From Xestospongia bergquistia (taxonomy: Eukaryota; Porifera; Demospongiae; Haplosclerida; Petrosiidae): a stretch of DNA of 64,000 nucleotides. The notes under the pieces are model-generated. The model did not search any database. It worked only from the letters and a program-made list of their open reading frames with translations, and had not been told where the DNA came from. The stretch spans positions 10,212,601-10,276,600 of the forward strand of contig OZ014413.1 in the NCBI GenBank assembly GCA_963965975.1, read 5' to 3'. Positions 1 through 64,000 of the stretch are shown one piece after another. The number at the start of each line of letters is the position of its first letter. The first letter of the stretch is position 1. Both the position numbers and the translations under genes were made by a program.

Positions 1-598
1 AGAAGGTGCACTAGCAGCAAAATAATCCATACTGGTATCAGTAATAACAGTATTGGTAGTAGTGGTTGTTGGTAAACTTGTTATATCAGTAGAGAGAGGT
101 GTGTAAATACCTTTACGACATTTAGCACCAATCCCAACACCCCGATAACAACATATACACAATGGAATGGCAATAAGAAGAACACATATAACTACTATAC
201 ATGCCATAACTCCTCCTATAATAGCACCGAGATTGCTACTGTTACCACCTAGAGATAAAAAAGAATTGCTAAAATTTAGACTATTAAATTACTTTTTCTA
301 TCATAATGAAGAATTTAAACAATTACAAATATTACTAAACAATTTTGAATTATGCTATTGATGCATGTGGATAGTATCAGTTGCTTTTTAAGTACATTAT
401 GTATGTAATGATTGATTTTCTTTTGTGATGCATATACATTGATTTATACATAAAAAAGTTATTAATTATTAACATGCCTGAAATAAATAAAGGGGCTATA
501 TAAAAAAGAATAGATTATAATGTAAGCTGTAGAAATATTTTATATAATATACCGTATATAGTGGTTTTATTTTTCTGGGTGTAAAATTTTGTTAACAA

Positions 599-645
<47 letters not shown>

Positions 646-2936
646 TGCTATCTATTGATCTAAACAGTAAAATACTTGATAGGTTAGCATAGAGACAGGT
701 ATCGAGTTTAGCATATGGACCACTAGTACGAGGTAAAGAGAATTCTATGGACAAAAGTCAAAAAAAGTAACACAGTCATTAATTTCTAACCACATTCCAA
801 TGAGACATCTCCATTATGAACACAATTATGATGCTCATATGATGGGCAGCTCTGACAATAAGCAAGACATTTAGTTGATGAACTAGTACATTGAACATTA
901 TCCAACCAAATTGGCTGAGAACTTAATCCATTACTATATAAAAATATAACATAATTTTAAAGATTGTATTATATAAACAAGCTTTATTGTAGATTTGTAA
1001 CTAAAACTATTAACATGCTAAGGAATACAATTCTTTTGAAGTAACTTAACTCACTAAATTGAAGTATAATCATAACGAGAATAGTCTGAATATCCCAATT
1101 GTCTACAGGCAACAGTAGCATCAGTTGCTCCAAAATTATCATGACAAACTGTTCCCCACTGTCCATTACAATAGACCTCAAGACGACCACGATTGGAGTA
1201 ATCTCCACCCACAATACGGAGTTGTCCTGAATAGGGATTGCTATTCCAAATCTTGGTTGTATCTAAATACATAATACAATTATAATAATTACTTAAATAA
1301 TATAATTATTATTACTTACAACAAACAACAAAAACGTCAAGAGAGTCATCATTACAATAAGAAGAGTATCGATAATTATAACTACACTGTAAGAGGACAA
1401 GGTAGCTACTATTTGAACAATACACATCTTCAAGTAATACAGGATTAGTGTCATTTCCAAATCTAGTCAGAGTTATAAATTTATTTAATATATGTTAGAA
1501 AATCAGATACAGTATATTAAAATATTATTTTTCTTGTTAAGTAATCTTTAAAGGTGTCAATAATGTTTTACATATACAGTTGTCAAAAGGTGAGCTGTCT
1601 GAACCTGTGAGACATGTAAAGCATTATAGATTTCCATTGACAAAGAAACCCCATTCAATTTCAGTTTATGTCATGATTAGAAGATAAACTCGTGGCTATG
1701 AGATCTCTTTAGTTTGATCTTTGAAACCTTTAGGAACTCAAGTTATTCCACTCTTATAGGGATTCAGTAACAATGTCTGCATTGCCATTGTATATTCTTA
1801 CCTTCAAATCCTACTTACAACTTTCAATTATTGCCAATATTCATCCTCTTACTATATCCAGTGACACTTTCATATAATTCTTTTATTTTTGTCTACATTC
1901 TTATATCTTTTCAATGATTGTGTGCATCTAATGAACAACACAATATCAATAATTTTCAAGTTTCTATAGAACAAGGGGCAGCAATGCCAGGCATGTATGC
2001 ACTATAGATCTTATTTATTCCTTTGTTGACACTTTTAAATGATGGCTATATAACTAAAATTATAACATATTAAAGTACTTTTGACATTGTTGATGTAACT
2101 ATAACATGACAGACATAACTTACATTGTTGTACTTCCAGCATTACCATAAATGGAGACACCAGTAAATGCCAATTGATGACATATCACATTAGCTTCATT
2201 GTAGCCAAAAGAACTATCATCACAGATATTACCCCAAGTACTACTATAGTAGATCTCCACTATACCAGATGTAAAGGCTTGGATTGTGGAATAGTAATTG
2301 TTTCTCACTAAACGAAGTGCTCCAGCACCTGAAATTAATATTAATAATGCAATTTCTAATCAAGGGGTCTTACACAAGACAGAATTGTGTACTACAAAAA
2401 TTAATAGTAATGTTCACTTCCTATCAGTGAACACTGTGGCAATTATTATGGCATTTGACACAATGTTAACTGTTACAAAGTGATTGTCACTCTTTTTGGC
2501 CATAGTATTAACTACTACAAACTGAATATAGAGCACTCTCCATTTCTTGTATGAAATTTCTCTATGATACCAAAAATTACTCACTCTAAATCTAGCTAGT
2601 ACACTGGCATAAACACGCTTTTTCGATAATGCAGAAAGAGATTTCTAATTTTAAGAGTTACAAAATCTCTATCTCTTGTTAGACCCCTTGATATCAACAC
2701 TAATTGGGTCCTCATTTTATGGCAAACACCTTAAGCTATAAAATTAAATTAACATAACATGACTAATGATTAACTTTACAAGATACACCTCAATTCATTC
2801 CTAATATTTAAACTGAGGCAATAACTAACTAACATAGTATATTGTATCTATATTGCCAACTACTAGTAGATGTACCTTGTCCATTGACAGATGAAAATAA
2901 AACAAGAAGACCTATCAAGACAACAGTAAGTTTCAT
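1..2936 (-). CDS. SRCR-domain transmembrane receptor, 3' end outside window
   Basis: Type I membrane protein with two scavenger-receptor cysteine-rich (SRCR) domains. Exon 1 (2876-2936) encodes a signal peptide, MKLTVVLIGLLVLFSSVNGQ. Exon 2 (2124-2328) opens the first SRCR domain (GALRLV... WGNICDD... NVICHQL). An exon near 1317-1465 completes it (LEDVYC, LLQCSY). An exon near 1062-1262 opens the second domain (GRLEVYCNGQWGTVCHDNFG, VACRQLGYSD) and one near 793-935 completes it (IWLDNVQC). The last exon seen (1-238) carries one hydrophobic helix (GAIIGGVMACIVVICVLLIA) and a Thr/Ser-rich cytoplasmic tail that runs off the window. Splitting each SRCR domain over two exons is ordinary. SRCR receptors bind microbial or self ligands at the cell surface; the ligand here is unknown. 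Exon edges beyond exons 1, 2 and the last are approximate. Confidence 0.85.
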
Positions 2937-4689
2937 TATATCAGCTGTAAAGTATGATTGCGAGGCGAGTTTATGGTACCTTGCCGTTAAGGGGCCGGTC
3001 TAAGTTAATAAAAATATGTCACTAATTTAACTATATTTGAATCCATTTACTAAAGTAGTCGTTTGCTGGTTCATTTTAAAACAATTTATTGGATCATAAG
3101 ACAGTAAGTCAAAAACAAAAAATTACACAAGCTTTTTGTAAATTGCAACTGAAAGACGCTTCAAAACACTGCATGAAAAGGAACATTAATACTTGAGGAT
3201 ATATTATGAATGTATGCATGTAATATATGGTATTTGTTCAGATATGATATATATATGACTAATTGATTATATATATATATATATACTACATCTATACCCT
3301 ATAGGGTAAAGATGAGATAATTGTTTTTACGACATCCATATAATAGTTATCAAATAAATAATTATAATCATGAGGTCACTATTCATATAGTGAGGTGTAT
3401 ATCCTTCAGGTGGATAAGGGAATGCATTTTGTTAATATAAATATTTATCTTCATTTGGTTAATAATCACAATTGGTTTATAAATTTCGAACATTTTATAA
3501 CAATGAACTATTATTAAACTATCCTTTAACAACTTCGGACAGGAGAAGATGACACTAAAGAAGATCCCAAAACTATTGTATTCACTTGCCGTTATCATTT
3601 TGCAAATTTTTGCTCTATCATTAAGAGTATTTTGGGAGAAATTCATGTTTGAGGTAGCATTTACTGATACAGACCGCTATGATCATTCATCAAAAGCTTT
3701 GTAGTAAGATATTTGTATAATCATTGTTCAGAATCTGTACTGATCAAGACAATTCAAACTCAATAGTATGATTATATTCTTTTCTAAATTTTCTATGTTG
3801 TATAGCAGAGTAGGTCCTATAAAAGTATCTATGAAAACAAAGAAGAGTTGGATCTGTAATAAACATCTGAACTAGCTGATTATGACTTACTTCATATCTA
3901 AGTCATTTGTGTTGAGACTGTGACACCATTCTGGCTCAAATCATACAATTTCATCTAATACAGTAAAATTATTGGTTTAACAAACTTAATTTATTAAAAT
4001 CCATTCTGTACAATATAAAAAGAGTGCTATATATCTTCAATTCATATAGTGACAGCCCCTGGCCCAGCATCTTATTATGACTAAGAAAGAAAATATTAGT
4101 TCTAATATTACATAACAGTCAATTCCAAAACAGTATATGATTTTAATTTTGCACCAAATAATTTAGCTATATACAACGTATATAAACTACATGCTGGTTA
4201 AATTAACCTCTTCTGATCGATCGATATATAGTAAGTACTAGTCGTTGATAATTGGAACAGTTTGAATGAAAAGAAGTTAAGGTAAAAATATCTGAATTTT
4301 TTTTTTAGCTTTTTTTGATGCAATCATGTGAAGATACTTGTTCTAACAATTGGTCATGCTTTAAAAATCTTTTTAAACCCTAGTACTTTGCAGAAATGTA
4401 ATTTGATTCCTTAATATCTGCAATGTTTGGAGACGTCAAATATTAAAGAACCTAGCGGGCTGAAACTTTTGAAAATTAAAGATGAAGTCAATTACTACAA
4501 TTTTACAGATGGATTTATTTCTACAAAAAAATTTGACATTTTTACAAAGCTATAAACCTTGCTTACTTTAATCACTATTATTATTATATGTTATACAAAT
4601 CGTACAAAGAAATGTATTCGTAAAAGTACTAACTATTGATCATTTTTGTTCTTGAACTTGTCAGCAGGTTGTTACATTATCTATAGGAT
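2937..4689. other. AT-rich intergenic region
   Basis: Upstream of the SRCR gene. It holds short TA microsatellites near 3,245-3,290 and scattered short open frames without family features. I see no gene here. Confidence 0.5.
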
Positions 4690-5840
4690 CAAAAATCACA
4701 ACAACAAGTGCAAATAGTTCTACCAGACCTTGTCTTCAGATCTCCTTAAACAACTACATCTTACTTACTTAAGTACATTTTTCATATATCTAATGTGACC
4801 AGATATATACTTTCCCTATAATGTATGATAAAAGACTAATAATTGATACAACATAAATAATCAGTGAACTATAAATGGATTTGAAATATACTTTGTTATG
4901 TAAACATGATTTACATGAACTGTAACCAATTCATTGACATGTTAAAAAGTAAAGATATAAGATGTCTCATTAGTTATAACATTGATTGGACCTGGCACAA
5001 ACAAGTATAAGTATAGTGTGCATTATGATATTAGAATAAGTTAACTTTGTTGTCTATCACATTTAAAATGTTTATCTACATATTCATGTCTCTACTCTAT
5101 TCATATTTATTATACTATGCATTATTGAAATATATGGGTGGGGTTTAGTGGTTGACCACACATTTGTAATAAAGTGAATGACATCCATACACTCCTCATT
5201 TTGAGATGCCTAATATGATAAGACAAGACTCATACCTATGTCATGGATTAAGTATGAGACTGCTGACCTTAGTATTCATTACAAATTACAAATTTACTCC
5301 AGTCCATTTTATTAGCACAACACCCTTCTCTTTTGAAATCAACTTTCTGTTTTAATACCAGATAACCTAAGTGTTAATACAATGATATATTATATGTGTA
5401 CTTGTTAAGGAATAGTACTTACACTGACATCAAAACAATACTAGTGAGTGGATGGACTTTTATTATTGCACTTGCATTTATCATAGACTACATAAAATCA
5501 ATCTTCTGGTGGTGGGACTTTATATGGCTACACTACATACTTATGACTAGACATACGTATACGCAGTGTAGAGCCTCGCGTCAGATTGCAGCAAAAGGTC
5601 GTGGAGCTAGTGCAGTAACATTCCTAAGCGTTACATTGAAGCACGTGAGCATACGTTTGCGCGTTGCGCTGAAATAATTGCATTCTCAAGCGTGACACAT
5701 ACATACATACATACATACAATACATACAAACTATCTGCGAGATGCGATGCACGATTATTTGCCTCGCGCTAAGGCGCTCGGCAATTACTTATAGCAAACT
5801 AAATTAATATATATTGTAGTATTATATGTACTTTGAATCC
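4690..5840. repeat. Copy 1 of the IFT172 3'-flank module
   Basis: Non-coding module beginning near TTCTACCAGACCTTGTCTTC and ending at the IFT172-like exons. Further copies lie at about 7,090-7,930, 12,600-13,020 (3' half only) and 13,940-14,810, recognisable by long shared stretches (AATAAAGTGAATGACATCCA; GTCATGGATTAAGTA). This copy carries about 235 extra GC-rich bases at 5,552-5,788, absent from the 13.9 kb copy. Confidence 0.85.
5552..5788. mobile_element. GC-rich insertion in one duplicate copy (possible short mobile element)
   Basis: Against the copy near 14,770, where CTTATGA runs straight into TTACTTATAG, this copy is interrupted by about 235 bp rich in CG dinucleotides, including a CATA tetranucleotide run at 5,697-5,719. 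At most one or two bases are shared at the junctions, so no clear target-site duplication is visible. No coding capacity. Class unknown; a SINE- or MITE-like insertion is an inference. Confidence 0.45.
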
Positions 5841-6246
5841 TGACCTGTTATAATACAGGGTAATGATACTACTCCAATATGAAGAGAAGTAAGAGATGCT
5901 ACATAAGTCTGTCTCTCCTCATCTAATGGTAAGGTCTGCTCCACCTATAAAGAAAGAATGAAAAAGAGAAGTGATGAGTATAAAATGATATTCTTACTCG
6001 TTTGTCCATTGAGAGAGCAAGTACCCATTCCTTGATCTCTTCTCTCTTATCCTCCTGTAGGAAAATATATACACTCATTCTCATTCCTAATATAGTCTTA
6101 TTCCCAATCTAATATTGTCAAAACATAGGAATGAGTTTTTACTCACTGGCATATAAGGTTGATCTGGTAATGATATTTCAAAAGGTATATCAGTGTCCAT
6201 AAAATCAGTATTGTCTAACATATCAAGAGAGCCTTCTTCAATAGCC

Positions 6247-6298
<52 letters not shown>

Positions 6299-6480
6299 AA
6301 AGCTAGTATTCTTTCTTCAATTACTTACTTCACTCAAATCCAAGAAACAATTAAAGAACATTTCTTTCATTACCAACAGCCTACAATGATAATGCACATG
6401 TACATATACCAGTATATTGTTAGTACATTCTCTATCTCACATTGTACTACTCACCTTGCAATAATTATTAGTTCTATAGG
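5840..6480 (-). pseudogene. Duplicated IFT172 C-terminal exons, copy A (pseudogene)
   Basis: Near copy of the IFT172 exons at 14,811-15,440, encoding the regions [28 protein letters not shown] and the NRFLDL segment. The exon near 6,330-6,380 differs from the intact copy by a small indel (ATTAAAGAACATTTCTTTC against ATTAAAGAATATAAAGGCC) that breaks the frame. The next exon is cut after about ten bases and joins unrelated sequence at about 6,466. A (GA)n run lies inside it at 6,247-6,290. It cannot encode a working tail. Confidence 0.85.
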
Positions 6481-6756
6481 AGGTCTAAACTAAATTAAGT
6501 AAATGAGTTTTCCTTGTGTACAGCCATTCAAAATAACCACAAAGTATGTAAAAGGTTTCATACAACATATTAATTATGATATATTATGATCTAATGATGT
6601 AAGGCTTATATGTAAACATGATAATAATAATAGGGGATTACATTAAAACATAAAACAGTAATTATAATACACACGTAAACAAAGCAATAGAAAATGACAA
6701 GTAAACATAAAATGACATGTAACATAACACAGTACATGTAAACATCAATCACATGT
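6466..6756. repeat. Module H, copy 1
   Basis: About 290 bp starting TTAGTTCTATAGGAGGTCTA and closely matching 7,949-8,235. Its first bases also match IFT172 intron sequence near 15,700. Non-coding. Confidence 0.8.
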
Positions 6757-6830
6757 AAAAAACATAGAAAAGTACTTGTAAACATAACATTACATGCAAA
6801 CAGAATAACAGAAAGTACATATAAACTTGT

Positions 6831-7090
6831 TACTAGTGCTAACATAAGAAGGAAGTATAGTTTACATTGTGTATATACAGATGGTTATTGTCTAATGAGA
6901 CATTGCAAAGAGTGTCATAACTTTGACAATCAACTAATGACTTGTCATTAATTATATTAATAACTAGAACAAAGTGGAGTTTACTAAACTTATTAATACC
7001 TCATGTCCTCATCATTTAATAAATACAATGAAAATGACTATAGATTATTAAATTAACTAATCCATTTTACAGTGTAAGCTCCTATCTGTA
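6831..7090. repeat. Module G, copy 1
   Basis: About 260 bp (TACTAGTGCTAACATAAGAA onward) closely matching 13,680-13,945. In both places it immediately precedes a copy of the flank module, so G plus flank was duplicated as a unit. Confidence 0.8.
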
Positions 7091-7930
7091 TGCATATTGT
7101 TCTACCAGATCTTGTCTTCAGATCTCCTTGAACAACTACATTTTACTTAAGTACATTTTTCATATGTCTAATGTGATCAGGTGTACAAGAATTCGAAAAG
7201 TACTTTCCCTATAGCAGTATGATAAAAGACTAATTCACATAACATAAATAATCTATGACTATAAATGGATTTGGAATATACTTTGTTTATGTAAACATGA
7301 TTCTACATGAACTGAAACCAATTCATTGACATGTTAAAAAGTAAAGATATAAGATGTCTCATTAATTATAACATTGATTTGGGCCTGGCACAAACAAGTA
7401 TAAGGATAGTGTGTATTATATGGTATTAGAATAAGCTCTCTTTGTTGTGTATCACATTTAGAATGTTTATCTACATATTCATTTCTCTATATTATTCATA
7501 TTTATTATACTATGTATTATTGAAATTGTATGGGTGGGGTTAGTCATTGTCAACACCACTTTGTAATAAAGTGAATGACGTCCATACATTCCTCATTTTG
7601 AGATACTTAATATAATAAGACTTATGTCATGGATTAAGTACGAGACTGTTAACATTTGTATTCATAACAAATTTACTCCAGTCCATTTTTATTAGCACAA
7701 CATTCTCCTCTCTTGAAATCAAATTTTAGTAATATATAACCTAAGTATTAATACAATGATATATTATATGTGTATTTGTTAAGTACACATTGATATCAAA
7801 TGTAAATAGTGAGTGAATGGACTTTTATTATTGTTTATCATGAACTATACAAATTGATCTTGAGGGTGGGTCTTTATATATTACTTATAGCAAACTAAAT
7901 GTATACATTCTAGCATCTCTAAAATGTTAA
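7090..7930. repeat. Copy 2 of the IFT172 3'-flank module
   Basis: Matches 4,690-5,550 with scattered substitutions and small indels. It is truncated before any IFT172 exon and joined to module H. Confidence 0.8.
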
Positions 7931-7948
7931 TACAATCTTAAGTAGTTA

Positions 7949-8235
7949 TTAGTTCTATAGGAGGTCTAAACTAAATTAAGGAAATGAGTTTTCCTTGTGT
8001 ACAGCCATTCAAAATAACCACAAAGTATGTAAAAGGTTTCATACAACATAATTATGATATATTATGATCTAATGATGTAAGGCTTACATGCAAACATGAT
8101 AATAATAATAGGGGATTACAATAAAACATAAAACAGTAATTATAATACACATGTAAACAAAGCAATAGAAAATGACAAGTAAACATAAAATGACATGTAA
8201 CATAACACAGTTCATGTAACTATCAATCACATGTA
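7949..8235. repeat. Module H, copy 2
   Basis: Near-identical to 6,466-6,756. It ends just short of the membrane-protein gene, marking the right edge of this duplication block. Confidence 0.8.
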
Positions 8236-8318
8236 TACTTGTATATCTCTTTCAATTAGTAATGAAATTCATATAGTCAATACATATAATCACATATGTA
8301 GCATATATTAGAGAATAT

Positions 8319-9221
8319 TCAAGTTGGATGTTGTGTAGACAGAGGTGTTGATTCATTAGCACTGTTGGCATTGCCATTAGGATTGACACGGACTTCAGCA
8401 TTCGGATCATCTATTTTTGCAAAATTCCCTAATGACATCATTAACACTGTTAGTGAAATGAGATATACTCCAATTGCTGATGAAATTACTGCGGATGTAG
8501 GGTTTTCATCAAAAACGAAAGTAGCATAAACCACAAAAACTGCAATTTCAATGAACATAATAAAAATGATTAAGAAATAATACACACACATTTTCCATTT
8601 ATTGTCAATCACTCCAGCTTTAATTTTAAGGATCATACGAGGTATAAAAGTAATTCCAAATGATAACAAAATATATGTACCTCCGGTAGCTCCAGCAGCA
8701 GACCTCCAGTCAAAAATTAACCTGTAACATTCTATTAATTGATCATGGCGCAGTTCGTCTGAATTTGAACAATTGATAGGGTTACCAAATGATGAATTAT
8801 AACAAATCATATTTGGTATATTGGTGTTGTATGGACATCCATAAGATACTTCGAATAAGAAATTATCCCAGAATATGATAGCCAACACTAGAAACATTTC
8901 TAAAACGATTAGGGTGAAAGCATAAACAGCATAGTTTGTAACTTCATAACCATAAAAAACGGTTTTGGGATAGTTTTCTGAATCATCCTTTCCTGGTTTA
9001 AATGCTTTCTCAAGTACCATACGTACTAATTTATGCAGATATTTGGTCAGACATTGAACGTACCTATTCGAAAGAGATGTTCCACGATTACGGAGAAACG
9101 GACTAACGAACAAGAGTTGCAAAACAAACAAACAGATAGAGTGAGGAACCATTATCATACATGCAAGTATAATTATTGGCACATTGTAAAGATCCCAATA
9201 CGAGTGATAGCTTCTAAGCAT
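8319..9221 (-). CDS. Unrecognised multipass membrane protein, 300 aa, single exon
   Basis: One uninterrupted frame with five or so hydrophobic helices: about residues 14-39 (VPIIILACMIMVPHSICLFV), 97-122 (YAFTLIVLEMFLVLAIIF), 183-200 (TYILLSFGITFIP), 211-235 (YYFLIIFIMFIEIAVFVVYA) and 246-266 (VISSAIGVYLISLTVLMMSL). Between helices 2 and 3 lies a loop with several cysteines and Asn-Xaa-Ser sites (YNSSFG, NCSNSD), which suggests an extracellular, disulphide-bonded, glycosylated loop. The tail is polar and Asn/Ser-rich. I do not recognise the family. It sits intact between decayed duplicate modules. A GC-richer stretch upstream (9,240-9,280) may be its promoter. Confidence 0.7.
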   Translation of the reverse strand: MLRSYHSYWDLYNVPIIILACMIMVPHSICLFVLQLLFVSPFLRNRGTSLSNRYVQCLTKYLHKLVRMVLEKAFKPGKDDSENYPKTVFYGYEVTNYAVYAFTLIVLEMFLVLAIIFWDNFLFEVSYGCPYNTNIPNMICYNSSFGNPINCSNSDELRHDQLIECYRLIFDWRSAAGATGGTYILLSFGITFIPRMILKIKAGVIDNKWKMCVYYFLIIFIMFIEIAVFVVYATFVFDENPTSAVISSAIGVYLISLTVLMMSLGNFAKIDDPNAEVRVNPNGNANSANESTPLSTQHPT

Positions 9222-9419
9222 TGTTTGAGTTTACGATGAATCCAACAACGCTGCCGTCGACGTGTCTTGTCACGCAATTTATAGTATTTTTTTATTTGCC
9301 CCACCTTTGTGACGTAAGTCACATGATGTGTAACTTAATTGTATCAAAGTGCACAGAAAGAGATTCTCATTGGGCCTTTGTTATTGATTTGTATACATAA
9401 TTATACATACATTACATAT

Positions 9420-9620
9420 GTAGGTTGTTATGTACATGACTTTGTCTTCTTATTCCCTTAAGTAATTATATCATTTAATATACTATTCCTATAGCCAGTG
9501 GGCAGACTTACAGAAAAAATACTTTCTTTGTATTAGTATTACAAAAGACTAACTAGTACAATAATATAAACATATAAAAAGTACAACATATAAAATAATC
9601 TGTGAACTGCTAAAATGAAT
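9420..9620. repeat. Diverged short copy of the flank module
   Basis: Contains recognisable pieces of the module (ACTTTGTCTTCTTATTCCCT, CAGAAAAAATACTTTC, ACAAAAGACTAACTAGT). More diverged than the copies at 4.7, 7.1 and 13.9 kb. Confidence 0.5.
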
Positions 9621-9829
9621 GGTTCCTTTATCAAAGTGACTAATTGATATATATGTAGTCTAGGAAACGTCCCAGAGTGCCTAATCCCAGAATGTCTAAC
9701 AGGTGATAACTGAGTGATAACGAATTGGTTGTAATTAGTTATTTAAAAATCAAATGAAACAACGCAATGTCTAATTGCAGAAATGTATGATTCAATACTT
9801 CTATTTCCATTAGTAAGTTCATCTTTAAG

Positions 9830-10380
9830 TAATTTTGTCTTCTCTTATCTTTGGACTATCTTTTGTCTTTTAGCCTTTTGAATCCTCCTGCCTGTAGCTG
9901 TAAAATAGTGACTTCAGTAGCAATTTGTTCTTTTTGAAAAAGCTCAAGCACTTCATAGAAATTAGGGTGTGCCTTTCTCACAATTCTTTTTAACCTATTG
10001 TGCCATCCTTCTAAATGATTGTTGGTTCTTGGGCCACTGTGAACAAATTAGTTCCACATACGTGGTTTAAACTGACCATTCATCCATGTTTGGTCAAAAT
10101 AGTCTGAGTAGCTCTTCATCTTGACATCATCTAGTATTTCAGTTTTTAATCCATCCCAAGCAACACGAACAAAATTGGATGGCACAAAAGCAATGGCTGC
10201 ACTCTTTTGTATAAATTGCCTGATACATCCATCTTCTTTGTACTCTTCCACTAGACCAAGACTCTGTACTTTTCTCCACAGACACTGCATAAAATGAAAG
10301 TAGCAGCCATGAACACAAGCACTGGGAAATTGAAGTTGCCATCTGCCTTCAATGTCAATGTCTTCTCGTTGCTGCAGGAG
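9830..10380 (-). pseudogene. MULE-type transposase fragment (dead)
   Basis: The minus-strand translation shows FPSACVHGCYFHFMQCLWRK, then RQFIQKSAAIAFVP, SDYFDQTWMNGQF, GPRTNNHLEGWHNRLKR and a Leu/Gln-rich end. The GCxFHFxQxxWRK block and the GPRTNNxxEGWH block are typical of the C-terminal half of MULE/Mutator-like transposases. A stop (TAA) follows MWN and interrupts the frame between the two blocks. The N-terminal catalytic part is missing and no terminal inverted repeats were found. An old element remnant inside the duplication zone. Confidence 0.75.
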
Positions 10381-10599
10381 AGATGGTAGCCGGCTTTGTC
10401 AGGGTCGATATAAGGAAGATTTAAGGCTTGGAATGTTGGAAGCTTTGAAGCGACATCTTTTTTTCAACTCAATTTTCTTTCTGTTCCTTCAGAACTTTTA
10501 CACACCTTAACTATATATATCAAAGTAACAGAAATCACACAATGCACCAAAGTAAAAGAAATATTCACTGGACCTTTGCAATTGATTTGTATGCAATAC

Positions 10600-10780
10600 A
10601 TAGAGAGTTATATACATGATCTTGTCTTCTTCTTCCTAAAACAACTACATCTTACTTAAAAATACTTTTCCCATGCCCACATGTCTCACATGACTAACCA
10701 TACAGAAAAAATACTTTCCTTGTATTGATATGACAAAAGACAAACTAGTGCAACATAAAACAATCTATACACTGTTATGA
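10600..10780. repeat. Diverged short copy of the flank module
   Basis: Shares GATCTTGTCTTCTTCTTCCT, CAACTACATCTTACTTA and ACAAAAGACAAACTAGTGCA with the module. It lies on the other side of the transposase remnant from the copy at 9,420. Confidence 0.5.
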
Positions 10781-11003
10781 TTGTTTTGGCAAATTAACTA
10801 TTAGTTATTATATATGTTATCCAAATAATGTGTCAAATTGTGAGAATACAGCAAGTATAATTAAAGTGTTTGTTATATTGTTCTTTCTGTTGTCACTAGA
10901 ATGGTCAGTGATATTTGCATGTAGCTATCAGTATATGTTTGTATGTAATAATGTATTTGTTATGATTGTTTATTAGCAACTTACTATTCCTAAAAGAAGA
11001 GAG

Positions 11004-11024
11004 TGGGGGGGGGGGGGGGGGGGG
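11004..11024. repeat. Poly-G tract
   Basis: About 20 consecutive G residues in intergenic DNA. The length is likely to be unstable or imperfectly assembled. Confidence 0.9.
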
Positions 11025-11239
11025 TATATAATAACCCACAGTTTGTATTATTATCAAAAGCTTTTGTAACAATGACCATTTGTAAATTGCTACTTGGCAT
11101 TATTATCATAACCACCTGTTGTAATTTCTGAAAATATGACAGTTGGCAGGTGTTCAGCTATTCTAGCTTAGCCATGTGTAAGAAATATGTATTTTAAATG
11201 AGTAAGATTAAATAAGTTTAGATTATCAAATGTAGAATC

Positions 11240-11500
11240 TCTACACTATTCATATTTATCATACTATATGTATTATTGAAATGGGGTTTAGTGGTTGACT
11301 ACACCACTTTGTAATAAAGTGAATGACATCCATACATTCCTCATTTGAGATGCTTAATATGAAGAGACAAGACTCATACATTAAAATTTACTCTAGTCCA
11401 TTTTATTAGTACAACGTCCTCCTCTCTTGATATCAACTTTCTGTTAATACTAAATAAACTGTGTTAATACAATGATATATGTGTGTATTTGTTAAGGAAT
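11240..11500. repeat. Truncated flank-module copy
   Basis: Matches the 3' half of the module (AATAAAGTGAATGACATCCA through TTGTTAAGGAATAG), then switches abruptly at about 11,502 into duplicated IFT172 middle exons. This is a clear duplication breakpoint. Confidence 0.75.
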
Positions 11501-11501
11501 A

Positions 11502-12260
11502 GTTTGTTGGGCATCGCTTCTTTCTAATAGAAGACTTTCAGCTTGTTTAAACTGCTTGTTTAAAATGGCTACTTTAGTTTGTACTAAATAATGATGACTC
11601 CCATCATGACCCTGGAGAAGAGGACAATGGATGAATAGATGGATGGATGGATAGGTGAATGGATAGACAAACAGCTGGGTCAATGGATGTATTGACAGAA
11701 AGATAAAGAGTTGAGTTACTGAGCTGTTCATGTACTTACAGTTTCTGCTGTGATTTGGTTTGCTAATGCATTCACATCTCTCAAGTATTTGGCTTTAGAG
11801 ACATCACCAATGGCAGCACAACATCTATAGAGACAATGTAATATAAGGAGTTAACAAAATAGCTGACCTTTCTGCCATTTTGAGTTGTCCTTCTTGCAGT
11901 GTTAGTCTAGCTAATCTTCTCCACATTGCTTTGGTCTCTTTTGTCATTTCAAGTGTTTCTAAAAACTGGAGAGTTCTTAAATGATTTCCATCATCAATAG
12001 CTATAAGAAAGAACAGAAAGTTAATGTATGTTTATGATCACAGTTCCCTCTCTTTTTAAAATTGAGTCAAAAATATCATGTTATACATATAAACATTTAA
12101 GTCTTAAGAGTTCAATTTTTCTGATCTGATATTAATAGAATCCACTGACCAGTTCCAAATTCAATCAGTCCCTCATCAAGACGATATGATATGGTCTCTA
12201 CACTACTTTGTACAATAACTTGAGTCTGTCCTCCTTGTTGTTCAACTCCTACAACTTATT
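11502..12260 (-). pseudogene. Duplicated IFT172 middle exons (pseudogene)
   Basis: Near-identical to 19,640-20,400 of IFT172, introns and GGAT-type repeat included. It covers the segments FKQAESLLLERSDAQQ and [20 protein letters not shown]. Substitutions alter conserved residues (A/T and G/R changes) and the first exon is cut after the duplication breakpoint. It lies about 3 kb beyond the 3' end of the real gene, so it cannot be part of the normal transcript. Confidence 0.85.
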
Positions 12261-12599
12261 ACATTATTACATTATTGTAGATTATAGTTATAAACATTAC
12301 AGCAGTAACCTATGAGTTGATTGAATATAGTCCAGCATTTCCTTTCATATTATCTTTTCTATACACTAAAGTAATGTACTATTAGATAAGTATATGTTAT
12401 GTTATGTGGTTTACTGAACTGTAAGTATTATATGTACAAAGGAATAAGTTAATACATTGAGTTAATGTGTCACTATGGATAAGTAAAATGTTAATTACAG
12501 TGAATTAGGTGCCCAATAGCAGTGAATTAAAATGTTTTCACATCCTTCACAGACAGACATCCATGTTTATTCTATTACTCTTTAAATGTCTTTTTACTC

Positions 12600-13020
12600 T
12601 AGTCTAATGTAGATCATTGTCCACACCACTTTGTAATAAAGTGAATAACGTCCATACACTCCTCATTTTGAGATGCCTAATATAATAAGACAAGACTCAT
12701 ACCTATGTCATGGATTAAGTATGAGACTGCTGACCTTAGTATTCATTACAAATTTACTCCAGTCCATTTTATTAGCACAACGTCCTCCTCTCTTGAAATC
12801 AACTTTCTGTTTTAATACTGGATAACCTAAGTGTTAATACAATGATATATTATATGTGTACTTGTTAAGGAATAATACACACATTGACATCAAAACATTA
12901 CTAGTGAGTGAATGGATTTTTATTACTGTACTTGTATTTTACCATGGACTAAATAAAATTGATCTTCTGGGAGGTGGGACTTTATATGGTATGTGCTAAA
13001 TAATTATGATTACTTATAAC
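12600..13020. repeat. Flank-module copy (3' half) leading into IFT172 copy B
   Basis: Matches the second half of the module and runs directly into IFT172-like exons, in the same order as at 5,170-5,850 and 14,390-14,820. Confidence 0.8.
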
Positions 13021-13440
13021 AAACTATTTTAGTATCATATGTACTTTGAACCCTGACCTGTTATAATACAGGGTAATGATACTACTCCAGTATGAGGAGA
13101 AGTAAGTGATGCTACATAAGTCTTTCTCTCCTCATCTAATGGTAAGATCTGTTCCACCTATAAAGAAAGAATGAAGAAGAGAAGTGATGAGTACTAAATG
13201 ATATATTAGTACAATTCTTACTCATCTGTCCATTGAGAGAGCAAGTACCCATTCCTAGATCTCTCCTCTCTTATCCTCTTGTAGGAAAATATACAGACTC
13301 ATTCCCAGTCCTAACATAGTCTTATTCCCAATCTAATACTGTCAAAACATAGGAATGAATTTTTACTCACTGGCATATAAGGTTGATCTGTATTTCAAAA
13401 GGTATATCAGTGTCCATAAAATCAGTATTGTCATGTGATT
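13020..13440 (-). pseudogene. Duplicated IFT172 C-terminal exons, copy B (pseudogene)
   Basis: Copies the three last IFT172 coding exons. The exon near 13,380-13,430 lacks about 7 bases present in the intact gene (TTGATCTGTATTTC against TTGATCTGGTAATGGTATTTC), shifting the frame. Similarity stops inside that exon at about 13,433, where unrelated sequence begins. Confidence 0.85.
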
Positions 13441-13679
13441 GATCTGTATCAGGTGCCCATCAAAGATGAGGTACCCTTGTTTTATCCACTGTAAATGGAT
13501 TGGTTTTATTTAAATAGTCCAGTGACAATTTTGTTGCAAATAGTATATATGAGATACTGACTAGTAACAAATATCACTCTTTTTTAATTACTAGTTGTGC
13601 AAACATTATTAATTAAAAAGAGGGTGGCAAAGGATTTCCCTGTATTAACAGAAAGCAACAGTGCTCTACCCTTCATTGT

Positions 13680-14810
13680 TACTAGTGCTAACATAAGAAG
13701 GAAATATAGTCTACATTGTGTATATACAGATTGTTATTGTCTAATGAGCAATATTGCTCATAGTCTCATAACGTTAACTCTGACAATCAACTAATGACTT
13801 GTTATTAGTATATTGATATAGTAATGAGAACAAAGTGGAGTTTACTAAACTTATCAATACCTCATCATTTATTAAATACATTGAAAATGACTATAGATTA
13901 TTAAATCAACAAATCCATTTTACAGTGTGAGCTCCTGTCTGTATCCGTATAGTTCTATCAGACCTTGTCTTCAGATCTTCTTAAACAACTACATTTTACT
14001 TAAGTACATTTTTCATATGTCCAATGTGACCAGATGTATACAAGAAAAGTACTTTCCCCATTGCAGTATGATAAAAGACTAATTCATACAACATAAATAA
14101 CCTGACTGGTATATATTATTTGGAATATACTTTGTTATGTAAACATGATTCTACATGAATTGAAACCAATTCATTGACATATTAAAAAGTAAAGATATAA
14201 GATGTCCCATTAGTTGTTAAATTGATTGCATCTGGAATGTCACAAACAAGTATAAATATAGTGTGTATTATATGGTATTAGAATAAGTTCTTTTTATTGT
14301 CTTTAAAATATTTATCTACATATTCATTTCTCTATATTTATTATACTATGTATTATTGAAACGTATGGGTGGGGTTTAGTGGTTGACCACACCATTTTGT
14401 AATAAAGTGAATGACATCCATACACTCCTCATTTTGAGATGCCTAATATGATAAGACAAGACTCATACCTATGTCATGGATTAAGTATGAGACTGCTGAC
14501 CTTAGTATTCATTACAAATTTACTCCAGTCCATTTTATTAGCACAACGTCCTCCTCTCTTGAAATCAAGTTTCTGTTTTAATACTGGATAACCTAAGTAT
14601 TAATACAATGATATATTATATGTGTACTTGTTAAGGAATAATACTTACACTGACATCAAAACATGACTAGTGAGTAAATAGACTTTTATTATTACATTTA
14701 TATTTATCATAGACTACATAAAATCAATCTTCTAGGTGGTGGGACTTTATATGGCTACACTACATACTTATGATTACTTATAGCAAACTAAATTAATATA
14801 TATTGTAGTA
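13680..14810. repeat. Module G plus flank module, copy nearest IFT172
   Basis: Module G (13,680-13,945) followed by the full flank module (13,945-14,810), ending at the real IFT172 stop codon. Since this one adjoins the intact gene, it is likely the parent of the other copies. That is an inference. Confidence 0.75.
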
Positions 14811-17800
14811 TCATATGTACTTTGAACCCTGACCTGTTATAATACAGGGCAATGATACTACTCCAGTATGAGGAGAAGTAAGAGATGCTACATAAGTCTG
14901 TCTCTCCTCATCTAATGGTAAGGTTTGCTCTACCTATAAAGAAAGAATGAAGAAGAGAAGTGATGAGTATCAAATGATATTCTTACTCGTCTGTCCATTG
15001 AGAGAGCAAGTACCCATTCCTTGATCTCTTCTCTCTTATCCTCCTGTAGGAAAATATATACACTCATTCTCATTCCCAATATAGTCTTATTCCCAATCTA
15101 ATACTGTCAAAACATAGGAATGAGTTTTTACTCACTGGCATATAAGGTTGATCTGGTAATGGTATTTCAAAAGGTATATCAGTGTCCATAAAATCAGTAT
15201 TGTCTAACATATCAAGTGACCCTTCTTCAATAGCCTAGAGAGAGAGGTATTTCAAAGCTAGTATTCTTTCTATAGTCACTTACTTCACTCAAATCCAAGA
15301 AACGATTAAAGAATATAAAGGCCATTCTTTCATTACCAACAGCCTACAATGATAATACACATGTAGTACATATACAAGTATATTGTTAGTATCTCACATT
15401 GTACTACTTACCTTACAATAATTTCCAGCTTCATAAAAAGCTCTATCAGCAGGTATTACATCAGTATGACGTAACATAGATACTGATAATTTAGCTACTA
15501 TACCACTTAACTGTGGTACATGATGACAAGCTGCTCGTGTTGACATATAATGAGCTATTAATAGATACTGCTCAAACTCTCGATAACTCAGACTTCCAGT
15601 CTCTGATGTCCTAGCAAGTTCCTCAACCTACAGAATTTACAATGGTACTTAATATCAAACAGCTCTCTCTAAAATGTTAATACAATCTTAAAGAGTCAAT
15701 AGTTCTATAGGAGGTCTACATTTAGCAGTAATAGAATATAGATTTTTTAATGCACAACAAAGTATGGACTTCATAGCTCAACTTCCTTGATAGATTACTA
15801 CATTTGATGAACACATAGAGCTATTCTCTATTACTAACCAGTGTAAACAGCATATTCCTTAAGCTGGCATATGTGGAATAAGCACTAGGACCTTCAAGGT
15901 TCTCTCCAAATACTTCCAGACATAATCTTTTGTAGATGTTAAAATTTTGTGGAGTAGCTGGAGGTTTGTAAGTTGTGTATAATTTAAGAGCTGAGAGTGA
16001 GGCATTGTTTTTGATGAGTTCTGCTGCATAAAGTGCAACATATTTATCTAATATACTAGGACCCTATGAACATGAGAAGAGGATGAAGAGAGACAATGGA
16101 TGGAAAGGAAAAAGGAGAAGATGAAAGTGATGTAAGAGGATGATATGTTTCTTAAGGTAAGTGTATCTTCTTACTTGTTGTTTGGCTAGTTCTAAACACT
16201 TGTCCCATTCTCCAGATTGCATGTACATTTTAAGAGCACCATCAGGATCAACACTCTTCATCTAATGTATGTTTACAATGTAATAGATATTATCTACTAT
16301 ATTATGTACCTCTTCTGGTCTGTTTTTCTGTTTTAAGAATTCAATATATGCCTGTTCAACATATTGTTCAAATCTATAATGAAGAGAGATCATAGTAATC
16401 TTATGATATATACATAAGTACCTTGGTGCTATGTTCTGTGCAACATGACGTGCTTTCTCCCATTCCTCTCCAGTAATAAACATATCAATACCTTCTTTGA
16501 TCATATCAACACTTATGAATAGTTCACCAGCCTATATTAAAGGATTGATAGATGAACAGACAAAGTGTAGATATTATAATCTTACCATTCCATATTTCTT
16601 AATATTAGCCAGTCTATCACAAACTAATGTTACGACATTTGTTTCTTTCTCTGGACTGAACTTACTACACAAGTCCACAGCCTATATACACACAATATAA
16701 TATCAATTACATTAATAATATATACTTTGTTCCAGCATTGTATTAAGAGATCAGTATTATCACAGTTCTGTACTGTTAATTGAAGATACATCTCAATAGC
16801 TCGACTATATTCTCCACTATTTTCCCACGTCTTAGCTTGTGATAGGAGGTCTTGATAATTTCTATAGAAATAAGGAATGAGATTATGGTCATACAAAGTG
16901 AGCTGACTTACTTGCCACTTTTGGCAGCCATTTCTCTCTGGAAATCATCAAGCTGTTTAAATTATACAAGAATATAAGTTCTAATATCTGTCAATGTATA
17001 TCATATACCTTATGTGGTAAGTATTCTTTAATAATACGTAGTGCATCAGACCACATCTCAGCCTCCTAACAGAGAAAGAGAGAGCGACATCATATGTTAA
17101 TAATATTAAACATCATAGTCATCGTAGTAATATTACTTTATAATTTGTCACAGCCAAATCAGGTCTGTCAGCTCGTAATAAAAAGGTCTCTGCTTTCTGG
17201 AAGTCTTTTTTTGAAAAGGCTACTCGTGCCTAAAGTAAAAAGGATAAGGGAACAATAGAGGATATCGGAGGATGTACCTGTCCGATAAGAACATCAGGCA
17301 GGCTCTCAGGGGAATGTTTCTCGGCAACACGTTGGGCGGAGTCCCAGTCATGTTGATGTACATACCTGAGAAAGAAAGGAAGGAATATATGATGTGGATA
17401 TACATGTATGTACATTAGGACGGCTTCTTTGGGTCCTCCCCCTTGGATGAATTCCACTTCTGCTTCTTTAAATTTACCCTAAAATGGGTGTGGCTTATTG
17501 ATATTTGGGTGTGTTTTTTTATGTACCTCATCTTCTAAATACAGTGCATATTTCATGTGAATATCTGGTAACTTAGATTTGAGACCAACTTTAGCTATTT
17601 CAAAGGCAAAATCAAATGAACTGGAAAGAAAGAGAGAGAGATCATTACATACATACATACACACACATACCAGTTCTCTGTAGCATAATCAACAGCTGCC
17701 TCTAATAAGCCAAATTTTGATAACAACTTAACAGCAGATTCTCCACCTACATATAATAAATTAACTATTAATAATTAGTGCACATTACCTAGACTCTTAG

Positions 17801-18172
17801 CCCATAAATATGCCACCTGATTAGCAGCATTTGACCCACCATAACTTTTAGCTACCTATATTGAGTAGGAAACATCTATTCATTTAGTCATCCTTTTATT
17901 CACTAACTCTATAAGCATCGTCCCATAAACTGTGTGTCCTGTACATATTTACTGCTGACTTCCATTCATTAGCTTCAATAAAATGATGTTCAGCTTGTCT
18001 GTATTGTCTATCACCTTCTAACTCCTATATACCATATAAGGATGTATATATTATAGGAGTAATGGTATGTACCTTTGCTAAGTGTAGATGGGTATCTGGT
18101 AGTATGTCAGGATGATATGTAGCTACTAGTTTGATCATTGGATCATACTAAGGAGAAAGTTTATAGTGACTT

Positions 18173-18223
<51 letters not shown>

Positions 18224-21200
18224 TCTCTCTCTCACCTGTTTATTCTTGTTATACATACTAATAGCAAGATCATGCTCCTTTACTAACACATAAAGTCGTT
18301 CAGCTTCTCTCAGTCTTCCTTCTTTCTCTAACTCTTCTGCTTTAGCCATATATACTCTGTGTACTTCCTCACTCTCCATGCATTCTGCAGCTATTCTATA
18401 AGCTGGTTCCCATTGATCAGCTTTAATATACATCTCTACAGCCTCTTTAGATAAACCACCTTTTAGATAGAAGGATTCAGCCAACTATAAAGAATTAAAT
18501 ATCAGATAATGGTGCATAAAATGTAGTTAGATCACTGATGCTTACTAATGGTAGCTATCCTAGGTCACTATGGTAAGTACAGATGTTCGTTTGTCTAGAA
18601 CCTAGGTCACTGTAGTAAGTACTGATGTTCACTAGTCTAGAGCTTACTAATGGTACATGAAGTTATTCTATTTCACTATCATTGTACTATCTTACTTGAT
18701 AGTTCTTTATTGAGGCATAATGGTCAGCAATCTGTCTAAAATACTCTCCAGCTACAGATGAATCTTGTGTCTCTGCTATCTGGGCAGCTTTATTCCAATG
18801 ACGACCTTGTATAGCAGCATCAATAGCCTTCAAGACATTACCAGCTTCAATATAATGCATTATAGCAGCCTCATATTGTTTTTGAACACACAGTTGATCA
18901 CCCCATTGTCCTTCCAAACCAACTACTTCACTAGGGTATGCACCACGGGCTAGTTCTACTGCTCTTCTAAAGGCTCCACCTCTTCTGTAAGCCTCCATTG
19001 CTTCTTGATAGAGACGGGCTTGTTCATAGAGCTCTCCTGCTTTTTCATTAAGTCCTCCTTTCATCAATGAAGTGGCAATTTGTTGTAAAAGATCCAAATG
19101 TCCAGCTAGTTCCTAGTTGATGATATTCATGTGGGTGAAAGTGTAAATAGTGAGGGTGAAATGGTACATGTACATGTATGTGATGAGGGTGTGAATAGTG
19201 AGGGTGAAATGTACATGTACATGTATGTGGTGAGGGTATAAGTAGTAAGGGTGAATGGTATATGTACATTTATGTGGTGAGGATGTGAATAGTGAGGGTG
19301 AACTAGGGAGTGGTATGCTATATTAAAGGTAAGTATTGCTGCTCTTACAGAATGTTGCATAACTAATCGAGCTGCTTTAGCTGGTAGTCCAGCCTTCAAA
19401 TAAAGGTTAACAGCGGAATGAAGGTCACCTTCCTTTTCTCTCATTTCTCCAGCTCTCTCTTCTTGACCAGAATCTAACAACCACTGGAGATGTGAGGCTT
19501 TAAGACCCTCAAGATCAGAATGACCCTGTAATTAAAAGATCATAATTAATAGTACAATTATATTACAACTGACAGTTATCTCAGCTACAGTAATGGCATC
19601 CTCCCAACGACCTAGCTCCTTGTACATGTCCATAGCTTGTTGGGCGTCGCCTCTCTCTAATAGAAGACGTTCAGCTTGTTTAAACTGCTTGTTTAAAATG
19701 GCTACTTTAGCTTGCACTAAATAATGATGACTCCCATCATGACCCTGGAGAAGAGGACAATGGATGAATAGATGGATGGATAGATAAATGGATGGATAGG
19801 TGAATGGATAGACAAACAGCTGGGTCAATGGATGTATTGACAGAAAGATAAAGAGTTGAGTTACTGAACTGTTCATGTACTTACAGTTTCTGTTGTGATT
19901 TGGTTTGCTAATGCATTCACATCTCTCAAGTATTTGGCTTTAGAGACATCACCAATGGCAGCAAAACATCTATAGAGACAATGTAATATAAGGAGTTAAC
20001 AAAATAGCTGACCTTTCTGCCATTTTGAGTTGTCCTTCTTGCAGTGTTAGTCCAGCTAATGTTCTCCACATTGCTTCGGCCTCTTTTGTCATTTCAAGTG
20101 TCTCTAAAAACTGGAGAGCTCTTAAATGATTTCCATCATCAATAGCTACAAGAAAAGAACAGAAAGTTAATGTACATTTATAATCACAGTTCCCTCTCTT
20201 TTTAAAATAGAGTCAAAAGTATCATGTTATACATATAAACATTTAAGTCTTAAGAGTTCAATTTTTCTGATCTGATATTTATAGAATCCACTGACCAGTT
20301 CCAAATTCAATCAATCCTTCATCAAGACGATATGATATGGTCTCTACGCCACTTTGTACAATAACTTGAGTCTGCCCTCCTTGTCGTTCAACTCCTACAA
20401 CTTCTCCTTTCATTGGAAACATTGTAACTTTGTCAGGAGTATCAATGTTGTACCAAACACAGAGACTGGCTCTGTTCTGAGCTACAACTACATCACTTTG
20501 AGGTACCCACTAGAGAATGGACAGAGGATGAATGAATGGATGAATGGTGATGTATAAAGATGATGAATGGATGAATAGGTGGATGGATTGACAGACAGAC
20601 CTGAACATAGGAGCAATAAGAGAGTAGTGGAGTCATAGTCTCACTCTCCACATCATAAAGATGTAACTATAATATGTATACAAAACATTTAGATATTCAA
20701 TGACACAATACAATGTCATATGTACCTTTAATTTCTTGTCACGAAACAATAATTTACGACCAGTTTCATTCAGCTATTATTAATAGTTATAAAGTAGTTA
20801 TAAACTGATACTATTACTAGTGACTACTTACCTCTAACCAGTTAATTTTAGTCTCATGATTTATAGTACCAATTGTAATTCCCATAGTGAGATCAACTGA
20901 AAGGAAATGTATTTATGCAATAAGTTAAATATAGTACATATACATGTAAATATACATGTACATGTACATGATGTAGTAGACACACTTACGGATGCTGATA
21001 GTATGGAGATCAATCAGATAGGCTAATTTCTTACACTCTTCTATATCACGTTGTTTTCTTTCATTAATACGAACACTAAACAAAATACAATCACTTAATT
21101 GTATTTAAGTTGACTTTAGTATGAGTCTAGTGGTTTTAGAATGAGACCATTATTGGTATGGGTATGAGACTTTGAGTATATGAGTGAGGTATTTGTAATT

Positions 21201-24200
21201 AACCTGATGAGATGAGGGTTCATGACTTCGGTTCGTACAGATCCTAAGATATCATTGATACCATATTCCACTAAAGTAAGTTCTCCAGCATTGAAGATCA
21301 TACCAACATTCTCATTCTCAAAGTAAAACTTTTCATTACCTCCAGTATCAGCCCATAGGATCTTAACAAATATCACATTCAGTCAATATTGTGACTGTCT
21401 TTCTCCCTTACCTCACTAAGTTTACAGTTGCCCATGTCTCCCAATAGTAGAGTAGATGATGTATGAGCAACAATGTAACGATCTTTGCCCATAATGTCCA
21501 CCTTCTCAATTTCATATCCATAATTTGATTTTAAGATGACACGAGCACCAGTCCCTAAGTTCTTGACAACAACCTACATATAGAATAGTACAGTACCTTT
21601 TAATGGAGACTTATCACATGTCATGTAATCACTACAATACTATCAGTCTATGAATTATATATATATGTATTGTTAATATTACTGTACTAATATATTGTAT
21701 TATTAATGTAGGTAATAGTATATACTATATTTCATTAACATTACCTGACTTGGTCCAACATAGGTGAGTTCAAATTTATTTCTATATGTCACACGTTTGA
21801 GACAACAATCAAAATTATCCACAGCACCACATAATGATCCCTAATATAACAATAGGGTAATATCAATTAATTATACTTTAATCTGGAGATTATATATTAT
21901 TATATTATTACACATTTAATATATGGAATAAGCTGTCTCTAACTTATAAAATATCAAGGAAGGTAATTATTGTTATATATTTCAGTAAACCTCCATGGAG
22001 TGACACTTTGGGACCTTGGGGGGGGGGGCTAAAGATATATCCCTCAATTACATGGAGGTTAATTCTACTGTAGAAATGTCCACAGAATAGAGGGTAAATG
22101 CATGTAGTTATATTATCCTTTATAATTAGTTTATTTTAAAGCTCCATTGTGTACTTACTGATGTTAATCTTGTACCATCTCTCTTCCATGTTAGAGCTGT
22201 TATTGTGTAGAGATTAGGAATAGTTTTGGGCGGGGCTTCATCCCACATTTCTTTACGAGGAGACCAATTGTACACTCTCAACCTAAAACAGAAACAAAAC
22301 ATTGATTACAATGTAAGTCAACACATAAGGGAAAAACACCCTATATAACCTTTAACCTTTTATAACCTAATACTATGTGCATAACTCAGTATACTATAAT
22401 TATATATAATTTTCTTTAAATATTTGCTTTTTTAGGAGAAATTGAACTCATATATATATATATATATATATATATTTAATATGACTTTTACTATACTGCA
22501 GTCATTGACAGCGATTGTCTTACCTATCAAAGCTACCTAATACAATAGTTTGTCCACTAGGACTAGTAGCTGCACACATAAACTCTTTCTCATCATCTTC
22601 TCTTGAATAATCAAATTGTTGAACTGGCTTGCCTAGAATGTAGTCATAATAAAAGTCACATTATGAGGATCTTATGAAGGGATGTACCTGCGTGACTGTA
22701 GACTATTACTCTCTTATCACAACCAGCTGCAATTATTGTAGATAGTCCCCAAGACAATGCATACGGTGGGCAACTGTGTTTACAGACTGGACCCTAGAAA
22801 TGTTATGTAAAGTAGAGGTGTGGCTATGATGTAATAATGATGTTATTATGTACCTTGGAGAGTTCTGATTCACCTTCAAATGTATATCTCACTATAGTAC
22901 CATCGGCATGTCCACAGAGAATACCTTGACCAGTAGGACTATTAATGGATAAATACATTGAGAAATGGATGAATGAATTTAAGTGATAGATAGATGAATC
23001 AATGAATGGATACATGATTTGGGTTGATAAAAGAGCAATGTATTGAATATGTATGTTAATGGATATATGATTTGAGATGATTATAGAGAAATGGATGGAT
23101 TTATTAAGTAATGAATGCATAATACAAAACAGACCTTGAGACTAGAGACACAACATAGGAATCTGATGAATATATAGTTTGTGATTTGGTCCCTTTAGAT
23201 CCAGCTAACTTTACTTTACCATCAGCTAAACCAAACACAAATGAAGACTGTTGTACTGGCCAGATCAATGTAGTAACTGCACTCTATATTATTATAGACA
23301 ATCTTATAATCTATCTATCCATCCATCCTTCTATCTATCATGCATCCATCAGACTATTTGTCTGTCAAACAAAACATTCATCCATCCATTTCTGTCCATT
23401 GTTCTATCCATTCATCTATTAATTAATCCATCCATCCATTTAGAACTACGCAAATTTACAAACTTACTTGTAAAATGATTTTGTTACAGATAACTTTCTT
23501 TTCTCCCCTGTAATTAGTAATAATAAATGATGTCATCATTAAATTAAGTTACCATTTCTCTCCAATCTTGTATACAAATATAATATTATCAGATTGACCA
23601 ACAGCAACTTTAGTGGAGTCTGGAGAGAAGGCCATTGCAGTCACTTGATAGCATTTCTTACCTAACTGTAAACAGAAAAACCAATAGCACTACATGTATC
23701 AGATTGTATATCAGCCTCATTCCCAAACCATATGGTATAGGCATGAGAAGAAGATAAAAACAGTACATAGTTATTTAGCAGACAGAGAAAGCATTAAAAG
23801 GTGTTAATATATACATTAGTAAATAATACCAGAGACCTGGTCTTATATGTAATGAGAAATCTATTATCTAGTCACAACTTTCTAATACACTCATAAGTTG
23901 CTGGTACTAACTCCAGCCATAGTATATGATCAATTAATGTATTATGAAAGAAGAATGTTAGCACTGGAAACATTTTTTCCCTTTTAAACATTTATAATGG
24001 TTGCATCAAGACCCTTCATTGAAATATTATAAATTAAATACATGTATAATTTGTAATGTACATGTACATACGTCAGGATTAGCTGGTTTGGTGGCAAATT
24101 TATCTCTCTTCTCTCCATGTTCGTCAAACAACAGAACTACTCTGTCTACAGTACACACAGCAAGTTTACTATTATTGGGGGCCCATGCTAGAGCTGTAAC

Positions 24201-24318
24201 TTTAGCAGCACTGTCCTGGAAGGAAAGAAAACATATTGAGAAATCCTAATTGAGAACTATCTATTATATTATGACTTACCTGAGGCTGAAGTAAAGTTTT
24301 CAAATGTTTTAACTGCAT
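14811..24318 (-). CDS. IFT172: Intraflagellar transport protein 172 (many exons)
   Basis: Large IFT-B subunit carrying cargo along ciliary microtubules. The first coding exon (about 24,280-24,318) reads [13 protein letters not shown]. The N-terminal beta-propeller follows, with [20 protein letters not shown] (about 24,100-24,180), [13 protein letters not shown] (about 22,900), [19 protein letters not shown] (about 21,300) and NPHLIR (about 21,200). The C-terminal two thirds is TPR-like helical repeat ([11 protein letters not shown] near 19,380; [20 protein letters not shown] near 18,280; [11 protein letters not shown] near 17,410). The end is [17 protein letters not shown] (about 15,160) and a last exon (14,811-14,932) with [11 protein letters not shown]... 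LPCIITG. It stops there with TGA, about 50 residues short of the vertebrate C terminus; either the tail is lost or a further exon went unseen. Many introns hold GGAT/CCAT or CT repeats. The start is 249 bp from RPL21, divergently. Confidence 0.93.
18176..18234. repeat. (CT)n microsatellite
   Basis: About 58 bp of CT repeat inside an IFT172 intron, immediately after the exon encoding [11 protein letters not shown]. Confidence 0.95.
18538..18660. repeat. 60-bp minisatellite, two units, in an IFT172 intron
   Basis: Two inverted-orientation units of the family seen at 28,509-29,095: TGCTTACTAATGGTAGCTAT, CCTAGGTCACT, GGTAAGTAC, GATGTTC, CTAGTCTAGAGCTTACTAAT. Confidence 0.85.
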
Positions 24319-24567
24319 TTTACTACAGGCGATCCTCTCCCCTCAAGAAATATTCATCTGTTTGTTGGTTGCTATAGAAACCAAATCCCTCCTACTAAAA
24401 GACATGTGTACTAATTATTATGAAGAGGTGTGGACAACTGTTATAAAGTTTTATTGCGCATGCTCGAATAATTCTTGAGCACATGGTCTAAGTAGAAGGT
24501 ACATTTTTATATTGTATTGTTGGTGTTATGGTCAGTTTTTTTTATATCTACAGGTTAGTTATTCAAA
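24319..24567. promoter_or_regulatory. Shared divergent promoter of IFT172 and RPL21
   Basis: 249 bp between two start codons facing away from each other. A partial X-box (GGTTGCTATAGAAACC, 24,367-24,382) sits about 50 bp from the IFT172 ATG; on the reverse strand its right half, AGCAAC, matches the RFX half-site exactly. An NRF1-like core, TGCGCATGC (24,455-24,463), lies near the centre. RPL21 probably has a non-coding first exon with a donor at about 24,499 (GAAG/GTACAT) and an acceptor before 24,554. Confidence 0.55.
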
Positions 24568-25677
24568 ATGGGTACACATGGATATAGACGTGGGACTCGG
24601 CACATTTTTTCTCGACGCTTTCGCAAGAAAGGTATCTTTCTAAGTTCCCAAAGTATTGTTGTCAATAATATTTAATAGGTCCCATTGCTTTGTCAACATA
24701 CATGAAAGTGTATAAAGTAGGAGACTATGTTGATATTAAGGTAAGGAATTGGTATGTGTAGCTGTGTATTAAACAACTCCGCCCAAAATGGGACTTCCAA
24801 GTCCTAACTATTTATGTCATGTTTGTGCTGTATATCAAAAATCTATTGGCACATAAAAATATGGTGGTCAGTGATGGTATCCTAATATGTAGCTAGTTAA
24901 AATAGTTGTGTTTAACTCTTTTATTGGAATACTGTTTGGAATACAGTATAGTTAATAAGGTAGTATAGGGTTTGTAACTAATGGTTAAGCCAATACTGAT
25001 CATTCACCTGATAACCAATATATGTTATAATCATGTATTTAGGATTTAGTACTTTGTTTGTTTTTTCTTAGTTTATTTGGTAACATTACTACAGTAATAT
25101 ATCGTGTACTCCTTGTCCTACTAACTAGGTAAATGGTGCTGTCCACAAAGGTATGCCTTTTAAATTTTATCATGGACGAACTGGCAAAGTATTTAATGTT
25201 AGCAAAAGAGCTCTTGGAATAATTGTCACTAAACAAATCAGGTGGGTGTGGTCATTGTTACCATGGAAACAATAGTAGCCATTTTTTTTATAGGAATCGT
25301 ATTATTGACAAGAGGATACATGTGAGAATAGAGCATGTACAACCATCACGTTGTCGTGAGGACTTCTTTAAAAGAATTCAAGAAAACAAGGCCAAGAGAC
25401 GTCAAGCACAGGAGAATAAAACTAAAATTATGGTAATTATATGTTGGTAAATGGACAGATAGACAGATGAATGGATAGATTAACAGATAAACATATGGAT
25501 GGGTAGATAACTGGATAAAATGGATGATAAAATTTAATTCAATTGTTTGTATTTTATTTGCTGTAGCCTGGTGACTTAAAAAGAAAGCCTGCTCAACCTC
25601 GTGAAGGACATTTTGTTAAAATGAAAGGAAAAACCATTGAAAGTTTGGAGCCAATACCCTATGCATTTTTGGGCTGA
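24568..25677 (+). CDS. RPL21: 60S ribosomal protein L21 (eL21)
   Basis: Five coding exons: 24568-24631, 24679-24740, 25129-25241, 25294-25432, 25567-25677, all with GT/AG introns, totalling 489 nt and encoding 162 residues (vertebrate L21 has 160). The translation is collinear with eL21: [74 protein letters not shown] and an end [10 protein letters not shown]. Structural component of the large ribosomal subunit, expected to be highly expressed. A GGAT/GACAGAT repeat fills part of the last intron. Confidence 0.97.
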
Positions 25678-25891
25678 AAAACTTGTTCATGATAGCAATG
25701 TTTTATTCAGATATAAAAATGTATTTGAAATTTAGTATTGAGACCAATTTTTAGTTCCCCGCGCCTGTCCGGTTCAGGAACGAAATTGTCTCAGGATTAC
25801 GGGGTAATTATTAAAATGGGTGGGGCTGGATTACGGATCAACGGACGTCCGTTGTACATCAGATGATACTTTGTAAATAGTGAAACAAGTC
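25678..25891. promoter_or_regulatory. Short RPL21-VPS37A spacer with CRE-like palindrome
   Basis: 214 bp between the RPL21 stop and the next ATG. It contains the perfect 14-bp palindrome AACGGACGTCCGTT (25,840-25,853), centred on GACGTC, 39 bp before the VPS37A ATG. GC content is higher than nearby. Confidence 0.45.
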
Positions 25892-28800
25892 ATGTGGCTT
25901 TTCGGTCGAACAACAACAACAACAGAGTCAGCAGATAACGCTACTTTGAACGAAGTTACACACGCCCAGAGACAGAGGAGTAAGCAAATTGTCTGGCTCA
26001 GAGAGAAAGTACAGAGGTAAAGACAGTATGAAGTAATAAAATAAACAATAATTATTTTTTGTTGTTTTTTAACAGCGTTGTTGAACTAGAAAGAGATAGG
26101 AAATATCAAGTTAGCTTTCCTGTTAATGAACATACAATCACTCTTGATATGTAAGTGGCCAAGCTATCCTTTAAATATTCATCCATTGTACCACTAATGT
26201 GTCTTTTCTCCATGATATTTTATGTATCTGTCCATTGTACCATTGTCATGTGTCTGTTCCATTTTACCACGACATTGTCCATTGAACCTTTTATATAACT
26301 TATTATGCTTCTCTAACTTTATTTAGATTGTTATCAGAGAGGTTTCCATTAGAAGGTCCACGAGTTACAGCATCACCCTTTTTTGTCCATCCTTGGGTGG
26401 ATAATCAGGTAAAACTGGTATTAGAAACTGGTTTGTAATCAATTATCTGTTCCCAATCATTGGGATTTACTGAGAGGAGAGATTTCTAATTGCCTTTAAA
26501 ATGATGGCTCAAAACAGCTGAGTCATCATATTTCTTGAGGTCCAATGTATTAGGGTCCCTTTATAGCTCATAATTAATTATATGTTATTTTTAATTCTAT
26601 TTCACATAATGTGACCATTTTCTAACATCAGACCTGATTATACATTTACATGTTAACTATGATTGATATTATGTTGCGATAGATATAAGTTAGTATCAGT
26701 GATATTTTATCACTTAGTATCAGTAATTATCATATCACTTAGTATCAGTGATATCACATTACTATTTCTTATCCCTCAGATGATAGTAACTGGTTGTCCA
26801 TCAATACAACAGGTAATATTATACTTAATATAACTTTTACTAATGTACTATTATTCATAGTTTAATCCACATTCTAATCTTGGTCTGGTTATTAAAGAAG
26901 TTATTACTCATTTTACAAATAATCCTCCTCAGTTTGATACGTCTAGTGGTATCGCCATGGCAACACAACCAACAATGCCTATGCCTGTTCCTCAATTGTA
27001 AGAATTTTATTTTATGGTTTTCATACTCAATGAGTGAATGGATAGATGGATGGAGGGGGGAGGAATGGTCCAACAAACAAAGATTGTTAACTGAACAAAT
27101 GATATAAAATAAACTCTAAAGACAAACAAATTATATTAAAAGAACACAAGACACATTAGAAATGATATGATAGTTTATATGAACAACTAATACTAAAGAT
27201 CATAAACAATACCAATCCAATAAATACTACAGAAGCTCAGTAGGACAGTCCGGACCTTAGGCCACATACTTTATGACTTAATGTTTAGGGTTTAGAAAGT
27301 AGTAAAGCTTAGTATTAAAATATATTGCACTGTATCATTTGACTCCTGTAATATATACTACAAAAATTATCAATGATAAGATTACTTAGCAACAATCAAA
27401 CAAATAATTTCAGATAATAATGAAGTGTGTCATTAATGTCATGTCCTTTCTCAACTATTATCTGCTTGTATGTGATAAACCTCTCTTCTTCATAGTTCAT
27501 ACAGTCCCAATGTTCCTGTACAATATTCTCCTTACACCTTCTCTTCAGCTCCTCAATCTGTTAATTATTTGAGTTCTAATAATTTTGTTGACAGTCCCTC
27601 TATGCCTAGAACATCATCTAGTCCTTCAACAGCTGCACTTGTAGACTCTCCAAGGACCTCATCTGGCTATTCTGTACCAGCTGGACTACCAGGAATGTCA
27701 GAGAAAAGGTAAAGTTATTTTCAACTCTGTTTATGAATAGATGCATTGTAATAATTCATGTATTCTCTTTTATAAAGTTATATAATTGTTTTTTTATGTA
27801 GCAATGACGACCTTGAAAAGTATCTTAATGATGAAGATGCTGTAGTGCTCATTGATAAATACATCTCTGGACTAGACGTGGTAAGTCAATATTGGATGGA
27901 CTGACAGATAGATGGACGATTAAGTATGCCAATGGACAAACAACATAGACATATATTGTGTAATGGACACACACTCTATATTCTTTATAGATAAAGAAAG
28001 TTCAAGAAGAGATGGAAACAGTTTTTCAGAAGAATGAAGAGTTAGCTAGTAAGTTTGTGACTGAGGATTATATCATATTTATAACTGTATTTCTAAACTA
28101 GGAAGTAATTTAGAGAGAGAACCTCAATTACAAGAACAATGGAGTAAATTACAAGATAAAGTAAATGAAACTTGAAATATAATTATTTTAAATGTTTCCT
28201 CTTATTAGTTAGTAGAATTACAAGGTGTAAAAGATAGATTTGAAAAGTTGTCTAAACAGCAAACACAAATGACAGAAGTGAGTACAGCTATTGTAAAATA
28301 TGAGTTTATTGTTATATTTATTCTCTCTCTCTTTCTTAGAAATATGATAGGCGACATGTTGTCACTCAGTTAAAAACATTCACTCAAGAGGCTGACACTG
28401 AGTCTGAAATTATCGCAGAAGATTTTTTAGATCAAAAATCTGATGTAGCTAGTTTTGTACAAACATATCTACAGCAGAGAAAGGTAAATACAATAACAGA
28501 GTTATATAGGATAGCTACCATTAGTAAGCTCTAGACTAGCGAACATCAGTATTTACCACAGTGACCTAGGATAGCTACCATTAGTAAGCTCTAGACTAGC
28601 AAACATCAGTACTTACCACAGTGACCTAGGATAGCTACCATTTGTAAGCTCTAGACTAGCAAACATCAGTACTTACCACAGTGACCTAGGATAGCTACCA
28701 TTAGTAAACTCTAGACCAGTAAACATCAGTATTTACCACAGTGACCTAGAATAGCTACCATTAGTAAACTCTAGACTAGTAAACATCAGTATTTACCACA

Positions 28801-29195
28801 GTGACCTAGAATAGCTACCATTAGTAAGCTCTAGACTAGTAAACATCAGTACTTACCACAGTGACCTAGGATAGCTACCATTAGTAAACTCTAGACCAGT
28901 AAACATCAGTGTTTACCACAGTGACCTAGGATAGCTACCATTAGTAAGCTCTAGACTAGTAAACATCAGTACTTACCACAGTGACCTAGGATAGCTACCA
29001 TTAGTAAACTCTAGACCAGTAAACATCAGTGTTTACCACAGTGACCTAGGATAGCTACCATTAGTAAGCTCTAGACTAGTGAACATCAATATTTTACTAC
29101 AGATGTCAATTTTAATTGATAATTTTCTGTCATTTTTTTAGTTGTATCACTTGAGAGGCTCAAAATCAGAGATGTTAAAATATCAGAGAACATAA
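25892..29195 (+). CDS. VPS37A: ESCRT-I subunit VPS37A-like
   Basis: Twelve coding exons (25892-26016, 26076-26150, 26327-26408, 26780-26812, 26861-26997, 27496-27708, 27802-27880, 27991-28048, 28102-28160, 28209-28277, 28340-28483, 29142-29195) total 1,128 nt, 375 residues. The N-terminal part (KYQVSFPVNEHTITLDI, LLSERFPLEGPRVTASPFFV, NLGLVIKEVITHFTNNPPQF) resembles the UEV-like domain specific to VPS37A. A Ser/Pro-rich linker follows, then a Mod(r) coiled-coil domain (NDEDAVVLIDKYISGLDVIK ... ESEIIAEDFLDQKSDVASFV). ESCRT-I sorts ubiquitinated cargo into multivesicular bodies. Intron 11 is almost entirely a 60-bp minisatellite. The 3' end converges on IFT81, 222 bp away. Confidence 0.88.
28509..29095. 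repeat. 60-bp minisatellite array, about 10 units
   Basis: Exact 60-bp period in VPS37A intron 11. The consensus begins ATAGCTACCATTAGTAAGCT, then CTAGACTAGTAAACATCAGT, then ACTTACCACAGTGACCTAGG. Units differ at a few positions (AGCGAAC/AGCAAAC/AGTAAAC; TACTTACC/TATTTACC/TGTTTACC). Related units occur at 18,538-18,660 and 37,880-37,985. Confidence 0.97.
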
Positions 29196-29417
29196 CACAT
29201 TTTAAACAATAGTTATCACTATTAAAAGTTTACTCCATTACTCGTGTATACCAACAATGTCGTAATAACAATGTATTAAAAAAATTATCATTCTTACAGT
29301 AATTATTATTGTAGTAAATTTATTTAAAATAGTAATTTTTAACAATTATAGGTATTGTTGAGATGATGTGTGTCCTGTTCAGTTTACATGATACCAAATA
29401 TGATTACTATCAATTCA

Positions 29418-31460
29418 TTAATTGTTAATTTCAATTCTGCCGTCTGTAGCCATTTCATCGAGTGCCTTAGCTTGTAGTCTCTGTTCTTGTGAACGTTGAA
29501 GACATTCTTGTTTGACTTGAAACAAACGATAAAGATCTTTCCACATTTTCACTTGTTTCATAGAGAACTCGTGCGTGTCCTTAATATCTTTTTGTTTATC
29601 ACGTAAAGCACGACCACGATTTTCTTGTTCTTGTATTTTTCGTGTCAACACATCACGCATGCTTTTCTTCTTCTCAGCAGGATCTTTAGACACCATTATT
29701 TTCATTTCAGCTTTTACTCGCTGGTCGTGCAAATGTACTGACTCCAGTTGGCAGTTGAGTAAATGATACTGACTTTCTTCAGCCGTGCATTCTTCCCACA
29801 ATGATTTGACTTGCCTTTCTAGTTGGGCACGATTACTTTGCAGTCCAGCAGCTAAACTGTCATAAGTAGATTTCTTTTCTGTGTGGGTATTCTTGATTTC
29901 TTGATGTTGTTGACGGAGAGGTCTCACTTCTCGTATCAGAGGAGCTAATACAGCCTTCTTATCTTCTATAACTCTTTTCAGTTGCTCCACATTACGTGAC
30001 ATATCCTTTAATGTCTCCTCCTTTTTTGAGTCCAGTTCACTCTTGACATTTGATACTTTCTCTAAATTATCCTGAGTGCTTCGAAAACCAGATACGCCTT
30101 GTCTCTTCTCCATAAATTCCAACAATCCTTGAGCATTCTCATCTCGAGACTTGATGATTTCTTCAGTACGAGAGAGGACGCCATACTCAGCTCTGAATGC
30201 TGACAGCTCAGCCTTTTTCATCTTGTAGGTATTACTTATTACACGGAGACGATCTATGTATTTACGAAACTCATCCTCTCGGACTAATTCAATCCCTCCT
30301 AAATCATCAAGCTGTTTCTGTTTCAATTCTAATTCTTTCTCTAGTTCATTCACTTCATCCATTAATGTCTGGACAGTCTCTGCAGCTGTTTGCCGCTTGT
30401 GAGCAATAATAGATGCTTGTTGTCGGAACATTGTCATATTCTCTTGTCCTGTTTCGTCCTCTGCCATTTTCTTCTCCATCAGAATTTGAATCTCTTCATT
30501 CACTTCATCAATTTGTTGTTGAATCACTTCAAGGTCTAACTCACTAACGACAGGCTCTGAAAGGACTTTCTCTAATTCTATACACTGTTTTCGTTTAGTC
30601 TCCACTTTCTTTGGCAGACTCTCTCCAGCTATCATTTTCTGCACTTTGTTCTCCTCTTCAATCTTTGATATAACTACTTCAGCTGTCAGACCTGCTGTAG
30701 TGTTACGTATTTCATCAAGTTCCTGACTCATTCGTTGTAACTTTTGCTGGACAAGAACTAACTGTTCTTTCTGATTTTCTTTTTGTTTCTTCAATTGAAG
30801 TCCTTTGGCTCTCTCCTTACGTAACTTTTGCGCTGAGTCCAACATCTCTTCATGATTGGGGAAGGACTCAACTCGTCTACGTAACCTCTCTAACTGTCTT
30901 TCTAGCTGCTTTTTCTCCTCTTCCATTGACTCAATATCTTGACGCACATCAGCTGTGTTGTACTCAGAAGATCGTTCCATTTCAACTGCTTTATGTATTT
31001 CCTTAAAATGCTCCATCATACTCTGATATGTTTGATAGGTTTCCTCCACTACCTCGTCTTGCAAGAACTCAAGTGGGACATCAATCTTAACTAAATATCG
31101 TGCAAGATAAGCTCTCTTTTTGAGATCCGGGGCACGATTCAGTAGCCAAGCAATTAGGGGATAGATTATAGCTTTCTCACCTTTTATCAAACCTTGACGG
31201 AACATGTTCATACCTTCTCCTGTGTCTGATTTAGGCTTATAGTTGAATAATCTCAGTGTACTTAACAGTCTTAAGGCTGTCTGTTCTGGTGGCTCATCTC
31301 TGAGGTCTACTTTCTGTTCTGGATCGATCTCGGCAATGACATCATTGAGAACTTGCATGAGATTCAATGAGTCCAATGAATCAAAGGTGATTATAGTGTA
31401 GCTTTTATTGTAAGGCTCTTTATTGAGTTTGTCGACTATAAAACGAAGTTGTTCACTCAT
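29418..31460 (-). CDS. IFT81: Intraflagellar transport protein 81, single exon
   Basis: 680 residues in one uninterrupted frame (human about 676). The N-terminal calponin-homology-like domain (MSEQLRFIVDKLNKEPYNKS, FDSLDSLNLMQVLNDVIAEI, FRQGLIKGEKAIIYPLIAWL, KKRAYLARYLVKIDVPLEFL) binds tubulin in the family, together with IFT74. The remainder, from about residue 165, is long coiled coil. IFT-B core component, partner complex to IFT172 nearby. The absence of introns contrasts with all its neighbours. An X-box-like site lies about 80 bp upstream. Confidence 0.95.
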   Translation of the reverse strand: MSEQLRFIVDKLNKEPYNKSYTIITFDSLDSLNLMQVLNDVIAEIDPEQKVDLRDEPPEQTALRLLSTLRLFNYKPKSDTGEGMNMFRQGLIKGEKAIIYPLIAWLLNRAPDLKKRAYLARYLVKIDVPLEFLQDEVVEETYQTYQSMMEHFKEIHKAVEMERSSEYNTADVRQDIESMEEEKKQLERQLERLRRRVESFPNHEEMLDSAQKLRKERAKGLQLKKQKENQKEQLVLVQQKLQRMSQELDEIRNTTAGLTAEVVISKIEEENKVQKMIAGESLPKKVETKRKQCIELEKVLSEPVVSELDLEVIQQQIDEVNEEIQILMEKKMAEDETGQENMTMFRQQASIIAHKRQTAAETVQTLMDEVNELEKELELKQKQLDDLGGIELVREDEFRKYIDRLRVISNTYKMKKAELSAFRAEYGVLSRTEEIIKSRDENAQGLLEFMEKRQGVSGFRSTQDNLEKVSNVKSELDSKKEETLKDMSRNVEQLKRVIEDKKAVLAPLIREVRPLRQQHQEIKNTHTEKKSTYDSLAAGLQSNRAQLERQVKSLWEECTAEESQYHLLNCQLESVHLHDQRVKAEMKIMVSKDPAEKKKSMRDVLTRKIQEQENRGRALRDKQKDIKDTHEFSMKQVKMWKDLYRLFQVKQECLQRSQEQRLQAKALDEMATDGRIEINN

Positions 31461-31969
31461 GGTCTATGATTAGGTTTTTCGTTCGGTTCCACAGCACTTT
31501 CAGGAGGAGGAATGACCTACTGGGGGTGTTTTGTTATTGTTGCTTAGTAACGTCGAGTTATAATAGTCTAATGCGCATGTGCAGAAGACAGACCGCGTGG
31601 TACCCAGCAACCACCTGATCCAGTCTTCTAAACTAAACTTCCTTTCTCTGTTGTTAGACAGCGAACAAGGTATTCAGAGAGCTCTGACCAGGCTGTCCCT
31701 TTACTGCCGCTAACCAATTCTTTAGACTGCAACTGTTTCTTCTCGAAAAGAAGAGTCTTTTTATCACTCCAATCAAACACCATAGTAGGTGACGTCGCAT
31801 TTACGTACCAGTACTAGATTCTTCTTATTGTCGCGTAGGTATTTATCTTTAGGTTTTGGGACCGATAGGTGCTACTACAGGTATCAACTCTATTATTAAG
31901 ACTTAATCACAGATTGATCTAGTAACTTTTAATTCGTACATATACACGCACACAAAGAAGCATTCAAAA
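31461..31969. promoter_or_regulatory. Divergent promoter region of IFT81 and LARP1
   Basis: Contains GTTGCTTAGTAAC (31,539-31,551), a close match to the RFX X-box consensus GTNRCC-N(0-3)-RGYAAC with one mismatch, 79 bp from the IFT81 ATG. It also contains TGCGCATGTGCA (31,572-31,583), one mismatch from the NRF1 consensus. The LARP1 5' untranslated region follows. Confidence 0.6.
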
Positions 31970-34900
31970 ATGGCAGATGTTGTCGTACTACACCAGCAAC
32001 ATGGAGATCTAGCTAGCAAACTGGCATATTTAGATGAACCGATTCGAGACACCAAACCACAAACTACCCGAACTCAGACTAGACAAACTATGAATAGCAC
32101 AAAGAAAGCATGGCTGAAATCTACACCAATCAACGAACATCAATCAGAAGCAGGCGACAAGTTTGTCAGCTCAACAGTTAAGGAAGAGAAGGATACATAC
32201 ACTCAAGAAAGTGGAATGATTATCCCTCAAAATACCCAAGTACATACATACTATATGAAATCACTGTTGTTCTGTATGTCTAGCTTATTGTCTGGTATAT
32301 TACATCACTTGACCATCAATTAGTCAGCTGAGCATTAATCTATTCACTGATATATCTGTCTATCTTTTTTTTACAATCCATCATTAGTTAGCTATGTGTT
32401 CATTTGATGTCTATCTATTGATCCATTTACTGTTAGCTATACGTCCATTAGATGTTTATTTATCCTTGCTATTACATAATACTCTATTGTAAACAGTCTC
32501 TAGTGAGAAAACAATGTTATCTTAATTTCTCATTTTCTTTTTATACTTTGATCTTCAATTTTAGAGATGGGAGATGGCACAGAATCCAGGGAGCTGGCCA
32601 GCACTCAATGAAACAGCACCAAAACTTCCCCCTAAAGAAAAAGACTCCCCACAGCTCAAAGACCAGAAAAAAGTAGTTACTTTAACAATGAAAATACACA
32701 ACCCATTGTTTACTGTTAATCATGTACAGCTGTAATTCATTCATGTAAATTATCTGCCCTACCTTGTATAAATTAGCCAGCACAATAATTTCTAAGATAG
32801 CACATGTGTTTATACTTATCAATCTTTGTCATGTTGAACATGTACATGTTATTGTGTTACATGTTGCATGTTTTTGTGTTACATGTACATGTACATATAA
32901 GGCTGTTCAGTTAAGTCTTTGGTTGGTTGACTGTGGTTTCTTTGACTATTGTAATTATTTATTTTGGCTTAATACTCTTAATATTATAATCTTGAAAGTC
33001 AACTCAATGTAAATTTATATGTGGGTCATATAGCACTAACATTATGTATTATAATGTATTCTATGTGTACTTATTATTAGTATGTATTGTCTATTGGGAT
33101 ATTGCAGCTGGTGTTGATGTTGTATTGTGTATAGGTCCTGGACAAAGAAACCACAAGAAGTATTAATCAGGATGTTGTAGACCAAAAGTTGAATGGAAGT
33201 AATGGAAAGAAAAAGAGTAAGTATTAGTGGATGAGGAAAGAGTGGGCGGGGTTGATTGGTAGATGAATGAGATTAGTAAATTGTACTGAGTAGCCATTAT
33301 TGAATAGCTACAGTGAGATGTTAGTGGATGCTCTCTATCCAACTAAATTGATATTATGTTTTTCATGTTTATATGTTCTCGTGTTTTTGTGTTTTTTATT
33401 CATGTTTTCTTGTATATTATGTTCACTTCTTTTACATAATATATAAAACATCAGAATATAGAATATGAGCTTAAACAACTTGGCTTTAAATATCAAGTGA
33501 AAACAATTAAAGGTCAAGACTTACTGTACTCTGAGTCATAGGTCAAAGGTTATTAACCAGCTGTATAAATGTGAAGTTATCTGTTGTGTGTGTGTCTTGT
33601 TATCACTGGTACATGATAGACAGTTAACATGTACATGAACATACTGGCTTTAATTATGTAGCATGTGCTAACCTGGTGCTATTGGTTAACCTCTAACTAT
33701 AGGTAAAAGTTTAATGATATGATGACTTGTAACAATAGCTATACAATTCCAATGAATATTGTGTTATTGATGTTACAAGAAGTTGGTGTTAATGTCAACA
33801 TGTTTTTGTCATAGGGTGTTGCCTATAGATTGTAATAGTAGTCATGTCAATGGACCTCTTTACTACATACATATTGGTAGTGTGCATATGACAATACTGT
33901 GGAGACAATACTATATTACAGTCATGGTGTATGCTATTCAAATTGTCTGTAATTGTACTGTTAAAAGTTAACACTACTCAACACTTTGATGTGATGATAT
34001 GACATTGAATGGGTGGAGAGATAGTGTGTGAAAAGATAGACCAACAAACAGGTCAATCAATGATAGAGCATGCTACTGTTAGTAAAGATTACAACTTACA
34101 TACCATGATATACATACCATAATGATGATGTTACATTTATTGGTAGTGTTATTACTCTAAATCACATATGACTTAAGAATGTATACCACCCACAGTGTAC
34201 ATGATTATAACACCTAAAAGTATGTGTTACTACTTTAAGGTGTGTATCTATTATTTCCTTCGATGTTCCTTCTTGGGTGTGTAGGTGGCAACAAACAGAA
34301 ATGGGTTCCTCTGAACATTGAACCACCAAGTCGACCTCCACCCTCACGAGGATACTACCGACACCGTGGGGAATCACGGGATCATTGGCACTCGTATGGA
34401 CGACGTGATAAAGACAGGGAGTTTGATAGGGATAGACGAGAGAGGGGTAGAGATGGTGGAGGACGATTTGAAAGGGGGAGAGACAGAGTTCATAAACCCC
34501 TACGATTTGAACGAGATCATGGCTACAAGTCCCGAGACCACACCCATCACCAACGAGGCGATCACTTTGGTGATCGTTATGAAGAACAAGACAATGGGTA
34601 TAGTGGACGAGGTGGAAACTGGCAAGTAGGAGGAGGAGATGGTGACGAGAGAAGCTGGCAGTATCCAGTAGCTCCAGGTAAGAAGTGTATCCTTGTGGTT
34701 TCAAGTTATTAATATGGTTATTGTGGTAAATAATACTTACTTACCACAATAACCTCAAGTACTTATGTTGGAAGTGTTCATCCTGATTACTGACCAATTG
34801 TGGGTAACAATTTTGTTGTTCATCTCTTTAATCTTTAGGTCCAGGTTTCCAGTATTCTAGTGGAGTATCAATGTATTATGATAGCATGGCAGGAGGTACA

Positions 34901-37900
34901 GGTGTCTTCTTCTCTCCTTATAATACTCCATTTCTTTATGGTGCTCCTATTTTATCAGTTGATGATACTACATTGCATGAATATATTAGAAAACAAATGT
35001 AAGATGAATGAACTGATAAATGGATGAATGAACTGATAAATGGATGGATGAACAGATAAATAGATGGATGGACAGATAAATGGATGGATGGACTGATAAA
35101 TGGATGGATGGACTGACAAAATGGATGAATGAACAGATAAATGGATGGGTGGACAGATAAATGGATGGATGGATGAAAAGATAAATGGACGAATGAACAG
35201 ATAAATGGATGGATGGACTGACAAAATGGATGGATGAAAAGATAAATGGATGGATGGACAGATAAATGGACGAGTAGGTTTTTAACAATTTGATTTTTTT
35301 GTTCTAGTGAATATTACTTCAGTGATGAGAATTTACAGAAAGACTTCTTTCTCAGAGGACAAGTGAGTTGTACCAACTATTAACAAACTATGTACAGAGA
35401 AAGAGACGTACACTTGCAATATAATATTTATTTATAAGTTGTGTTGTTGGAACTGTGTGTGTGTGTGTGTGTGTGTGTGCATGCATTTTTATCTATTTCT
35501 ATATATTTGTTAGATGGATAGTGATGGGTTTGTACCACTTGTTGTTATCAGTCGATTCAATCGTGTCCAAGCTCTTACACAAGATATTACAGTTATTAAA
35601 GAATCATTACAAAGTAGTCCTGTTATTGAAATGAGAAATGATAGAGTAAGAAAACGTGGGAACTGGGCAAAATGGCTCATGGGCAAAGGTAAGGCTAATT
35701 AGGATGTGATTAGAGGTGTGGTTTACAAAATCATTTATATTGATTTCTTATTTTGTGATTTCAGATGGACAGAACTTGCCTCCTCGTAAAAGTCACCATC
35801 CTTTTAGTCACCCTGCTCACTATGGTCATCCTAAATCATACTCTACCCAATATTATTACAGTTCTGGCAAAACCAGTTCATCCGTTTATAGGGAGATGAC
35901 TGATACATCATCTCGTGGTATTGAAACTGCTGCATCAGTTAAAAATGATAAAGAAAACAATGGTAATTAATGTTGTGTGTATTATTTATGACTGCATATT
36001 TACTTTTAGTTAATATGTATTTCCCATAAGATTTATGTGCATATAATAAACGACTGTTTATCGTTGAATGGTTGGGAAGGGACACTATTAATTGGTTGAT
36101 AGCATTTTTACATAATATACTGGAATATACTAGAATATACTTATTGACTGTCCTGGTATGTTCAGTATTTACAACAGGTAACACGACACCAGAGGAACAT
36201 TCTGGAGGGAATATGTCTTTAACCACACCTGCTCCCAACGTTCTAGAATGTGGTGGAAGTGATAAAGGAAAGGAAATAACTCCGCCTGATGGGATTGTGC
36301 CGTTGGACTCACCTCACACATCAAAGTCTGAAAGAACTGACTTGAATCAAAGCAAAGAACAGAGTTATGATATAAGAAAAGAAGGGGAGACTGTTACTGT
36401 ACAAAGAAAGAGAAAAGGCGGGAAAGTTGATGGGAAGGTAAATAAACTATAGATGCATAGGTTGACAATGGATGCATGGAATGTGTTGTGGGGAAAAACG
36501 AGAACTATTTCTTATGTTGATTGTATTGGAAATATAATATATGATTTTTTGAGTAGATATATTGTTAGTTAGGATTTTTAGAGTAACAAGAATTCTTCAC
36601 TGAAATTCACTTTGTTTATTTCAGGTTCCTCAAAGAGCTCTTCAATTCACTGATCCTTCCGATCAGAATTCAGAAGAGTTGCCATTTTCTTTAGACGAAG
36701 ACTTAAATTTAGGAGGAAAACAAAATACTTCGGAGACATTGCCTTCCAGAGATGAAGTCGAGAACGTTGAAGATTTGGCAGATGAATTTGTTAAGAAACT
36801 GCTCATCATTACTCAAGCTCCTAGTCAATTGAGGACTACTGATATTAGTAATAACAAAGAGACTACACATTCTTTATTGTCAGCTGAGATATCTCAAGCT
36901 ATTAGTGATGGTCTGTACTTTTATGAACAAGTAAGTCCTATTTTGTACAATATTTTGTACCAACTCCATCACTATGATGTAACCCTTAGAGACCAGATGT
37001 AAAATAATATATGATGATATTAGTTACTGAGAAAATATGGGTCTTATTAATTCATGAGACGAGCTTTCTCTAAATGTAAATGTTTAGCATTAATAAAATT
37101 ACTACCTGGTCATCTATCTCAATTATAATCAATGGATATTAAAATCACTCAAATGTTTCAAATAATGTGGGTGCCGATCTTTAAGGGTTAAATTTTAAAA
37201 ATGGTGAAACAACAGTTTAAAATTTTAACTTGCCTAGAACAATTTTAAAGGAATTTCTCAAATTTTAATGCTCCATTTGATTTCCTACTATGGCATTCTA
37301 CTACTAATAGTGGTAACTGATATGATGTAATGAAAATGATGATGGTGTCCAAGTAAATGTTGATAAGTGATAAGGTTATTATGTTCATAATCTTGCTACT
37401 ACAATATTTACAAGTAGTACTTTTATAATTAACTAATTAATTGTATTTGACTGAGCTACTGATGTTTAATTAATTGTTTGATTATAGGATATGATGATTG
37501 ATGCTGAAACTATGACGACCAGTACCAGAATAGATGAACCTGCCCATTCTAAAGTACGCACTGTAGACAGTCACAAAGGGGACCATGTCAAAGACGTTGG
37601 CGAGGATGATCTCCAATTTCCTTTGGATGACTGTGAAGAAGACAATCGAGAGACAGAGCCCAAGTCAAAGCAACAAAATACCGATTCACAGGCTCAGACC
37701 AATACTACAAGGACTAGTACCCGTGCTTCACGATCTCAATTTCCTCTTTCACCTGTTAAAGAACAGGAGAATGTATCGACTACATCATTGCCTTGGTTAG
37801 AGAGGAGGGCAAGATTTTATCCTGCTCCTATTTTACCAAATAAACCTGCTAAAAGTGACAAGGTTAGTTTCTAGTGATAATATACAGGAACATGTTAACT

Positions 37901-39198
37901 AGTCTAGTGCTTACTAATAGTAGATATCCTAGGTCACTGGCAAGTACTGATGTTTACTAGTCTAGAGCTTAAGTACCCTGGGTCAGTAATATTAGTATTA
38001 TATAATTTACAGGAATGTGCCAGATACAAGACAAAGTATCACAATGACCCTCCCTGTGAGGCACATGTCGGTTGGTTATTAACCAATAAACCAAGTGGAT
38101 CACGGGCAAGAACAGATTCTTATGGCTCCTCTCCTGGCGATAATTCTCCTCCTGCTGCCTATTCTATTCCTCTATTTCAACATCCTTCACACTCTCTTTT
38201 AAAAACTAATGGTTTTCAGCAACAACGTTATGACAAGTATCGATATCACTGTTTAAGAAGTAATGACTATTAATACTTTGAAATGTGTTAATTCGCCTGT
38301 ATGATTTTATAGGTAGAGAAAAAATGGGTGTTGGTAAATCATCTGAAATGAACACACTTTTCCGTTTTTGGTCTTTCTTTTTACGGACACACTTCAACAG
38401 GTATGCATGTATATGTACATTATAAATGGTTGGTGGATTTGACACCATCTATTGAGTGAAGTCAGTGATCACCAGCTGATATATGCACATGTACAATGTA
38501 TTTGTATTACAATGTACTTGTGTAATGTCATATAATACTATATAATTTATTGTTCTTAGGACAATGTATAACGAGTTTAAACATTTAGCTCTGGAGGATG
38601 CTCAGTTAGGTTATAGGTTGGTCGTCGTACACTTAATACATGACCAATTTCAATGTCTCTCTTTGTTAATTTCTCAGGTATGGTTTGGAGTGTTTGTTCA
38701 GGTTTTATAGCTATGGATTGGAGATCAAGTTCCGTCCTGAGATTTTTAAAGACTTTGAAGGAGAGACACTTTCTGACTACAACAGTGGACATCTTTATGG
38801 TTTAGAAAAATATTGGGCTTTTCTGAAATTTTACAAAGTGAGGAGCAATTCGTTTGAGTCATCTATCTATCCCTTAGTTACTAATATGTCCTTCATAATA
38901 AACTCAAATAAATGTGATATTTTTTCTAAAGGGCAAACATGTATTTGAAGTCAATCCTGAACTTAAAAGGATCCTTGTCAATTACAAAACCATTGACGAT
39001 TTCAAAGCAGCTGCTGTCAAATTTGAACTTGAGACATCCTCCAAGGTATTAGCGAGTGGAATAATGTTGTTTACCATATTAATAACTATATTGATTTAGT
39101 TATTATATTAAAGTTAACATCAAGTATCATTTGCTTTTTCTTTCTAGAGCAAACAGTCCAGATCATTTACTGTTGCCTCTTCCACCACATCATCATAA
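31970..39198 (+). CDS. LARP1: La-related protein 1
   Basis: Seventeen coding exons with GT/AG introns, total 3,099 nt, 1,032 residues. Exons: 31970-32239, 32565-32672, 33135-33216, 34285-34677, 34839-34998, 35308-35362, 35514-35688, 35765-35962, 36178-36437, 36625-36930, 37488-37862, 38013-38259, 38313-38400, 38560-38616, 38678-38837, 38932-39045, 39148-39198. Order: NPGSWPALNE motif; KKKSGNKQKWVPLNIE block; Arg/Gly/Asp-rich stretch; La motif (IRKQIEYYFSDENLQKDFFL, DSDGFVPLVVISRFNRVQAL); long acidic linker; DM15 repeats (MNTLFRFWSFFLRTHFNRTM, ALEDAQLGYRYGLECLFRFY, HLYGLEKYWAFLKFYK). LARP1 binds the cap and 5'TOP of ribosomal-protein mRNAs; RPL21, such a client in other animals, lies 7 kb away. 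Introns carry GGAT and GT repeats. Confidence 0.95.
34998..35275. repeat. GGATGGAC/AGATAAAT minisatellite in LARP1 intron 5
   Basis: About 280 bp of imperfect 16-20 bp units such as GATAAATGGATGGATGGACA, filling almost the whole intron between La-motif exons. Confidence 0.95.
35456..35479. repeat. (GT)n microsatellite
   Basis: About 12 GT dinucleotides in LARP1 intron 6. Confidence 0.9.
37880..37985. repeat. 60-bp minisatellite, about 1.7 units, in LARP1 intron 11
   Basis: Same family as at 28.5 kb, in reverse orientation: CTAGTCTAGTGCTTACTAAT, ATCCTAGGTCACTGG, AAGTACTGATGTTTACTAGT. Confidence 0.85.
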
Positions 39199-39589
39199 CA
39201 TATTACATTGTGACCATTACCAAATACTAAGTTTGTTATTTATTATTAACAAACCACAAAAGACCTAAATTGAAACTGAAAACTATTTTGCACATTTCAC
39301 TTCTCTCATCTCTTGTGTGACTGCTACCATTAATTATTAATTAATTATTCATTGACTGCTATTATTATTATTATTATTTACCTCTCTCTCTGTTGTTTTT
39401 GTATCATAGTAACTGCTATTATAGTTGTTATAATTAATTATAGTGTTATTAGATATTTTGTAAAAATAGTCTTTTAACTTGAAAAACAAGATCTTATAAA
39501 ACTCATTTCATGTGCACTCAAGGAGGGAGTCATAATTATTAGTTTTTTGTGTGATAACACTAAATCTGAAAGCTACGTACCTTTCCCTA

Positions 39590-39720
39590 CTTTGTTACTA
39601 TAAATAGCATACTTCCAACTTCGTTGCTATAAATAGCATACAACAGTCTACTTTGTTACTATAAATAGCATACAACACAGTCTACTTTGTTACTATAAAT
39701 AGCATACAAAACAGTCTATA
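39590..39720. repeat. 36-bp tandem repeat between LARP1 and CEP44
   Basis: Four imperfect units of TACTTTGTTACTATAAATAG followed by CATACAACACAGTC in the convergent intergenic region. The rest of 39,199-39,878 is AT-rich 3' UTR-like sequence. Confidence 0.9.
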
Positions 39721-39878
39721 ATAATAATCAGTTTCCTTTTAAATTCATTGAATGTGACGTTCATAGTTATCACATTTAATTGTCAAAATTATTACTCTAA
39801 ATTTTAAGGTTCTTTGAACAAGTTAAAATTTTATTGAAATAATTCTTCATTAAATAATTATAACTACAAGAAATTAAT

Positions 39879-41751
39879 CTAAGTTCTATGGGTGTGGTTA
39901 GTGTTGCTAAGGAGTTCTTTTGTCTTTTGCGCCCGACTACGTAAATTTCTAATAATCTCTCTAGTATCGTCTGGAGTTCTAAAAGGGGTGTGGCTAGGGT
40001 TTGATAGTTCAGGTGGAGTAAAAAGTGATTTTGTAGGTGTTACTGACTGTGATTGAGGGGTGGAGCTTGGAGGTGATAGTGACAAAACAGTTCTTGACAA
40101 TGAAGATTGAGACATACCAGCAAATAATGATGATGAAACAGTATGATAATTAGGAGGTGTGGGCTGGTTTGCTTCAGTCCGAATATTAGGAGGTGTGGTT
40201 TGTAGATGTAAATAATTGATAAAGGAATTGTCTGTTTGGGTAGCTGCGTCTACACATTGAGGGGGTGGGGCTATAGGAAAATACATGTAATATCTTCTAG
40301 TATTATACACATTATATACCTACCTGGTGGTAGGACCCGCTGTCCTTCGATGATCTTTATCTGTGTCTCCAGGAGTATCAGTCGACCAGTCAGTGTCTCT
40401 ACTAACCTTGATAACTGCTCTGTCTTTTTCGTTACCTAAAAATACAATGATCAGTTGACCATACCTATTAATTAAGTATCTACATGTACACATACATGCA
40501 CTAGCGATCATTACCTGTTCAGTGAGGTGGTTTTCTTCCTCACAATGAACTGTGACCACTTCTTGTTCATCTATAAATGAAAAACGATAACTATCAAGTC
40601 TCAACTATCTATCTATCCATCCATATACCATCCATTCATAAATCCATTCATTTATTTAGTCACTAACTTTCAGGTGACTCTATTTTATTTGTTTCGTGAA
40701 CTAAACATTCATTTGGTGTATAATTGACACCATTTCTGTCACTACAATTCATCTCTGGAGTTGTTGATAAGTCAGAAACGTTAGACTCAAGATCACATCT
40801 ATTTATTACAGTTTCAGATTCCTGACCACACCCATTCATTGTACTTGTCTCATTATTGGGAGGCTGATCTTGTCGTTGTGGGTGTGATTTAACTGGTGTA
40901 GAAAGAGGAGTGAGTTCTAATTGAGGTTCTGGTCTCAACGGTGGTCCTGTAATAACTGTAGGAGAAAGGTTCTGAAATGGAGTCAGGGGTGGTGAAGGAG
41001 GGAGATGGAGATTGTGACATTCTTTGTACGATATTATAGTTTTTGGAAGTTTTTCTTGCCACACAGAACCTATACCAGCTGTGTTAGCAAGACTATGAAC
41101 ACTGCTTGTACTGGGATATTTAGTCTTTGGAACACTTCCAAGGGAATATGATTTTTTAGGTGGGGTTTCTAATTTGACATGTGTGTTCTGACACAGACAT
41201 AAAAGGTCAAAGGTCAGAATAATTTTTCTCTCAGCAAATCCAGTGGTTAGGAATTGTTCTTTTGTGAGTTGAGGTCGATATTGGAAGACATCTCTCATGA
41301 TCTATACAAGAATAAGATTATGTCATAATAAATGCTAAAAATAGAACAATAATGACATTTAAGTTTATGTTTTCTTAATATATTGATTGTAGGCGTGCCT
41401 TATAACAATGACTTATTACAATGAATTACTGTAGCCATTTCATGGTCACATTATCTAACCTTGTATAGTCCCTCTACAAATCGGAGATCAGTACGTCCAT
41501 ACATTTCAACACCTTGAGCTGCTATATGTTGTGCCAGTGGAAGAGAAAATTCCATCAATGCTGAATGTAGAATAGGAAGAAATGCTGATGGCACACCTTG
41601 TGATAATCTAAGGAATATATTAAGTCTTAACTTGTAATGACAATACAACTTACCTCTTAACATTTGGTTCTATGTGTAGTTTCATACGTTGTATCTCTCT
41701 TAAAAGTTTTGTCAAATTATTTCTAAGATCTCCAGTCCTACCTGACTTCAT
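39879..41751 (-). CDS. CEP44: CEP44-like centrosomal protein
   Basis: Six exons read on the minus strand (41654-41751, 41460-41607, 40668-41301, 40515-40570, 40324-40435, 39879-40270) total 1,440 nt, 479 residues (human about 390). The N-terminal conserved domain reads GDLRNNLTKLLREI, then GVEMYGRTDLRFVEGLYK, IMRDVFQYRPQLTKEQFLTT and GFAERKI, matching the CEP44 domain. The middle is Ser/Pro/Thr-rich. A short coiled coil lies in exon 5 (TKKTEQLSRLVETLTGRLIL), followed by a Pro/Ser/Thr-rich end, longer than in vertebrates. CEP44 acts at the centriole lumen in centriole-to-centrosome conversion. The start codon is 91 bp from the divergent PDZ-WW gene. Confidence 0.85.
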
Positions 41752-41842
41752 TATATCTTCTGTTCACAGTACTTTGATCTTGAATATTCCCGCCTGTCTG
41801 TTCTAATTAATACGCAGATTTGAGCCCCACCCCTATTACAGA
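41752..41842. promoter_or_regulatory. 91-bp divergent promoter, CEP44 / PDZ-WW gene
   Basis: Only 91 bp separate the two start codons. It contains TTCCCGCC (41,787-41,794), an E2F-like core. No TATA box is seen. Confidence 0.45.
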
Positions 41843-44362
41843 ATGGATGGATGTCGTACAATACGCTTAGAAAGAAAGAAAGGTGGTCTGGGACTTAGTA
41901 TAAAAGGAGGTTGTGAACATGGCATTCCTATTGTAGTCTCCAGCATTGACAAAGCTAGCCCTGCAGGTAGTTATAATGTCCACACCCACTATGTAGGATT
42001 GTTTTTGTTACAGCATCTCATATCCATCTTGGAGATGAAATTCTTTCTATTAATGGTATAAGGTAAATGGAACATTAATGGCATCTATCAATCCATGATC
42101 CATCCATCTGCTTGTTCATTCTTCCATTCATCTATCCATACATCCATCAATTCATCATGCCTCCATCCATCCATCCATCCATCCATCATTGCTAATTCCT
42201 CATTTAGTCTACAGGGAGTTAGTCACAAAGAAGCAGTACATCAGTTAAGAACTGCTGGAGGACATTCAGTTATTCTTCATATCAGACCAAATCATATCTT
42301 AGAGGATACCTTCTCTACAAATCACATAAACTATAAATCTATTGATGATGTAAAGAAAGATACTTCACATAGTATTGACTGGTGGGAAATACCTGATGAC
42401 AAGGATATATCATTACCAGAGGGGTGGAGTAAGAAAGTGGATCACAAGACTGGCCGACCTTACTTTGAAAAGTGTGTTTGTGAAGTTGTGTAACTTATAG
42501 AGAGAAATATAATAATATAGTGTTCCTTCCATCACTTCTACCTGTCCATCCATTCATCCATTCATCTATTATATGTTCATCAAACCTTCCTTTCATCTAT
42601 CCATTTGTCCATGTATCCATCCACCCATCCATCTATGCATTCTTATTATCAACATTCTCTCTCTCATCACAGTCATTATACTAAAACTTCAACTTGGACA
42701 GATCCACGCTCATTATCACCACAACCTCTCAAAGATTTCAACTGGGAATCCTTACCACCAGGATGGGAACGTTTCATGGATCAAGAGGGAGACATTTACT
42801 ATGTGAAGTAAGTAAATCTGTTTGGCACTGCATGTACTAATGTTGGTTGCTATGGTAGTCATGATACTCAGACAACACACTGGGATAGTCCACGAGGAAT
42901 GAGAGAGCAAGCATTATTACAAGAACTAAGAGAATTTGCGGATGAAGAGAAAGCTGAACTGAAAGTAAGGACAATCTACTACAACATACAATAATATAAA
43001 AATGGAATATCATACTTGTACTTAATAATTAAGTTGCCATTATCATTTAATCTACACGACTGAGCATTGACTTTATACCATTTGTTGCAGACATGTTTTC
43101 ATATAGAATGATATAAATACTGATGAGAGTGCTGTGTTTTAATTTTTTAGAAAAAAGAAGATGAACTAAAAGAGAAAAGAGTTCTGCTCTTAAGCAAAAA
43201 CCAAGAATTGGAAAAAAGAGAAAAGACAGAATTGAATGAAGATGCAGATGACAACAATGGTGATCTTCCTGGAAGTGGTCTCTCTGATATCATAGATGAT
43301 ATAATGGCACTCAATGAAGATGCTGAGGAGTTAGAGAATACAGTACAAGCTACAAGACTAAAAGTACAACAACTTAGTAAGGAATAGAGAAATTAAATTA
43401 ATTCTAAAATATCTAAGATACTGTTCGCTTGTTTATATCAAGTCAAAACTAAACAGTTATAATAAGAGATCAAGTTTGTTATAAATGTCTGACAATATAG
43501 GAGTGACAAATGTACTTTAACTTAGCATAATAAGTTTACATGTAAATGAATTACTTAACAATAGGCCTCTCCTTTGTAGAAAGTATTGTAAATAATGCAG
43601 TAAATAAAGTAAATGCTACTGTTGTTAAAGTTGCAATGAAGTTATTATTGTCTCCTTCACAGATGACTTTTTAAGACAAGCTCAAGCAGAAGAACTTGGA
43701 GATACAGATCAATACAAAACAGCTGCTTCATTAGCTCAAGACTTACAAAGAAACTATATTCAATTGAAGGAACTAGATACCAATATTCACTCTGTTATCA
43801 CTTCATTAGAAGACTTACGCAAATCTCAACATTTAGACTCCACCCCTTTAGGATACATGCTGCAATTGAAACCGTCACAAGACTCTAAGGAGATGGCAGA
43901 ATGGGTCCATGTACTAGGAGATAGGCTGTCTGGAAAGACCAATATTGAGATGAGAATTGAGAACTGTATCTTGATCGGACATCTCTCTATTGCTAGACAG
44001 TTAATGGACAGAGTAAATGAAGTATATAAATGGATACGGGACACATGTGGTGTTGATTGGGAACGAGTACTTGATCAATTAGTTGGGTTGGAATTTTCTG
44101 TTGTGAGAGATGAATGGATGGTCACTGATAATTTCAGGTAGAGTCTCTTTCTGTTTCTGCATGTCAATCCACTAGTCTATATGTACATTGAATCACATCA
44201 ATCCATTCATATCCATTTATCCATCCATCAAGTTATCCATTGATCCATCCATCAAGTTATCCATTGAATTTATACATTCGATTGTAAAATATATAATTTT
44301 CACACTATAGGGAAAAATTAACAAAGGTAACAGCTCTCAATAAATTAACTAATACATCATAA
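41843..44362 (+). CDS. PDZ-WW-WW coiled-coil scaffold protein
   Basis: Eight exons (41843-41966, 42014-42062, 42208-42471, 42673-42807, 42859-42964, 43151-43376, 43663-44137, 44311-44362) total 1,431 nt, 476 residues. The N-terminal PDZ domain (TIRLERKKGGLGLSIKGG, GIPIVVSSI, HLGDEILSING, KEAVHQLRTAGG) looks closest to syntrophin PDZ domains. Two tandem WW domains follow: LPEGWSKKVDHKTGRPYFEN with WTDP, and LPPGWERFMDQEGDIYYVNH with HWDSP. Then Lys/Glu-rich coiled coil and a helical C-terminal region. The WW-WW-coiled-coil part recalls KIBRA, but I know no animal family with this exact order. An alternative use of a donor inside exon 8 could extend it (see findings). Introns hold CCAT repeats. 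Confidence 0.8.
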
Positions 44363-45463
44363 ATTATTCTTATAATTGTATTCAATATACATGTAATTAT
44401 TAAATAAATAAATTGAAATCAAAGGGGTGTGGTATTTGACTGGTTCCTTTGACCCAACCTGAAAAGTAGAAGATATTTGGTTGGATACAGTTTATCTTAA
44501 ACATTTCTTTGTGTAAGGCTCTTGTCTTACAAGAGAAGGATCACTACACACTTCTACACAATCAATAACAATGTACTACTAGAGTGGCGATATCCTCTTT
44601 TAAGATCTTTGGTGTAATGATTGATATATAACTAGTAACTAAGATGACACATACAGAATAGCAACTTTTTGAGATGTATTATAAGAATATATAGTAAGTA
44701 TACTGTATATGGTGAAGCTAAAAAACATCATACACTATCATTGTGGTTTCCCTATCTACAAAAGGATGAGGACAGGCAAGAATGTGTTCAGAGAAGAGCT
44801 TGCCATTGAAAGTACTCTAAATGGAATCCATCCTCCAAGTAAATCATAATTATGTTGACAAGCTATTGGGAACTGAAATAGATATCTGTCAGCAAATGCC
44901 ATATCATTTCTTAATTTGTCAGGTGTATATAACAATAAATTCATTAGATTGTACTAGCTTTAACAACTCACACTAAATGATGTAATGGTACAAGATCAAA
45001 TAACTGATTTCCTAGGATCTAGACTATTTTTAACAACACATTACACCTAGTCCATATGTATCTGTATTAAAAAACCATTAGTGTATTATCATATAGTCTT
45101 GCATAGCTAGACATTTCCCTCTACCTGACCACACCACACTAATTATCACACTACTCTAAAGCTTATAATCAAAGGGGTGTGATTACTATATGTTGTATTG
45201 TGTTGTTAGGATATATAGGATATGTTACAAACTGTTTATGTTAGATTATAGTTTTCTGATTATAGTAATAAAATTAAAAGGAGAAAGCATTACACAATGT
45301 TATATAATCAATGGTCAGTATAATGAATGTGATTTTGAGTTCAAAAGATGATTGACCAAAAAGAGTATGTTATTAAAGAGTTCTACTTGTATTGTTCATT
45401 TTATTGATCTATTTATGGAACTATTCATCTATTTATTATTTATTATTTACTTTGTTATGTTAG
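44363..45463. other. AT-rich non-coding stretch (possible long intron)
   Basis: I see no gene. It contains two copies of AATCAAAGGGGTGTGGT-like sequence (about 44,415 and 45,167), which recurs at 51,840 and 63,200. It would be intronic if the alternative exons at 45,464 and 46,729 are used. Confidence 0.4.
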
Positions 45464-45532
45464 TTGAATGGACGTTTAAGAGATCTAACTCATCGTGACA
45501 CTAGTGATCTATTATTTAATACACAGTGTGAA
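45464..45532 (+). CDS. Candidate alternative exon of the PDZ-WW gene
   Basis: Preceded by TATGTTAG. Reads LNGRLRDLTHRDTSDLLFNT then QCE in phase 0, the phase left by a strong donor (AAAG/GTAACA) at 44,326 inside exon 8. Without a donor at 45,533 (GAA/GTTAAC) it runs on to a stop at 45,548-45,550. Helical, charged sequence. No expression evidence. Confidence 0.4.
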
Positions 45533-45625
45533 GTTAACATTTATCTTTAAAAATCTACTCAAGTAAGTGTGTCCGAACAACTTTATTATATAAATATATT
45601 GGATTTCTTTGTTAGTTGGAGGCAG

Positions 45626-45628
<3 letters not shown>

Positions 45629-45686
<58 letters not shown>
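45629..45686. repeat. Poly-A homopolymer of about 57 bases
   Basis: Uninterrupted A run immediately before a GC-rich block. The length may be an assembly estimate. Confidence 0.95.
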
Positions 45687-45687
<1 letters not shown>

Positions 45688-46150
45688 CGCATCGTAATCA
45701 TTAATGAGATTCATGGACGCCCACGTCCGCGCCCCACAATAGCATGAAGACAAAATCTGACGTACATATAAAAAGAAACTGAAACAGTCATGAGTGCCAG
45801 TGTGTTGTGGGCCAGCGTTCTGCAATGCATCAGACCTCTGAGATGGTTACCAGCATACTCTACGGAGTATCCGAAAGGCCGACTAGGATAGGGCTGGTAG
45901 TCTCCCTTTAAACGAGATGAGGCTGGTGTATTTGTGGTTCCCGGTTCCTGAATGCGACATTCCCTAAGAGCTGGAATCCCGTACGGCTGGTTTTAAGTTA
46001 GGGCGATGCTCCAGCCAGGATTACCTCGCGAAGACGAGGGTTACCAAGCCAGGTGGCGGTCCCAGCTAGCAATAGCAGGGAATCCTGGAGCCTAAGTGGA
46101 AGCCTGAGTGGGTGAGCGAGTAGGAATCGTTTGGGCAACACACAAGGGTT
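45687..46150. other. GC-rich block of unknown origin (possible insertion)
   Basis: About 460 bp at roughly 50% GC or more in surroundings near 30%. Starts GCGCATCGTAATCATTAATG and ends at a poly-T run (GGGTTTTTTTTT). No long open frame and no rRNA or tRNA that I recognise. Sharp edges and the flanking A run suggest an inserted, possibly retroposed, sequence. That is an inference. Confidence 0.5.
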
Positions 46151-46195
46151 TTTTTTTATAAATCTTAAATCTTTTATTTTTAAATCTTAAATTTT

Positions 46196-46690
46196 TATAC
46201 TACTGGGAAGTAGAATTGGTTTATATCTATTGCTCATTTCTTGCAAGGTTTTTTTTCTGGGAAACTAACAACTACCTGTGTGTCTAGGCCTCAGACTGTC
46301 ATTGAAACATTTCACGAATTTACTTAATTAAGTTGTATGATATATACAAAATTATGCAAAAGTCATACCTTCATAAACAAAGTTGCTTTCACTAGAAGAT
46401 AAAACCAATAAACACATATGCACAATATATGGAAAGAATTATTTGTATTGGAGTGGTTTATCAAAGCATGTTATAAATTAGAAAGAGCTCTCACATGAAA
46501 TGTGAAGGAAACAAATGACACTTACAACAAGATGGTAGCAGAACTATAATGTCAACAAAAATATCCTTTTTCAGCTGACTTCATGAAGGTGAATACTGTA
46601 AAGACCTCATGATATATCTAGAGCTAATAATTACCTTCAAGCAGGAATCACAGTCATAAACGCTATCACACAATATTTATCTAAACTTAT
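46196..46690. repeat. Dispersed repeat segments shared with 57.7 kb and 62.7 kb
   Basis: 46,196-46,254 (CTACTGGGAAGTAGAATTGG onward) matches 57,731-57,785 directly. 46,495-46,690 matches 62,740-62,925 in inverted orientation (CACTTACAACAAGATGGTA; TACCTTCAAGCAGGAATCAC). Confidence 0.8.
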
Positions 46691-46728
46691 TTAACTTGGT
46701 CTTCGTCTTCATTCATCCATCCATTTAG

Positions 46729-46863
46729 ATAGAACATCTTCAGTCGTCACTTCAAGACAATAAAACATTGGTACAGTTCAAGGAACCCATTCGTCTACTC
46801 ATTGATCCTCATGTTCAAAAAACCATGGAAACCTGGAAGAACCTAATTATCTTTTTATTATAG
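46729..46863 (+). CDS. Candidate terminal exon, alternative C terminus of the PDZ-WW gene
   Basis: Follows CCATTTAG and reads 44 residues, IEHLQSSLQDNKTLVQFKEP then IRLLIDPHVQKTMETWKNLI and FLL, ending in TAG, in phase 0 with the exon at 45,464-45,532. Amphipathic and charged, unlike random AT-rich translation. Could also be a remnant of another gene. Confidence 0.35.
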   Translation: MEHLQSSLQDNKTLVQFKEPIRLLIDPHVQKTMETWKNLIIFLL

Positions 46864-47215
46864 GTGACAGGCATAATAGCAAAAGAAGTTACATTAATAC
46901 CGACAAGAATTAATTTTAGAACCCACTCTGGAGAGTCTTATTATGAATATGAAATCATGTGCTCTTTATAATTATATGATTATCTGTGAAGTTTATATAC
47001 CAACGTATTAAATAAAAAATAAATCTTAACTTTGTGTTGTGAACTCATACTACACAATGTATAAAATTTGGAGCCATAACTAAATGTAGACTTTGATTAA
47101 TTTGTGATGACAGCCTGCACCCACATCAATAATCAAAGGTCACTCCAAATTAGCTATCTATCCATAACCTGCAGTAATCCAGTCCTGTTTACACAGTCCC
47201 TGGTCACACCAAACT

Positions 47216-49534
47216 ATGGCTACATCAAGTCTCTTGCTGATTTTTATTGGCATAACTTGTCTTGGATTTCAAGAAATCTTTGGCAGTAAGATAACATACC
47301 AATTTCTATATATCATAGTTATCTTCTAACAAGATTCATAGCTCATATTTTTAAATAGGATTTTCAGTTTTATTTAATACATATAGACTTCATAGTATCC
47401 AGGTACGGTCTAAATGTTTGATAATATAGGATGTGAGAGCTTAAATGGCTAGCTCCGGGATCCTTCTTTAAAAATGACATAGGACTGGTCATGAGGAGTT
47501 CATGATAAACTTTGATTTATTTCTGTCATCATTGATGGATAAATTTATACTTGTTTTGGTCTCATCCAAAGAGGTCACATAACTCGAATTGACTATTCTG
47601 TCCCAGCTAAAGAATGTGGTGTGAAGCACAAGTGTTGGAACATAATTATAAGGGGTGTCATAAATGAATATTATTAGCACAATTGGTAATGGCTTTTCTT
47701 TATTGTTTGTAATACTAATTGTTGTAGTTGTCTAATGCATCAATTACTATCATTTACAACAAAAAAAGAATAAACAAAGATGTCATTTTTAAATATTAGT
47801 TTTTAGTTTCAAAATGTTAGCTTGTTATAGAATGAAAGCAATATATTTTGAAAGTAAATATAATTAAAGCATAATTATGTAGACATTAAAAATATTTATA
47901 TAGTAAGAAGCTAGATATATTATTTTTATTTAAGCTAAAAGAATAATATTCATTTACAGCACACACCCATATATAATTGCATGCCAACACTTTTTAGGAC
48001 AGAAAATTTAATTGAAGTCACTAGACCTCCACTTTCATGTATCAGTGAAGAGGATTGAGGGTCTAGCTCAATAGACTAATTGAACCTAGAAACTGATTAA
48101 GGAATTTGTCATGAAATCCATAAAAACTTTTCACTATGTAGTTTTGAAGAATGAACTAACCATTTAATTATAAGCCCTAAGGTTCTATATTAAATATCTA
48201 AATCTCCTAGAAGGCTAAGTATATATGTGCATTATACAGAACTAACATTATCATTTAAAATGAAAGGACTATGAGTCTCATTATAAGAATTGTAAATGAT
48301 ATAATAATTAGTTTGACTTTGAGAGATAACTTATATATTATTTCATTGTAATACAATAGATAACAATGGGACAGTTAGCAGAAAAACAGCTCGCTGTGGT
48401 ACCATTAATTATGACCCTGATTTATACATATGTTGCAGTGGAGTTATTAATAGTAAATACAAAAAAACAGCTTGTTGTGGTACCAAGAGTTATAACCCAA
48501 GTTGGAATATGTGTTGTAGTGGAGTTATAAATAGAAAATATAGCAAATCGGAATGCTGTGGTACCCAAAGTTATAGCACAGATTTATTTATTTGTTGCAG
48601 TGGAGTTGTTAGATACAAAGGTAGAAACATAGCTTGTTGTGGTACCTGGAATTATGATCCAAGCACAAGTGTATGCTGCAGGGGAAATATTAATTATGAT
48701 AAAGGGAGTAAAACAGCTTGCTGTGGTATCTATAACTATGACCCAAGCTCAAGTGTGTGTTGCAGTGGAGTTATTAATAGTAAATACAAAAAAACAGCTT
48801 GTTGTTGTACCAAGAGTTATAACCCAGGTTGGAATATGTGTTGTAGTGGAGTTATAAATAGAAAATATAGCAAATCGGAATGCTGTGGTACCCGAAGTTA
48901 TAGCACAGATTTATTTATTTGTTGCAGTGGAGTTGTTAGATACAAAGGCAGAAACATAGCTTGTTGTGGTACCTGGAATTATGATCCAAGCACAAGTGTA
49001 TGCTGCAGGGGAAATATTAATTATGATAAAGGGAGTAAAACAGCTTGCTGTGGTATCTATAACTATGACCCAAGCTCAAGTGTGTGTTGCGGTGGAGTTA
49101 TTAATAGTAAATACAAAAAAACAGCTTGTTGTGGTACCAAGAGTTATAACCCAAGTTGGAATATGTGTTGTAGTGGAGTTATAAATAGAAAATATAGCAA
49201 ATCGGAATGCTGTGGTACCCAAAGTTATAGCACAGATTTATTTATTTGTTGCAGTGGAGTTGTTAGATACAAAGGCAGAAACATAGCTTGTTGTGGTACC
49301 TGGAATTATGATCCAAGCACAAGTGTATGCTGCAGGGGAAATATTAACTATGATAAAGGGAGTAAAACGGCTTGCTGTGGTATCTATATTTATGACCCAA
49401 ACTCTAGCATGTGTTGCAGTGGAGTTATTAATAGTAAATACAAAAAAACAGCTTGTTGTGGTACCAAGAGTTATGATCCAGATTTATACAATTGCTGCAA
49501 TGGACAAATAATAAGTAAGATTTTAAGCTGTTAG
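47216..49534 (+). CDS. Galaxin-like secreted di-cysteine repeat protein (414 aa)
   Basis: Exon 1 (47216-47285) encodes a signal peptide, MATSSLLLIFIGITCLGFQE. Exon 2 (48360-49534) joins in phase 1, and the total, 1,245 nt, is a multiple of three. The mature protein is a chain of 27-28-residue units of the form CCG-x2-x-Y-(D/N)P-x(n)-CC-x-G-x(n)-CCG. Four unit types (KSYNPSWNMCCSGVINRKYS; QSYSTDLFICCSGVVRYKGR; WNYDPSTSVCCRGNINYDKG; YNYDPSSSVCCSGVINSKYK) form a 109-residue super-repeat present three times. Paired cysteines in tandem units are the hallmark of galaxins, secreted proteins of coral skeletal matrix with homologues in other animals. Extracellular, disulphide-rich, possibly structural. 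One unit has CCC in place of CCG (about 48,811). Confidence 0.85.
48509..49490 (+). repeat. Three 327-bp higher-order repeats inside the galaxin-like exon
   Basis: Identical landmarks recur every 327 bp (for example GGTACCTGGAATTATGATCC at 48,640, 48,967 and 49,294). Only a few bases differ between copies, pointing to recent unequal crossover or gene conversion. Each holds four galaxin units. Confidence 0.95.
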
Positions 49535-49849
49535 TGAATTTATAACTATTAAAAAACATATAATTAAAAAGACATTGTATTTGGTATGCCCCTTTTGATT
49601 ATTAAAATTATTATTGAATTATTTTAAAATTTAATATAATATTTGTAATTGCTAATTAAGATAGTGAACTGTTTTAAAAGAATTTTCTTATCAGATATGC
49701 ACATGAACACTAACCTTTTTAAACAAGTCACTACTAAGACAGGATGCAAATGAGACGATATTATGTCTTTAAGAATTAACAACTCAATCTTGTATTGTCC
49801 ACTCATACAATACCACAACTTGTAGCATATCTTGATTTGAATGAACTCT

Positions 49850-50035
49850 TTGATTAATTTCCTGTGAAGTTTATATACATTTATAACAACATATAAAATA
49901 AAAGAGTATTTGTGTTATGAACTCATACTACACAATGTATTCAACTTGTAGCATAACTAAATAAATGTAGACATTGATTAATTTGTGATAACAGCCTGCA
50001 CCCACATAAATAATTAATAGACAGTCCAGATTTGT
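49850..50035. repeat. Orphan copy of galaxin-like gene 5' flank
   Basis: GAACTCATACTACACAATGT and GATAACAGCCTGCACCCACAT match the sequences just upstream of both galaxin-like genes (46,985-47,140 and 50,170-50,260), but no signal-peptide exon follows. A remnant of a third gene copy is likely. Confidence 0.65.
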
Positions 50036-50349
50036 TGTTATCAGCATTTTAAAGTAAATGTTTAATATTTGTGGCAATACAAGACTAAAACATTATCAGC
50101 AAAAAATGTATGTAATTTTGATGAATGACCACTTAACAAAGCAGAATATATTTTGTCATTGATAATATTACTACACAATGTGTACTATCTGTAGTATAGC
50201 TTAATGTAGACTTGATTAATTATTTGTGATAACATTCTGCACCACATCAATAATTAATAATAGTCAGTCCAGACTAGCAGTCTAGTGACTAAGTCCATAA
50301 CCAACAGTAATCCAGTCCACCTTTACACACTCTCTGGCCACAGTAGACT

Positions 50350-51542
50350 ATGGCTACATCATTCTTCTTGGTCATTTTTATTGGTATAAGCTGTCTTGGA
50401 TTTCAAGAAATCTTTGGGGGTAAGATAATATACATAAATCCAATATCTACTTATTATTGAATGAGTTCATATATCATATACTTTAAATAGGATAGTTAGT
50501 TTTATATAATACATAAAGACCTCCTAACAGGTTTGAATTATTGAATGTTTGAAAATATAGAACATGAGAACTTAATCAGTTGTCTCCTTCTTTAAAAATG
50601 ACATAGTGGCAGGTTTATAGAGATCCTACGACAAGCTTTAGTTTACTGGTTCTGTCATTGTTGATGCATGAGTCCATATTAGACTTGGCCCAAGACAGGT
50701 GATTTGAGTTGACCTTTGTGTACATCCCAGCTAAGGAATGTGTTGTGATAAAAATGTGATATGTGATGTGTGGGAGTGTAATTATGAGGGGTGCTATAAA
50801 TGAATATTATTAACACAGTTGGAAATGGCATCTCAAACATTTCTTTGTTTGTTTTAGTTGTCTAATAGATTGTATTATAATCGATAACAACAAGAAATAA
50901 GAAATCAAAATTTCTGTATAATTTTAACTTTTAGTTTCAAATAGTTATCTTGTTACAAAGTGAAAGCAATATCTTTGAAATTAAGTGTGATGCTAAAACT
51001 ATATTACATATTATTATCCCTTTAAATGTCCATATAATATTATATATATATATTTATATATAATATAATATATATATAATTAGATATAATATATTATAAT
51101 TATATATAATATTTATCTATCTTTTGTGTATGTAGCAACTTGTGGAGGTCGTCAATATAATCCTTCCTTTTTTGTGTGCTGTAACAAAACAATTAGATAC
51201 AAAGGGCTCAAAACAGCTTGTTGTGGTAGCGATAACTATAATCCAAAGTTCTATATCTGTTGTAGTGGAGTTATTAAGATCAAAGCTCCCAATAGAAAAT
51301 GCTGTGGTACCAATTATTATAATCCAAAATTTTTTCTGTGTTGCAGTGGAGTTATTAAGATCAAAGCTCCCAATAGAAAATGCTGTGGTACCAATTATTA
51401 TAATCCGCAATTTTTTCTGTGTTGCAGTGGAGTTGCTAGGCTCAGGGGCTTCAAAACGAAATGCTGTGGTACCATGAATTATGACCCACGTTACAACCAG
51501 TGCTGTGATGGAAAAATACAAATCAAGTATATACCTTGTTAA
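50350..51542 (+). CDS. Galaxin-like secreted di-cysteine repeat protein, short paralogue (158 aa)
   Basis: Exon 1 (50350-50419) encodes MATSFFLVIFIGISCLGFQE, nearly the same signal peptide as the upstream paralogue. Exon 2 (51136-51542) joins in phase 1; 477 nt in total. About five units follow: RQYNPSFFVCCNKTIRYKGL, DNYNPKFYICCSGVIKIKAP, NYYNPKFFLCCSGVIKIKAP, NYYNPQFFLCCSGVARLRGF and a terminal MNYDPRYNQCCDGKIQIKY. Two adjacent units are almost identical. Promoter and intron sequences also resemble the 47 kb gene, so the pair is a tandem duplication. The intron ends in a TA-rich tract (51,035-51,120). Confidence 0.85.
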
Positions 51543-51564
51543 TTTAAATTGTTAACTGTTATTA

Positions 51565-52625
51565 AACAGAGACATGAGTACATTATGTTTGTTTGTACTT
51601 TTTGATAACAAAACAATTATGGAAATAAAGTTTACAAAGTTTATTACAAAATAGAGCAAGTCTGTTAATAATTGTTGCCTGTATTATTAACCCTCACTGC
51701 AGTAGTTAGAAAATGTATCTGTGTATGTGATACCAGGCAATTCAAAATGATATTAATGTGTTAAAAAATTTATTATAAAGTAAATTTAATTTTGGGTTCA
51801 CAAATATTTTAGATAATTTTAGATAATACCTTTAAATCAAAGGGGTGTGGTGATTTTAAGTGGCTTCTTCAAAGCGATATATACTTCTTACTGACAATAG
51901 CCATAATTGTAAATATGATAATATCTAAATTCTTGATATTGTTTCTCTTGTCCAGTTAATTTCTCTTTGTTCTTTGTTCAGACTCTGTAAAAAGAGCGTC
52001 CTTAGTTTGTAGTCCCTAAATGAATTACAAATATTAATCGATACATCTACATGTAGCCATGGAAACAAAATGGATAAATATGATAGAGAGAATGGACAAA
52101 TATACCAAAGACAAAATGGATGAATCAAAACATTTGGGAGACAAAAGAGTTAAAATATGCAAATGTATGATAGAGTTATCCACTTTACCTCTAGTGGTCC
52201 TTTTTGTACTTGTAAAGAAACTTGATAGAAAAGTTACAATTTTTATGTAGATTAATGTCTTCTATTCTCCATGATGTCTTGACAAAACAAAGATAATGTA
52301 TAATACAACTTTCTGGTTCGTAAAACTTATGACCCATCAAAGTTGTAAAATTATTAATTGTACAAATGTAGTAATTATTAATGCAATTTGCACCCACATG
52401 AATAATTAAAGTCAGTACATCATGACAGTATAGGAAGTGATGTCACTACTTACCCATCTCTAGCTCCTGACTGTTCTAATCTGCTGATAGCTTCCTCTCT
52501 AGGTATAGATCCATGATACCAAGGATACTGAGAAAGGGGGTCTACGAGTGGAACTTCATTTTCCTCGACTGGAGGAACCACAGGAGGCGTGGGTGGGTTG
52601 TTCATATGATGATTGTTGTTGGGGA
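51565..52625. repeat. 1.06-kb direct repeat, copy 1
   Basis: Matches 62,932-64,000 almost base for base, from AACAGAGACATGAGTAC-like sequence through the SH2-encoding exon. Between 51,543 and 52,453 I see no gene; a small conserved frame near 52,059-52,250 is weak. Confidence 0.9.
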
Positions 52626-52785
52626 GGTGGTTTAGGCGCAGGCTTAGGAGAAGGCTTGGGACCTGGTTTTTGCACTGGTTTGGGTGCTGGCTTTGGTGGA
52701 ACATGAGGTGATGGTGTTTCCTTATCATCATGAACATTTTCCTGTTCTTGAACAACTTGTTTGAACATCATTCCTTGAGCCTCCC
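52454..52785 (-). pseudogene. SH2-domain protein exon with internal frameshift
   Basis: Minus-strand exon bounded by TGTACAG and GG/GTAAGT. It starts EAQGMMFKQVVQEQENVHDD, runs into a Pro/Lys repeat (PPKPAPKPVQKPGPKPSPKP), and ends in the first third of an SH2 domain, YPWYHGSIPREEAISRLEQ then SGARDG. The Pro-rich part and the SH2 part are in different frames; the shift falls at about 52,560-52,620. Neither a second SH2 exon nor flanking exons were recognised, so this is probably a duplicated gene fragment, or a live gene with a sequence error. Confidence 0.6.
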
Positions 52786-53049
52786 CTGTACATAATATAT
52801 GTATATATTATTGTACACAACATATATATATATATATATATATATTGTACACAATATATAATAAACATTGCTATTACTATGTTTATATATAGCATATATA
52901 GATAATGTAAAGATTTTGTTTCAAATTCAAATTTTTATTATTAAATTATTCAAACCCACACATAACAAAATCATTATAATTTAAAAGAGCAAAATTTTAA
53001 CAAAAATTTTAGTACAAAAAATCCACTGCAAAAATTAGATATTACAAAA

Positions 53050-56000
53050 TTAAAACTGATAAACTTTTCGATCAGCTAAACTTGTTACAAAAATATTACC
53101 ATCCTTATCAATACACACACCAGCACTATAATGTAAATTACCTACACTATGAATTAGTTCACCATCAGGACTAAAGATCTTGAGTTGACCACCATCTTTG
53201 TATTCACTTACAAAACTATAGCCTTCCTCATCTATTGCTATACCCCACGGATCTGTTAACTGACCTCTACCATACTCTCTAAGATATTCTGCAGACTGAG
53301 AATAAACTGCAACATAGCCATTATAAGCTGTTCCATGTATATTACCACTGGGATCTACAGCAATACCTCCAATACTGGTCCAACAATGTATAGTCTTCAA
53401 CTTGGTCTCATCTGAGTCGAAAATATGGATGCAATTTCGATCAGCAACGTAAATCTTGCCTTCTTCATCTACTGTGACACCTTTAGGTTGCTCAAAATGT
53501 CCAAATTGTTTTATTACTTGTCCTTGCCCAGCTTTAATGATTCGTTTACTTATGGTCTGTTCACCACTGTTAGCAATGTATATGACATTTTCTTTACATG
53601 CTATACCCCAGTTGTGCTGTTTAAAAGGAAAATTGACGGGAGCAATATTTCTGGTGCCATTCCAAAATCTATACACTTGATTACTACATGTGACGTACAT
53701 TGTTCCATTAGATAAAGCACATATATCATGTGGTTCTGACAGAAAGTTGTAATCATTAATAGATTCTCGGAGTTGACGATAATCACGATATGGTTTAGCA
53801 CACAATGTAAATGGACTATTTTTGATGTGGTCATTATCAATAGTTACATGAAGCTCATACATACCAGAAGAGGGTGGAATAAAATACAAGTCATATTGGC
53901 CAGCACCCTTGTCCAGTACTGTTCCATTGATTATCTGACCTCTCTTATCTTTGTCTAGTAATGTCACCTTGATCTTCTCTCTCTTCACATTACAATGACC
54001 ACCCATCTCATTTCTTGTTTCTAGAACAACAGTACATTTCTTATTAGCTATAGCTCGAGATATCTGTGTGCCAATGATGACGCTAGAAGATGGATGGACA
54101 GATTTTATCTCTCCCAACTCAGATATAGGGGTTGTTAAGTCTATAGAAAACTCAATTGTATTGGTACTCTCACTGAGAGACTGAGTAATCTTGGGATCAT
54201 AGTAGTTGAGTTTTCTACTGATGTCAGTTTTGAGTGTATCAAAGACTGATGCTATTTCAGCTGATGTATAAGTTAGTATTGTTGACTCAATTTTTTTAAT
54301 TAATGAACTCAATTTCTCTTCAACTCTTATTATTTTTTCTCTCTTCATTTTTAGTTTAGTTTGTTTGATAGACGATACCTTGTGTAAATCTTGAAGAAGT
54401 TTCTCCTTACGTTTTCTAAGAGTAGCATGAAGATCTTCAAAAATTGATTCAATAGCTTCTTCAACACATTGTGTATTCTCTTTCAATTGAAGCTGAGCAG
54501 CAGCATTCTTTGTTTTAGAGAACTGTAGCTCTGATATAGAAGTAGTTAGTGGTAACAGATATTGTTGTAGTTCTTGTTTGTTACTGTCAGCTATCTGATC
54601 AAGGTCAATACAAGTATGACCAATATGATGACCAGTCAGAACACACAATCGACAGGTAATTGTATGACATGCTTGACAGTACAGTTCTAGTTCTTCTTTA
54701 GGATGATGAGGACAGAGTGATGGTTTGGCTTTAGCTAGGAGGGAAGATTCAGTAAGAATGTTTAGTTGAATTAACTGGTGCTGAAGAAGTTTACGTTTCT
54801 TTTTGTGAGCCTCTTCACAATCATGACAGATAAATTCCTTACAATCAATACAAAAGGCTACTGCTGGTGGATCAGAGACACATTCATCACACACAATATT
54901 TGAAGATCTAACCTTAGCAATAATGGTCGCAGCCTCTATTTCATGCACTAGTCTAAGGTTATATGGTAGGTCATTGACTCCCGAGCTGGTACGAAGAAAT
55001 GTTGGCTCAAAACAGGTAGGACATATGATAATAGTATTGGACGAGCTGACAAGATCAGTTAAACATGTCTTACAGAAGGAATGAAGACAGGATAGGAGAC
55101 GAGGGTCATTATAGGGGTGTGGTTGTTTATGAGAACATAAGTAGGAAGTAGTAATGCTTGTAGAGTTTGGTTCAACAGTAGTATTATAGGAGTGGAATGG
55201 TTTATGAGTATGAAGAGGGGTGTGTAGGGGAGGATCACAAGAGTTAATACTAGAGTAATGTGGTTGCTTATGAAAGCATTTAGTAGCAGAATGTGGTTGT
55301 TTTTGTAAGCAGGAGATTGTAGTGTTTGGAGGATCACAAGAGTCAGGTTCAATGGTAATCTTAGAGGATTGTGGTTGTTTATGTAGATGAGAGGTGCCGA
55401 TAATGTATGGAAAATTAGATGAGTCAGATTTAGGCATTGTATTTCTAGAAAGGATTATGCAGGATCCTTTTTGGATGTTACAATTATAGAGAATTAATCC
55501 ATTTTCTAGCAATTTACCAGCAAAGAAAAGATGCTGTTGGTTGAGGGGGATACCTTCTTTCTGTTGAATAAATGCTTTTAAAGAATTAATAGTATCTAGA
55601 GGCTTAACGTCAAGAGAGATGGTTTTGCCAGTGATGGTTTCAATGAAGATCTGTAGCATACTGGGTAAAACAAGCTGAATAGTGGATTCTTGATGGATCA
55701 TATAATCAGAGAGAGTGTGGCCATCTTCCAACAATTTGCCGGCAAAGATGAGATGCTGTTGGTCAAGGGGGACACCTTTTTTGTCTTGGATTTTAGCTTT
55801 GACATTCTCAATAGTGTCTGAAGGCTTAACTTCAAGAGAAATTGTTTTGTCAGTGAGGGTCTCAATAAAGATTGACATATTGGATGATACAAGATGAATG
55901 GTATCTCTTGTTTTGACACCATATTCATCAAGGGTAGCTTGATCTTCCATGTGTTTCCCAGAGGTGGCACAGACATAATGTTGGTCTGAAGGGATACCTC

Positions 56001-57009
56001 TTTTGTCCTGGATCATAGCTTTAATCTCCTTAATTGTATAAAAGGGCTCAGTGTCAAGAGTAATAACCTCACCGGTAAGAGTTTTTACAAAGATGTGATA
56101 AGGTCTACTTTGGAAAACAAGCTCAAGAGTTGATTCTTTCTTAATGTGGTAATCAGAAAGAGTGCGCTTGTGACTCCTGCGTTCCAATTGTCTACCATTA
56201 TAAAAGAGTTGCTGGCAGTCAGGTTTGATACCAAATTTATCAAAGATTTTAAGCTTTACTGTCTTAATGGTATCTGATTGTTCAACCACAAGAAGATATA
56301 AAGGGAAGGCATCTCTCTTAATATAAATATACATATCTGGTAAACCAAAGTGAAGTGTGGAATTATTTTGGATGTTGTAGTTAGAGAGAGTAAGTCGACA
56401 ATGCAATGGTTTCCGGGCAAAGATGAGGCATTGGTGATCAGAAGAACCAGTTTCTTTGCCCATGATCTTAGCTTTGACATATTCAATGGTATCTGAAGGG
56501 TCTACAGAAAGTGTAAGAGTTTTGCCATTACCAGTGAAGGTCTTGACAAAAATCTGCATACTAGTATTTGAACACAGATAAAGGATGGATTTTTTTTGGA
56601 TGTTGTAATCAGAGAGAGTATATCCATCTTCCAACTGTTTGCCAGCAAAAAAGAGGCATTGACGGTCAAGTGAAACATCTTTGTCCTGGACTTTATATTT
56701 AACATTTTCAATAGTATCAGAGGGTTCGGCTTCAAGAATGATGGTTTTACCAGTGAGGGTCTTGACAAAGATCTGCATACCTGCTCTCAGACGTAAAACA
56801 AGATGAAGCGTGGATTCTTTCTGGATGTTATAATCTGAAAGAGTATGTCTATCTTCTAACAGTTTGTCAGCAGAAATGAGACATTGTTGGTCACGAGGGA
56901 TACCTTCTTTGTCCTGGATCTTAGCTTTAACACTTTCAATAGTATCAGAGGGCTCAACCTCAAGAGTGATAGTTTTACCAGTGAAGGTTCTCACAAGAAT
57001 CTGAAACAT
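53050..57009 (-). CDS. Poly-ubiquitin-like / TRIM-NHL fusion protein, single exon (1,319 aa)
   Basis: One open frame. Residues 1-523: seven ubiquitin-like repeats (starts at about 1, 78, 151, 227, 303, 378, 451), diverged but with the ubiquitin fold signature (for example [29 protein letters not shown]); junctions lack the Gly-Gly needed for cleavage (RLRAG-M). Residues 524-635: low complexity with repeated KQPH. Residues 636-668: RING remnant ([16 protein letters not shown] ... CPTC) whose first Cys pair is missing. Residues 706-745 and 766-805: two B-boxes ([40 protein letters not shown]). Residues 806-965: coiled coil. About 1000-1096: filamin-type repeat ([10 protein letters not shown]). 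About 1110-1319: NHL repeats ([20 protein letters not shown]). The TRIM part resembles TRIM2/3/71. A link to ubiquitin signalling is likely; ligase activity is doubtful. Confidence 0.88.
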
Positions 57010-57720
57010 ATTTAGACTTAAATTATGTAGAGCAAATTAAAACGAAGCGTAATTTATAGCTAGATGTTACAATCTAAAAGAGTACCTTCATCATTCGTCA
57101 ATTGCTTGCCAGCAAAACGAGCTATTGTTTTATTTTCGTATTGAAATCTGGGATACGAGTGCACGTGGCAGGCACGCAACAGTGATGTAATAGCGATTTT
57201 AAGCGCCCACATAATTGTTGCACACTCTTTTTATAATGTGCTTTCATAGTCGTATTTGAAAGTAATGGATTACGGAGCGTTACATAACAGTTGTACGATG
57301 ACAAACAACGACTGTGATTGCTCACTCTATTGCGGTTCACTCTTGTTATATCACTTAATTAAAGTAAATGTGTAACACACTAAGCCAACACAATCATACT
57401 ATCTCATTCACTGCTAACTGAAACGATGAAATGTATATCTTGCTTTAAGTTCTAGAGCCCCAAAATATAAGTGCTTCAGCATAGAGCTTTCCCTTTGAAG
57501 ACTGACTTCAAAGAAGTTTGGTTAAAGCAATGTAGTTTATTTAACTGTCTTTAATCACTGGACTTAACTACTGGAATGACTTTTTGATCAAAATTGTATA
57601 ATATCTGTCTCCTCCAATACATTACCCACCTAATTAAAATTGAATTGCTGATGACAATTCAAACAATTCTTCTTTGGTTGTCAAAATGTAAAATGTTCAT
57701 TTGCTTTGAGAGTGTGATAA
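57010..57720. repeat. 5' flank of the fusion gene, copy 1, with ubiquitin relic
   Basis: Closely matches 58,430-59,150. On the minus strand 57,060-57,125 reads ARFAGKQLTNDEGTLLDCNI before a stop, a decayed piece of a further ubiquitin repeat. No intact gene. Confidence 0.85.
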
Positions 57721-57769
57721 ATTTTCTAAGGCTACTGGGAAGTAGAATTGGTTTATATCTATTGCTCAT

Positions 57770-57880
57770 TTCTTGCAAGGTTTTTATTTTTATTTTTCAA
57801 ACTACTGGGAAGAAATAACTGGTCCATAATTTGATAAGTTGTATACAATATATGCAATTAGTGTCACAAACATAAAACAA
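57770..57880. repeat. Left arm of an inverted repeat
   Basis: CTACTGGGAAGAAATAACTG and ATTTGATAAGTTGTATACAA occur inverted at 62,620-62,705. Confidence 0.85.
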
Positions 57881-57952
57881 ACAAAAAAAATTCATACAGA
57901 CAGTGCTGACAGTCTTGAGAGCACCATTCAGAAGGGATTTTTATTTAAAGAT

Positions 57953-58429
57953 TTATTTAAAGATCTGCATACCTGCTCTCAGACGTAAAACAAGATGAAG
58001 CGTGGATTCTTTCTGGATGTTATAATCTGAAAGAGTATGTCTATCTTCTAACTGCTTGCCAGCAAAAATGAGACATTGCTGGTCTTGAGGAGCACCTTCT
58101 TTTTCTTGTATCATAGCTTTTACTCTCTCAATAATATCAGAGGGCTCGACTTGAAGAGTTATAATTTTACCAATGAAGGTCTTGACAAAGATCTGCATAG
58201 CATGTCTTTGATGTAAAACAAGATGAAGGGTTGATTCGGTTTGGATGTTGTAGTCAAAGAGTGTATGTCCATCTTCTAACTGTTTGTCAGCAGAAATGAG
58301 ACATTGTTGGTCACGAGGGATACCTTCTTTGTCCTGGATCTTAGCTTTAACACTTTCAATAGTATCAGAGGGCTCAACCTCAAGAGTGATAGTTTTACCA
58401 GTGAAGGTTCTCACAAGAATCTGAAACAT
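57953..58429 (-). CDS. Two-repeat ubiquitin-like protein (158 aa), truncated paralogue
   Basis: Two ubiquitin-like repeats, then MQIF, K and a stop. Repeat 1 is identical to repeat 1 of the fusion protein over its first 49 residues. The end of repeat 2 ([26 protein letters not shown]) matches the end of the fusion protein's repeat 1. No Gly-Gly terminus. The 5' flank is shared with the fusion gene. It may be an expressed short gene or the stub left by a partial duplication. Confidence 0.65.
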
Positions 58430-59240
58430 ATTTAGACTTAAATTATGCAGAGCAAGTTAAATCGAAGCGTAACTTATAGCTAGATGTTACAATCTAAAAG
58501 AGTACCTTCATCATTCGTCAATTGCTTGCCAGCAAAACGAGCTATTGTTTATTTTCGTATATTGAAATCTGAATCTGCGAGTGCACGTGGCAGGCACGCA
58601 ACAGTGATGTAACAGCGATTTTAAGCGCCCACATAATTGCTGCACACTCTTTTTATTATGTGCTTTCATAGTCGTATTTGGGTTACGGAGCGTTACATAA
58701 CAGTTGTACGATGACAAACAACGACTGTGAATGCTCACTCTATTGCGGTTCACTCTTGTTATATCATTTAATTAAAGTAAATGTGTAACACACTAAGCCA
58801 ACACAATCATACTATCTCATTCACTGCTAACTGAAACGATGAAATGTATATCTTGCTTTAAGTTCTAGAGCCCCAAAATATAAGTGCTTCAGCAGAGAGC
58901 TTTCCCTTTTGAAGACTGACTTCAAAGAAGTTTGCTTAAAGCAATGTAGTTTATTTAACTGTCTTTAATCACTGGACTTAACAACTACTGGAATGACTTT
59001 TTGATCAAAATTGTATAATATCTGTCTCCTCCAATACATTACCCACCTAATTAAAATTGAATTGCTGATGACAATTCAAACAATTCTTTGGTTGTCAAAA
59101 TGTAAAATTTTCATTTGCTTTGAGAGTGTAATAAATTTTCTAAAGCAATATACTATATCACTGTGAAAGTTGATCGGTTGATTTAACCAATCCATTGTTA
59201 GTTTGGACGTCAAATAGTACATAATGAGACATTGAGAAGT
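58430..59240. repeat. 5' flank of the ubiquitin-like genes, copy 2
   Basis: Near-identical to 57,010-57,720, including the ubiquitin relic at 58,490-58,545. Its distal part (about 58,850-59,240) recurs inverted at 61,290-61,650. Confidence 0.85.
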
Positions 59241-60364
59241 ATAGCTCGGTTTTAATTACTATACTACAGACATTACTGATAGTAATAGCGTAGGGAGAAG
59301 TAGACAACACATTTTCCTATGAGAGAAAGCAACAGATTGTCTTCCATTCCTTGAAATTGTTATATACTAAGGTGTTAAGTTACTAAGTGATATTGGTATA
59401 TCCTAGAAATGTAGATTGCATACTTGTTAAAATGAGTTACTTAAATTTCTTTTCATAGCAACATTACCAAATACTTCAATACAATAATCTCAAGATATCT
59501 AGGAGGACTTGACTACATTGAGGTCAATACGTTTTTGATTCCTGGTGTATAGATAACAGACATACATGTTATTGCCATACATTGCTGAAAGAGATTCTCC
59601 GACATATTTATTTGTGGAAGGCAATGTCATCACTTTAAGAGTTGCTTCTTTGTGATAGTTAAAGAAGAATGTACATTAAACTTAGTAGAAGCATCCTTCC
59701 AGTTGTGGTAACCTTTTGAAATGAATGCCATATCAAGATTAGGAGACCACTGAAGTTTTTTTCTGAATAAGCATGAGCACAAGTATAGCACAACACAACA
59801 TCTTCATCTTCAACATAATGTACCATTTACTAAACCATGAAACTTGGAAGCTTCTCCTACAAACCACTTTTTTCCCTTTTTTGGAAATGGAAAAGTAAGA
59901 GGTTGGTGTGGTTGGTTTGGCAAAGATCTACCACTGACTATTACCAGCGACTGCCATTGCATGCATGTGGCTTAGATTCAATGAAGTGTGAAGAAAGGGA
60001 AGAGCTAGAGTAGTTAAATAATTAGTATTCATTATTAATAGTTTATGAATGTTAATAACTATGAATATTAATAAATTAACATTAGTAAAAAGTGTAGCGG
60101 CCATGGCTGCTACTCGGTCGCTACAGCTCTTACGCCACTGTTAATAAATTACAACATTGTCATGGTAATGGTGCCTTATAAATTTCAGCCAAATTTAAAT
60201 TGCCACTGACTTTTAATTTTGGCTTTTAAGATCGATCCAACAAATTTCCAACTATGTGGTATAATTGAGATTAATAATTATAATATTAATAACTTTAATG
60301 TTTGTATTTGATACAATATAATCAGTTTGATATGAAACAATTAAAGGATGAACAATCAAAATAT
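59241..60364. other. Intergenic region without recognised genes
   Basis: AT-rich. Contains a short GC-richer patch (GTGTAGCGGCCATGGCTGCT, about 60,092). I see no coding frame with family features. Confidence 0.4.
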
Positions 60365-60814
60365 TTAGTGTGGCTGTCTTTTAGAGGCACTTATAATGCT
60401 ATTCTTGAAAAATTCTTCAGGATCAATTGTTTTCATGATTTCTACATTTCGTTTTGCAAAGTTAGGGTCCATTGTATTTGGAATACTTTCTTCTGCACAC
60501 CAAGTACGCACATTTGTGTAGAGGATATCCAATGGGATGGGAGGTGTTATAATGGTTTCTTCTGTGTCTGGATGGCCAAAGTATTCAATTTGAACTGTTC
60601 CATCTTCATTATCATGTTGGGTTATTTTCCAATTTTCAGTAGGAATGACAATACCCCTAGTTGAGAAGAATTCCTGCCACTTGTTGTGGAAAACAAAAAG
60701 AGACTGGAAGAAATCGACACGAGAGTCCCATCCATCTTGTTTTGTAAAGATGAAGTGGTCCCATTTAATGTAGTCATTGGTTCGAATGTAGTTAGGCAAG
60801 GTAGAGCGAGCCAT
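60365..60814 (-). CDS. Unrecognised 149-residue protein
   Basis: Single frame starting MARSTLPNYIRTNDYIKWDH, rich in Trp, Phe, Asp and Glu (KWQEFFSTRGIVIPTENWKI; EYFGHPDTEETIITPPIPLD), ending DPEEFFKNSIISASKRQPH. The composition is far from AT-rich random translation and looks like a folded cytosolic domain. A GC-richer stretch upstream (60,815-60,970) with CACGTG-like and CCGG sites may be the promoter. I do not recognise the family. Confidence 0.6.
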   Translation of the reverse strand: MARSTLPNYIRTNDYIKWDHFIFTKQDGWDSRVDFFQSLFVFHNKWQEFFSTRGIVIPTENWKITQHDNEDGTVQIEYFGHPDTEETIITPPIPLDILYTNVRTWCAEESIPNTMDPNFAKRNVEIMKTIDPEEFFKNSIISASKRQPH

Positions 60815-61289
60815 TTTGAAAGGTCAAAAATATAGATTTCCGGACACTCTTCACGTGTCCCGGTCCCTTCTATTTCGTGGGCTAAAAATTTGTGATTAGG
60901 CTACAGTTTAATTATTAGTGAGTAGTCCCTCCCTTCTGAGGAAGGGGCTGGCTACGTCGATGCAGGACAATACATCTTTACAATAAGCATTCATAAACTC
61001 TCGGATACCAATGAACCTGGAATATTGAAGCTAATTTCAGGAAGGATCCATGGGGCATAACTGGAGACGAAGAATACTATAGTTTACTAAGTAGTAAGTA
61101 TAAAGTTGGGAGTCAACACAATATGAATATATTTAGTGCTAGGTTGTAGAGTATAATTTCACATTAAAGTATTCTGTTTATATTGGGACTTTAGACACAG
61201 CAATGTTTGCTAAATACATACAATATTATCATTATCTATAAAAATTGATTGTGTTTACTAAATTGATTGTTTACTAATTCCCAATGTCT
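60815..61289. other. Upstream region of the 149-aa gene
   Basis: The first 150 bp are GC-richer (TCTTCACGTGTCCCGGTCCC at about 60,847; GCTGGCTACGTCGATGC at about 60,947), consistent with a promoter. The rest is AT-rich with nothing recognised. Confidence 0.4.
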
Positions 61290-61650
61290 CATTATGTATT
61301 ATTTGCAACCAAAACGTCCAAACTAACAATGGATTGGTTAAATCATCCAATCAACTTTCACAGCAATATAGTATATTGCCTTACAAAATTAATCTTAAAG
61401 CATATGAAAAAATCAAAGAAGAGTTGTTTGAATTGACATCAACAATTCAATTTTAATTGGGTGGGTAATACAGACAATTATGCAATTTTTTTCAAGATTA
61501 AAAAGTCACTCCAATAGTTCAGTCCAGTGATAAACTGCATTGTTTAAGCAAATTTTTTTGAAGTAAGTCTTCATGACAAATAGAAAGCTCTCTGAACCAC
61601 TTATACTTTGGGACTCTAAAACTTAAAGCAAGCTATACACTTCAACAATT
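61290..61650. repeat. Inverted copy of the ubiquitin-like gene 5' flank
   Basis: Inverted and diverged match to 58,850-59,240 (ACAATGGATTGGTTAAATCA; TCAATTTTAATTGGGTGGGT; TTTGGGACTCTAAAACTTAA). Non-coding. Confidence 0.75.
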
Positions 61651-61828
61651 CACTTAGTGGTGAAAGACATAGTACTGCTGTGTTGGTTTAGCGTTTTACA
61701 GTTACTATATATATTCATCATGGTTTTGTAATAAGGGAGTGGCAGTTACAACAATTGTGTAGGAATTACAATTGGTGTTACATATGTTATATAACAAGGT
61801 CAAGGTGACTGTCGTGGCAAATTTGTAA

Positions 61829-62147
61829 AATTGGACCTAGGTCCATTTTTTGCAGGCAAAATTTGGACCTAGGTCCAATTTTAACAAAGAACAAAGTTGG
61901 AATAGTTATAGCAATAAATGGTTTCCTTCCAAAATGTGTGGAAAATAATACACTTTAGGTAGAGTCATTTTGTTAAAATTGGGCCATTTTTGTATGAAAA
62001 ATTTGGACCTAGGTCCAAATTTATACAAGTAAAATTTGGACTTATATGGCAAAATTTGTTGCCAGAGATAGGTTCACTTTAGGCAGCAAAATTTGGTCCT
62101 AGGTCAACTTCTGACAGGAAGATTTGGTCCTATATAGGTCCAATTTG
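61829..62147. repeat. Array of GGACCTAGGTCC palindromes
   Basis: The perfect 12-bp palindrome occurs at 61,833-61,844, 61,865-61,876 and 62,005-62,016, usually as TTTGGACCTAGGTCCAA. Related half-sites and expanded forms follow (TTGGTCCTAGGTC at about 62,093; TTTGGTCCTATATAGGTCCAA at about 62,123). No coding content. Confidence 0.9.
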
Positions 62148-62619
62148 ATCTGAATATAATAAGATTTAGCATTTAATCTAAATAAAGACAGTACATGTTA
62201 TGTAGTTATAGGTTATATTATATAGGTAATGTTACAATTAATTAAGAGTTTTTTTACACATTTTCATGATATGTGACACTTATAGTACATGACATTGTAA
62301 TATCATAGTGTTAAGAGATGAAATCTATATTTTTTTCTTATTATCTTTTTTCAAACTTGACCAGCAAAAAATGAACAGCATGTAAATATGTAAATATAAG
62401 GTACATCCATAATAGACAGGAATAACACTGTATCAACTCAATAGTTTCATAACTATCATTATCATATAGTCTCCATAAACTTTTACATCATTTTTACAAC
62501 TGTTTTCTAGGCTATATTGATTAGCAATTGAATTGGTTTTGACGTTATTGTTGTTTTCTTCTTAGTTGAAAAACTTTTGGTTGTCTCACAATTTTTTTTG
62601 TTAGTTTTATGCTTGTGAC

Positions 62620-62730
62620 ACTAATTGCATATATTGTATACAACTTATCAAATTATGGACCAGTAGTTCTACTGTTATTTCTTCCCAGTAGTTTGAAAAA
62701 TAAAAATAAAAACCTTGCAAGAAATGAGCA
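62620..62730. repeat. Right arm of an inverted repeat
   Basis: Reverse complement of 57,735-57,880 (CTTCCCAGTAGTTTGAAAAA; CCTTGCAAGAAATGAGCAAT). It is followed at 62,740-62,925 by an inverted copy of 46,495-46,690. Confidence 0.85.
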
Positions 62731-62931
62731 ATAAAGGATTTTTAGATAAATATTGTGTAATAGCTTTAATGACTGTGATTCCTGCTTGAAGGTAATTATT
62801 AGCTGTAGATATATCATGAGGTCTTTACAGTATTCACCTTCATGAAGTTAGCTGATAAAGGATATTTTTGTTGACATTATACCATCTTGTTGTAAGTGTC
62901 ATTTGTTTATTTCACATTTCATAAACAGAAA

Positions 62932-64000
62932 CATGAGTACTTTATGTTTGTTTGTACTTTTTGATCACAAAACAATTATTGAAATAAAATTTACAAAGTT
63001 TATTACAAAATAGAGCAAGTCTGTTAATAATTGTTGCCTGTATTATTAACCCTCACTGCAGTAGTTAGAAAATGTATCTGTGTATGTGATACCAGGCAAT
63101 TCAAAATGATATTAATATGTTACAAAGTTTATTATAAAGTAAATTTAATTTTGGGTTCACAAATATTTTAGATAATTTTAGATAATACCTTTAAATCAAA
63201 GGGGTGTGGTGATTTTAAGTGGCTTCTTCAAAGAGATATATACCTCTTACTGACAATAGCCATAATTGTAAATATGATAATATCTAAATTCTTGATATTG
63301 TTTCTCTTGTCCAGTTAATTTCTCTTTGTTCTTTGTTCAGACTCTGTAAAAAGAGCGTCCTTAGTTTGTAGTCCCTGAATGAATTACAAATATTAATTGA
63401 TACATCTACATGTAGCCATGGAAACAAAATGGATAAATATGATAGAGAGAATGGACAAATATACCGAAGACAAAATGGACGAATCAAAACATTTGGGAGA
63501 CAAAAGAGTTAAAATATGCAAATATATGATAGGGTTATCCACTTTACCTCTAGTGGTCCTTTTTGTACTTGTAAAGAAACTTGATAGAAAAAGTTACAAT
63601 TTTTATGTAGATTAATGTCTTCTATTCTCCATGATGTCTTAACAAAACAAAGATAATGTATAATACAACTTTAAAACTTGTGAGCTATCAATGTTGTAAA
63701 ATTATTAATTGTACAAATGTAGTAATTATTAATACAATTTGCACCCACATGAATAATTAAAGTCAGTACATCATGACAGTATAGGAAGTGATGTCACTAC
63801 TTACCCATCTCTAGCTCCTGACTGTTCTAATCTGCTGATAGCTTCCTCTCTAGGTATAGATCCATGATACCAAGGATACTAGGAAAGGGGGTCTAAGAGT
63901 GGAACTTCATTTTCCTCGACTGGAGGAACCACAGGAGGCGTGGGTGGGTTGTTCATATGATGATTGTTGTTGGGGAGGTGGTTTAAGCGCAGGCCTAGGA
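62932..64000. repeat. 1.06-kb direct repeat, copy 2 (runs off window)
   Basis: Direct copy of 51,565-52,625 with sparse substitutions and short indels. Confidence 0.9.
63805..64000 (-). pseudogene. Second SH2 exon copy with nonsense codon
   Basis: Same exon as at 52,454. In the SH2 frame the Gln codon before YPWYHGS is a stop (TAG, 63,879-63,881). The exon continues beyond the window, so its upstream end is not visible. Confidence 0.7.

Follow-up and report, generated by a model that had tools for sequence, protein, structure and literature searches.

Organization of the Fusion Gene

The window, a stretch of 64,000 nucleotides from the sponge Xestospongia bergquistia (contig OZ014413.1), harbors a gene in which seven ubiquitin-like repeats precede a TRIM-NHL protein. 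Its open frame, as retrieved by the ORF scan, extends from 57036 to 53050 on the minus strand and comprises 1,319 codons from the ATG at 57009. The initial annotation had described a single uninterrupted frame of this length with both parts, which the ORF and Pfam scans confirmed; its "one exon" holds for the coding frame alone, which is undivided. The strand was not given there. The main features of this first copy are the following:

53050..57009, minus strand: first copy of the fusion gene, with 1,319 codons and a stop
55435..55437, minus strand: Met525 codon, by homology the counterpart of the start Met in unfused TRIMs
55126..55437, minus strand: linker, amino acids 525–628, degenerate repeats of the N-terminal TRIM sequence (18 letters, not shown)
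55006..55137, minus strand: variant RING; canonical first CxxC absent, C625 and H631 conserved; C641, H643, C646, C649, C663, and C666 present
54775..54903, minus strand: B-box 1 (Pfam, zinc ligands)
54604..54732, minus strand: B-box 2 (Pfam, sequence alignment)
54145..54603, minus strand: coiled-coil region, partly aligned to TRIM3 (PDB 8amr)
53806..54099, minus strand: filamin domain (Pfam)
53053..53757, minus strand: NHL repeats (Pfam; aligned to TRIM71, TRIM2/3, and Brat)
52934..52939, minus strand: AATAAA, about 110 nt past the stop of copy 1

The domain order is thus seven ubiquitin-like repeats, linker, RING-like segment, two B-boxes, coiled coil, filamin, and NHL. The Pfam scan of the protein retrieved the seven ubiquitin stretches (PF00240, E 2.1e-132), zf-B_box (1.2e-9), filamin (1.3e-13), and NHL (1.2e-12), and the RING models scored just around or slightly under the cut-off. 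Type 1 and type 2 B-boxes with zinc ligands, with a coiled coil C-terminal of them, place the second part in the TRIM (RBCC) family, and a filamin domain followed by NHL repeats places it in class C-VII. The coiled coil was assigned by homology to TRIM3 alone (in the phmmer alignment with 8amr, residues 160–316 of the segment correspond to amino acids 760–916). The single-sequence AlphaFold models were too poor to be used (mean pLDDT 51.9 for the array and 37.5 for the TRIM part).

The Ubiquitin-like Array

The seven repeats, with their identity to ubiquitin, are arranged as follows:

56779..57009, minus strand: A1, amino acids 1–77, 83%; ends in RLRAG; mosaic, with the head of B1 and the tail of B2
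56560..56778, minus strand: A2, amino acids 78–150, 73%
56335..56559, minus strand: A3, amino acids 151–225, 64%
56101..56334, minus strand: A4, amino acids 226–303, 55%; longest branch
55879..56100, minus strand: A5, amino acids 304–377, 51%
55660..55878, minus strand: A6, amino acids 378–450, 74%; L8, I44, and V70 retained
55438..55659, minus strand: A7, amino acids 451–524, 56%; its end is the fusion point

The units are not the near-identical ones of a polyubiquitin, and none of the seven has the di-glycine end from which free ubiquitin is released, as the initial annotation had already remarked of the repeat junctions. The nearest to it is A1, whose tail carries G75A and retains G76. Even the divergent A4, A5, and A7 match PF00240 singly (E 3.7e-16, 2.1e-15, and 6.2e-19, respectively).

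As judged from sequence, the units have the hydrophobic core of the beta-grasp fold, 97 of 98 core positions being hydrophobic on a position list that is provisional, like that of the surface patches used below. Neutral simulations were given as many changes as there are base differences between a repeat and its closest match among 12 canonical repeats, a number that may be an overstatement; in them, at most 87 core positions stayed hydrophobic and the frame was still open in 0 of 2,000 runs. The array therefore appears to have been long constrained as a fold, a constraint that may pre-date the fusion.

Duplication of the Locus and Selection

A second full-length copy of the fusion gene lies 11.3 kb away, with 97% amino acid identity, 1,319 codons in each copy, and an open linker. 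Between the copies there are no indels in the gene, versus 11 gap openings in 2,224 aligned flanking bases. According to the initial annotation, a base-call correction introducing a stop in the linker would speak against the fusion; a sequencing artefact is very unlikely in view of the second copy, and we rejected it. The locus also includes a partial paralogue, B:

57956..58429, minus strand: partial paralogue B, two ubiquitin-like repeats, MQIFK, and a stop; no TRIM part
57010..57732, minus strand: 5' flank, common to B and copy 2; TATAAA at 57235 (also at 57058)
58430..59146, minus strand: 5' flank of B, homologous to 57010–57732

A1 and B differ at 0 of 242 coding and 33 of 724 upstream positions, a contrast that is biased, since the coding stretches were picked as identical, and that we set aside.

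Over the whole gene, synonymous changes between the copies are in excess (21.0/897 sites versus 42.0/3,060 nonsynonymous, p 0.048); the same holds for the TRIM part (16/472 versus 24/1,601, p 0.013) and for the RING-B-box segment (5/128 versus 1/418, p 0.003), these being raw p values from 15 overlapping segments. Taken alone, none of three further regions is significant: the coiled coil has 0 synonymous and 2 nonsynonymous changes, filamin 5 and 10, and NHL 6 and 11. In the array, 16 nonsynonymous changes (1,220 sites) and 2 synonymous ones (352 sites) reveal no recent purifying signal (p 0.39). As far as these substitution counts go, the comparison shows purifying selection between the copies in the TRIM part and not in the array. 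The openness of the frame is in itself weak evidence, since 63 random changes would give 2.8 stops (P(0) = 0.056).

The array counts, together with the truncated duplicate B and the recombining state of the locus (the mosaic A1), would suit a neutral accident, that is, a fusion carried along by tandem duplication with an array heading for decay. We regard this as improbable: neither copy has a stop or an indel, the TRIM part is under purifying selection, and the core and frame of the array bear the long-term constraint described above, even if this may be older than the fusion.

The Junction, the Linker, and the Variant RING

Ten unfused TRIM relatives, out of 11 with 60% identity or more among the matches listed, were compared with the fusion. 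The Met525 codon is preceded by CTAG and then 7 nt (the AG at 55445–55446), with the same spacing in six of the ten relatives; in the other four, CTAG lies 9–14 nt upstream of the ATG. The junction shares homology with the 5' sequence found in unfused TRIMs, and the linker with their N-terminus, so that an intergenic read-through was rejected as its origin. Moreover, the codon choice of the linker fits its frame (a fit equalled by only 5 of 1,000 shuffles), and its period-3 signal is 5.0 versus a 99th percentile of 3.2. Within 55126–55437 there is no start of any of the donor patterns GTAAG, GTGAG, GTATG, GTATA, and GTACG, which makes an intron that begins in the linker unlikely; one that begins within the array is possible.

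A rival reading is that there are two products. The TRIM part would still be made separately from Met525, with a 5' exon of its own spliced to the ancestral-looking AG at 55445, while translation of the whole long frame would happen sometimes or never. The conserved junction would suit this reading, its splice-site status being a guess from its look, and so would paralogue B, where the 5' flank stands ahead of an array without TRIM part. Nevertheless, translation across the junction would agree with the linker frame, its codon use, and the lack of indels in the two copies, and we hold two products to be unlikely. We infer instead that one protein is made from the long frame, with the array remaining attached.

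The RING, called a remnant in the initial annotation, lacks the canonical first CxxC. All ten unfused relatives examined lack it too, so the oddity belongs to the subfamily and did not arise through the fusion; the idea that the fusion destroyed the RING was rejected. C625 and H631 occur in all 12 aligned rows, and in five of the ten relatives an upstream CDPPC might stand in. Whether the segment counts as a canonical C3HC4 RING is therefore uncertain: the two best RING models align from position 7–8 of 39–40, with scores around the cut-off; one unfused relative (L003) has a RING match above it, and a distant relative on C11 is matched from position 1.

Unfused Relatives and Other Arrays

An unfused relative has the identical order of RING, B-box, filamin, and NHL, and the unfused genes are also fast-evolving (dN/dS 0.48–1.15 among seven of them). 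At the level of sequence, these comparisons show a diverged polyubiquitin-type array joined beside the start codon of an intronless-looking TRIM-NHL gene, whose subfamily also exists unfused.

Polyubiquitin genes of this genome (C2:7887582-7889165, seven units; C11:4886637-4887764, five units) likewise consist of head-to-tail ubiquitin units without spacers, whereas the units of the fusion are diverged (51–83%), lack di-glycine, and are followed by a large foreign protein. Two unfused divergent arrays (C11:4874083-4875627 and C9:6285374-6287374) share with the fusion several ubiquitin-like units per frame, and Pfam scans found no TRIM domain in them; in the C11 array, GG ends only one of the seven units. 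A descent of A1–A7 in order from the C11 array was rejected: the tree, in which most deep forks are open, has no one-to-one pairing.

The I44 Face and the Role of the Array

The initial annotation had proposed that the array acts as a built-in ubiquitin-chain mimic. In its full form, an uncleavable array would resemble the self-anchored chain that an activated TRIM carries, and would permanently recruit ubiquitin receptors. There is an engineered analogue: one study (PMC7900206) describes Ub G75/76A-TRIM21 as well as TRIM21 RING constructs bearing as many as four linear ubiquitins, of which the tetra-ubiquitin one alone became independent of substrate clustering. A1 carries one of the two engineered changes. 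Furthermore, A1, A5, and A6 each keep three of the four strict I44-patch residues, K48 is kept in 6/7 and K63 in 4/7 repeats, and the strict patch overall (13/28) is not significantly below the other surface (p 0.067), nor are L8, I44, and V70 alone (10/21, p 0.16).

On the other side, the wider I44 face keeps the ubiquitin residue at only 24 of 63 positions, compared with 185/287 elsewhere on the surface (p 0.0002) and 81/98 in the core, and at 20/49 without the tail positions (p 0.002); A7 has none of the four patch residues, and A6 alone retains L8, I44, and V70 together. The erosion recurs in an unfused array, D1–D7 (31/63), and hence is no peculiarity of the fusion. In addition, the engineered effect depends on a working RING, and that of the fusion may or may not be functional. 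With the wider face eroded, a general chain mimic is only partly supported and, in our estimate, rather unlikely; mimicry through A1, A5, and A6 is possible on these residues.

Uncleavable N-terminal ubiquitin-like fusions can make proteins short-lived through the ubiquitin fusion degradation pathway, and the array could in the same way be a tag that shortens the lifetime of the TRIM. The absence of GG ends would agree with this, as would the retention of K27 and K33 (7/7), K29 (5/7), and K48. Retention of K11, K27, K29, and K33 is however no lower in array D (27/28) than in the fusion (24/28) and may only reflect folding, and one unit, not seven, would be enough, which leaves this very improbable.

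Our preferred reading, with a probability of roughly 0.45, is a real duplicated fusion gene encoding a TRIM-NHL scaffold with a permanently attached arm of ubiquitin-like domains. Assembly and the choice of target would fall to the parts from the B-boxes through the coiled coil and filamin to NHL. TRIM proteins pair via coiled coils, so that each dimer would display about fourteen ubiquitin-like modules. The array would be a multivalent arm of ubiquitin-fold docking modules drifted towards partners of their own, of which at most A1, A5, and A6 could still bind ordinary ubiquitin receptors; as such, the protein would be mainly a scaffold or decoy in a large TRIM repertoire and not an ordinary ubiquitin ligase. 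A bolder version, quite unlikely in our view, is a natural, deubiquitinase-resistant "pre-ubiquitylated" TRIM, whose encoded chain would permanently replace the N-terminal self-ubiquitylation that other TRIMs earn by clustering and would nucleate signalling platforms without ligase activity. If one protein is made, the fusion would show how a polyubiquitin gene can turn into a permanent protein-interaction arm, and it would allow one to ask whether ligase activity, within an expanded TRIM repertoire, can be taken over by an attached chain.

Comparison with Known Systems

The TRIM part matches the structures of TRIM3, TRIM71, TRIM2, and Brat by sequence, and TRIM2, TRIM3, and TRIM71 (class C-VII) share its domain order, from the RING-like segment through two B-boxes and the coiled coil to filamin and NHL. 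The fusion differs from them in the added N-terminal seven-unit array and in a RING without the canonical first Cys pair. Among the matches listed, the literature search retrieved no natural counterpart of such an array joined to a TRIM, in line with the initial annotation, which knew of no described TRIM with an N-terminal poly-ubiquitin-like array. Phage, viral-contig, and prokaryote contig collections contained no relatives, which says little, given the nature of these collections.

Parkin and HOIL-1/RBCK1 have one ubiquitin-like domain and are RBR-type ligases, not TRIM proteins. The fusion has seven such domains, and no RBR (RING-IBR-RING) model is found among the best 25 of its 31 Pfam matches or the 18 listed for the TRIM part. 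Both are described in PMC3503706 as E3-type proteins bearing a ubiquitin-like domain. Animal TRADD-N proteins are reported in PMC8195603 to be fused with polyubiquitin as well as with TRIM ligase domains, both being listed there as TRADD-N fusions; in the accessible portion of that paper, no ubiquitin array plus TRIM within one protein was found.

Among the matches listed, a ubiquitin-like array and a TRIM in one protein are otherwise met only as a laboratory construct. The Ub-TRIM21 chain of PDB 7bbd presumably belongs to the same work as the engineered Ub-TRIM21. In that study (PMC7900206), Ub(1-4)-TRIM21 likewise has linear uncleavable ubiquitin at the N-terminus of a TRIM; unlike the fusion, it is man-made, with true ubiquitin, a working RING, and a PRYSPRY-type TRIM. 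If one protein is made from the long frame, the sponge gene would be a natural version of this construct, with an uncleavable linear ubiquitin-like chain at its N-terminus.

Structure of the Fusion Gene

The initial annotation had placed ubiquitin-like repeats and a TRIM-NHL architecture in one 1,319-codon frame, and both the reading of the frame and the Pfam scan bore this out. The features of the locus are the following:

57009-53050, minus strand: fusion gene (copy 1), 1,319 codons in a single frame, with ubiquitin-like repeats A1-A7, linker, variant RING, B-boxes, coiled coil, filamin domain, and NHL repeats
57235 and 57058: TATAAA, pattern match only
about 110 nt 3' of the fusion stop: AATAAA, pattern match only
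57956-58429: paralogue B, between the fusion copies; two ubiquitin-like repeats (B1, B2) and then a stop, in a 167-aa open frame with its own duplicated 5' flank
C3:10276958-10280914 (same contig): second full-length fusion gene (copy 2)

Pfam recognized two B-boxes, a filamin domain, and NHL repeats in addition to the seven stretches of ubiquitin. Among the PDB entries matched in sequence by the C-terminal part (best 60 of 71) are TRIM71, TRIM3, TRIM2, and Brat. The identity to ubiquitin from A1 to A7 is 83, 73, 64, 55, 51, 74, and 56%; the three lowest, A4, A5, and A7, retain a match to PF00240 when scanned singly (E 3.7e-16, 2.1e-15, and 6.2e-19, respectively). None of the seven repeats ends in Gly-Gly (A1 terminates in RLRAG), in agreement with the earlier statement that the repeat junctions lack the di-glycine.

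The linker contains no stop in its own frame and none in a second frame either, the latter because it is G-poor. Its codon choice was matched by 5 out of 1,000 shuffles, and its period-3 signal of 5.0 exceeds the 99th percentile of shuffles (3.2); therefore, the linker is in the same frame as the fusion.

Duplication and Recombination at the Locus

Copy 2 was retrieved by a search of the 146.46-Mb genome (21 contigs), in which the window occupies C3:10212601-10276600. Both copies have 1,319 codons and differ at 63 bases with no indels; their two aligned flanks, of 1,489 and 735 bases, contain 7 and 4 gap openings, respectively. A sequencing artefact as the source of the fusion is thus very unlikely, given a second full-length copy without indels. 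The duplicated neighbourhood also includes the blocks 52549-57732 (96.9%) and 59581-63768 (98.3%).

A1 shares its first 148 nt with B1 without a mismatch, and the 94 nt of the fusion that begin at nt 150 are those of B2; copy 2 is a mosaic of the same kind, with two mismatches to B1 over nt 1-148 and none to B2 over nt 150-231. The fusion locus is recombining, and the simplest reading would be an eight-unit ancestral array, of which the fusion lacks one unit. A decayed ubiquitin-like fragment was read by eye upstream of the fusion start.

Moreover, A3 (56335-56559, aa 151-225) holds 8 of the 16 nonsynonymous differences between the arrays of the two copies, a clustering that may reflect gene conversion. 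Separately, stretches upstream of the fusion gene (~57371-57679 and ~57760-57892) have inverted copies at 61411-61700 (75%) and 62590-62733 (91%), possibly a mobile element.

Origin of the TRIM Part

The genome search retrieved 11 unfused TRIM relatives with at least 60% identity; ten distinct ones were compared (L003-L008, L015, L016, L017, and the second gene on L014), leaving out C2:5593691 and the L014 re-read of L007. Seven of the frames are complete; the remaining three, of 550, 496, and 503 aa, are partial. All ten start with MAT and carry EPDSCD, continuing to LCxxxQPHxxxDPxLLSC. The ATG is preceded by CTAG-TAATACA in six (L003-L008) and by a CTAG 9-14 nt upstream in the other four; the fusion junction reads CTAG-AAATACA-ATG. 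By this match to the start region of the unfused relatives, Met525, at the junction, is the former TRIM start, and the array stops there. The linker contains repeated pieces of the relatives' N-terminal start, with at least two separate matches from each of the nine relatives compared at the DNA level. No ubiquitin-like match (E 1e-4) was found in the examined flanks of the unfused relatives.

Phylogenetically, both fusions share one long branch (0.53) that stands next to the C10/C2 group, with little within-group order fixed in the tree. Between fused and unfused TRIM parts, dS is 0.39-0.48 and dN 0.22-0.24 (seven relatives); among these seven, dN/dS ranges from 0.48 to 1.15, and the subfamily is therefore fast-evolving.

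The RING Region

The Pfam RING matches of the fusion are near the cut-off, and the best two start at model position 7-8. The canonical first CxxC is absent from the fusion and from all ten unfused relatives; the fusion event is therefore not the cause of this absence, and the RING is probably a variant of the subfamily. C625 and H631 occur in all 12 aligned rows, an upstream CDPPC in five relatives out of ten; in the unfused L003, two RING models score above the cut-off of Pfam, and L017 has lost additional RING cysteines. Distant relatives on C11 and C1 have the canonical Cys pair (by eye), the C11 one matching the RING model from position 1.

Genomic Setting

The census of the genome yielded 93 PF00240 matches (all 143 candidates scored) and at least 150 B-box matches (150 of 408 candidates scored). 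Comparing the two by eye, with the B-box side covering those 150, only the two 1,328-aa frames on C3 carry both. The TRIM-like expansion is very large (at least 150 B-box matches, 408 candidates); many B-box frames are single-frame, 700-800 aa long, and in tandem clusters, a length that fits intronless TRIM genes. Other multi-repeat frames are as follows:

C11:4874083-4875627 (L010): standalone divergent array of seven ubiquitin-like repeats (D1-D7), GG in one of seven
C9:6285374-6287374 (L055): long multi-Ubl frame, 708 aa
C4:1251723-1285624 (part of L057): closely spaced multi-Ubl frames, including 1,067 (read by eye), 967, and 891 aa (the others from the PF00240 census only)

Pfam scans found no TRIM domains in the C11 and C9 frames. 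A parkin-like frame (L056, C10:6664449), in which a Cys-rich, RBR-like region comes after a Ubl (by eye), is located within the stretch that the TRIM cluster on C10 spans. The window also contains galaxin-repeat proteins (48323-49531 and 51090-51539, plus strand), an IFT81 N-terminal (CH domain) frame (29421-31463, minus strand), a TPR frame resembling IFT140/IFT172 (18690-19112), and a CEP44 match. The matches to IFT81, CEP44, and galaxin repeats are in keeping with animal DNA.

Selection and the Ubiquitin Surface

Synonymous and nonsynonymous changes between the copies were tested in 15 overlapping segments, with nominal p values. The whole gene has 21.0 synonymous changes over 897 sites and 42.0 nonsynonymous over 3,060 (p 0.048). 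The respective counts are 16 and 24 in the TRIM part (p 0.013), 5 and 1 in the RING-B-box (p 0.003), 3 and 2 in the linker (p 0.086), 0 and 2 in the coiled coil, 5 and 10 in the filamin domain (p 0.36), 6 and 11 in the NHL repeats (p 0.23), and 2 and 16 in the array (p 0.39). By these counts, the TRIM part shows a signal of recent purifying selection and the array shows none.

On a longer time scale, constraint on the array is seen: its core is hydrophobic at 97 of 98 positions, against at most 87 in 2,000 simulations, none of which left all seven repeats open. Using position lists that we take to represent the core and patch of ubiquitin, the array matches ubiquitin at 81/98 core and 185/287 other surface residues, at 24/63 of the wider I44 face, the receptor-binding surface (p 0.0002; 20/49 without the tail, p 0.002), and at 13/28 of the strict I44 patch (p 0.067, not significant), with three of the four patch residues retained in A1, A5, and A6. 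The values for D1-D7 are alike (core 84/98, other surface 206/287, wider face 31/63, 25/49 without the tail, strict patch 13/28); therefore, erosion of this face is general to such arrays.

Possible Role and Comparison with Known Systems

The array had been proposed to act as a built-in ubiquitin-chain mimic. A striking laboratory parallel speaks for it: TRIM21 is described in PMC7900206 as being mono-ubiquitylated at its N-terminus by Ube2W, and TRIM21 RING constructs with up to four linear ubiquitins are clustering-independent only as tetra-ubiquitin. However, since the wider receptor face is eroded and the RING of the fusion is uncertain, this reading is less favoured here. We tentatively prefer a scaffold that would carry a fixed multi-Ubl arm, at a probability of roughly 0.45.

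A TRIM with a ubiquitin array is the subject of no paper among the literature matches listed (titles and abstract starts), which is consistent with the initial claim that none had been described. The engineered Ub-TRIM21 carries two glycine changes, whereas A1 of the fusion has just one of them; in TRIM5alpha, PMC4551353 maps the anchor to lysines, not to the N-terminus. Finally, TRADD-N is reported to be fused in animals to polyubiquitin and to TRIM domains (PMC8195603), and polyubiquitin is therefore already known as a shuffled domain.
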